33,393 nucleotides of DNA from Alphaproteobacteria bacterium. Lineage in GTDB: Bacteria; Pseudomonadota; Alphaproteobacteria; Paracaedibacterales; CAIULA01. Below, piece after piece: positions 1 through 33,393 of the stretch. The DNA is taken from positions 1 to 33,393 of the forward strand of contig JAIEPD010000032.1 of NCBI GenBank assembly GCA_019749935.1, read 5' to 3'. The position numbers and the translations under genes were made by a program. How positions within the stretch are numbered: the first letter of the stretch is position 1; every line of letters starts with the position of its first letter. The notes beneath the pieces were generated by a model. It worked only from the letters and a program-made list of their open reading frames with translations, ran no database searches and was not told the origin of the DNA.

Positions 1-1
1 T

Positions 2-106
2 TGGAGCAGTACCAAACGGTATCATATCCCCTTCATTAAAGTTGGATGGCTAGTCAGGTGCCGCAAATCAGAACTGGGCAGTTTTTTAGACAAACACGCC
101 ATTTGA
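2..106 (+). CDS. 3' end of an excisionase-like helix-turn-helix protein (partial, cut by window edge)
   Basis: An open frame enters from the left edge and stops with TGA at 104-106, giving 34 visible residues. The visible tail contains IPFIKVGWLVRCRKSELGSF followed by LDKHAI. This matches the C-terminal half of the short MerR-like/excisionase (HTH_17) fold, where 'lPxikvGrlvRyrksdLdxfl' forms the wing and last helix. Members of this family are small regulators of integrases or direct excision of mobile elements, so one at the edge of a conjugative element fits. The start and the recognition helix lie outside the window, so subtype (Xis, AlpA or plain regulator) cannot be decided. Confidence 0.6.
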   Translation, partial: WSSTKRYHIPFIKVGWLVRCRKSELGSFLDKHAI

Positions 107-202
107 TTTCTTTTAGAATCTCTCTTAGAGAATTTTCAAGAGACAGGAGTTTGCAAGATAGAATGGTGCTAAAGAATGAAGCCTCAAACTTTTGGTAAAG
201 GA

Positions 203-1015
203 TTAAATTCCTTTCCATGCATCGCCAGGTAGTTTAGAAACCAATTCTTGATGAACAAGCTTATATTCAAAGGCAGGGTCGTGTTTATGCTCATCTCGCA
301 ACAGAGCACGCATATCAATTAGAAAATCTGAGCTATTGAGTTTTTCATGCATGTTTTTCTCGAACTCAGCTCTAGAAACAGACAGGCTATCTTGCTTCAT
401 GTAATGTTGAAAGCATTCGATAATTTGATCAGCATTAATGTCATTAATGAGACGTAAAGCCATAAAAAGGTCAAATAGATCCCTTCCTTTGAGCCGTTGA
501 TACAAAGCTCTTAACTTTGTTGCAAGAAGCTCTTCTATTTTATAGGTGGTGATCTGAGTTTGTCCTGAGTACCACTGGTTTTCCATAGAGAAAGGTATTT
601 GAGTAAGGCCTAAAACTGTAAAATGCTCTCTTGAATTAATCTCAAGCTTAACGCGCATAGGTATTGTGGGCTCTTCAGCTTGGAATTTATAAATTAGGCT
701 AACACGACCTTGATTTTGTTTTCGTTTGGGGTCTCCTAACCAAGGATCAATAATTGCTCTTAATGCATCTAGAATATCACCGATTGGTCCAGGATGGATT
801 TGCACAAGATCAATATCTTCCGAATAACGAAGAGGTGGCTTAAAATAAAGCTTGTTTAAAGCTGTGCCTCCTCTAAAAGCTAATTTTTCTTGAAGAAAAG
901 GCGAGGAGAAAATTTCGCATAGGATTCTTGAGAGAATAAGATCTTGTTCAACTTGGGCAGATGACACCCATGGAGCTTGGTCGTACCACTCAATAATAGC
1001 ACTTTTTTCAATCAT
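203..1015 (-). CDS. abiEii: AbiEii/AbiGii-family nucleotidyltransferase toxin
   Basis: This 270-residue protein is the toxin half of a type IV toxin-antitoxin pair. The nucleotidyltransferase core is visible as GGTALNKLY (about 49-57) followed by RYSEDIDL (63-70), whose acidic pair would hold metal and nucleotide. A second conserved block, ELLATKLRALYQR then KGRDLFDL, lies at about 162-183. These are the hallmark blocks of AbiEii, a GTP-dependent nucleotidyltransferase-like toxin first known from phage abortive infection; related MenT toxins modify tRNA 3' ends. The ATG overlaps the antitoxin stop by four bases (ATGA), so the two are translationally coupled. All catalytic motifs look intact. 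Target and phage-defence activity here are inference. Confidence 0.9.
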   Translation of the reverse strand: MIEKSAIIEWYDQAPWVSSAQVEQDLILSRILCEIFSSPFLQEKLAFRGGTALNKLYFKPPLRYSEDIDLVQIHPGPIGDILDALRAIIDPWLGDPKRKQNQGRVSLIYKFQAEEPTIPMRVKLEINSREHFTVLGLTQIPFSMENQWYSGQTQITTYKIEELLATKLRALYQRLKGRDLFDLFMALRLINDINADQIIECFQHYMKQDSLSVSRAEFEKNMHEKLNSSDFLIDMRALLRDEHKHDPAFEYKLVHQELVSKLPGDAWKGI

Positions 1016-1812
1016 ATATCTGGTTCTACTTTATCATTAATAATTAATTTCCAATTTTCATCTTTACTCAAAACAAGTCGCTGCTTGGAGAGTTTTAAAG
1101 GTATGTACTGCAGTTTTTTGCTTTTAATCCATTTTTTTAGTGGCTGAGCTAAAGCCTTTGAACCTACAACCTCTAAAAGATAACCTAATCTTTGAGAACA
1201 AGACAACGGCATTCCTTGGGTTGCTATTTCAACCAATTTGTCTGCGTTAAGAGATTCTTCCAGCTCTGATAATACGGTTGCAATATGATTGATTCCCCCA
1301 CTCGCTTGAAGGTATCTAATCAGATCAAAGGCAGTTTGCTCAGGAGTTGCAAGACGAAGAGTACCAGTTGGTACTTTAAAAGAGTTTATTTTTGCTTTTT
1401 CTAAAAGTGCGCTTTTATAAAATTGAATTTTGGATCTTCCCACCTGAAGAGAATGCAGACTCTTATTAATAATGACCTGATAAATTTGAGGTGCCTGATG
1501 CGAGGCTCCATGATAAGAAGCTGCTGTTAATAGCCCTACATAATAAGAAATGCCCAGATGTTTCATTAAAGTATCTATGTACCATTCAGGTGGCAAGGAA
1601 CTCATATTCTTATATTCAAGGGGGATAATCAGATACAAACCTTGAGTTAGGGAAGTTATACGCTGTTTTTGAGAAAGCCTTTTAATGCTGCTTCTAAAAG
1701 CATCATCTGTGCAATTAAGCGCTTTTAAAGCCTCAGTTTTTTCAAAAACATATTTGCCTCTTGCTTGTAAGAGATCGATATAAGTGGAGAGATGTTTGAT
1801 TTCATAATTCAT
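1012..1812 (-). CDS. abiEi: AbiEi-family antitoxin / transcriptional autoregulator
   Basis: This 266-residue protein lies directly upstream of the AbiEii toxin in the same minus-strand operon. The N-terminus has the winged-helix pattern of AbiEi antitoxins: a helix-turn-helix around residues 22-55, with RLSQKQRITSLTQGLYLIIP as the wing. A longer C-terminal region follows, with 'GLLTAASYHGASHQAPQ' and 'RLATPEQTAFDLIRYL', both typical of the AbiEi/transcriptional-regulator family. Antitoxins of this family neutralise the toxin and repress their own promoter by binding inverted repeats. A perfect 19-bp palindrome lies 9 bp upstream of the start at 1821-1839, consistent with that autoregulation. 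Confidence 0.88.
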   Translation of the reverse strand: MNYEIKHLSTYIDLLQARGKYVFEKTEALKALNCTDDAFRSSIKRLSQKQRITSLTQGLYLIIPLEYKNMSSLPPEWYIDTLMKHLGISYYVGLLTAASYHGASHQAPQIYQVIINKSLHSLQVGRSKIQFYKSALLEKAKINSFKVPTGTLRLATPEQTAFDLIRYLQASGGINHIATVLSELEESLNADKLVEIATQGMPLSCSQRLGYLLEVVGSKALAQPLKKWIKSKKLQYIPLKLSKQRLVLSKDENWKLIINDKVEPDI

Positions 1813-1820
1813 ATATAAAA

Positions 1821-1839
1821 TGTGTCATAAAATGACACA
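1821..1839. promoter_or_regulatory. Palindromic operator candidate for AbiEi
   Basis: TGTGTCAT-AAA-ATGACACA is a perfect 8-bp inverted repeat with a 3-bp spacer, 9 bp upstream of the abiEi start on the minus strand. A related half-site, ATGACAC, occurs at 1927-1933. AbiEi proteins are known to bind inverted repeats in their own promoters; that this is the bound site is inference. Confidence 0.6.
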
Positions 1840-2080
1840 AATTTCAACATTAATTTTATTTATTGAAAGCTCATTTAAGGCAGTTTTAAGTTAACAACTA
1901 GCATTTTTATCTCTTTACAATACCATATGACACTTTCTCCCAATATATAGTTTGATCTTAAGTAACTCTCTTATTTTTATAAAAATATAACTTGTCGATG
2001 GGGTTAAAAATGGAAACAAAAACTTTGCTAAAAAATCTTGATAACATTAGATTTAAAAGTAAAAAATACAAGAAGTGTTT

Positions 2081-4107
2081 ATGTCAATCGATTCCCTTAA
2101 CACCGTTTTTAAAAAACTCTTCAATGACCAAAATTCTTTGCTTACACTAACGGAAGCCTCAGATTTGGTTGGTGAAGCTATCAAATGCTATGCTTTGCTT
2201 TTAAAAGATAAAAATCCTCCAAAAAATGACCCTAAACAGAAAGATCTTGCAAATTTTAAAGAGTATAAAAAGAAATTTAGGGCAGAAATAATACCGCTTC
2301 TGCATACAGCAACCTACCTTAAATCGACAGATAATGAGCCTGAAAAAATTTTATTTTGTCCAAAAGATAAGGAATATGATGGAGTTTTTTATTGGAAAGA
2401 TAAAGAAGTACGCTTAGAACTAGTACGCGCTTTAGGAGGAGATAGTAGAGGTCACAATGAAGGTTTAGTGCAAGAGTTATTAGATAAAGTAGGGATAGCT
2501 CCTTTAGGACAATCTATAAAATATTCTGGAAATAAAAGTAAACGACAATTCGGCAGAAATGCCCCACGAGTTAATGTTAATCAGCATAAAATATATATTC
2601 CTGCTCGTTTGAAATTAGCTTTAAAAGAAAAAATAGAAAAAGCTAAAAAAAGTCAAAACATTCAAAAGTATAAGACCATTGGCTTATTATTACTGTTCCT
2701 TTGCATTGGCATGAAGATACATTTCATGAAGCGTGTGCAAGGTTTTGGAAGAGTGTATATAAAACTCAATCTCCCTTTAGCAGGGTTTTTGTAATTACTG
2801 AAGAGTTTATAAAAACTGGCGATATTTTTTCAATTAACTGTGAGGAACTTTTCTATGGTCTTCCTGCAAGAATTAAGAAAAGAAATTTGGTTCAGTCAAT
2901 TTGGGATTCTTGGAATGACGAGCATATAATTCATTTTTTGCTAAGATTGCAAAATATGGAGTTTGATTCAGAAAGTGGACAAGAGCTTTATAATCTTCTA
3001 CGTAAAGTACCTGATGATATATTAATTAAAAATTCCGATTACATTGCCAAATGGTTGCTGCAAGTTAGCCAAAATGTGAAAGAAGATAGTGAACCAAAAT
3101 TCTTAGAATTGTTTGATAGACTTGTTAAATGTGCGTCTAAAACCTCTATCAAAGGACGATTAGATAGCTGTATAAATGAGGCATTTAACCATCCTATTGG
3201 TGAATTGACCCGATCAATTTTGTTTTTGTTAGACCGAAATCTAAAAATGAATAATCAAATTTCTCAAGAAATCCAATTACGCCTCACTGATCTTGTGGGA
3301 GGTTCCAACCAGAACCAATTAATAAGTTTAATTATTGCTGTTTTGAATATTGGATGGCTTTTCAAAATTGATAAAGAATGGGTAAAAACATATCTATTAA
3401 AACATTTTAAATGGATTCCATCGAATCAAGGATTTCAATATATTTGGCAAGCCTTTATTAAGGATATTTATTCAAAGAATCCAACTTTATCACATGAACT
3501 TTTTTCTGAGCTCAAGCACGATTTTCTGGAAGCAATTAAGCATCTGAATCAAAAAGAATCACATCAGAGTTTATGCTACATTTTAATTTATTTGCTTTTC
3601 CATGAAGATAGCTATTTTGATCAAAAAGACTTTTCTAAAGAGCTCCTTATAGAACTTGATATTGAAAAGCTAGAGCATATTTCATGTGCAATATTTCAAC
3701 TTTTAGATTCAGCCGGAGAGAAAAGCCATAAATTGTGGGCAAGTAAGATAAATAGCTGGATTAAAACTAATTGGCCTCAGGATGAACAATTCGTGACATC
3801 TGGTATATCAGATAATTTTGTGAAAGCTGCAATTATAGCAAGAGAAGCATTTGGTGAAGCTGTAAAGACTTTATCTTTGCAAGGAATGTTAACAGTTTCA
3901 AATGATATTGGTTTTCTTTTATATACAATTAACCACTTATATTCGCCACTTTCAGAATTTTTTCCAGAGGAAAGTCTAGAGGTATTATATAGAGTATTGC
4001 CAAGAGAAAATATGGAAGGCCTTCTATCTTTCTATAAGCTTCGTGATATTAAGAAATGTTTAGAAATTATTACGACCTATCAGCCACGTTTGTTGGAAGA
4101 TTTATGA
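2081..4107 (+). pseudogene. Large protein of unknown function, split by a -1 frameshift near 2674-2700
   Basis: Two long frames make one apparent gene. The first runs from about 2081 (or GTG 2075) to a stop at 2794; the second is open from 2674 and runs to 4107. The N-terminal part has a lysine-rich KKSQ...KYKTIG segment, and the other frame continues sensibly as LIITVPLHWHEDTFHEACAR, so the natural product switches frame within a TTATTATTA run at about 2684-2692. The joined product is about 675 residues. The N-terminal part has a compact 'KEVRLELVRALGG' segment; the C-terminal 450 residues are all-helical, HEAT-like, with a WPQDEQFVTSGISDNF block near the end. By memory this tail resembles the ends of very large defence-associated proteins, but I cannot name the family. 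It may be a pseudogene, a sequencing error or, less likely, programmed frameshifting. Confidence 0.55.
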
Positions 4108-4500
4108 TACAAAGCAGTCAATGAACCAATCGAGGCTATTTTAAAGCAACCTAGATTAAATAAAAACACATTTTCTTAAAAAGAAACTGTAGTTCTTATT
4201 ACGAAGAAATCGAAATAGGCATTATCGTTTTCACGAACCCCAAGTACTTTCTGCCATAAGGCAGAAAGACAAGAGAATACCAACTGTAGCTTTTGATAAT
4301 TGATTGTAACAATTTTTCATCTTTACCTGCCTTTCTTTGTTTTTTAGTTTCCCAATCGTAAGATTTAAAGAATATTTTATAAAAAGTTTACTCAAAAAAA
4401 TAAATGATAAGCTACAGTTTTCGATTTTAAAGTTAGAAGCAATATAGAATGTTTTCGAACTTAAGTGAAGTCACCTACAATAGACCGTTTTTAAACGGCA
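4108..4500. other. Tail-to-tail intergenic region with a hairpin and short repeats
   Basis: No gene is apparent in these 393 bases between a plus-strand and a minus-strand gene that converge. They hold the 4247-4268 hairpin and three copies of an AACTGTAG-like word: 4187 region, 4282-4290, and inverted at 4411-4419. I see no intact insertion sequence. Confidence 0.5.
4247..4268. terminator. Perfect hairpin between convergent genes, possible bidirectional terminator
   Basis: CTTTCTGCC-ATAA-GGCAGAAAG forms a perfect 9-bp stem with a 4-base loop. It lies between the 3' end of the broken gene (4107) and the 3' end of the minus-strand gene (4501). Neither strand has a U-tract directly after the stem, so if it terminates transcription it is not a textbook intrinsic terminator. 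Confidence 0.4.
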
Positions 4501-4875
4501 TCAATCAATTTCAATTTTTATATTTTCTAAATCCAGAAAAAATAATGTTGTGTATCTGGCCTTTTGAGAAACAAGTTCTCCACCTAGTTGCTGAGATAAA
4601 GATCGGATGGGTCGAAGTAAATGAATCTCTCTATCATAATTGCTTGGTAGGTTTAAAAGTTCTGCCAGATCTTCAATGGATAATAGAGTTGGATAACGGC
4701 TTCCCATGCACCGATCTTTTAAAGCTTGTGTGAGCAATATATGGAGGATTTCACGCCTTTTATAAGCTTGTCTTGGCAGGATTTTTTTGTTTTCAAAGAA
4801 AACTTCGTTGTTAACGAATTTAAGCGTTAGGAAGCGTTTGTCTGATTGAATGGGAGAGAGTTGACTTTTACTCAT
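4501..4875 (-). CDS. Small protein of unknown function, possible winged-helix DNA binder
   Basis: This 124-residue protein starts at an ATG preceded by AAGG about 7 bases upstream. I do not recognise its family. A predicted helical stretch (REILHILLTQAL) is followed by LSIEDLAELLNL, then a helix and RYTTLFFLD, an arrangement compatible with a winged helix-turn-helix. It is transcribed away from the tra operon across the shared 490-bp leader region, where a regulator of conjugation would be expected. That role is inference only. The overlapping plus-strand frame at 4449-4733 is less protein-like and was rejected. Confidence 0.5.
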   Translation of the reverse strand: MSKSQLSPIQSDKRFLTLKFVNNEVFFENKKILPRQAYKRREILHILLTQALKDRCMGSRYPTLLSIEDLAELLNLPSNYDREIHLLRPIRSLSQQLGGELVSQKARYTTLFFLDLENIKIEID

Positions 4876-5170
4876 TAGAAAACCTTATTTTTACTTTTGA
4901 TTGTTGATCCTGTGTTCAGTGCTTTTTTGTAATTATTTATAAGATAGCGAACAATAATTAGATATACAAAATATATATTTAAGAAATTTCTAGATTAACA
5001 AGTTGAAAAAATTATATTTTTGCGATCAATAGGGGAATTATCGGATTGATGCTAATAAATAACGAAATTGTTGTTTAATAAGCCCTGTTAAAAATGAATC
5101 AAGCATTAAGCAAAATAGTTTAACACTCCTTAATGAAAAGGAACGCTGGTTTGTGATTACGCAAAATTTT

Positions 5171-5206
5171 TTATGCTTACGGTTTTAAGGCGCTAAAGCC
5201 GCATAA
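5171..5206 (+). promoter_or_regulatory. Leader hairpin 1 of the tra operon
   Basis: CGGTTTTA (5180-5187) can pair with TAAAGCCG (5194-5201) around an AGGCGC loop, with one G-U pair. An outer TTATG/CATAA arm (5171-5175 with 5202-5206) extends it across a 4-base bulge. No U-tract follows, so it is more likely an RNA structure or protein site than a terminator. Confidence 0.35.
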
Positions 5207-5223
5207 ACTCTCACTTTTAAAAT

Positions 5224-5250
5224 GCATGCTTGTTGTCAACAAAAGCATGC
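5224..5250 (+). promoter_or_regulatory. Leader hairpin 2 of the tra operon
   Basis: GCATGC-TTGTTG (5224-5235) pairs with CAACAA (5237-5242) and GCATGC (5245-5250), giving a 12-bp stem with a 2-base AA bulge and a one-base loop as DNA. GCATGC is itself palindromic, so a protein binding site is also possible. It lies about 115 bp upstream of the first translated ORF of the operon. Confidence 0.4.
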
Positions 5251-5366
5251 TTACGTGGAAGAGTTCATTTTATTTCTCAATAATAACCCCATAACAACAC
5301 TGATCCTAACACCGCTGACTATAACAACGTTGAAGGGATCAATACTCTAAATTTGAGGAGAATACC

Positions 5367-5477
5367 ATGAACCCAAAAAATACTTTCATCAATCCAAAAG
5401 AGGCTCTCAAGCCATCACCAGCAGCATCTTCATCATCAATAAATCCTTTCTCTTTACTTCCCACTTTTACTCTCTAG
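5367..5477 (+). CDS. 36-residue leader ORF at the head of the tra operon
   Basis: ATG 5367 is preceded by a strong GAGGAG ribosome site at 5355-5360 with 6-base spacing, one of the best in the window. It encodes 36 residues rich in Pro, Ser and Ala (it includes KPSPAASSSSINPFSLLP) and stops at TAG 5475-5477. The next gene's GTG at 5479 follows after one base and has no ribosome site of its own, so translation of the downstream HigB-like gene probably depends on this ORF. There is no signal peptide or membrane segment, and I recognise no family. It may be a true small protein or a translational leader. Confidence 0.5.
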   Translation: MNPKNTFINPKEALKPSPAASSSSINPFSLLPTFTL

Positions 5478-5478
5478 G

Positions 5479-5802
5479 GTGTCACCAGCCATGCAAATCA
5501 TTAATAAATTTGTTTTAGACAAACACATCCAAGAACAACCTGAAACAAGAAATAGCCTTTTAGCTTGGTTGCATGAGGTTGAACGATATGAATGGAATAC
5601 GTTTTCGGACGTTTTCAATCATTTTCCAAAAGCGGTTGCTTTGAAGGCGGGAAGGGAAGTGACCTTTGAAATCCAAAAAGACTCTTGTTATTTGCTTGCT
5701 GTGATTGATTATCCAACCCATGTTTTATCCATTTTGTCGATAGGGCCTTTAAAAGATGTCCTTGTTCCGCGTCTCGCAAAACATTTTCAAAAGGGAAGTT
5801 AA
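5479..5802 (+). CDS. HigB-like (RelE-fold) protein with degenerate active region, no partner antitoxin
   Basis: This 107-residue protein resembles the HigB mRNA-interferase family along its length: R-x3-L-x-AWLHEVERYEWNTFSDV, then a strand region ending CYLLAVIDY, then LSIGPLKDV. In active HigB toxins the corresponding segments are typically 'yRlv...y' and 'iGtHaeYd'. Here the arginine and the histidine positions are replaced by leucine, so ribonuclease activity is doubtful. No HigA-type antitoxin follows; the next gene is the pilin candidate. GTG 5479 is the start if translation is coupled to the leader ORF; ATG 5491 is the alternative. A regulatory role early in the tra operon is possible but unproven. 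Confidence 0.6.
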   Translation: MSPAMQIINKFVLDKHIQEQPETRNSLLAWLHEVERYEWNTFSDVFNHFPKAVALKAGREVTFEIQKDSCYLLAVIDYPTHVLSILSIGPLKDVLVPRLAKHFQKGS

Positions 5803-5875
5803 TAAAAATAAAGGAAATACTGAAACACTAAGAAACTTTAAACCGATTTAAAAGATTTTTGTAAAGGAACAGGTC

Positions 5876-6163
5876 ATGAAACAAACAATGAAGCGACTGA
5901 ACAAGTTCAAAAAAATAGGCTTAGGGTTTCTCGTTGGAACCGGACTCAATCTTGCCTTAGCCGATATTGATATGAAACCCACGGTTGAAGAATACGATAA
6001 GCATGAATCAGGGATTGCTCGTCTCATCTTGGGTGGAGGAGGCGTGTGGAGTCTGGCTCGAACTTTTCAGTCGGGTGGATTTGCTCCTTTGGGTGTTTAT
6101 GGAGGAGCTGCGATTGGCTATTACCTGATTCACAAAGCCAGACCGGAATGGTTCCCTTTATAG
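5876..6163 (+). CDS. Candidate F-type propilin (TraA position), small secreted/membrane protein
   Basis: This 95-residue protein directly precedes traL, where F-type systems encode the TraA pilin. It has a basic N-terminus, a hydrophobic core (GLGFLVGTGLNLALA) and a plausible signal-peptidase site after ALA, about residue 29. The remaining roughly 66 residues hold a glycine-rich hydrophobic segment (ARLILGGGGVWSLAR) and a second one (APLGVYGGAAIGYYLI). Mature F pilins are about 70 residues with two hydrophobic helices, so size and layout agree. I see no diagnostic pilin signature, so the call rests on position and architecture. The start has an AAAGGA site upstream. Confidence 0.5.
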   Translation: MKQTMKRLNKFKKIGLGFLVGTGLNLALADIDMKPTVEEYDKHESGIARLILGGGGVWSLARTFQSGGFAPLGVYGGAAIGYYLIHKARPEWFPL

Positions 6164-6182
6164 AGAAAGTGGAAAGATCCTT

Positions 6183-6491
6183 ATGAGCCTTCAACAACAC
6201 GTCATTTTAAATCACGTCGATACCCCGGTCCGATTCTTATTCTGGACAAAAGAAGAAGCTTTATTGATCTTAGCGCCTTTTATGCTCGGAAGTACTCTGG
6301 ATTTTATTCTGTTAGGGTTCATTACAAGTCTTAGCAACTTTTATCTGATTCATCTTTATAAACGGTATTTTGGCAAAGGCCAATTGCAGGCGGTTCGGTA
6401 TTGGTTTTTTCCAGTAAATCCAAATCGCCTTTCAAGTTTTCCACCCTCATACATTCGCGAATTTATAGGAGAGGGGGTCATAGAGAGATGA
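6183..6491 (+). CDS. traL: TraL, F-type conjugative pilus assembly protein
   Basis: TraL is a small inner-membrane protein at the pilus base, the VirB3 counterpart of F-type type IV secretion. The 102 residues include the family's N-terminal VDTPVRFLFWTKEEALLIL block, two hydrophobic segments at about 27-60, and a short basic cytoplasmic tail with FGKGQLQAVRYWFFP. F-plasmid TraL is 91 residues. It starts 20 bases after the pilin candidate, and its stop overlaps the traE start (ATGA), so it is part of the same transcript. Confidence 0.9.
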   Translation: MSLQQHVILNHVDTPVRFLFWTKEEALLILAPFMLGSTLDFILLGFITSLSNFYLIHLYKRYFGKGQLQAVRYWFFPVNPNRLSSFPPSYIREFIGEGVIER

Positions 6492-7060
6492 AATTTCAAT
6501 TGCAAACAAAACGCTTAGGTCAGGCCCAGTTTCAAAGAAACTTTCTCTCCGGTTTGAGCTGTATTCTTTTAGGAACGTGTTTTGTCCTTTCTGTTGCCTT
6601 GTTTTTTAAAAAAGAACGTATCATTATTTGTCCGCCTGAACTTAAAAATAGCTACTGGGTTGAAGGCAATCAATTTTCTCCGTCCTATATTGAAGAAATG
6701 AGTCTTTTCTTTGCGCACCTTTTACTGGATGTTACCGAATCCAGTATTGGTTGGCAGGGATCTGTGATTCTGCGGTATGTGATTCCGGAAAGTTATGGTG
6801 CTGTTAAAGCCAAAATCCTGGATGATGAAAAACGTCTTAAAAACGAACAACTAAGCCTTCATTTTAAAGCCACCACCTTTAAGCTGGATGCCAGCCAATT
6901 ATTGGCTGAAATCACGGGTGATTTGATCAGTTATGTCGGTTCTAAAAAGATTGCTCAAGTTCGAGAAACCTATCAACTGAAACTGCAAAATCGCTCCGGT
7001 CGTCTTTTGATTGAATCTTTTTCTTTATTGAAGACGGAGAAATCTCATGAGACTGCATAA
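6488..7060 (+). CDS. traE: TraE, F-type conjugative transfer protein (VirB5/VirB8-like position)
   Basis: ATG 6488 overlaps the traL stop and gives 190 residues, matching F TraE (188). The frame stays open further upstream into traL, but that would duplicate coding sequence and is not preferred. One transmembrane helix lies at about 18-38 (FLSGLSCILLGTCFVLSVAL), followed by a periplasmic domain with ICPPELKNSYWV and SPSYIEEMSLFFAHLLLDVT, both typical of the TraE family. TraE belongs to the inner-membrane part of the mating channel and is needed for pilus assembly. It overlaps traK by 14 bases. Confidence 0.9.
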   Translation: MKFQLQTKRLGQAQFQRNFLSGLSCILLGTCFVLSVALFFKKERIIICPPELKNSYWVEGNQFSPSYIEEMSLFFAHLLLDVTESSIGWQGSVILRYVIPESYGAVKAKILDDEKRLKNEQLSLHFKATTFKLDASQLLAEITGDLISYVGSKKIAQVRETYQLKLQNRSGRLLIESFSLLKTEKSHETA

Positions 7061-7829
7061 TAAACATAAAGTTCTCTCATATATTCAATGGGTGGGGGCA
7101 GTTTTAGCACTTTCTCTAGAGTCTCCTCAGGCAAGCCAAGTTTTAACCTTGTCTGAAAATAAAAGATTGGAAATTACGATTTCGCCTGATTCCATGAATC
7201 GAATTGCAGTTACCAATGATCGCATTGCTCAAGTCTTTGGCGATGAAGGGACTTTTGTCAGCCAAGCCGATGAGCATACAGGACAACTCTTTATTAAACC
7301 CAGTCCAGGAAATGGCACCAAGCCTCTCTCGATTACAGTCATCACTGAAAATGGCGTGACTCAAGATCTGATTCTTAAACCAACAGCAACAAGAGCAACC
7401 ACAACTGTTTTCAACACGAGTGTTCTTAACTCGAGAGTTTTCAACACAAGTGTTGTCAAAAACACTGCAAGGCAAGGTGTTTTTAAAGACACCATAAACT
7501 CAAGCATTGAGCCTCTCCAAACAACACTGCCGTTTCAAGAAGAGCTTTTACTCATCATGAGACAGCTTGTTGGTGGACAACTGATGGAAATAGAAGGAGA
7601 GGTGAACTATAACCGTTCAATTCCAGAAGGTTACAAGCTTGAACACGTAAAATCCTATCAAGCGGGCCCTTATCGTGGACAAGTGTTTTCTGTTCAAAAC
7701 ACCACCTCAACGGCCATTGAACTGTTAGAAAAATCCTTCTACCAAGCGGGTGATTTCGCTTTAAGTTTTGAAAAGCAGGTTCTTCTACCAGGAGAAAAAA
7801 CACAGCTTTTTGTGGTGAGGTCTTCATGA
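7047..7829 (+). CDS. traK: TraK, secretin-like outer-membrane core protein of the F-type channel
   Basis: This 260-residue protein has a signal peptide (residues about 1-30, ending SPQAS) and the TraK N-terminal domain: ITISPDSMNRIAVTNDRIAQV, then GQLFIKPS and SITVITENG. TraK resembles VirB9/secretins and forms the outer-membrane ring with TraB and TraV. F TraK is 242 residues. Between the N- and C-terminal domains (about 122-139) sits a repeated 5-residue unit (NTSVL, NSRVF, NTSVV), encoded by three 15-bp DNA palindromes described separately. The gene overlaps traB by 4 bases. Confidence 0.88.
   Translation: MRLHNKHKVLSYIQWVGAVLALSLESPQASQVLTLSENKRLEITISPDSMNRIAVTNDRIAQVFGDEGTFVSQADEHTGQLFIKPSPGNGTKPLSITVITENGVTQDLILKPTATRATTTVFNTSVLNSRVFNTSVVKNTARQGVFKDTINSSIEPLQTTLPFQEELLLIMRQLVGGQLMEIEGEVNYNRSIPEGYKLEHVKSYQAGPYRGQVFSVQNTTSTAIELLEKSFYQAGDFALSFEKQVLLPGEKTQLFVVRSS
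7413..7457 (+). repeat. Three tandem 15-bp self-complementary repeats inside traK
   Basis: AACAC-GA-GTGTT (7413-7424), AACTC-GA-GAGTT (7428-7439) and CAACAC-AA-GTGTTG (7442-7455) recur with an exact 15-bp period. Each is a palindrome, and the differing bases between units change in pairs, so each stem is preserved. In protein they give NTSVL-NSRVF-NTSVV. Confidence 0.7.
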
Positions 7830-9247
7830 AGACGATGATTGAGCTTTTCAAACGTCGCCAGCAAATTTTGCTCTTAAGTGTTATCGGAGTTCTGATGGTT
7901 ATTATTGTTGTTTTAGCGTGGGTTATAAAAGGAGAGTCAAAAAAATCCCCTTCAGAAGCAAAGCTTGATCACAAAACTTCCCTAACAACGGGCACTGGCC
8001 GGATTAATCCTCAAGAAGTTTGGGTCCATAAATTTACCAATAAAGCAGAACTGACCCATAAACGCTTAGAAGTTGTTGAACAGATGTTGGATAAGCTTTT
8101 AAAAATGAATGGGTCTTTACCACTTCATCAATCACCCTCTCATCAAGCCTCCAATCATCCAGCATCTTCTTACACATCCAAAGCTTTAGGAAATCATGTG
8201 AGTGAAAACCAAAAACCCTTTCCAACAGAAGCTGAAACTTTAAGATCAGAGCTGGATCAAGTGAAGAAAGAGGAAGGAAGCTCTTCTCAAGTTACCTCTT
8301 ATCAAAAAGATCAGGTTTTTCCTCAGCCTCCAATTGTTGAACCATCTGCTTCTTTGGTTTCTGGCAAAAGAGGAGGCAATCTTGCGCTCCCTTCTCAATT
8401 TCAATCAAAAGCGGTCCAGAAGGTAACGATTAGACTTCATAATTCAAAAGCCAATACCCTTCTTAAAACCACCGATAACACCATTCCAGCCGGTGCTTTT
8501 GCGAAAGCGATTCTTTTAGGGGGCGTGGATGCCAGTACTTCAATCCAATCCGCCAGTGATCCAAGACCTGTTCTGTTAAGAATCACCGATCCCGGGACCC
8601 TTCCTCGCAGGTTTAAATCAGATCTTAAAGGGTGTCATGTCTTAGCGGCGAGTTACGGCGATATCTCCAGTGAACGAGTGTTTATGCGCCTTGAAAAACT
8701 CACCTGTGTTGAAAGAAAAACAGGGGAAGTGGTTGAAATGACAGTTCAAGGTTATGTTGCAGGGGAAGATGGCAGAGCGGGTCTTAGGGGGTCTGTTGTT
8801 GATAGAGCTGGAGAAAGCATGAGAAATGCTCTTGTGGGAGGGTTTTTTAGTGGCATGGGGAGCTTTTTAAGTCAAGCCCATAATCCTATAACCTTTTCGC
8901 CGATGAATGGCTTGGCTCAAACCAATCCTTTAACGAATGAAGCAATACTCAAACAAGGAGCTGCCAAAGGTACCAGTAACGCCCTTGAAAAATACGCCGA
9001 TTTTTATATAAAGCGCGCCGAACAACTGCAACCGGTGATACAAGTTGCAGCCGGCAGACCCGTGGATATTGTCTTTAGCCAAGGCCTTGCTTTTGGAGAT
9101 AGCGCCATCCGCCAAGCCGTTGGCAAAATCAATGATCAAAAACGTCACCAGCAAATTCAAACGGTAGAAGAAAATCCTACCTCTGTGCAGGCTTGGATCC
9201 CGCCTGAATCAACCTCACCTCAAAATCTTTCTCAGGGAGGCTCTTAA
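7826..9247 (+). CDS. traB: TraB, VirB10-like channel-spanning protein
   Basis: TraB links the inner and outer membrane through the periplasm. The 473 residues (F TraB is 475) show an N-terminal membrane helix at about 14-34 (ILLLSVIGVLMVIIVVLAWVI). A helical stretch around 70-95 and a Ser/Pro/His/Gln-rich linker to about 190 follow, then the VirB10/TrbI domain with NTIPAGAFAKAILLGGVDAS, GCHVLAASYGDISSERVFMRL and the VQGYVAGEDGRAGLRGSVVD block. The glycine-rich antenna-like region around residues 330-355 fits the outer-membrane pore segment. Its stop overlaps the traV start. Confidence 0.92.
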   Translation: MKTMIELFKRRQQILLLSVIGVLMVIIVVLAWVIKGESKKSPSEAKLDHKTSLTTGTGRINPQEVWVHKFTNKAELTHKRLEVVEQMLDKLLKMNGSLPLHQSPSHQASNHPASSYTSKALGNHVSENQKPFPTEAETLRSELDQVKKEEGSSSQVTSYQKDQVFPQPPIVEPSASLVSGKRGGNLALPSQFQSKAVQKVTIRLHNSKANTLLKTTDNTIPAGAFAKAILLGGVDASTSIQSASDPRPVLLRITDPGTLPRRFKSDLKGCHVLAASYGDISSERVFMRLEKLTCVERKTGEVVEMTVQGYVAGEDGRAGLRGSVVDRAGESMRNALVGGFFSGMGSFLSQAHNPITFSPMNGLAQTNPLTNEAILKQGAAKGTSNALEKYADFYIKRAEQLQPVIQVAAGRPVDIVFSQGLAFGDSAIRQAVGKINDQKRHQQIQTVEENPTSVQAWIPPESTSPQNLSQGGS

Positions 9248-9741
9248 TGAAATCATTTGCAATGAAACCCCTTGCAAGGGAACAAATTGGTCATCATTCA
9301 GTAAACAAACCCTCTATTGTTAAACCTTTCCTTCCTTTTTTATCGGTTTTAATGCTGCTTTCAGGATGTTCAACAACTTCTGAAGTGTTTGAGTGTGAAG
9401 CTGGCAAAGGCATTGGCTGTAAATCGATCAGTGAAGTCAACAAGATGGTCGACACTGGGAAATTAGCACATAACGAAGAACCCAACTCTCTTAAGGCTGT
9501 TGCTCCTGTTTTTGCCCACAATAACATGAACACTGAAAGCAATCCTGTTAAGGCCCATGAAATTGTCTTATCCGATCTAACAACGGTGAGTCGGGTCCAA
9601 GAAACCCCTTTACGAATTTGGATAGCCCCCTTTCAAGATGAACAAGGAAACCTACATGAAGGCAGTGTTGTTCACACCGTGATCCGCCCTGGTTACTGGC
9701 AATTAACCCCCAATGGTGAGGGGGTTAAACATGCTGAGTGA
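9247..9741 (+). CDS. traV: TraV, outer-membrane lipoprotein of the core complex
   Basis: This 164-residue protein has a lipobox, LLSGC, with the lipidated cysteine at about residue 41. The leader before it is unusually long and basic (a start further in would be more typical), but the ATG overlapping the traB stop (TAATG) favours this start. Cysteines after the lipobox (VFECEAGKGIGCKS) match the TraV family, and a C-terminal RIWIAPFQDEQGNLHEGSVV block is the conserved TraV end. TraV anchors TraK to the outer membrane. F TraV is 171 residues. Its 3' end overlaps traC. Confidence 0.88.
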   Translation: MKSFAMKPLAREQIGHHSVNKPSIVKPFLPFLSVLMLLSGCSTTSEVFECEAGKGIGCKSISEVNKMVDTGKLAHNEEPNSLKAVAPVFAHNNMNTESNPVKAHEIVLSDLTTVSRVQETPLRIWIAPFQDEQGNLHEGSVVHTVIRPGYWQLTPNGEGVKHAE

Positions 9742-12259
9742 TTTCGGAAAAAAGATTCTCTCTTTCTTTGGCGATTCGGAACAAAGCGCTGGGGGAAGTT
9801 CTTATTACAACGAAGCTTTAAAAGGATTGTCTCAGTTTTATACCTTGTCAGCCTTTTTACCTTATGAGAGCTATGATGAAACAACACAGCTCTTTTTTAA
9901 TCAAGATAGTGTTGGTTTTGTGATTGAAACGCTTCCTTTGGTGGGGGCTTCTGAAGAAATGCAACGTGAGGTCAGTGGACTCTTTCAACATGTGCTTCCT
10001 GAAGAAAGCAGTCTGCAAATCATTTTATGGGCAGATCCTCATATTGGTGATTTTTGTGATACTTGGCAAAAGGCTCGGTTGGGGCGTAATCCTGTCATTG
10101 AAAACCTAGCACAAAAACGATCAACGTTTTTAAAACAGCAAGCTTTTTATTCTAAGCAGAGTCCTTATACTTTACGAACTTTTCGGTGCTTTTTAGCCTA
10201 TACGCAAGCGAGTAAGGGTAAGAGCCTTAATTCTGTTATTTTGGCTGAGGTTAACAGAATCAAAAACCAAATCCAAACTACTTTGGAAATGCTCGGGCTT
10301 CCGGTTTGTATCTGGCAACCAGAGCATTTATTACAAACAGTGAATGGGTTGTTTAATTTAGATCCTTCTCGAGTTAATTTAGAAAAGGTACGTTGGAACA
10401 AACTGCAATATTTAAAGGAACAAATTACAAGTCCAACCACGCATCTCATGGTCAGAAGTGATGGGTTGTCTCTGAATGCGCATCAGGTGCAAGTTAGAGC
10501 TTACCAAGTGCGTCACTATCCAGATGTTTGGTCCTTACATGCTATGGGGCAATTGATTGGGGATGAAGATCGAGACTTTGCGCAAATTCCTTGCCCTTTT
10601 CTGATTCATTATGGCATCCATACTCCAAAACAAGACAAACCCAAAACAAAGGTTTTAGCAAAATCAACTTATGTGGAAAGACAAGCGTATTCTCCTATCG
10701 GCAAATATCTTCCCTCGATTCAAAGAGAAGCCGATGAACTTGGGTTTGTTCGAACGCAATTAGGAAAGGGAGAGAGGATTGTTCAAACCCAATTTAATGT
10801 CATCCTCTTTGCCCATGAAAATCTTTTACCAACCGCAGAGCAAATTCTTTTTAACTTGTACCAAAGTAAAGAATGGCGGTTAGAATCGACTACCTTTTTA
10901 CATCTCCCTACATTCTTAAGTTGTTTACCAATGATGTGGGGAGAAAAGGGGATTAAAAGCTTACTGAGTTTAGGACGTCTTAAAACAACCCTCTCAACAG
11001 AATCTGCCAATCTATTACCTCTTCAAGGAGAATGGCAGGGAACAAAAAGTCCAGGCATGATCTTAAGTGGTAGAAAAGGCCAGATCTTTACCTTCTGTCC
11101 TTTTGATAACAATGCTGGAAACTATAACGTTTCTGTGGTGGGACGATCCGGTTCTGGCAAATCTGTCTTTATGCAAGAGCTAATGACTTCAACGTTAGGT
11201 CTTGGCGGCAAAGTGTTTGTGATGGATGTCGGGCGCAGTTTTGAAAAGACTTGTTCTTTACTTGAGGGGCAGTTTATTGAATTTAAACCCAAAAGTCCTT
11301 TATCCACCAATTCGCTTTGTTTAAATCCCTTTTCAACGATATCACCGCATGATGAAGAAGCGGCTCAAGATGCTCTTGCGATGCTTAAATCCGTCATTAT
11401 GCTGATGGCAGCTCCCACCCAAGGGGTTGATGATGTCGGCGCTGCTTTGATTGAACAAGCCATGCGAGAAACATGGAAAATATATGGACAACACTGCACG
11501 ATCACCCATATAGCCGATTGGTTATTAGGACATTCTCATAAAAAAGCTCAAGATTTAGGAACCATGCTCTCTCCTTATACTCAAAACGGAGTTTATGGTC
11601 GATTTTTTAATGGTCCAGCAACGGTGAATTTGGATAAGCCTTTGGTTGTGGTGGAGTTAGAAGAACTGAAAGAACGTCAAGACCTTCAAGCGGTTGTTGT
11701 GCAAATGATGATTATTAACATTACCAACCGTATGTTTTTAGGAGATCGCAAAACACCCTTTCATATCGTCTTTGATGAAGCGTGGGACATGCTCCGCTCG
11801 AATCAAAGTGGTGTCTTTATTGAAACCTTAGCGAGACGTCTTCGGAAATACTATGGCTCTTTAATCGTTGGCACGCAAAGCATTAATGATTTTTTTGTAA
11901 ACCCTGCTGCTCAAGCGGCTTTTGATAATTCAGATTGGATGTGCCTTTTGTCGCAAAAGAAAGAATCCATTGAACAGCTTAAAAAAAGTGGGAGGATTGC
12001 CTTGACACCCCTTATGGAAGCCCAACTAAGTTCTGTTAAAACCAAGCATGGGTCTTATGCAGAAATTATGATTTACAGTTCCAATGGTTATGCTGTGGGA
12101 AGGCTTATCTTAGATCCTTATTCAGGACTTCTTTATTCAACTAAAGCTGAAGAATATGCTGCCGTGCAAGCTTTACGTGCTCAAGGCTTAAGTGTTTCTG
12201 ATGCTATTGAACAATTACTCAAAAACCAAGAAGAGAGGAGCCAAAAAGAGAGGAAATAA
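9731..12259 (+). CDS. traC: TraC, VirB4-family ATPase for pilus assembly
   Basis: TraC is the cytoplasmic ATPase that powers pilus assembly. ATG 9731 is chosen because GAGGGGG lies 5-6 bases upstream; an in-frame ATG at 9713 would add six residues. The 842-residue product (F TraC is 875) has Walker A GRSGSGKS at about 471-478 and Walker B IVFDEAWDML with D682/E683. Between and after these come the VirB4 block FFNGPATVNLDKPLVVVELEELK and a sensor region with GTQSINDFF. The N-terminal 300 residues form the TraC/F-type scaffold domain. The C-terminus ends in a Lys/Glu-rich tail encoded by purine-rich DNA. Confidence 0.95.
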   Translation: MLSDFGKKILSFFGDSEQSAGGSSYYNEALKGLSQFYTLSAFLPYESYDETTQLFFNQDSVGFVIETLPLVGASEEMQREVSGLFQHVLPEESSLQIILWADPHIGDFCDTWQKARLGRNPVIENLAQKRSTFLKQQAFYSKQSPYTLRTFRCFLAYTQASKGKSLNSVILAEVNRIKNQIQTTLEMLGLPVCIWQPEHLLQTVNGLFNLDPSRVNLEKVRWNKLQYLKEQITSPTTHLMVRSDGLSLNAHQVQVRAYQVRHYPDVWSLHAMGQLIGDEDRDFAQIPCPFLIHYGIHTPKQDKPKTKVLAKSTYVERQAYSPIGKYLPSIQREADELGFVRTQLGKGERIVQTQFNVILFAHENLLPTAEQILFNLYQSKEWRLESTTFLHLPTFLSCLPMMWGEKGIKSLLSLGRLKTTLSTESANLLPLQGEWQGTKSPGMILSGRKGQIFTFCPFDNNAGNYNVSVVGRSGSGKSVFMQELMTSTLGLGGKVFVMDVGRSFEKTCSLLEGQFIEFKPKSPLSTNSLCLNPFSTISPHDEEAAQDALAMLKSVIMLMAAPTQGVDDVGAALIEQAMRETWKIYGQHCTITHIADWLLGHSHKKAQDLGTMLSPYTQNGVYGRFFNGPATVNLDKPLVVVELEELKERQDLQAVVVQMMIINITNRMFLGDRKTPFHIVFDEAWDMLRSNQSGVFIETLARRLRKYYGSLIVGTQSINDFFVNPAAQAAFDNSDWMCLLSQKKESIEQLKKSGRIALTPLMEAQLSSVKTKHGSYAEIMIYSSNGYAVGRLILDPYSGLLYSTKAEEYAAVQALRAQGLSVSDAIEQLLKNQEERSQKERK

Positions 12260-12306
12260 GAATGGAGATAAGAGTAAGAGAGGAACCAAGAAGAAAGGAA
12301 AAGTGT
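12232..12306 (+). repeat. Purine-rich spacer with repeated AGAGAGGARCCAA words
   Basis: The traC end and the traC-trbI gap are almost purely A/G, with AGAGAGGAGCCAA at 12232-12244 and AGAGAGGAACCAA at 12277-12289. A third copy, AGAGAGGAACCAAAAGG, lies inside traD near 24569. The stretch contains several Shine-Dalgarno-like GAGG and AGGA words. Confidence 0.45.
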
Positions 12307-12669
12307 ATGAAGAAAACCATTATTCAAACCACAACGATTGTATTGATTCTGTTCGAGTTGACGATTTTAAGCATCTTTCTCTTTTTAAGACCGAAATACG
12401 CCTTTGGCACAATAGATACAAACGTTTTAATTGCAAAACAATCACAAATCCTTGCCAAGCACTATCCCCATCCCCAAGGAAAAGTCAGTCACCATCTCCT
12501 GCAACAGGGTGCTGACGAGATTAAAGAGAAGGTTGCAACCTTTGCCAAAGAGAATAACCTTGTCTTGATTGCCAAGGGAGCGATTTGGGGAGGGGCTCTT
12601 CCCGATTATACAGAAAAAATCTTTCATCTCTTAAATGCCAACACCAACCCGTTAGAGCAAGAGTCTTGA
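12307..12669 (+). CDS. trbI: TrbI, inner-membrane protein affecting pilus retraction
   Basis: ATG 12307 follows AAAGGAAAAG at suitable spacing and gives 120 residues (F TrbI is 128). An upstream ATG at 12262 would add a 15-residue Arg/Glu-rich leader read from the purine-rich spacer and is less likely. The protein has one N-terminal membrane helix (TIVLILFELTILSIFLFL, about 10-27) and a C-terminal block NNLVLIAKGAIWGGALPDYTE, the TrbI family signature. It is placed between traC and traW exactly as in the F plasmid. Confidence 0.85.
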   Translation: MKKTIIQTTTIVLILFELTILSIFLFLRPKYAFGTIDTNVLIAKQSQILAKHYPHPQGKVSHHLLQQGADEIKEKVATFAKENNLVLIAKGAIWGGALPDYTEKIFHLLNANTNPLEQES

Positions 12670-12686
12670 ATGGAGGTGGACATACT

Positions 12687-13322
12687 ATGATCAAAGGCTT
12701 CTGTTATCTCTTCATCATAAACATCGCTTTCCTGCCCACGGCACAGGCTGAGCTTTTGAATGATTATGGCGTTGTTGGCAATACGTTTGAGATCCTGGAA
12801 GAAGATTTATTAGAGGTTATAGAAAGGAGGCTTCAAAGGATCGAGGAAGAAGGAGGTATCCAAAACCACCAAAACAAAATAGCGCTAGGGATTCAAGAAA
12901 AGATTAAAAGGCCAAAACCTGTTGAAGAAATTCACCACACAAAAGAACCAAGATCGTTCGCCTATGATCCTAGTATCATCGTTCCCTATGATCTAAAAGA
13001 CCACGAGGGTCAAATCTTTCATGGTAAAGGGACTAAAGTTAATCCTTTGGATTATCAGTCCCTTACAAAATCCCTTCTCTTTATTGATGGGGATGATGAA
13101 GCTCAGGTGAATTGGGCAAAAGAGCAAGAACCTAACAGTCAAATTATTCTAACGAGCGGCTCTCCTTTTGAGTTGATGGAGAAGCGAGATCGACCTGTTT
13201 ATTTTGATCAAGAAGGAGTTCTCACTAAAAAGCTTGGTATCTTTCAGGTCCCAGCTAAAGTTACTCAACAAGGAAAGCATCTGTTGATTGAGGAAATCAA
13301 TCTTTACAAGGAAGGAGATTGA
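12687..13322 (+). CDS. traW: TraW, periplasmic pilus assembly protein
   Basis: ATG 12687 has GGAGGTGG about 8 bases upstream and starts with a signal peptide (GFCYLFIINIAFLPTAQA). The 211-residue length matches F TraW (210). Family features are NDYGVVGNTFEILEEDLLEVI near the mature N-terminus, YDPSIIVPYDLKDHEGQIFHGKGTKVNPLD in the middle (shown here only as a named block), and the thioredoxin-like LFIDGDDEAQVNWA with a C-terminal VPAKVTQQGKHLLIEEI. TraW works with TrbC and TraU in periplasmic pilus assembly. Its stop lies one base before the traU start. Confidence 0.92.
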   Translation: MIKGFCYLFIINIAFLPTAQAELLNDYGVVGNTFEILEEDLLEVIERRLQRIEEEGGIQNHQNKIALGIQEKIKRPKPVEEIHHTKEPRSFAYDPSIIVPYDLKDHEGQIFHGKGTKVNPLDYQSLTKSLLFIDGDDEAQVNWAKEQEPNSQIILTSGSPFELMEKRDRPVYFDQEGVLTKKLGIFQVPAKVTQQGKHLLIEEINLYKEGD

Positions 13323-13323
13323 T

Positions 13324-14688
13324 ATGATTAAAGGAGGTAAAACTCTTTCTTTTACAGGGCAACTTTTGCGAAGTGTTGGTTGTTCTTTGCAGAATTGTTT
13401 TCATCAGAAGAAAGAGAAAACCCATCTAGAAAATAAGATAACAATGAGAATCAGAGCTGTTGTTTCTGAAGCAACCATGATGAATCTAAAAAGTTCAAAA
13501 AAGCGATCTTCCCCATCCCAAGGAGAACTTTGTAAAAATTTAGAAGAAAACCATATCCAGACCTGCGGGATACACACGCTTAAAAGAAAGATAGTAAGAG
13601 AAGCAAGCAGTGCAACACATAAAAAATCAGCAGAACAAGAAATCATAAAACCTTCTTTATTTATTAAAGGATTATCCTTTATAAGGCCTTTTGTCTTTTA
13701 TAGCATTCTGCTTTTATTTTCTCTAGGGGTTGCAGAGGCAAACTGCCAAGGCCGGTTTGTCAATCCTTTAACCGATATTTGTTGGTCTTGTTTGTTTCCC
13801 ATGACCATTGGGGGCGCCAATGTAAGTGGAGGAGGCTTTGAGGATACACCGAATCCTTCAGGGTTTACTTGCTTATGTCCAAGGCCCCCTTTAAATCTCC
13901 CAACCCCAGGCGTTCCGATTTCTTTTTGGGAACCGGCTCGTCTCGTTGATGTGACTCGAACACCTTATTGCCTGATTAATATGGGTGGGATTCAATTGGC
14001 AGGAGGTAACCGGATGCAAGGACGAGGCAGTGTTGCTGCTAAGGGTCATTCTGGGGGATTAAGGAGAAGTTTTTATCAAGTTCATTGGTATGTGTATCCT
14101 GTTATTTATTGGCTTGAACTCTTAACGGATTTTGCTTGTCTAGAAAGAGCAAGCTTTGATGTTGCCTATTTAACGGAATTGGATCCTTTATGGAATGACG
14201 AAGAAACTGGCTTTATTCTCAATCCTGAAGCTGTTTTGTTTGGTAATCCCATTGCTCAGGCCGCTTGTGCAGCAGATTGTGCCCTGGCTTCCAGCGGGTT
14301 TCCCAATGATGCCTTGTTTTGGTGTGGCGGATGTCAGGGGTCTTTGTATCCATTCTCTGGATCCATACCGGCTCATGTCGGAGGGGTGCAGGCAAGCTTG
14401 CTGGCTACGATGAAACTGATGGGCAAATTACATCGTCAATTGATGCTCCATGGCACGATGGGTAAAGAAGGCCAGTGCCAAAGGTATCCCATGCCGATTA
14501 TTAAAAAAACTCAATACAAAACCCAGATGGTCTATCCCTTTCCAACAATTGGTCCCTCCACTGGAAGAGGAGGATGCCATCCTTTGGGACGCAGTGAAAC
14601 TTTATGGGCATCAGGCAAAGAATTTCCTTATCAGGGAGAGGATTTTGGCTATTTGATTTGGAGGAAAAGATCGTGCTGCGTCATGTGA
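13324..14688 (+). CDS. traU: TraU, periplasmic mating-channel protein with an unusual N-terminal extension
   Basis: ATG 13324 follows AAGGAGATTGAT and gives 454 residues against about 330 in F TraU. The conserved TraU domain begins with CQGRFVNPLTDICWSCLFPM at about residue 140 and runs to the end, including MPIIKKTQYKTQMVYPFPT and GEDFGYLIWRKRSCC. Cysteines are plentiful, as expected for a disulfide-rich periplasmic protein. The hydrophobic export segment (PFVFYSILLLFSLGVAEA) sits at about 120-137, so some 115 Lys/Ser-rich residues precede it. This looks like an extra cytoplasmic leader or an upstream ORF fused to the signal peptide. No ATG lies just before the export segment. Confidence 0.88.
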   Translation: MIKGGKTLSFTGQLLRSVGCSLQNCFHQKKEKTHLENKITMRIRAVVSEATMMNLKSSKKRSSPSQGELCKNLEENHIQTCGIHTLKRKIVREASSATHKKSAEQEIIKPSLFIKGLSFIRPFVFYSILLLFSLGVAEANCQGRFVNPLTDICWSCLFPMTIGGANVSGGGFEDTPNPSGFTCLCPRPPLNLPTPGVPISFWEPARLVDVTRTPYCLINMGGIQLAGGNRMQGRGSVAAKGHSGGLRRSFYQVHWYVYPVIYWLELLTDFACLERASFDVAYLTELDPLWNDEETGFILNPEAVLFGNPIAQAACAADCALASSGFPNDALFWCGGCQGSLYPFSGSIPAHVGGVQASLLATMKLMGKLHRQLMLHGTMGKEGQCQRYPMPIIKKTQYKTQMVYPFPTIGPSTGRGGCHPLGRSETLWASGKEFPYQGEDFGYLIWRKRSCCVM

Positions 14689-15242
14689 TGTACTTTTTTC
14701 TTTTCTTATCAATGTTCTCCTTAGCAAAGGCGGAAGACCATAAGGTTTGGGCTTTGCAACAGCAAGGGCAAAGTCAGGCCTTAATCAAATATTATGAGAA
14801 AGAGGCTTTAGATCTTAAAAACCAAGCGCCTTCCCCTTTTAAAGCAAAAGGATGTTCGTCTCAAAACACTATAAGCTGTCTAAAAGAGAAAGAGTCAAAG
14901 CAACCGATAGAAACAAATCAAGCAAACACTGACTCTACGATTTACATCTTTGTTTCCTTGAGCATCCCCAAAGAGTCCTTAAAGGCTTTAGCGGTGGAGG
15001 CTAAAAAGCATAAGGCTGTGTTTGTGATTCGAGGGCTTATTGACAACAGTTTTTTGAAAACGGCAACTTTTGTAAAAGAATTAGGCGAAAGTGTTGTTTT
15101 AGATCCGCTCTTGTTCAGAGAGTATAACGTTGTCGTTGTGCCGACTTTTATAGAAGCACACCAGGCCGGTTATAAAAAGATCAGTGGCAATATCACCCTT
15201 GCTTATGCCCTTGAAAAATTTAAAGAGGGCCATATTAAATGA
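14673..15242 (+). CDS. trbC: TrbC, F-type periplasmic assembly protein
   Basis: GTG 14673 is chosen because GGAGGA lies 7-8 bases upstream; the later ATG 14688 would sit too far from it. The 189-residue product begins with a signal peptide (YFFLFLSMFSLAKA) and overlaps the traU end by 16 bases. The C-terminal half carries the TrbC signature: IYIFVSLSIPKESLKALAVE, then AVFVIRGLIDNSF and VVVVPTFIEA, a thioredoxin-like fold without a CxxC. F TrbC is 212 residues and pairs with TraW, its neighbour in many systems. Confidence 0.9.
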   Translation: MLRHVMYFFLFLSMFSLAKAEDHKVWALQQQGQSQALIKYYEKEALDLKNQAPSPFKAKGCSSQNTISCLKEKESKQPIETNQANTDSTIYIFVSLSIPKESLKALAVEAKKHKAVFVIRGLIDNSFLKTATFVKELGESVVLDPLLFREYNVVVVPTFIEAHQAGYKKISGNITLAYALEKFKEGHIK

Positions 15243-16924
15243 AACTGTTTTCTTATCTTTTTTGTTCCTATCTATTTCTAATTGGTTTATTAACATTCCC
15301 AGTCTGTATGCCTATGGAAAGTTCCCATTCTTTGGGGCAACAGTTAGCTGGATCTCTGCAAAGTTCTGTGCAAGGAGCCGCTCGAGGAACAGCTGCATCG
15401 ATGATTCCAGGTTTTGCAACCGATCGGCCAAAGGAAAGTTCTTTTAATGCGGCAACGATTGGTGATGCTGCGTTAGCTGAAACCCATACTTCAGAGGCAG
15501 GACAATTTTTAAAAACAGCAACAGCGACAAGGAAAAGATTTGTTTTGGATCCTGATACGGATCCTCTGCTTAGAAATGGCGATGAAGTCCTCAAGGACCC
15601 TCACACGATTTTAGATGTTAAAATGGAAGTTGGAGCAGAAGAAAAAGGAGCTTCTGTTCTTGTGCTTTGTGAAGAAGCGGGGGACAGTATCGAACAAGCT
15701 TGCCATCATAACCTTACCCTAGAACTCAGCATAACGCCTGGATATGTCACAGAATCATGGGTTTGTGGTGGGTATGATGTTCCTTGGTATGCGGATCATG
15801 GAGGATCTGCAAACCCTTGTTATGGAAAACCCAAAAGATATATGAGACATTCTCATGGCCCAAACAATCCTGGGTGTCTCAGAGGCCATAAACCGTGTGC
15901 CAAAGATTATCAATGTCATGAACACCCTGAAATCATCACCCTTACCAAAGAAGAATGGCGTGATGATTGTGCGGCTTTGGAAGATTTAACCGATAAAGGG
16001 ATTTGTCAGTATGTGAATAAGGTCTGTTCTGATGGACCTTCGACAAAAATGATTCAAGATCGTCCTATGACAAGAGACTGTTGGCAATTCAGACAAACGT
16101 ACCGGTGTAAAAGATCCAGTAAAAACACCTGCTCAGCGCTTCGAGCCCAAGGGTGTCTTCAAAAAGCTTCCCGTTGTAAGGAGTTTGTAAGCGGGGTTTG
16201 TGTGGTTTGGGAGCAAACCTATGAATGCTCTTCTTCTAAACGATCTTTAAAAAACATAAGAGCAGGGGTTGGCTCTCCTTTTTGTATTACCGGCAATTGC
16301 ACCAACACAAGTTATGAAGCGAATGGGGAAATGCTAGAAGTCATGGCTAAACTATCCGTTTTTAAAGAAATGCAAAATGACATACGAAGTGGCAGCTTTG
16401 AAATCTTTAAGGGAACCGACAAAAGATGTAGCCGCAACTGCATTGATTTTAAAGATTGCTGTCAGAACATGAAAGGGTGGGGAACCTCTCTTCATTTGGC
16501 TTCTTGCAGCATTGAGGAAAAACTACTTGCTCAGCTGAAAGATAAAAACCTTTGCCATCAGGTCGGAACCTATTGTGCCAAAAAGGTTTTAGGGATTTGT
16601 GTTTCAAAGAAAACGAGTTACTGCTGTTTTGGTAATAAGCTTTTAAGGCTTATCCATCAGCAAGGAAGATCACAACTGGGAATTGGCTGGGGAACAGCAG
16701 AAATACCAGTCTGTCGAGGATTACGACCAGAAGAACTCAGTCGCATTGATTTTAGCCGTCTTGATCTTAGCGAAGTGTTTGAGGAGATTATTGCCTCTTA
16801 CAAAGCCCCCAATGCAGCCCATCTTCAAACTGTTACGGCTGAAAGACTCAAAGACAACTTAAGACATATTCAGGCTGGAACTAAAAAACAACCCTTACAT
16901 ACAGGAGAAGCCGGTGGTTTATAA
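15239..16924 (+). CDS. traN: TraN, outer-membrane mating-pair stabilisation adhesin
   Basis: This 561-residue protein (F TraN is 602) starts at an ATG overlapping the trbC stop. A signal peptide (LFLIGLLTFPVCM region) precedes a Ser/Ala-rich stretch, then a long cysteine-rich body. Visible TraN blocks include CEEAGDSIEQACHHNL, CRGLRPEELSRIDFSRLDLSE near the C-terminus, and paired cysteines such as RNCIDFKDCCQNMKGWG and CHQVGTYCAKKVLGICVSKK. TraN contacts the recipient surface and stabilises mating pairs. Host receptor specificity cannot be read from the sequence. Confidence 0.92.
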   Translation: MKLFSYLFCSYLFLIGLLTFPVCMPMESSHSLGQQLAGSLQSSVQGAARGTAASMIPGFATDRPKESSFNAATIGDAALAETHTSEAGQFLKTATATRKRFVLDPDTDPLLRNGDEVLKDPHTILDVKMEVGAEEKGASVLVLCEEAGDSIEQACHHNLTLELSITPGYVTESWVCGGYDVPWYADHGGSANPCYGKPKRYMRHSHGPNNPGCLRGHKPCAKDYQCHEHPEIITLTKEEWRDDCAALEDLTDKGICQYVNKVCSDGPSTKMIQDRPMTRDCWQFRQTYRCKRSSKNTCSALRAQGCLQKASRCKEFVSGVCVVWEQTYECSSSKRSLKNIRAGVGSPFCITGNCTNTSYEANGEMLEVMAKLSVFKEMQNDIRSGSFEIFKGTDKRCSRNCIDFKDCCQNMKGWGTSLHLASCSIEEKLLAQLKDKNLCHQVGTYCAKKVLGICVSKKTSYCCFGNKLLRLIHQQGRSQLGIGWGTAEIPVCRGLRPEELSRIDFSRLDLSEVFEEIIASYKAPNAAHLQTVTAERLKDNLRHIQAGTKKQPLHTGEAGGL

Positions 16925-17711
16925 AAGCTCTCTTTTTGGTTTGCTTTTGAACTTGCAGCTCTTGGCAACATCTCTTCACGCAGGCTTTTTTAACGAACAA
17001 GCTCAAGGCTGGCATTGGTACGAAGCCTTACCTTTAGAAGACTTTTTAGAAGATAACAAACCAGAAGAAAAAGCTTCTTCCTCTTCTTCTAATACTCCTT
17101 TAAAACCCAAAACCTCAACAGAACTTGTTAAGGCCTATAGACAAGAACTGGAGAGAAGATTAACAGAAGCTTGGATAAAGCCGACGCCTCAAAACTTAAA
17201 AGCTTATCAAGACATGCAAAAAGATATGATGGCACGCTCTGAAAAATTTTCAAATACATGGATGCAAGTTGTCTATGAAAACCCTTCTTTGGATCACACC
17301 TTGATTGCTCCCGTCAATCAAAAAGCCCGCCATGTTTATCTTGATGAAGAAAAAAAACACAATAAGGAAACAATAAAGGCTTTGTCAGAAAGGTATGGCT
17401 TGTTTTTCTTCTTTAGAGGCGATTGTCCTTACTGCCATCAGTTTGCTCCGATTGTAAAGACCTTTTCAGAAACGTATGGCTGGGAAGTGATTGCGATTAG
17501 TCAAGATGGTGAGCCTTTAGAAGAGTTTCCAGAATCGCAACCGGATAATGGATTATTTGCTGCTTGGAAGATTGAGGTTTTGCCCTCTCTTTATGCCGTG
17601 AATCCAAATACAGGTCATGTCTTGCCGATAGCAATTGGTCTGACTTCTTTGGATCAAATGGAAGTGAGGATTATGAGCTTAGTTCAAAAGATGCCAGGAG
17701 GAAGTCAATGA
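16914..17711 (+). CDS. traF: TraF, thioredoxin-fold conjugation protein with CPYC motif
   Basis: GTG 16914 overlaps traN by 11 bases. The 265-residue product (F TraF is 247) has a signal peptide ending around SLHA, then the TraF start FNEQAQGWHWYEALPLE, a charged linker, and a C-terminal thioredoxin-like domain. In that domain FFFRGDCPYCHQFAPIVK places a redox CxxC at C171/C174. F-plasmid TraF is described as having the fold but not the CxxC, so this version may be catalytically active on the many disulfides of TraU, TraN and TraH. It overlaps traH by 4 bases. Confidence 0.92.
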   Translation: MVYKSSLFGLLLNLQLLATSLHAGFFNEQAQGWHWYEALPLEDFLEDNKPEEKASSSSSNTPLKPKTSTELVKAYRQELERRLTEAWIKPTPQNLKAYQDMQKDMMARSEKFSNTWMQVVYENPSLDHTLIAPVNQKARHVYLDEEKKHNKETIKALSERYGLFFFFRGDCPYCHQFAPIVKTFSETYGWEVIAISQDGEPLEEFPESQPDNGLFAAWKIEVLPSLYAVNPNTGHVLPIAIGLTSLDQMEVRIMSLVQKMPGGSQ

Positions 17712-19087
17712 AGTTTTTTATTTTTAACTTTGTTCTTGTTTCCTTAGCTATCTCTTCCTCTTCATGCCATGCCGGTATTGGCGAAGACATGATGCGGTTT
17801 TTTAAAGAAGCGGGTATGGCAAGTAATGTTACAACACCCGCTTATTATAAAGATCAAACAGCTGGGTATTATTCAGGAGGAAGTCTTGTCACCCGAAATG
17901 CGGTTCGAAACGCTCAGCCAGCAACAGTGCAAATGCCTGGATTTAGAGCGGGGTGTGGCGGTATTGATCTTTGGATGGGTGGGTTTTCTCATATTGGTGC
18001 CAGTCAACTGATTGATATGCTCCGAAACATAGGGTCCAGTGCTTCTTCTTATGCCTTTATGCTGGCAGTGCAAACCGTCAGTCCTCAGATTTATAACATC
18101 TTAAATGAACTGAATGCTTTGGCTACCAAAATTAATCAAACCAACATCAATAGTTGTGAAACAGCAGCGACCATGCTTGGAGGATTATGGCCTAAAAGTG
18201 ATCAAGCGAGTAAACATTTATGTCAAGCCATGGGGTCTAACTTAGGATCGTTTTCTGATTGGGCTGCGGCCAGACAAGGATGTGGGGCTAAAGGAGATCG
18301 GGACCGTATTCTTGGCGCAAAAGGGTCTGATCCTAGGTATAAGGATATGTTTGTAGGCGAATTCAATTTAGCTTGGAAAGCTATTCAATCCAATGCCTTC
18401 TTAAGTTCTGAACGGGATTTAGCTCAACTGTTTTTAACTCTTGTGGGCTCCATCATTGCTAGAAAAAATGGAGATGACTATGAAGTCCTTACCCTTCCTG
18501 GACATGCCGATAGAGATGATGTGATTAATGGACTTTTAAATGGAGGAGATACACCCATTTATACTTGTGATAGCGAACATTGTCTCAATCCAGTTTTAAG
18601 GAAGGTTGCCCTACCAGAAGCTCATGCTTTTTTAAAGAAAGTTCATAAAGTATTAGAATCGCTGATTCAAAAAATATATGAAGATACTGAGCCAACTGCA
18701 GAAGAGAAAGATTTTCTAAATTCAACAAGACTGCCTGTTTATAAAATTCTCAATGTCACCACTGCTTATCGAAAGGGCTACGCTCCTATTGATGTGCATC
18801 AATATGCCGATTTGATTGCTCTCGACATTCTTTATAAATACATCCTTGAGGTGATTGATATTGTTCATGACAGTGTAGCTCAGTTAAAGGCTGTTCAAGT
18901 AGATGATAGCCATCTCGAGCGTTTCTTAAATTACCTCAGATTAGCCAGAGAGCGAATAACCATAAGGCGTAACAGCGCCTTTCAATATATGGATAGTATT
19001 CTCTCTTTTATTCAAGCCACACAACTTATTGAAAAACAACTCCATGTGATGCTGGGCAATGTCGCTAATGAAACGAACTGGATGTAG
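17708..19087 (+). CDS. traH: TraH, periplasmic pilus assembly protein
   Basis: The 459 residues match F TraH (458). A signal peptide (FNFVLVSLAISSSSCHA) is followed by the family start DMMRFFKEAGMASNVTTPAYYKDQTAGYYSGGSL (named by its ends) and the GCGGIDLWMGGFSHIG motif near residue 80. Central DLAQLFLTLVGSII and a C-terminal coiled, helical half are also typical. TraH acts with TraF and TraU in assembling and extending the pilus. It is followed by a 92-base purine-rich gap before traG. Confidence 0.93.
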   Translation: MKFFIFNFVLVSLAISSSSCHAGIGEDMMRFFKEAGMASNVTTPAYYKDQTAGYYSGGSLVTRNAVRNAQPATVQMPGFRAGCGGIDLWMGGFSHIGASQLIDMLRNIGSSASSYAFMLAVQTVSPQIYNILNELNALATKINQTNINSCETAATMLGGLWPKSDQASKHLCQAMGSNLGSFSDWAAARQGCGAKGDRDRILGAKGSDPRYKDMFVGEFNLAWKAIQSNAFLSSERDLAQLFLTLVGSIIARKNGDDYEVLTLPGHADRDDVINGLLNGGDTPIYTCDSEHCLNPVLRKVALPEAHAFLKKVHKVLESLIQKIYEDTEPTAEEKDFLNSTRLPVYKILNVTTAYRKGYAPIDVHQYADLIALDILYKYILEVIDIVHDSVAQLKAVQVDDSHLERFLNYLRLARERITIRRNSAFQYMDSILSFIQATQLIEKQLHVMLGNVANETNWM

Positions 19088-19179
19088 GGGAGAGTCAAAT
19101 TGAGTATGAGCAGAAAGAGAAATAGAGGTAAAGGCAGAAACAGAAGTAGATAAAAAGTAAAGATATAAGGAGGCAACGG
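19088..19179 (+). other. Purine-rich traH-traG gap with traG ribosome site
   Basis: The gap is mostly A/G and ends with AAGGAGG (19167-19173), 6 bases before the traG ATG at 19180. A 15-codon Arg/Lys-rich frame (19106-19153, starting MSRKRNRGKGRNRSR) lies inside it but has no convincing ribosome site and is not called as a gene. Confidence 0.4.
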
Positions 19180-22100
19180 ATGACTTATCAAGTGATTACA
19201 TATGGCGATCCAGAAATCTTAAAAGGGGTCTTTGATGCCATTGCCATGTGTTTGAATTCTCACACCGGAAGTCTCTTTAAGCCTTTATTACGATTAGGTC
19301 TAGGTGTTGGGAGTCTTTGGGCTTTGGCTTATTCCATCTGGGGCGATTATATGAAAGCCCTCTCGGGGTGGCTTATTCCTTTATTTATGATTACCTGTCT
19401 TTTATTGGTTCCTCAGGCCAGAGTGTTTATTAAAAACCCAGCTTTTGTGACATCTCACCAAGTCGATCATGTGCCCTTTGGTTTAGGGATGTCAGCCAGT
19501 TTGATCAGTCGCATTGGTCATAGCATAACAGAAAATATAGAAATGATCTTTACAACGGTGGATGATTTAAAATATCACAAAGCAGGTTTTCTCTTTGCAT
19601 CAAACTTAGTTCAGCAAGCCAAAACCTTTCATATTACCAATGAAGATCTAGCCTCTAACATGAGGGAGTTTGTCGGACATTGTGTGGTTTATGATGCCAT
19701 GCTGGGCAGAAAATATACAATGGAAGATTTAAGAAACTCTGATGATATTTGGACATTAGTCTCTACTCAAGCCTCTCCGGTTCGCTCTTTTGTTTGGAAA
19801 GATCCTCATAATCTTGGTGAACCCAGTGCCCGGCCAGAGATTATCACCTGTAGAGAAGGCGTCACACGTTTTAATCGTTTGTGGGGACTAGAGCTTGACC
19901 GAACAGCCACGCTTTTTGGTCAAAAGATCTTTGGTAAAAACGCCTTTATTAATCCAAAGATAGCCCTTTTACAGCATATGCAGAGTTCGTATGCTTTTTT
20001 GGTAAATTCTTCTAAGTCAGCTCTTGAAATTTTAAAGCAGCAAATGATGATTTATGCGGTTGTGGATGGGATAGAGCAAAAGTCCGTTGCTCTTGGTAAT
20101 ACGCCTAACTTTGCGGCACGAAGAGCTTACTTACAACAACGCTCCACTTATGAAACTCTAGGGGCTATGGCCGGAGAAACTTTACCCACCATGAAAGCAG
20201 TCTTAGAAGCCATTGTTTATTCTGCCTTTATGTTCATCGTTCCTTTGTCCGTTTTACCGTTTGGATGGCGATTCTTAAGTTCCTGGGGACAAACCCTTCT
20301 GTGGCTACAAATGTGGGCGCCTCTTTATGCAATATTACATTACTTAATACTAATGACGGCAAGATCAAAATCTTTAGCGGCTCTGTCTATTTCCAGTGAG
20401 GCAGGGGTCACCCTTGCAAGCTCTGTTGGGCTTGTCAATGCGAATGCGGATCTTGCAGCTATGGCTGGGTATCTTGCCATCAGTATTCCTTTTTTAGCGG
20501 TTGCTCTTGTGAAAGGGGTTGGATCTTTTGTGCATATGGCCTCTCACTTAGGCGCTGTGAGCCAAGGGGCTGCCAGTATGGCAGCAGGAGAAGCAGTTTC
20601 TGGTAACTATAGTTTTGGCAATATCTCTGAGGGTAACCGACAGATAGCCAATACCCATATGCTGAGTCACAGTACGGCAGCAAGCTACAAAGCAGGGATG
20701 TTTAGCCAAAGTGATGGGCGCACAGATATGGTGACAACGGCTGATGGCCAGCAGATTGTGAATGTTGGCAGTTCAAGTGTTCCTGTTTCCGTCAATAAAG
20801 CAGAAACAGAAAGTGCGGTCTTAACAGAGCAATCCAGTCGATCTTACCAAAAAGCTTTACAGCAATCGGAAAGCTCAGCAATGCATTATGGAGAGACTTT
20901 ACGAGGTCTTGAAGAAGTCTCTCGCCAAACTGGACATAGCGAAAATTTATCCGATCAAACCAGCCATGGAAAATCTATAGAGCAAAGTAGTGCTGTTTCT
21001 AAAGTCGGTCAAATCGTTAGAGATTTTGCAAAGAATCATAATGTATCAGAAGAACAAGCCGCAAGTCTTATCGGGCAAGCTTCTATAGGAGGCGGAAAAG
21101 GTTTTGGTATAGAAGGTTCTCTCTCGGCTTCTATTGATGGCAAGGCTTATGATCAAAAAACTATCTCTGAAGCTTATAAGATAGGGCAAGATGAACAATT
21201 CCAAAAACTCACAAGAGAGGCAGTTCAGGCTATCCAAAACCAAAGCTATACCCAAAATGATGAAGATTCAAGACGAAGAAATAACAGTATTAGCAGTTCT
21301 TGGGAGAGTGCTCAAAGTCTGAGGGCAGAGGCCTCTAAGAGTTTTAGGGAATCAGAAGATCTTCAAAAGCAAGCGGCTTGGATTCAAAGCAATGCCTCTA
21401 CGATCAACACAAACTTTACGCAACAAGCCCTTGAAGGCGTTGCTAACATGCCAGCAGATAATGCAAGAGGCCGGATTGGTATGCAAGGTGTTGCCCATAT
21501 GGCAGCTCATAATCCTGAACTCTTGCAAAAGTATGTGAGTCATTGGGCATCGAACCATGGAATTAATGTGTCTGCCTCTCCAGACCTTAAACCTATAGAA
21601 AGTGCTCTTGATTTAGAGAGATCTTACAGGGCAGAAAGGCGTTATTTACAAGAACAGACACCATCTCATGAGTTTGGCAATTATCAACTTCAAACACCTT
21701 CAAAAGTACAAGATATAAATTCTTTAGAAACAAGACAGGAAAGCTCAACTCCTGACAAGAGAGGAATATCTTATCCAGAAATGAATGAGCCCTTCTTAAC
21801 AGGGAAAAGAGGAGCAAGTCTCGATACCATTGCAAAACCTTCTGTCTTACAAGAACAATCTAGTTTGCCTATGAGGGAGGAAAGTCTTGTGCACTCAAAA
21901 GCTTATCCTGACGAGAAAGGGCCGGTCATCAAACAACCTCTCTTGAATGATTCCAGTAGTTATCTATCAAGAATAGAAGCTCAAAACCAGGAGCAAACTT
22001 TTATAGACGGAGGAGACAACAATCAAATCAGGCTCAGAACAGAAAGGATGAGTTTCAATAATAATATTCCCAATGTTAGTGGACCAAACGAAGGAAGCTC

Positions 22101-22569
22101 AAGCAATAATAGGACTACCACTTCTGGGCAAGAAATCTCTCAAGAACCTTTTCAAAGAGCTTCTACAAGATTAACCAACGAAGAAGCTCAAACAGCTCAT
22201 AAAACGCCTACTTCAAGACTTGTTTCAAGCCCTGGTGAAATGAACCCAAAAAATGAAAACCTTGTAAAGACTGATCTTCTAGATAAAAAGCCATTGGGCC
22301 TGGATTCCGAAAAGATTGAAAAATTGAAAACCGAAGTCAGTGCAATGCAAAAGACAGGCGCAAAGTCCATAGAAATGGCAGAAAAGCAACATGAACAACA
22401 AAACCAAGGAATAGAGAAAGAGTTTCATAAAAAAGGTAAGAAAAACCTTTTAAGAGTTGCAACAAAAGTGGAACTGAAGAATCTTGCTGATACAGCTTTG
22501 GGAATGCCTTACGAGGGAGCCAAATCGCTTGTTAAAAAGTTAACAGGTGAATCTCAAAAGAAACCTTAA
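19180..22569 (+). CDS. traG: TraG, inner-membrane mating stabilisation protein
   Basis: At 1129 residues this is longer than F TraG (938). The N-terminal half matches the TraG_N family: it begins YQVITYGDPEILKGVFDAIA, has membrane helices at about 45-90 and 340-460 (including AFMFIVPLSVLPFGWRFLSS and GYLAISIPFLAVALVKGVG), and has a periplasmic loop. The C-terminal half is soluble, rich in Ser, Gln and Asn, like the domain of F TraG that functions in mating stabilisation and entry exclusion. The last 350 residues are low-complexity and charged, and are the likely site of the extra length. A strong AAGGAGG precedes the ATG. Its 3' end overlaps a converging gene by 4 bases. Confidence 0.92.
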   Translation: MTYQVITYGDPEILKGVFDAIAMCLNSHTGSLFKPLLRLGLGVGSLWALAYSIWGDYMKALSGWLIPLFMITCLLLVPQARVFIKNPAFVTSHQVDHVPFGLGMSASLISRIGHSITENIEMIFTTVDDLKYHKAGFLFASNLVQQAKTFHITNEDLASNMREFVGHCVVYDAMLGRKYTMEDLRNSDDIWTLVSTQASPVRSFVWKDPHNLGEPSARPEIITCREGVTRFNRLWGLELDRTATLFGQKIFGKNAFINPKIALLQHMQSSYAFLVNSSKSALEILKQQMMIYAVVDGIEQKSVALGNTPNFAARRAYLQQRSTYETLGAMAGETLPTMKAVLEAIVYSAFMFIVPLSVLPFGWRFLSSWGQTLLWLQMWAPLYAILHYLILMTARSKSLAALSISSEAGVTLASSVGLVNANADLAAMAGYLAISIPFLAVALVKGVGSFVHMASHLGAVSQGAASMAAGEAVSGNYSFGNISEGNRQIANTHMLSHSTAASYKAGMFSQSDGRTDMVTTADGQQIVNVGSSSVPVSVNKAETESAVLTEQSSRSYQKALQQSESSAMHYGETLRGLEEVSRQTGHSENLSDQTSHGKSIEQSSAVSKVGQIVRDFAKNHNVSEEQAASLIGQASIGGGKGFGIEGSLSASIDGKAYDQKTISEAYKIGQDEQFQKLTREAVQAIQNQSYTQNDEDSRRRNNSISSSWESAQSLRAEASKSFRESEDLQKQAAWIQSNASTINTNFTQQALEGVANMPADNARGRIGMQGVAHMAAHNPELLQKYVSHWASNHGINVSASPDLKPIESALDLERSYRAERRYLQEQTPSHEFGNYQLQTPSKVQDINSLETRQESSTPDKRGISYPEMNEPFLTGKRGASLDTIAKPSVLQEQSSLPMREESLVHSKAYPDEKGPVIKQPLLNDSSSYLSRIEAQNQEQTFIDGGDNNQIRLRTERMSFNNNIPNVSGPNEGSSSNNRTTTSGQEISQEPFQRASTRLTNEEAQTAHKTPTSRLVSSPGEMNPKNENLVKTDLLDKKPLGLDSEKIEKLKTEVSAMQKTGAKSIEMAEKQHEQQNQGIEKEFHKKGKKNLLRVATKVELKNLADTALGMPYEGAKSLVKKLTGESQKKP

Positions 22570-23237
22570 TGATACGTTGAAAGGCAAGAAGAAATGGGAG
22601 GAGGTGATATAGGTGTTACAATGGTGTTTAGAGGTTCATAAATTGGTTTGCGAAAACCTAAAACACCACTTTGTTCCGCAAAACAATTATTCATATCGAT
22701 TAACGAAGAGGAGCTTTTAAATGAATTATGATTAGAGAACGAAGATAAGCCGACTTGAAAAATTAATTTGTAAGTTGAAGGCAATTTAATACCAAGTTTT
22801 TTTGCAAAGAAAACATCAGTTAAAGCTGCGGGATAGTAGCCCATGAGAACAGAAACAAGGAAAACAATAGGAAGGGATGATGGAATTGAAACTAAACCAA
22901 GGGGACACAAAAGCATGGCTGGGATAATTCTAAAGAGACGAACCAAAGGAATCTTCTTTGCGTATGTCATCAGTTCTTCTGCATTCGGGCCGTATAGTTC
23001 AGAAGCATCTTCATCCCTAATATCAGCTTTAAAGATCTTTTCTCGACGAAGATACAAAATACTGTCAGTGATGATTCCAATGAATGGGAATAAAAGAAAA
23101 TATACACCAAAGGCATTTTTAGCATCACGAGCAAGCAGCGCTAAAATAGAGCATATAAGAAGGCTTAATCCAGCTTTAAAAGCAAAAGCCAGTCTGGATG
23201 AATATGCAAGATATTTGACTTGCTTCGCTTTTGTCAT
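22566..23237 (-). CDS. Four-helix inner-membrane protein of unknown function, antisense between traG and traD
   Basis: ATG 23237 is chosen because AAGGAGAG lies about 5 bases upstream; the earlier ATG 23255 would include that site in the coding sequence. The 223-residue product has hydrophobic segments at about 21-36 (AGLSLLICSILALLA) and 43-61 (GVYFLLFPFIGIITDSILYL), a soluble acidic loop, then LFRIIPAMLLCPLGL and LPIVFLVSVLMGYY. The C-terminal 60 residues are Ser-rich and soluble. I do not recognise the family. In F plasmids the traG-traD interval holds the exclusion genes traS and traT, so an exclusion or immunity role is a tempting inference, but the strand is opposite and no similarity is visible. 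Confidence 0.6.
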   Translation of the reverse strand: MTKAKQVKYLAYSSRLAFAFKAGLSLLICSILALLARDAKNAFGVYFLLFPFIGIITDSILYLRREKIFKADIRDEDASELYGPNAEELMTYAKKIPLVRLFRIIPAMLLCPLGLVSIPSSLPIVFLVSVLMGYYPAALTDVFFAKKLGIKLPSTYKLIFQVGLSSFSNHNSFKSSSSLIDMNNCFAEQSGVLGFRKPIYEPLNTIVTPISPPPISSCLSTYH

Positions 23238-23455
23238 TTTTTCTCTCCTTACCATGAACTATACCATAAAGAAGTTAATTCTCTATGAAAATCTAAGGCT
23301 TTTGCCTCAAAACAGAAAAAACAAACATTTAAAAGTTATTAATTAATATGAAATTGATAATTTTTAAGTTGTTACTGAACTAAATGCGAATTCAGGTATT
23401 TAAAGGGGTGTTGAATATAAATAACAAGTAAAAAGATACAAGGGAGGAGAACATC
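23238..23455 (+). promoter_or_regulatory. AT-rich upstream region of traD with strong ribosome site
   Basis: About 220 non-coding bases separate the divergent membrane-protein gene from traD, so each probably has its own promoter here. GGGAGGAG at 23442-23449 is a strong ribosome site for ATG 23456. No promoter with two good boxes could be chosen by eye. The overlapping plus-strand frame 22843-23346 was rejected. Confidence 0.4.
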
Positions 23456-25429
23456 ATGAAACTTTCAGGCAGCTTCACGCAAGGCGGACAAACTCAACTT
23501 CACAAACTCCATATGGTTCGCCAAGTCCTATGGGCAACCTTTAAGACGTCTTTGGTTATTGGCATCTTATGGTTTTGTTTTTTGATCTATAAAGATTTTG
23601 GTTGGAAGGAATTCTATGCCTTAATCGTTTATTATGGGGCTTGTCTCAGAGATGATCTCTCACTTTTACCTCATGGATTTTTTGATCGGGTTGATTTTCC
23701 TTTTCAAGGCGGAGAGTTTTACAACGTGAGTTGCTCTTGGTTGGCAAGAGCCCCCTCCATCCGGCACTTTGTAACATTCCTTCAGGGGAGGTTGTTAGAA
23801 AAGCTATTTTATGCAGTTTTGATGATGCTTCTATCTTTTGCTTCTTTGTCTTGGTTTTGGATGAGAAGAGGAAAGCACCGTCAGCAAAAGAAAATACTTC
23901 AAGGGACTACAATTGTTAAACCTCGAGTTCTTAAAAAACTCATCAAAAGAAGAGAGCGGTCTGATTTAACTTTAGGGGATGTTCCTTTACTTAAAAACAG
24001 AGAAACAGAGCATATGATGATTGTGGGAACTACAGGAACTGGTAAAAGCAATTGCCTTCATCATCTTCTTGGGCAAATACGCGCTCGAGGGGATAGAGCG
24101 GTTATTATTGATACAACGGGCTCTTTGGTTTCAAGATTTTATGAAGAAGATCGTGATAAACTTTTAAATCCTCTTGATAAAAGAAGCTTAAATTGGGATT
24201 TATGGAGTGAGTGCAAGGAACCTTACCATTATACAGAATTAGCCCAAAGCCTTATTCCAGAAAGTGGCTCTGATCCTATATGGTGGACTTCGGCGAGGAG
24301 ACTATTTGTAACAACAGCTCAGAAATTACAGATCAAGAACCAACGATCCATTAAAAAATTGATTAAATACTCTCTTATTGATCCTTTGTCTAAGGTAGCT
24401 TCTTTTTATGAAGGTACACAAGTCTCTAGTTTTATGAACAGTGCCGCCGATAAAACAGCCCTCAGTGTCCGCTCCACATTAGGAATGTATACTGAAGCGT
24501 TTGCGTATTTAGAATCTGACCAACAACACCCCTTTTCGATTAGAAGTTGGGTCAGGAATGAATTAAAAAGAGAGGAACCAAAAGGAGAAGAAAATACAAA
24601 TAATAATAATCATCATCTTCATCATAATCATCCCAATGCAGGGGATTGGCTTTTCCTAAGTAGTACAACAGAACAACGGGAATTGTTGGCCCCCTTACTG
24701 TCAACGTGGTTAAGCATTGCTTATAAAGCTTTAATGGGACTAGAAGAATCGTATACTAGGAGACTATGGTTTATTGTGGATGAGTTACCCTCTTTAAATG
24801 TACTGCCAAACTTACCCAAAGCACTCGCAGAAATTCGTAAATATGGAGGCTGTTTTGTGATCGGTCTTCAAAACTTACCTCAATTAGAAGAGATGTATGG
24901 CATGAACTTAACCCGCTCCATGGCTGGTTTATGTGGAACAAAAGTCGTGTTTCGAACCTCGGATGCGCCAACCGCAAAAAAGTTATCTGAATTTTTTGGA
25001 GAACAGGAGATTTTAGAACCGGCAGAAAGCATTTCCTTTGGCGCTCATCAAATGCGCGATGGGGTTAACTTAGCAGAACACAGACGGTTTCAAGCAACAA
25101 TTCCTTATACGAATCTCTTGAATTTAAATAACCTTGAAGCTTATTTACAGTTGCCTGGAAATTACCCCTTAACCAAAATAGCCTTTGATTATCTGATTAT
25201 GGAAAACAAAGCTTCTGGTTATGACCCAAGAACTCCCACAGAAACAGAAGAAAACTTAAGTTTTTTGATCAACGCTCTCGCTCAAGGGAAAGGCAGCGTT
25301 GTTGATCCAACGATATCTGCTGTTGATGCTCTTGCCGAGTCCTCTCAACAGTCTGAGTCATTGCTTTTTCAAAGGCAGGATCTAACTTTGAGGGAGAAAG
25401 AAGAGATTGATCTAGACTTTTCTCAATAG
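23456..25429 (+). CDS. traD: TraD, F-type coupling protein (VirD4-family ATPase)
   Basis: TraD recruits the relaxase-DNA complex to the channel. The 657 residues (F TraD is 717) start with two membrane helices (about 28-50 and 115-140). Walker A GTTGTGKS lies at about 191-198 and Walker B FIVDELPSL with D442/E443, followed by the FVIGLQNLPQLEEMYG sensor-like segment. The all-alpha domain region contains a His/Asn-rich insertion (NNNNHHLHHNHP, about 382-393) encoded by AAT/CAT triplet runs, just before GDWLFLSS. The last 53 codons overlap the relaxase gene on the other strand. It is the F-type coupling protein although the relaxase is Ti-type. Confidence 0.93.
   Translation: MKLSGSFTQGGQTQLHKLHMVRQVLWATFKTSLVIGILWFCFLIYKDFGWKEFYALIVYYGACLRDDLSLLPHGFFDRVDFPFQGGEFYNVSCSWLARAPSIRHFVTFLQGRLLEKLFYAVLMMLLSFASLSWFWMRRGKHRQQKKILQGTTIVKPRVLKKLIKRRERSDLTLGDVPLLKNRETEHMMIVGTTGTGKSNCLHHLLGQIRARGDRAVIIDTTGSLVSRFYEEDRDKLLNPLDKRSLNWDLWSECKEPYHYTELAQSLIPESGSDPIWWTSARRLFVTTAQKLQIKNQRSIKKLIKYSLIDPLSKVASFYEGTQVSSFMNSAADKTALSVRSTLGMYTEAFAYLESDQQHPFSIRSWVRNELKREEPKGEENTNNNNHHLHHNHPNAGDWLFLSSTTEQRELLAPLLSTWLSIAYKALMGLEESYTRRLWFIVDELPSLNVLPNLPKALAEIRKYGGCFVIGLQNLPQLEEMYGMNLTRSMAGLCGTKVVFRTSDAPTAKKLSEFFGEQEILEPAESISFGAHQMRDGVNLAEHRRFQATIPYTNLLNLNNLEAYLQLPGNYPLTKIAFDYLIMENKASGYDPRTPTETEENLSFLINALAQGKGSVVDPTISAVDALAESSQQSESLLFQRQDLTLREKEEIDLDFSQ
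24598..24637 (+). repeat. AAT/CAT triplet run in traD
   Basis: Tandem AAT and then CAT-type triplets encode the NNNNHHLHHNHP stretch. The run is in frame and of the type prone to slipped-strand length change, so its length may differ between strains. Confidence 0.6.
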
Positions 25430-28400
25430 CGCGTTGATCTAATGAGGGTGTTAATTCGTTGGTGGTTTTTTCCAGAGGCAAAGTCTTAAAACTGTCTTGG
25501 TGCAAAGACTTATTCTTTTCTAGGATAGAATGAGCCACTTCAATTAAATTTTCTTTGTTGGGCGCATAATTAGAAATTTGAAACAGATGCAGTGCTTGTT
25601 CTCCTAAACCTTGGAGTTGATTTTGGGAGAGACCTGAAAAGGTTTTCTGGTAATTTTCAATTAATTTCGGTAATTGCTCTTGATAGGCTTGTTCAAGCCC
25701 AATGGCTTTAGGAATGCAAGATTGTTCAAAAGCTAAAGAAGCATGATCTTTCCCTTTAAACCATAAATGAGAAGCCATAGTAGCAATTGTAAAGATTTTA
25801 TCAATAGACCAAGAATTGGATTCAGAGTCAATTGATACATCTTTTAAATGGGATTGAATGTAACACGATTTAATCAACAGTTCTGTTTCTTTGCCCTCAT
25901 TCATATTCATTTTTTGAATGTCCATGGATTTGAGATAAGAAAACGTATGGGCAACCAGGTTACAATACTGTTTGTCTGAAAGGGATTCTGGAATGTCAAG
26001 GTCATAGTGAGTTAAAGTCTCCTTGATAATAGAGAGTTGTTTATTCGTTAAAGAAATCTCTGAAAGGGTATGAGGTTTTTCAGGAGGAGATTTCTCAATA
26101 GGAGGCAAATCTACAACTAACCGAGGAGATGAAGGAAGGGAGGAAAGAGAAGAAGAGAGATCTTCTTTTTCGAGACCAGTCTTTTGTCCCAAATTGCCAA
26201 ACATCCAATCTTTAGCTTGCGTCCAAGTTTTGTAGGTGAACTCTTTAATCGATTCCCAGGAGATATAAGATAAAGAAGAGGCACTTAAATCGCGCCTTTG
26301 CATAAAGGCCCGTTGATCCTCTGCTGTTATTTCCATCCCCTGATTTTTATCAAGGATATAATCTAAAGCATTTTCTTTAGGCGCTTCTTTAGAAAGAGCT
26401 TGAAACAAATCTTCCTTGGTTGGAATACTATTGCTATCCACATAAACTTGGACATCTTCTTTGTGCCTTGTAAGGGCTACATAAGTTAAGTGTTTGTTTA
26501 AAGAGGGGCTCGCATACACAAATGTTTTATCCACCGTTGTTCCTTGGGATTTATGGATAGTGGTGGCATAGCCATGATCGATGTGATTGTAGTTACCCAT
26601 ATCAAAGGTGAGAGATGATTGATCTTCTTTTTGAACACTGATTAACTCTTCTTGGATATCTATAATTTTAGCCAACTGGCCATTTCTGACATTTAACCCA
26701 TAATCATTTCTTGAGAAAATAATTTGATCGCCAATGGCAAACTCTCTTTCCTCGCTGATGATCTTAGGTTTAAAGGGATGATGATTCGGTGAGTCTGTTT
26801 GGTCTTGATCTAAAGTTTCAAGATTCAGGGGTCTTGAGATAGTAAACCTGTAATTCGTATCATCCAGAAAACCTTCTTTTTGCATCCTCAATCTGGCTAA
26901 ATGATTAAGCTCTTTCACATCTTGATTGGTGTGGGCCAGAATCAAAGATGTAGAGACAGGATGGTGAGGGGAAGCCAATTTTTCTTCGGTATTTTTTCTT
27001 ACATGATCTATCCAATCTTCAATTAGTTGATCTTTAGCCTCTAGACTGTAATGAATACTGTTGTTCTGATGATAAACTTCTAGGGCTTTTTCTGTTTGAT
27101 GGGTTGCTAAATGCTGACTCGCTTCTTTTTGCCAATCAACTTTTTGCCGTACAATAGTTGAAAGTTCAGCAAAGCCAACAGCTTCCATAATAGCCCGTGT
27201 GGGAGCACCTGCTTCAATGGGAGGTAATTGCTCAGGGTCTCCCACGAGAACAAGTTTAAAGCCTTGTTCTTTCGATTCTTTTAACAGAAAATGCAGCCTT
27301 TGACTATCAACCATCCCGGCTTCATCAAGAATAAGAACGGTGTTTTTGTTAAGCTGCTCTCGATCTCGTCTCCATTCTTGTTCCCATTTATGAAGGGTTT
27401 TGGAAGCAATGCCGATACTTTGTAAATTAGAAGCGGCTTTTCCTGTTGGTGCTGCTCCCACAACTCTATAGCCTGACTCTTGCCAAATTTCTTGGGCAAT
27501 ATCTAAGCAGGTGGTCTTACCGGCACCAGCATACCCAACAATGACTTTGAGTTGTCCCTCCGAGACCATATGCTCAATGGCGTGAACCTGATCTTTGGAT
27601 AATCCTCCATGCTCTTTAAGCTTTTCATTGCCTTTATTTAAAGATAATTCGATTGAGGAAAGAGAAGGAGGGCAAGAGGGATGATTTAAAGCGCTATCTC
27701 TTGCCATTTCAACAATTTGTTTTTCAACGCGAATCATATCTTTGGTTGTGAGTTTTAGAGCTTCTCCTTGATCATTGGCACTCAACGTTACCAATTGTTC
27801 TGAGACTTCTATTTGTCCAAGAATTAATTGAAATTCTTTAGCATCATCAATATAACGATTTACCACTTTTGCAATGTCTTGTCTTGTGAAGGTGGATTGA
27901 TAGCGCGTAATATAATCTAAAACTAGGGAAGGATTCTCTCGAATGAGTTCTTTATTTTTTTCTTGAACGGCTTTCATCTCGAGAAAGCGATCTACGTACT
28001 CACCTCTATACCCCATCTCCTTAACAGATTTACCAAGTTTGGGTTGGGGAATAAGCTCAATCCCTTGATCTTCATAACTTCGGTGATCGATTCTAATATC
28101 AAGCCCTGCTTTTGCTAAGTGAACATTGGCATAATCAGCCCATTTCTCTCGCCAGTGACAAAGTAAAATCTTAGAGTTCCATTCAACCACTTTAGGACCA
28201 AAAACCATCTCAGCAGAAGCCCTTTCTAAACCAATATAAGATTTAAGTTTTTGCAGAATGGTTGCATCTCTCTCTACGGCTTCTCGTAAGGTGAGCATCA
28301 CATGGACATGGGGTTTTTCAATTTTTTCCTTTTCATCAAAATGATTATGCACACACCAATCGGCAATCATGCCTTTGGATGTAAAGTTATCTTTAATAAA

Positions 28401-28748
28401 CTCTCTGGCTAATTCCAATCTTTGTTCAATATTTAATTCATGAGGAAGAGAGAATTCAATATCTCGGTAGACTTGAGCATCAACCCGTTTTTCAAACTGT
28501 TCAACGGCATTCCAAAGTTTTTCTGAATTCTTATGAACATCGCCTACCCGTAATTCTTGTACCCATTGAGGGGAATTTTCTGGAATGGAGAGCTCACAGT
28601 GTTCAACATCTTGATGGGTTGCATTGGTAAAAACCTTACCAGATCTCTCATCCATCATGCTTTGTCCATGGCGATAGGTTGCTCCTGCCACTGCGTTTCT
28701 TCCAGTTGCTCTTGAATGAACTTTTACTGAAAAATGATATATCGCCAT
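25269..28748 (-). CDS. traA: TraA, Ti-type (MobQ) relaxase-helicase fusion
   Basis: This 1159-residue protein would nick oriT, stay attached to the strand and unwind the DNA. The relaxase domain starts MAIYHFSVKVHSRATGRNAV with the likely nucleophile Y25 in the GATYRHG segment; the metal-binding HUH cluster is H134, H147 and H149 (KPHVHVMLTL). A RecD/TraI-like helicase follows: Walker A VGYAGAGKTTC at about 404-414, Walker B LILDEAGMVDSQRL, then late motif ATTIHKSQGTT near 735. The C-terminal 350 residues are helical and less conserved. No ribosome site is visible upstream of the ATG. The gene runs divergently from the small traC/traD-like pair, as on Ti plasmids, and converges on traD. Confidence 0.95.
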   Translation of the reverse strand: MAIYHFSVKVHSRATGRNAVAGATYRHGQSMMDERSGKVFTNATHQDVEHCELSIPENSPQWVQELRVGDVHKNSEKLWNAVEQFEKRVDAQVYRDIEFSLPHELNIEQRLELAREFIKDNFTSKGMIADWCVHNHFDEKEKIEKPHVHVMLTLREAVERDATILQKLKSYIGLERASAEMVFGPKVVEWNSKILLCHWREKWADYANVHLAKAGLDIRIDHRSYEDQGIELIPQPKLGKSVKEMGYRGEYVDRFLEMKAVQEKNKELIRENPSLVLDYITRYQSTFTRQDIAKVVNRYIDDAKEFQLILGQIEVSEQLVTLSANDQGEALKLTTKDMIRVEKQIVEMARDSALNHPSCPPSLSSIELSLNKGNEKLKEHGGLSKDQVHAIEHMVSEGQLKVIVGYAGAGKTTCLDIAQEIWQESGYRVVGAAPTGKAASNLQSIGIASKTLHKWEQEWRRDREQLNKNTVLILDEAGMVDSQRLHFLLKESKEQGFKLVLVGDPEQLPPIEAGAPTRAIMEAVGFAELSTIVRQKVDWQKEASQHLATHQTEKALEVYHQNNSIHYSLEAKDQLIEDWIDHVRKNTEEKLASPHHPVSTSLILAHTNQDVKELNHLARLRMQKEGFLDDTNYRFTISRPLNLETLDQDQTDSPNHHPFKPKIISEEREFAIGDQIIFSRNDYGLNVRNGQLAKIIDIQEELISVQKEDQSSLTFDMGNYNHIDHGYATTIHKSQGTTVDKTFVYASPSLNKHLTYVALTRHKEDVQVYVDSNSIPTKEDLFQALSKEAPKENALDYILDKNQGMEITAEDQRAFMQRRDLSASSLSYISWESIKEFTYKTWTQAKDWMFGNLGQKTGLEKEDLSSSLSSLPSSPRLVVDLPPIEKSPPEKPHTLSEISLTNKQLSIIKETLTHYDLDIPESLSDKQYCNLVAHTFSYLKSMDIQKMNMNEGKETELLIKSCYIQSHLKDVSIDSESNSWSIDKIFTIATMASHLWFKGKDHASLAFEQSCIPKAIGLEQAYQEQLPKLIENYQKTFSGLSQNQLQGLGEQALHLFQISNYAPNKENLIEVAHSILEKNKSLHQDSFKTLPLEKTTNELTPSLDQRAIEKSLDQSLLSPSKLDPAFEKAMTQTVERTRQEHQQQISLDQQRCLSLERER

Positions 28749-28757
28749 AATGACTGT

Positions 28758-28786
28758 ATTGTAACAAGCAGAATTGGTAAATTCAA
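28758..28786 (-). promoter_or_regulatory. Possible promoter of the relaxase gene, close to its start
   Basis: On the minus strand, TTGAAT (28786-28781), a 17-base spacer and TACAAT (28763-28758) form a possible sigma-70 promoter. Transcription would start only a few bases before the traA ATG at 28748, which fits the absence of a Shine-Dalgarno sequence and suggests a leaderless or nearly leaderless message. The -35 match is only 4 of 6. Confidence 0.35.
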
Positions 28787-28789
28787 GCT

Positions 28790-28815
28790 AGGTTGTGAGC
28801 AACCTATAAGCGCGC
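28790..28815. other. oriT: Candidate oriT: inverted repeat followed by MobQ nick-like site
   Basis: AGGTTG-TGAG-CAACCT (28790-28805) is a perfect 6-bp inverted repeat. It is followed at once by ATAAGCGCGC (28806-28815). Origins used by MobQ-type relaxases such as RSF1010 have this layout: an inverted repeat, then a site like TAAATGCGCCC or TAAGTGCGCCC where the strand is cut. It lies 42 bp upstream of the relaxase start and between it and the accessory genes, the expected place. The site differs from the known consensus (CGCGC for TGCGCCC), so the call is tentative. Confidence 0.5.
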
Positions 28816-28854
28816 ATAAATCGATTTTTGCAAAATCTCATTATGACTCTAGGA

Positions 28855-28887
28855 CTTAAGTTTCCCTCCTTCGTCACTCAACTTAAG
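28855..28887. repeat. 8-bp inverted repeat with 17-bp spacer near candidate oriT
   Basis: CTTAAGTT (28855-28862) and AACTTAAG (28880-28887) are perfect inverted repeats across 17 bases. They lie between the candidate nick site and the promoter of the accessory genes, a likely place for a relaxosome protein or repressor to bind. Confidence 0.5.
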
Positions 28888-28924
28888 AAGCTTATGCTTT
28901 TTTTATGTCTTGCCACTTTCCATA

Positions 28925-28953
28925 TTGATATACAGGAAATATATTGCTATAAG
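28925..28953 (+). promoter_or_regulatory. Sigma-70 promoter for the small traC/traD-like operon
   Basis: TTGATA (28925-28930), an exact 17-base spacer and TATAAG (28948-28953) match the housekeeping consensus at 5 of 6 in both boxes. This is the best promoter seen in the window. It lies 58 bp upstream of the ATG at 29012 and faces it. Confidence 0.65.
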
Positions 28954-29011
28954 TTATTTATAGAACAAGGTTGGATACAAGGAACCTTTATTACAGATAG
29001 GAACTGAAAGC

Positions 29012-29353
29012 ATGACAACAATCATAGGCAAAGTTTCTGAAATTGATCTAAAAATTAAAGCTCTTCAAGAAAAAAAGAAACATCTAGAAGAGAGGAATTT
29101 ACACGATTTAGCAAAAGTGATTAAGAAGCTAAATGCAGATTCTCTACCTATAGACATCCTCATAGGGTCACTTCTTGAAACAATAGAAGTTTTCCAACAA
29201 AAAAAGGATAGTACCAAAAATTGGCAAACCAAAGGAAAGGATTTTTTAGAAGCTGATAAAAAGAACAACACCAGGAGAAACTTAACTCTTCCCTTTCGAA
29301 AGTCTCAACAAAACAAACAGTCAATTATCGAAGCTCACGAAAAGGATTTATAG
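29012..29353 (+). CDS. Small Ti-type TraC-like conjugal transfer (relaxosome) protein
   Basis: This 113-residue protein is divergent from the relaxase, where Ti plasmids carry traC and traD. The N-terminal half is a charged helix, KIKALQEKKKHLEERNLHDL, followed by AKVIKKLNADSLPIDILIGSLLETIEVF. This layout (basic coiled helix, then 'agl..ldidde.l...l') is that of Ti-type TraC / MobC-like accessory proteins that help the relaxase at oriT. The C-terminal 45 residues are Lys/Asn/Gln-rich and probably disordered. Similarity is by pattern, so the family call is tentative. The next gene starts two bases after its stop. Confidence 0.55.
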   Translation: MTTIIGKVSEIDLKIKALQEKKKHLEERNLHDLAKVIKKLNADSLPIDILIGSLLETIEVFQQKKDSTKNWQTKGKDFLEADKKNNTRRNLTLPFRKSQQNKQSIIEAHEKDL

Positions 29354-29354
29354 A

Positions 29355-29654
29355 TTGCAGTTTCAATATTCAAGGCAAATGAGCCAGCAAAGAGCTGCTA
29401 GAACGAAATCAATGATCCAGCTTGCTGGTCTTTTGGTGAAATCCGGAATTATTAAAAAGCTGGGAATTGAAATAGGTGCTGATTTACAAAAAGATGAACA
29501 TCAAAAGAAAAAAGCTTACACTTTGCTCGGAATGTTTATAACACAGCTTTCTGTTCCAACTGAAATTGAAAAAATGAAAGAAACAGAAAATTTAGGAAAA
29601 CAATTTTTATCTCAAAAACAAAATGACGAAATGGAACAAATCTCCAAGTTATAA
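29355..29654 (+). CDS. Ti-type TraD small conjugal transfer protein
   Basis: The product has the Ti-type TraD (not the coupling protein) signature: RAARTKSMIQLAGLLVKSGI followed by LGIEIGADLQKDEHQKKKAYTLLGMF. TTG 29355 has AAAGGA 8 bases upstream and gives 99 residues; ATG 29379 (residue 9) begins closer to where the family usually starts and is equally possible. Ti TraD is about 70 residues, so the Glu/Gln/Lys-rich tail here is extra. It is probably co-transcribed with the upstream gene, and both likely assist the TraA relaxase. No gene symbol is given, to avoid confusion with the coupling protein gene. Confidence 0.8.
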   Translation: MQFQYSRQMSQQRAARTKSMIQLAGLLVKSGIIKKLGIEIGADLQKDEHQKKKAYTLLGMFITQLSVPTEIEKMKETENLGKQFLSQKQNDEMEQISKL

Positions 29655-30116
29655 TTAAAAATGCTGTTGCCATGTAAAGGATGAGTTTGTTTTGAGGTAG
29701 CGTTTACATGAAATTCAATCTTCTGTATTTATTAATTGATCAAGACGGCTGCCATTTTTTATCAAGGGTAGAACTTTTGCATCCGTTTGAAGCTAAAGCT
29801 TCCCTCTTAACAAAAAAACATTTAATACTGTCTTTTTTCTCGTCAACAATAAACCCAAAATTCTAAGTTTTAAAAACGCAATCATTTTTATGAAAGAGGA
29901 ATTCTATGAGACCCTTTTTCTAAGGCTCCTTGTCCCAATTTTACTTTAACTGAGGCTGAGTATGTATTTGATGTGAGAGAGATCGCATCTATAAAATTTA
30001 TCGGATAGACCATGTTTCTGTGGCATTAATTATTACGACTGTATTCCTGAGGAGGCATGCCCAATTCTCGGGACTATTTTTGGAATAGCCTTTAGTGTAT
30101 TAATCTACAGCAAGTC
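29655..30116. other. Intergenic region with an inverted repeat and one weak small ORF
   Basis: This 462-base stretch ends the Ti-like operon. CATGTAAA (29671-29678) and TTTACATG (29703-29710) form an 8-bp inverted repeat across 24 bases just after the stop. A 52-codon frame (29708-29866, starting MKFNLLYLLIDQDGCHFLSR) has a GAGG about 11 bases upstream but no family I know. The rest looks non-coding, with no clear promoter. Confidence 0.4.
29708..29866 (+). CDS. Weak 52-residue hypothetical ORF
   Basis: The ATG lies inside the right arm of the 29671-29710 inverted repeat. GAGG is about 11 bases upstream, which is far for a ribosome site. The product is mildly hydrophobic with no recognisable motif. 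It is more likely chance than a gene, but is listed because the interval is otherwise empty. Confidence 0.2.
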   Translation: MKFNLLYLLIDQDGCHFLSRVELLHPFEAKASLLTKKHLILSFFSSTINPKF

Positions 30117-30926
30117 TTATTCTAACTGTCCCAGTTCAGGAAATTGAAAGGTGATTTTTTTAGCATATTTTTTCCATTCCTGATCACTTTCATGCATGAA
30201 ACTTCCCGTTTTTCCGAGTCGACTGAATACTGAAGCAGCACGTGAAAAACGGCAGTACATAGTACTATCTTCATCTAACTTATGGAGGCTTTTACCCGAT
30301 AATTTGTTAATACCTTCGTGAATAAAATCGAACCACTGCAAATTCTCCCAATTACCCCATCTTGAAAACACGCCAATGCTATCTTTGGATATTGGCCAAT
30401 TACTAGTATGTATTGCATCTTGAAGATGGGATATTTCACCACTTGCAGATCTGGAAATCACAAATCTGGGAACGATCCATATTTCAATCTTACCGGTATA
30501 GTCATTTCTCCTATGATAACCGAACGATATAGTTAACCTTTTTTCAGCTTCTGTGCATCCATATTTATCTAACCTAACTGTCCCTTCTAATGTGTTCAAA
30601 TCGATCCAATCTTTTATCGGTATCGATATTTCCTCTCCATCATCATTCTTGTATATCAACGAACCATTGATAAATCTTTTATAAATGTCTTCATGGCCTC
30701 TGGCTATTTCTGGAATATTGACGCATATTCTATTTTCGACCTCCGAAAGCCTCCTCTCTAGATTTTCAAGTCTATTATCCATTTGTTCAAATCTTTCATC
30801 TCCTGTACGAGCTATATTGCTCAAACGACGATTGATTAAATCTATTTGATCTTGATTATCTCCTGCATTTAAACAGGTTGCATAGGTAATTAACATAGTC
30901 GCTACAAAGGTTTTTATTTTTGACAT
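30117..30926 (-). CDS. Secreted protein A: signal peptide, coiled coil, shared C-terminal domain
   Basis: ATG 30926 follows AGAGGGA by about 8 bases; an earlier in-frame ATG (30956) would add ten residues. The 269-residue product has a signal peptide ending about CLNA (residue 21). A coiled coil of about 40 residues follows (heptads in INRRLSN and LENLERRLSEVENR), then a domain at about 88-200: GSLIYK, ISIPIKDW, LEGTVRLDKYG, KIEIWIVPRFVI and IGVFSRWGNWEN. The neighbouring upstream gene (31036-31926) has the same domain in the same order. I do not recognise the family. Export to the periplasm or host is inferred from the signal peptide. Confidence 0.65.
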   Translation of the reverse strand: MSKIKTFVATMLITYATCLNAGDNQDQIDLINRRLSNIARTGDERFEQMDNRLENLERRLSEVENRICVNIPEIARGHEDIYKRFINGSLIYKNDDGEEISIPIKDWIDLNTLEGTVRLDKYGCTEAEKRLTISFGYHRRNDYTGKIEIWIVPRFVISRSASGEISHLQDAIHTSNWPISKDSIGVFSRWGNWENLQWFDFIHEGINKLSGKSLHKLDEDSTMYCRFSRAASVFSRLGKTGSFMHESDQEWKKYAKKITFQFPELGQLE

Positions 30927-31035
30927 TTTATTTTTCCCTCTGATTTTATTGCACACATAGAAACGCAGTTATCAAAAAAAAATCTATAATAAAACCTTTA
31001 TCTAATAAGCGTAAATACAACACAGATACATTTTT

Positions 31036-31926
31036 TTATCTAAAACTTAAGTAAAATGAACTCATGCATCGTTTTATATTTTCTTCTTTTGGGAAACTCG
31101 ATGGATCATTTCCCCAGGTACTTTTCCATTTTTCTAATAAACTTTGATCATTAGATAATTCATCAAGACTCTGAGTTGTTAAATAATAAGATGGATTCGA
31201 AGAAGATGGAGACGAGGTTAAATCCATATTCCAAGATCCTTTATTCCAAAATATTCCAATTGGAATTTCAGATCTCCAAAGTCCACTATTAATCAAGTAT
31301 TTAAAATATTGAGCTGTGGTTTCAGGTGAGTTCTCTACAATGAAACGAGGAACTATCCATATTTCCATTTTAGTTACATTATCAGCTTTCTTTTCTTTTC
31401 GGTAACCTGTTTCAATGCTTATGTACTTTCCTGCATCTCCATAACGAGATAAATCAAATGTTCCTTCTAATGGGTTTAATAAATCTGAGAAAGGTATTTC
31501 TATCCTTCCTACATCGTTATCTGGATTTGGTTTATAGATCAATTTTCCTCTTTTAAGTTTTTCATAACCTGCAGGCATTTTTTGAAATGCTTGGAGAGAA
31601 GTTCTGTCTTGAGTGCTTGAATCAACAGGAGAAGTGGGTTGAGAGGTAACAGGAGTCGAATAGGTTGAGTTTGTCCCTGTATTTTTATTATCATCAGGAT
31701 CTTCGCTTGAACAACAAAAAACAGGACAGCAAGGTTTAAAACAAAGCCGTGTTTGTATAAAACACTCTCTTATTGTCCCGGGGCACTCAAGACTACCAAT
31801 CTGACAGCTACAACCAGAACAGCTACCATAGGTTTGATTAGAAAATCCAATAGCAATGATTATTAAAACTAAATCATAAAAAAACTTAATTTTAATGAAT
31901 GGATGTAAAAAATATCTAGTACACAT
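31036..31926 (-). CDS. Secreted protein B: Cys-rich N-terminus, shared C-terminal domain
   Basis: This 296-residue protein begins with a hydrophobic export segment (FYDLVLIIIAIGF, about 16-28) with a likely cleavage near TYGS. A cysteine-rich stretch follows at about 35-73 (SCSGCSCQIG, RLCFKPCCPVFCC), then a Ser/Thr/Pro linker (80-107), then the domain shared with the next gene at about 127-235: GKLIYK, RIEIPFSDL, LEGTFDLSRYG, KMEIWIVPRFIV and IGIFWNKGSWN. The pair probably arose by duplication with exchange of N-terminal modules. No family recognised. The ribosome site before this ATG is weak, so the exact start is uncertain. Confidence 0.65.
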   Translation of the reverse strand: MCTRYFLHPFIKIKFFYDLVLIIIAIGFSNQTYGSCSGCSCQIGSLECPGTIRECFIQTRLCFKPCCPVFCCSSEDPDDNKNTGTNSTYSTPVTSQPTSPVDSSTQDRTSLQAFQKMPAGYEKLKRGKLIYKPNPDNDVGRIEIPFSDLLNPLEGTFDLSRYGDAGKYISIETGYRKEKKADNVTKMEIWIVPRFIVENSPETTAQYFKYLINSGLWRSEIPIGIFWNKGSWNMDLTSSPSSSNPSYYLTTQSLDELSNDQSLLEKWKSTWGNDPSSFPKEENIKRCMSSFYLSFR

Positions 31927-32448
31927 AGGAGTATGCCTAGTAAAATTAACTATGATATTAATTATTCATTTCTAATAAAAAGCAAGTTGAAAAATCAAAA
32001 TATTTATACCTGCGATCTCTCAATGTAATAATAGGAGAAAAATATTAGCCATTTTGGAGATCTCCCAGGGACTCATCTAAATCAAAACGAATACTTTGGA
32101 AGCCATACAACCGGAAGATTAAAAGCTGTTATAGGGAGGAAAGGAGAGAAAATTTTCTTATTACTTTCTTGCTTTATAAAGTTTAGCCATCATCGTCTCC
32201 TTTTTTAAGAGGTTTTTTAGTCCTAGGGATACCTACTGATTTTCCTGATTTTGTTTTAAATAGACTTGGAAATTTTACGGGAAAAGCTAATCTATCAAGG
32301 GCAGGTGGGTTTTTTTATTTGCTTCATACCCTTATCTTTTCTGCTGAGAAAAAGCCAGGACTTGGTATGCTATTAAAGAGGCTTCTTTTTTTCTAAGTTT
32401 TATAAAAGTGATAGCAAGTCCTGTTAGTTCTAAGTACTGAAATAGGCT
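31927..32448. other. Intergenic region with an imperfect hairpin, no clear gene
   Basis: No convincing reading frame is seen in these 522 bases. AGGACTT (32357-32363) and GCTAT pair with ATAGC-AAGTCCT (32411-32422), with a 5-base bulge and a loop of about 35 bases containing T-runs. It lies just downstream of the mucR-like gene and may end its transcript. Confidence 0.4.
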
Positions 32449-32880
32449 TTATGCAGCTTTCAGTTTTTTTCGTCTGCCACTTAATCCAAGTCCTGAAGTC
32501 TTGGCAATTTCACTGCGGCGTTTAGCATAAGCAGGGGAAACGGTTGGATAACTTTCAGGAAGACCCCATCTCTTTTTATATTCTGCAATACTCATATTAT
32601 ACACAGTCTTTAAATGACGTTTGAGCATTTGTAACTTTTTACCATCCTCTAAGCACACAATGTACTCATCAGTGACTGATTCTGAGATAGAAACAGCAGG
32701 TTTTAAGGGGCTATTGTGCCTAAGGCTTCTGGGATTATGGCTTGCCTCAGATAACATCTGGTGAATTTGCGCAATAATGGAGGGTATGCTTTCTAGTTCC
32801 ACTGTATGATTTGAGACATAAGCGGACACTAAATCGGTCGTTAATTTAAATAATTGAGGGTCTTTAATAGTTTCAGTCAT
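32449..32880 (-). CDS. Ros/MucR-family transcriptional regulator
   Basis: This 143-residue protein carries the Ros/MucR DNA-binding domain: YIVCLEDGKKLQMLKRHL, then YNMSIAEYKKRWGLP and YPTVSPAYAKRRSEIAKTSG. MucR proteins are nucleoid-associated regulators in alphaproteobacteria that bind AT-rich targets. The zinc site is reduced: C76 and H89 remain, but the second cysteine of Ros is D79 and the Ros histidine pair is V93/Y94. Some Ros homologues in Mesorhizobium are known to fold with altered or no zinc ligands, so it may still be functional. Its location beside a conjugative element suggests control of it, which is inference. Confidence 0.88.
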   Translation of the reverse strand: MTETIKDPQLFKLTTDLVSAYVSNHTVELESIPSIIAQIHQMLSEASHNPRSLRHNSPLKPAVSISESVTDEYIVCLEDGKKLQMLKRHLKTVYNMSIAEYKKRWGLPESYPTVSPAYAKRRSEIAKTSGLGLSGRRKKLKAA

Positions 32881-33045
32881 TAAACTTTATCCACACATAA
32901 ACAATAGATTGAAAAATATTAACATATTTAAATTATATATAAAGCTATTTTACTTGAAAACATCAGAAAGTTTTCAAACGAATGACCTTAATAATTTACA
33001 TAAATGAGATCTTGTTGGCGATTATGCTCTTTAAAAGAAAAGTAG

Positions 33046-33393
33046 CTAAACTCCTCTAACTCTTATAGTCCCATCTCTTGATAAGAAAATTTGAATGTCC
33101 CCATTTGTTTTAGTGGTATACAGAGGGAGGGTTGTGCTCATGACCAACCATTCAATCCCGTTGCTTTCCCGTATGACTATTTCAGAGCCTTCTTCGAGAC
33201 AAAAATGTTCTTTTAGACCGGGAGAGTCTTTAATAAGTGCACCGATTGGATCTCCGCATTGTATAAAGTGAGGAGGGACTCGATGCCCTTTTGCTTTTAA
33301 AAGGGAAGCCATTAAGTAAAGTACACTGAAGCGAGGGTGAATGAAATCTCCACCTCTTTCACCAGCGCTAATAATAATCCCTTGAGCATCATT
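33046..33393 (-). CDS. Hypothetical protein, 5' end cut by the window edge
   Basis: The frame is open from the right edge to TAG at 33048-33046, so at least 115 residues are encoded. An internal ATG at 33312 would give 88 residues, but the upstream part reads like protein (IIISAGERGGDFIHPRFSVL), so the true start is probably outside the window. Visible features are an amphipathic mixed alpha/beta pattern with EEGSEIVIRES and a C-terminal strand pair (GDIQIFLSRDGTIRVRGV). I do not recognise a family. No signal peptide or membrane segment is seen in the visible part. Confidence 0.55.
   Translation of the reverse strand, partial: NDAQGIIISAGERGGDFIHPRFSVLYLMASLLKAKGHRVPPHFIQCGDPIGALIKDSPGLKEHFCLEEGSEIVIRESNGIEWLVMSTTLPLYTTKTNGDIQIFLSRDGTIRVRGV

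What the first reader, a model, noticed from the sequence alone, without database searches (positions are those of the whole stretch)
30117..31926. Twin secreted proteins sharing an unrecognised domain with different N-terminal modules
Both proteins carry the same ordered blocks: G(S/K)LIYK, an I-x-IP strand, LEGT..L..YG, (K/M)EIWIVPRF, and IG.F...G.W. One has a coiled-coil N-terminus and the other a cysteine-rich N-terminus with a Ser/Thr/Pro linker. Both have export signals. This suggests a new secreted domain used with swappable modules next to a secretion system, possibly effectors or surface proteins.
Basis: partly seen in the sequence, partly recalled or inferred. Interest (0 to 1): 0.65.

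Follow-up and report, generated by a model that had tools for sequence, protein, structure and literature searches.

The report
New C-terminal domain in symbiont effectors
Two neighbouring genes of a protist-associated alphaproteobacterium end in the same undescribed protein domain, which related bacteria attach to the C-terminus of many exported proteins that look built to act inside a host cell (ubiquitin-ligase, TIR, GTPase, kinase, ADP-ribosyl-transferase and pore-forming modules), so it may be a handle on the unknown effectors of these symbionts.

Summary
ORF1 (30117-30926 -) and ORF2 (31036-31926 -) are homologous over about 150 residues (BLASTP E=1e-17; alignment score 28 SD above shuffles), with different N-terminal parts behind signal peptides. 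The shared region is a ~175-200-residue domain with no match in Pfam, NCBIfam, PHROGs, PADLOC or PDB sequences. AlphaFold models it well (pLDDT 85, pTM 0.82), and neither of two models has a convincing fold match in the PDB. About 50 relatives were found, all in Alphaproteobacteria: 13 of 42 genomes of the window's order (which includes Ca. Paracaedibacter symbiosus) plus three other families. In every complete gene the domain is C-terminal, usually behind a Sec-type signal peptide. The parts in front vary: U-box, TIR/SEFIR, dynamin-like GTPase, kinase+PARP, MACPF, Sel1/LRR, F-box-like, coiled coil, Cys-rich. Close sister domains carry different modules. The neighbouring F-type T4SS is probably a mobile-element neighbour, not the exporter: co-occurrence is at chance (5 of 13, 4 expected). 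Most likely these are exported, modular host-interaction proteins whose C-terminal domain binds a common target. A domain-less U-box-GTPase homologue and domain-only members argue against a pure export tag. The domain's function is inferred, not shown.

The parts
30117..30926 (-). ORF1: signal peptide + coiled coil + shared C-terminal domain (269 aa from the ATG; 279 aa from the upstream GTG)
30864..30926 (-). ORF1 putative Sec signal peptide (MSKIKTFVATMLITYATCLNA/GD)
   Evidence: rule-based check; sequence
30717..30863 (-). ORF1 coiled-coil-like module (QDQIDLINRRLSNIARTGDERFEQMDNRLENLERRLSEVENRI)
   Evidence: sequence heptads; weak coiled-coil Pfam hits only
30120..30716 (-). ORF1 copy of the shared C-terminal domain
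   Evidence: (E 9.4e-57 with profile A1)
31036..31926 (-). ORF2: signal peptide + Cys-rich module + Ser/Thr/Pro linker + shared C-terminal domain (296 aa)
31825..31926 (-). ORF2 putative Sec signal peptide
31705..31824 (-). ORF2 Cys-rich module (10 Cys in about 38 residues); another Cys-rich N-terminus occurs in relative L077
31609..31704 (-). ORF2 Ser/Thr/Pro/Asn-rich linker
31039..31620 (-). ORF2 copy of the shared C-terminal domain; AlphaFold2 pLDDT 85.1, pTM 0.82
   Evidence: (E 1.3e-65)
32449..32880 (-). ROS/MucR-type regulator upstream; the same neighbour is seen beside relative L064
   Evidence: (2.2e-41)
7047..28748 (.). Context: F-type conjugative T4SS (TraK, TrbI/TraB, TraC, TraU, TraN, TraH, TraG, TraD) and Ti-type TraA relaxase

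Best explanation
The two genes encode short members of a previously undescribed family of exported, modular host-interaction proteins of Paracaedibacter-type and related alphaproteobacterial symbionts. Steps. (1) Each protein leaves the cytoplasm by a Sec-type signal peptide (inferred from sequence). (2) It crosses the outer membrane by an unidentified general route. Characterised members of the family Paracaedibacteraceae can lie in host cytoplasm without a host membrane, so crossing the bacterial envelope could be enough to reach host cytosol (inferred). (3) The C-terminal ~175-200-residue domain folds independently and binds a common target in the host or at the symbiont-host interface. (4) The interchangeable N-terminal module (U-box, F-box-like, TIR/SEFIR, GTPase, kinase/PARP, MACPF, repeats, coiled coil, Cys-rich) then acts on, or assembles at, that target. 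The window's ORF1 and ORF2 carry a coiled coil and a Cys-rich module, so they would be binding or scaffold versions without a recognised enzyme. Shown here: the homology, the domain boundary and confident predicted fold, its C-terminal position, the module diversity and swaps, and carriage near mobile elements. Inferred: export route, host location, and the target-binding role.
For: C-terminal position in every complete member of about 50, with a final beta-strand near the end of nearly all. Eukaryotic-type modules in front: U-box 1e-12 to 1e-18, TIR_2 4e-11, bSEFIR 7e-18, kinase 2e-55 with PARP 2e-9, MACPF_1 9e-16, Sel1 9e-27, LRR 3e-7. F-box-like in 7 of 11 members, weak. Signal-peptide-like N-termini in 18 of 23 against 16 of 51 flanking ORFs. 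Sister domains with different modules: Cys-rich L077/U-box L080 100/100; U-box-GTPase L074/short L013 100/99; TIR L139 within a group of a different module 98/90; tandem short/U-box genes in L076 100/100. Separable both ways: domain-only-like proteins (ORF1, ORF2, L062, L008, L013, L146), and in G003 a signal peptide-U-box-GTPase homologue (36% over 578 aa to L074, 8e-102) without the domain. Invariant Tyr73, Lys84, Glu86, Trp88 (domain numbering) on or next to strands suggest a conserved binding site. Cytoplasmic symbiont without host membrane in the family: PMC11144129.
Against: No experiment and no expression data. No secretion machine is linked to the domain. The extreme C-terminal position in every member would equally suit a sorting signal. 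Invariant Lys/Glu/Tyr/Trp could be catalytic. The signal-peptide test is a home-made rule. ORF1 and ORF2 are among the more divergent copies (long branches), so they may have drifted in function.
Confidence: 0.5

Rival explanations
1. The domain is a C-terminal sorting or secretion module (working like T9SS CTDs or Bartonella BID domains): proteins reach the periplasm by Sec, and an outer-membrane machine recognises the C-terminal domain to secrete or anchor the variable cargo.
For: Always at the extreme C-terminus with a final beta-strand, usually behind a signal peptide, with unrelated cargo in front. T6SS and secretin genes are nearly universal in the order (39 of 42 each).
Against: Homologous U-box-GTPase protein with signal peptide but no domain in G003, and a signal peptide-U-box protein without it in G006. 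Several members have almost no cargo. No machine tracks the domain: F-type T4SS at chance, T6SS and secretin uninformative. Only 1-10 copies per genome, in about a third of genomes.
Confidence: 0.28
2. The domain is itself an enzyme or toxin acting on the host, and the N-terminal modules are accessories.
For: Invariant polar residues on or next to strands (K84, E86, Y73); members with only this domain besides a short N-terminus.
Against: Many fusions already carry recognised enzymes (kinase, PARP, U-box); no catalytic family matched by sequence or fold.
Confidence: 0.12
3. Surface-exposed or periplasmic structural proteins of the conjugative element or the cell, unrelated to host manipulation.
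For: Window genes sit beside F-type tra genes and TraA; L064 and L066 likewise.
Against: No association with TraC across the order; eukaryotic-type modules such as U-box, F-box-like, kinase and PARP have no evident role in the periplasm; mating-pair proteins are accounted for by other ORFs.
Confidence: 0.1

Closest known systems
Modular effectors with eukaryotic-like domains (Legionella Dot/Icm effectors such as AnkB, PMC2790608; NleG U-box effectors, PMC2891834)
   Same: Bacterial proteins carrying F-box or U-box modules expected to act on host ubiquitination
   Different: These have Sec-type signal peptides and a shared C-terminal domain; no Dot/Icm or T3SS link was found
T9SS C-terminal domains (Bacteroidota) and BID domains (Bartonella T4SS effectors)
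   Same: Works like: one conserved C-terminal domain appended to unrelated cargo; with T9SS also a Sec signal peptide (general knowledge)
   Different: No sequence match; different phylum and size; homologous cargo occurs without the domain; domain-only members exist
Eukaryotic F-box or U-box proteins with C-terminal substrate-binding domains
   Same: Works like: catalytic or adaptor module N-terminal, recognition domain C-terminal
   Different: The C-terminal domain matches none of the known recognition domains in Pfam or PDB
F-type T4SS with TraA relaxase (conjugative element) in the window
   Same: Physical neighbour; relatives L064 and L066 are also beside tra genes
   Different: Phylogenetic co-occurrence is at chance level

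Membership tests
Any described protein domain family (Pfam, NCBIfam, PHROGs, PADLOC) | Match of the shared region to a curated profile | tested here: not met
   No hit to the shared region for the window proteins in four libraries or for 25+ relatives in Pfam; CDD, InterPro-only and AlphaFold DB were not available
Known fold in PDB | Structural match of the confident model to a solved fold | tested here: inconclusive
   Two models (pLDDT 85 for the domain alone; 85-96 over most of it in L065): Foldseek best E 2.0 and 0.52, VIA no Z>=2 over the domain; absence of a match does not prove a new fold
T4SS (F-type) substrates | Domain occurs where the F-type T4SS occurs | tested here: not met
   5 of 13 domain-positive genomes have TraC, about 4 expected; two-contig genome G023 is positive for the domain and negative for TraC
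T6SS effectors | T6SS present; PAAR/VgrG/Hcp linkage or T6SS cluster location | tested here: inconclusive
   TssC in 39 of 42 genomes, so presence does not discriminate; linkage to T6SS genes not tested systematically; signal peptides argue against direct T6SS loading (general knowledge)
T9SS CTD / BID domain | Sequence homology to the defining domain | tested here: not met
   No Pfam or NCBIfam hit of the shared region
Sec-exported proteins | Cleavable N-terminal signal peptide | tested here: met
   18 of 23 by a simple rule, most others by eye once start choice is considered; SignalP not available
Modular host-directed effectors | Eukaryotic-type modules in symbiont proteins | tested here: met
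   U-box, TIR, kinase, PARP, MACPF, LRR, Sel1 above Pfam cut-offs in relatives; not in the two window proteins themselves
Modular host-directed effectors | Translocation into a host cell | not testable with these tools
   needs experiment
F-box proteins (short relatives such as L065) | F-box match | tested here: inconclusive
   F-box-like in 7 of 11, best E 0.001, below gathering score; AlphaFold N-terminus low confidence

The most novel reading that the evidence does not exclude
A new protein fold serves as a common 'address' domain of a whole effector class: Paracaedibacter-type symbionts release Sec-exported proteins into the host cell, and this C-terminal domain docks ubiquitin ligases, TIR enzymes, GTPases, kinases/ADP-ribosyl-transferases and pore-formers to one shared host target, with the genes spread by conjugative elements and prophages.
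Probability: 0.3. Interest if true: 0.82.

Novelty: new variant of a known kind. Interest (0 to 1): 0.62.

Why it matters
A 2025 review of this group states that its effectors and secreted molecules are essentially unknown, with T6SS only a candidate carrier (PMC11909080). A single undescribed domain that marks about 50 exported proteins, many with eukaryotic-type modules, gives a sequence handle for listing candidate effectors in these symbionts, a clear target for structure and localisation work, and a case of active module shuffling on mobile elements.

Tried and rejected
(1) Genome-contig scan with ORF2 alone: no relatives, patterns too specific; succeeded with profile A1. (2) Plasmid and GenBank phage collections: no matches. 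(3) Phylum-wide hits in G608 and G451: chance; they overlap an outer-membrane-type protein and unrelated genes. (4) Adjacent F-type T4SS as dedicated exporter: rejected on co-occurrence. (5) Fold searches of two models against PDB, and of one against BFVD: no convincing match. (6) F-box by PDB profile search: only weak F-box hits (E 0.62 and 0.97) below a chance CagY hit. (7) Promoter and terminator scan: no more sites than chance. (9) Literature: no paper found describing such a domain.

Full report
Check of the observation. The two ORFs are present as described. BLASTP relates them at E=1e-17 over 148 residues, 34% identity, and the alignment score lies 28 SD above shuffled sequence. ORF1 probably starts at the ATG at 30926 behind AGAGGG. 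The window is contig C81 of a 1.89 Mb, 96-contig genome, and only these two copies were found in that genome.

Is it a known domain? No Pfam, NCBIfam, PHROGs or PADLOC model matches the shared region. A profile of 23 relatives finds nothing in PDB sequences (best E 0.98). AlphaFold2 on ORF2 residues 103-296 with 23 sequences gives pLDDT 85.1 and pTM 0.82. Foldseek against PDB gives nothing better than E=2.0, BFVD nothing better than 1.6, and VIA-align nothing with Z>=2. A second, independent model (L065) gives the same order of secondary structure and again no match over the domain. This does not prove a new fold, since AlphaFold DB could not be searched.

Distribution. In the window's order 13 of 42 genomes (9 of 14 genera) carry the domain. 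That order includes Ca. Paracaedibacter symbiosus, because the L065 protein is the same as L010 from G033, a genome of the same order. In 385 genomes across the class only three further families are positive; 7 of 17 genomes in the order of one of them and 1 of 3 in another. In 398 Pseudomonadota only the own genome is real. A motif scan of 84,980 species returned 19 relatives, all in records titled Alphaproteobacteria, Paracaedibacter, Holosporales or unclassified bacteria/Proteobacteria. One member lies on a viral contig with a P22-type portal gene.

Anatomy across relatives. About 50 distinct ORFs were collected. In every complete one the domain is at the C-terminus: the conserved core ends within 36 residues of the stop (79 in L131), and nearly all end with a short hydrophobic strand such as FYLQF or FHVHF. 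Most start with a signal-peptide-like segment: 18 of 23 by a simple rule against 16 of 51 flanking ORFs. In between lie U-box (L066, L072, L074, L076, L080), dynamin-like GTPase (L063, L066, L067, L072, L074), TIR/SEFIR (L070; weaker in L139 and L063), protein kinase plus PARP (L124), MACPF (L131), Sel1 (L132), Sel1 plus LRR (L133), and an F-box-like segment (7 of 11 members, weak), along with coiled-coil, Cys-rich and unrecognised modules. ORF1 resembles L146 (signal peptide, coiled coil, domain). ORF2's Cys-rich N-terminus has a counterpart in L077.

Module swapping. A maximum-likelihood tree of the domain shows well-supported close relatives with different modules: L077 (Cys-rich) with L080 (U-box) 100/100; L074 (U-box-GTPase) with L013 (no recognised module) 100/99; L139 (TIR) inside a group with another module 98/90; two tandem genes in L076, one with and one without a U-box, 100/100. 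The window copies sit on long branches and are not placed reliably. The module can also occur without the domain: G003 has a signal peptide-U-box-GTPase protein 36% identical over 578 aa to L074 in which the domain profile finds nothing, and G006 has a short signal peptide-U-box protein.

Context. The window carries an F-type conjugation system and a TraA relaxase, with a MucR-type regulator next to ORF2. L064 has the same surroundings (MucR, TraD), and L066 lies beside a MobA/MobL relaxase. L065, L073, L078, L079 and L139 lie near transposases, recombinases, a group II intron or phage genes. So the genes often lie near mobile elements, though no baseline was measured. TraC presence does not track the domain: overlap 5 of 13, about 4 expected, and the two-contig genome G023 lacks it. 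T6SS TssC and secretin are each in 39 of 42 genomes and discriminate nothing.

Mechanism. The best reading is an exported, modular host-interaction protein whose C-terminal domain recognises a common target and whose N-terminal module varies. A pure sorting signal is the main rival, because the position is invariably C-terminal. It is weakened by near-cargo-less members, by domain-less homologues that keep the signal peptide, and by the lack of any co-distributed machine. Paracaedibacteraceae symbionts can lie in host cytoplasm without a surrounding host membrane (PMC11144129), so release across the bacterial envelope could suffice for host delivery; this is inference. The invariant Tyr73, Lys84, Glu86 and Trp88 (domain numbering) mark a probable functional site, binding or catalytic.

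Novelty. The kind (modular effector-like proteins with eukaryotic-type domains) is known; the shared C-terminal domain, its combination with Sec signals, and its role as the constant part of a shuffled set appear undescribed in the databases and papers searched. The 2025 review of the group reports no experimentally known effectors (PMC11909080). Whether the proteins are delivered to host cells remains to be shown.

Noticed in passing
window 203-1812 -: AbiEii/AbiEi type IV toxin-antitoxin pair at the contig end, near the conjugative element.
   Followed up: no
L139 3895-5397 +: Member of the family (signal peptide, TIR-like, domain) on a viral contig with a P22-type portal gene and an IS110 transposase: probable prophage cargo.
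   Followed up: partly
L131 2578-4704 +: MACPF pore-forming-type domain fused to the new C-terminal domain in a relative.
   Followed up: partly
L124 230-2722 +: Protein kinase and PARP catalytic-type domains in one protein with the new C-terminal domain.
   Followed up: partly
L173 (G003:C45): Signal peptide-U-box-GTPase-coiled-coil protein lacking the C-terminal domain in a domain-negative genome: a natural comparison.
   Followed up: yes
L075 and L078: Two paralogous members share an unrecognised ~430-residue N-terminal module with no Pfam hit; L123 has another unrecognised one.
   Followed up: no
G001, G002, G013, G028: A second pair of TssC-like genes (second T6SS cluster) appears only in domain-positive genomes: 4 of 13 against 0 of 29, seen after the fact.
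   Followed up: no
G033:C48, G279:C105, G181:C2, G001:C11: Several domain copies are broken or truncated, suggesting rapid turnover.
   Followed up: no
G000 contigs C28, C67, C77, C81, C82: The window's genome holds five F-type TraC loci, so the conjugative element type appears multiplied.
   Followed up: no
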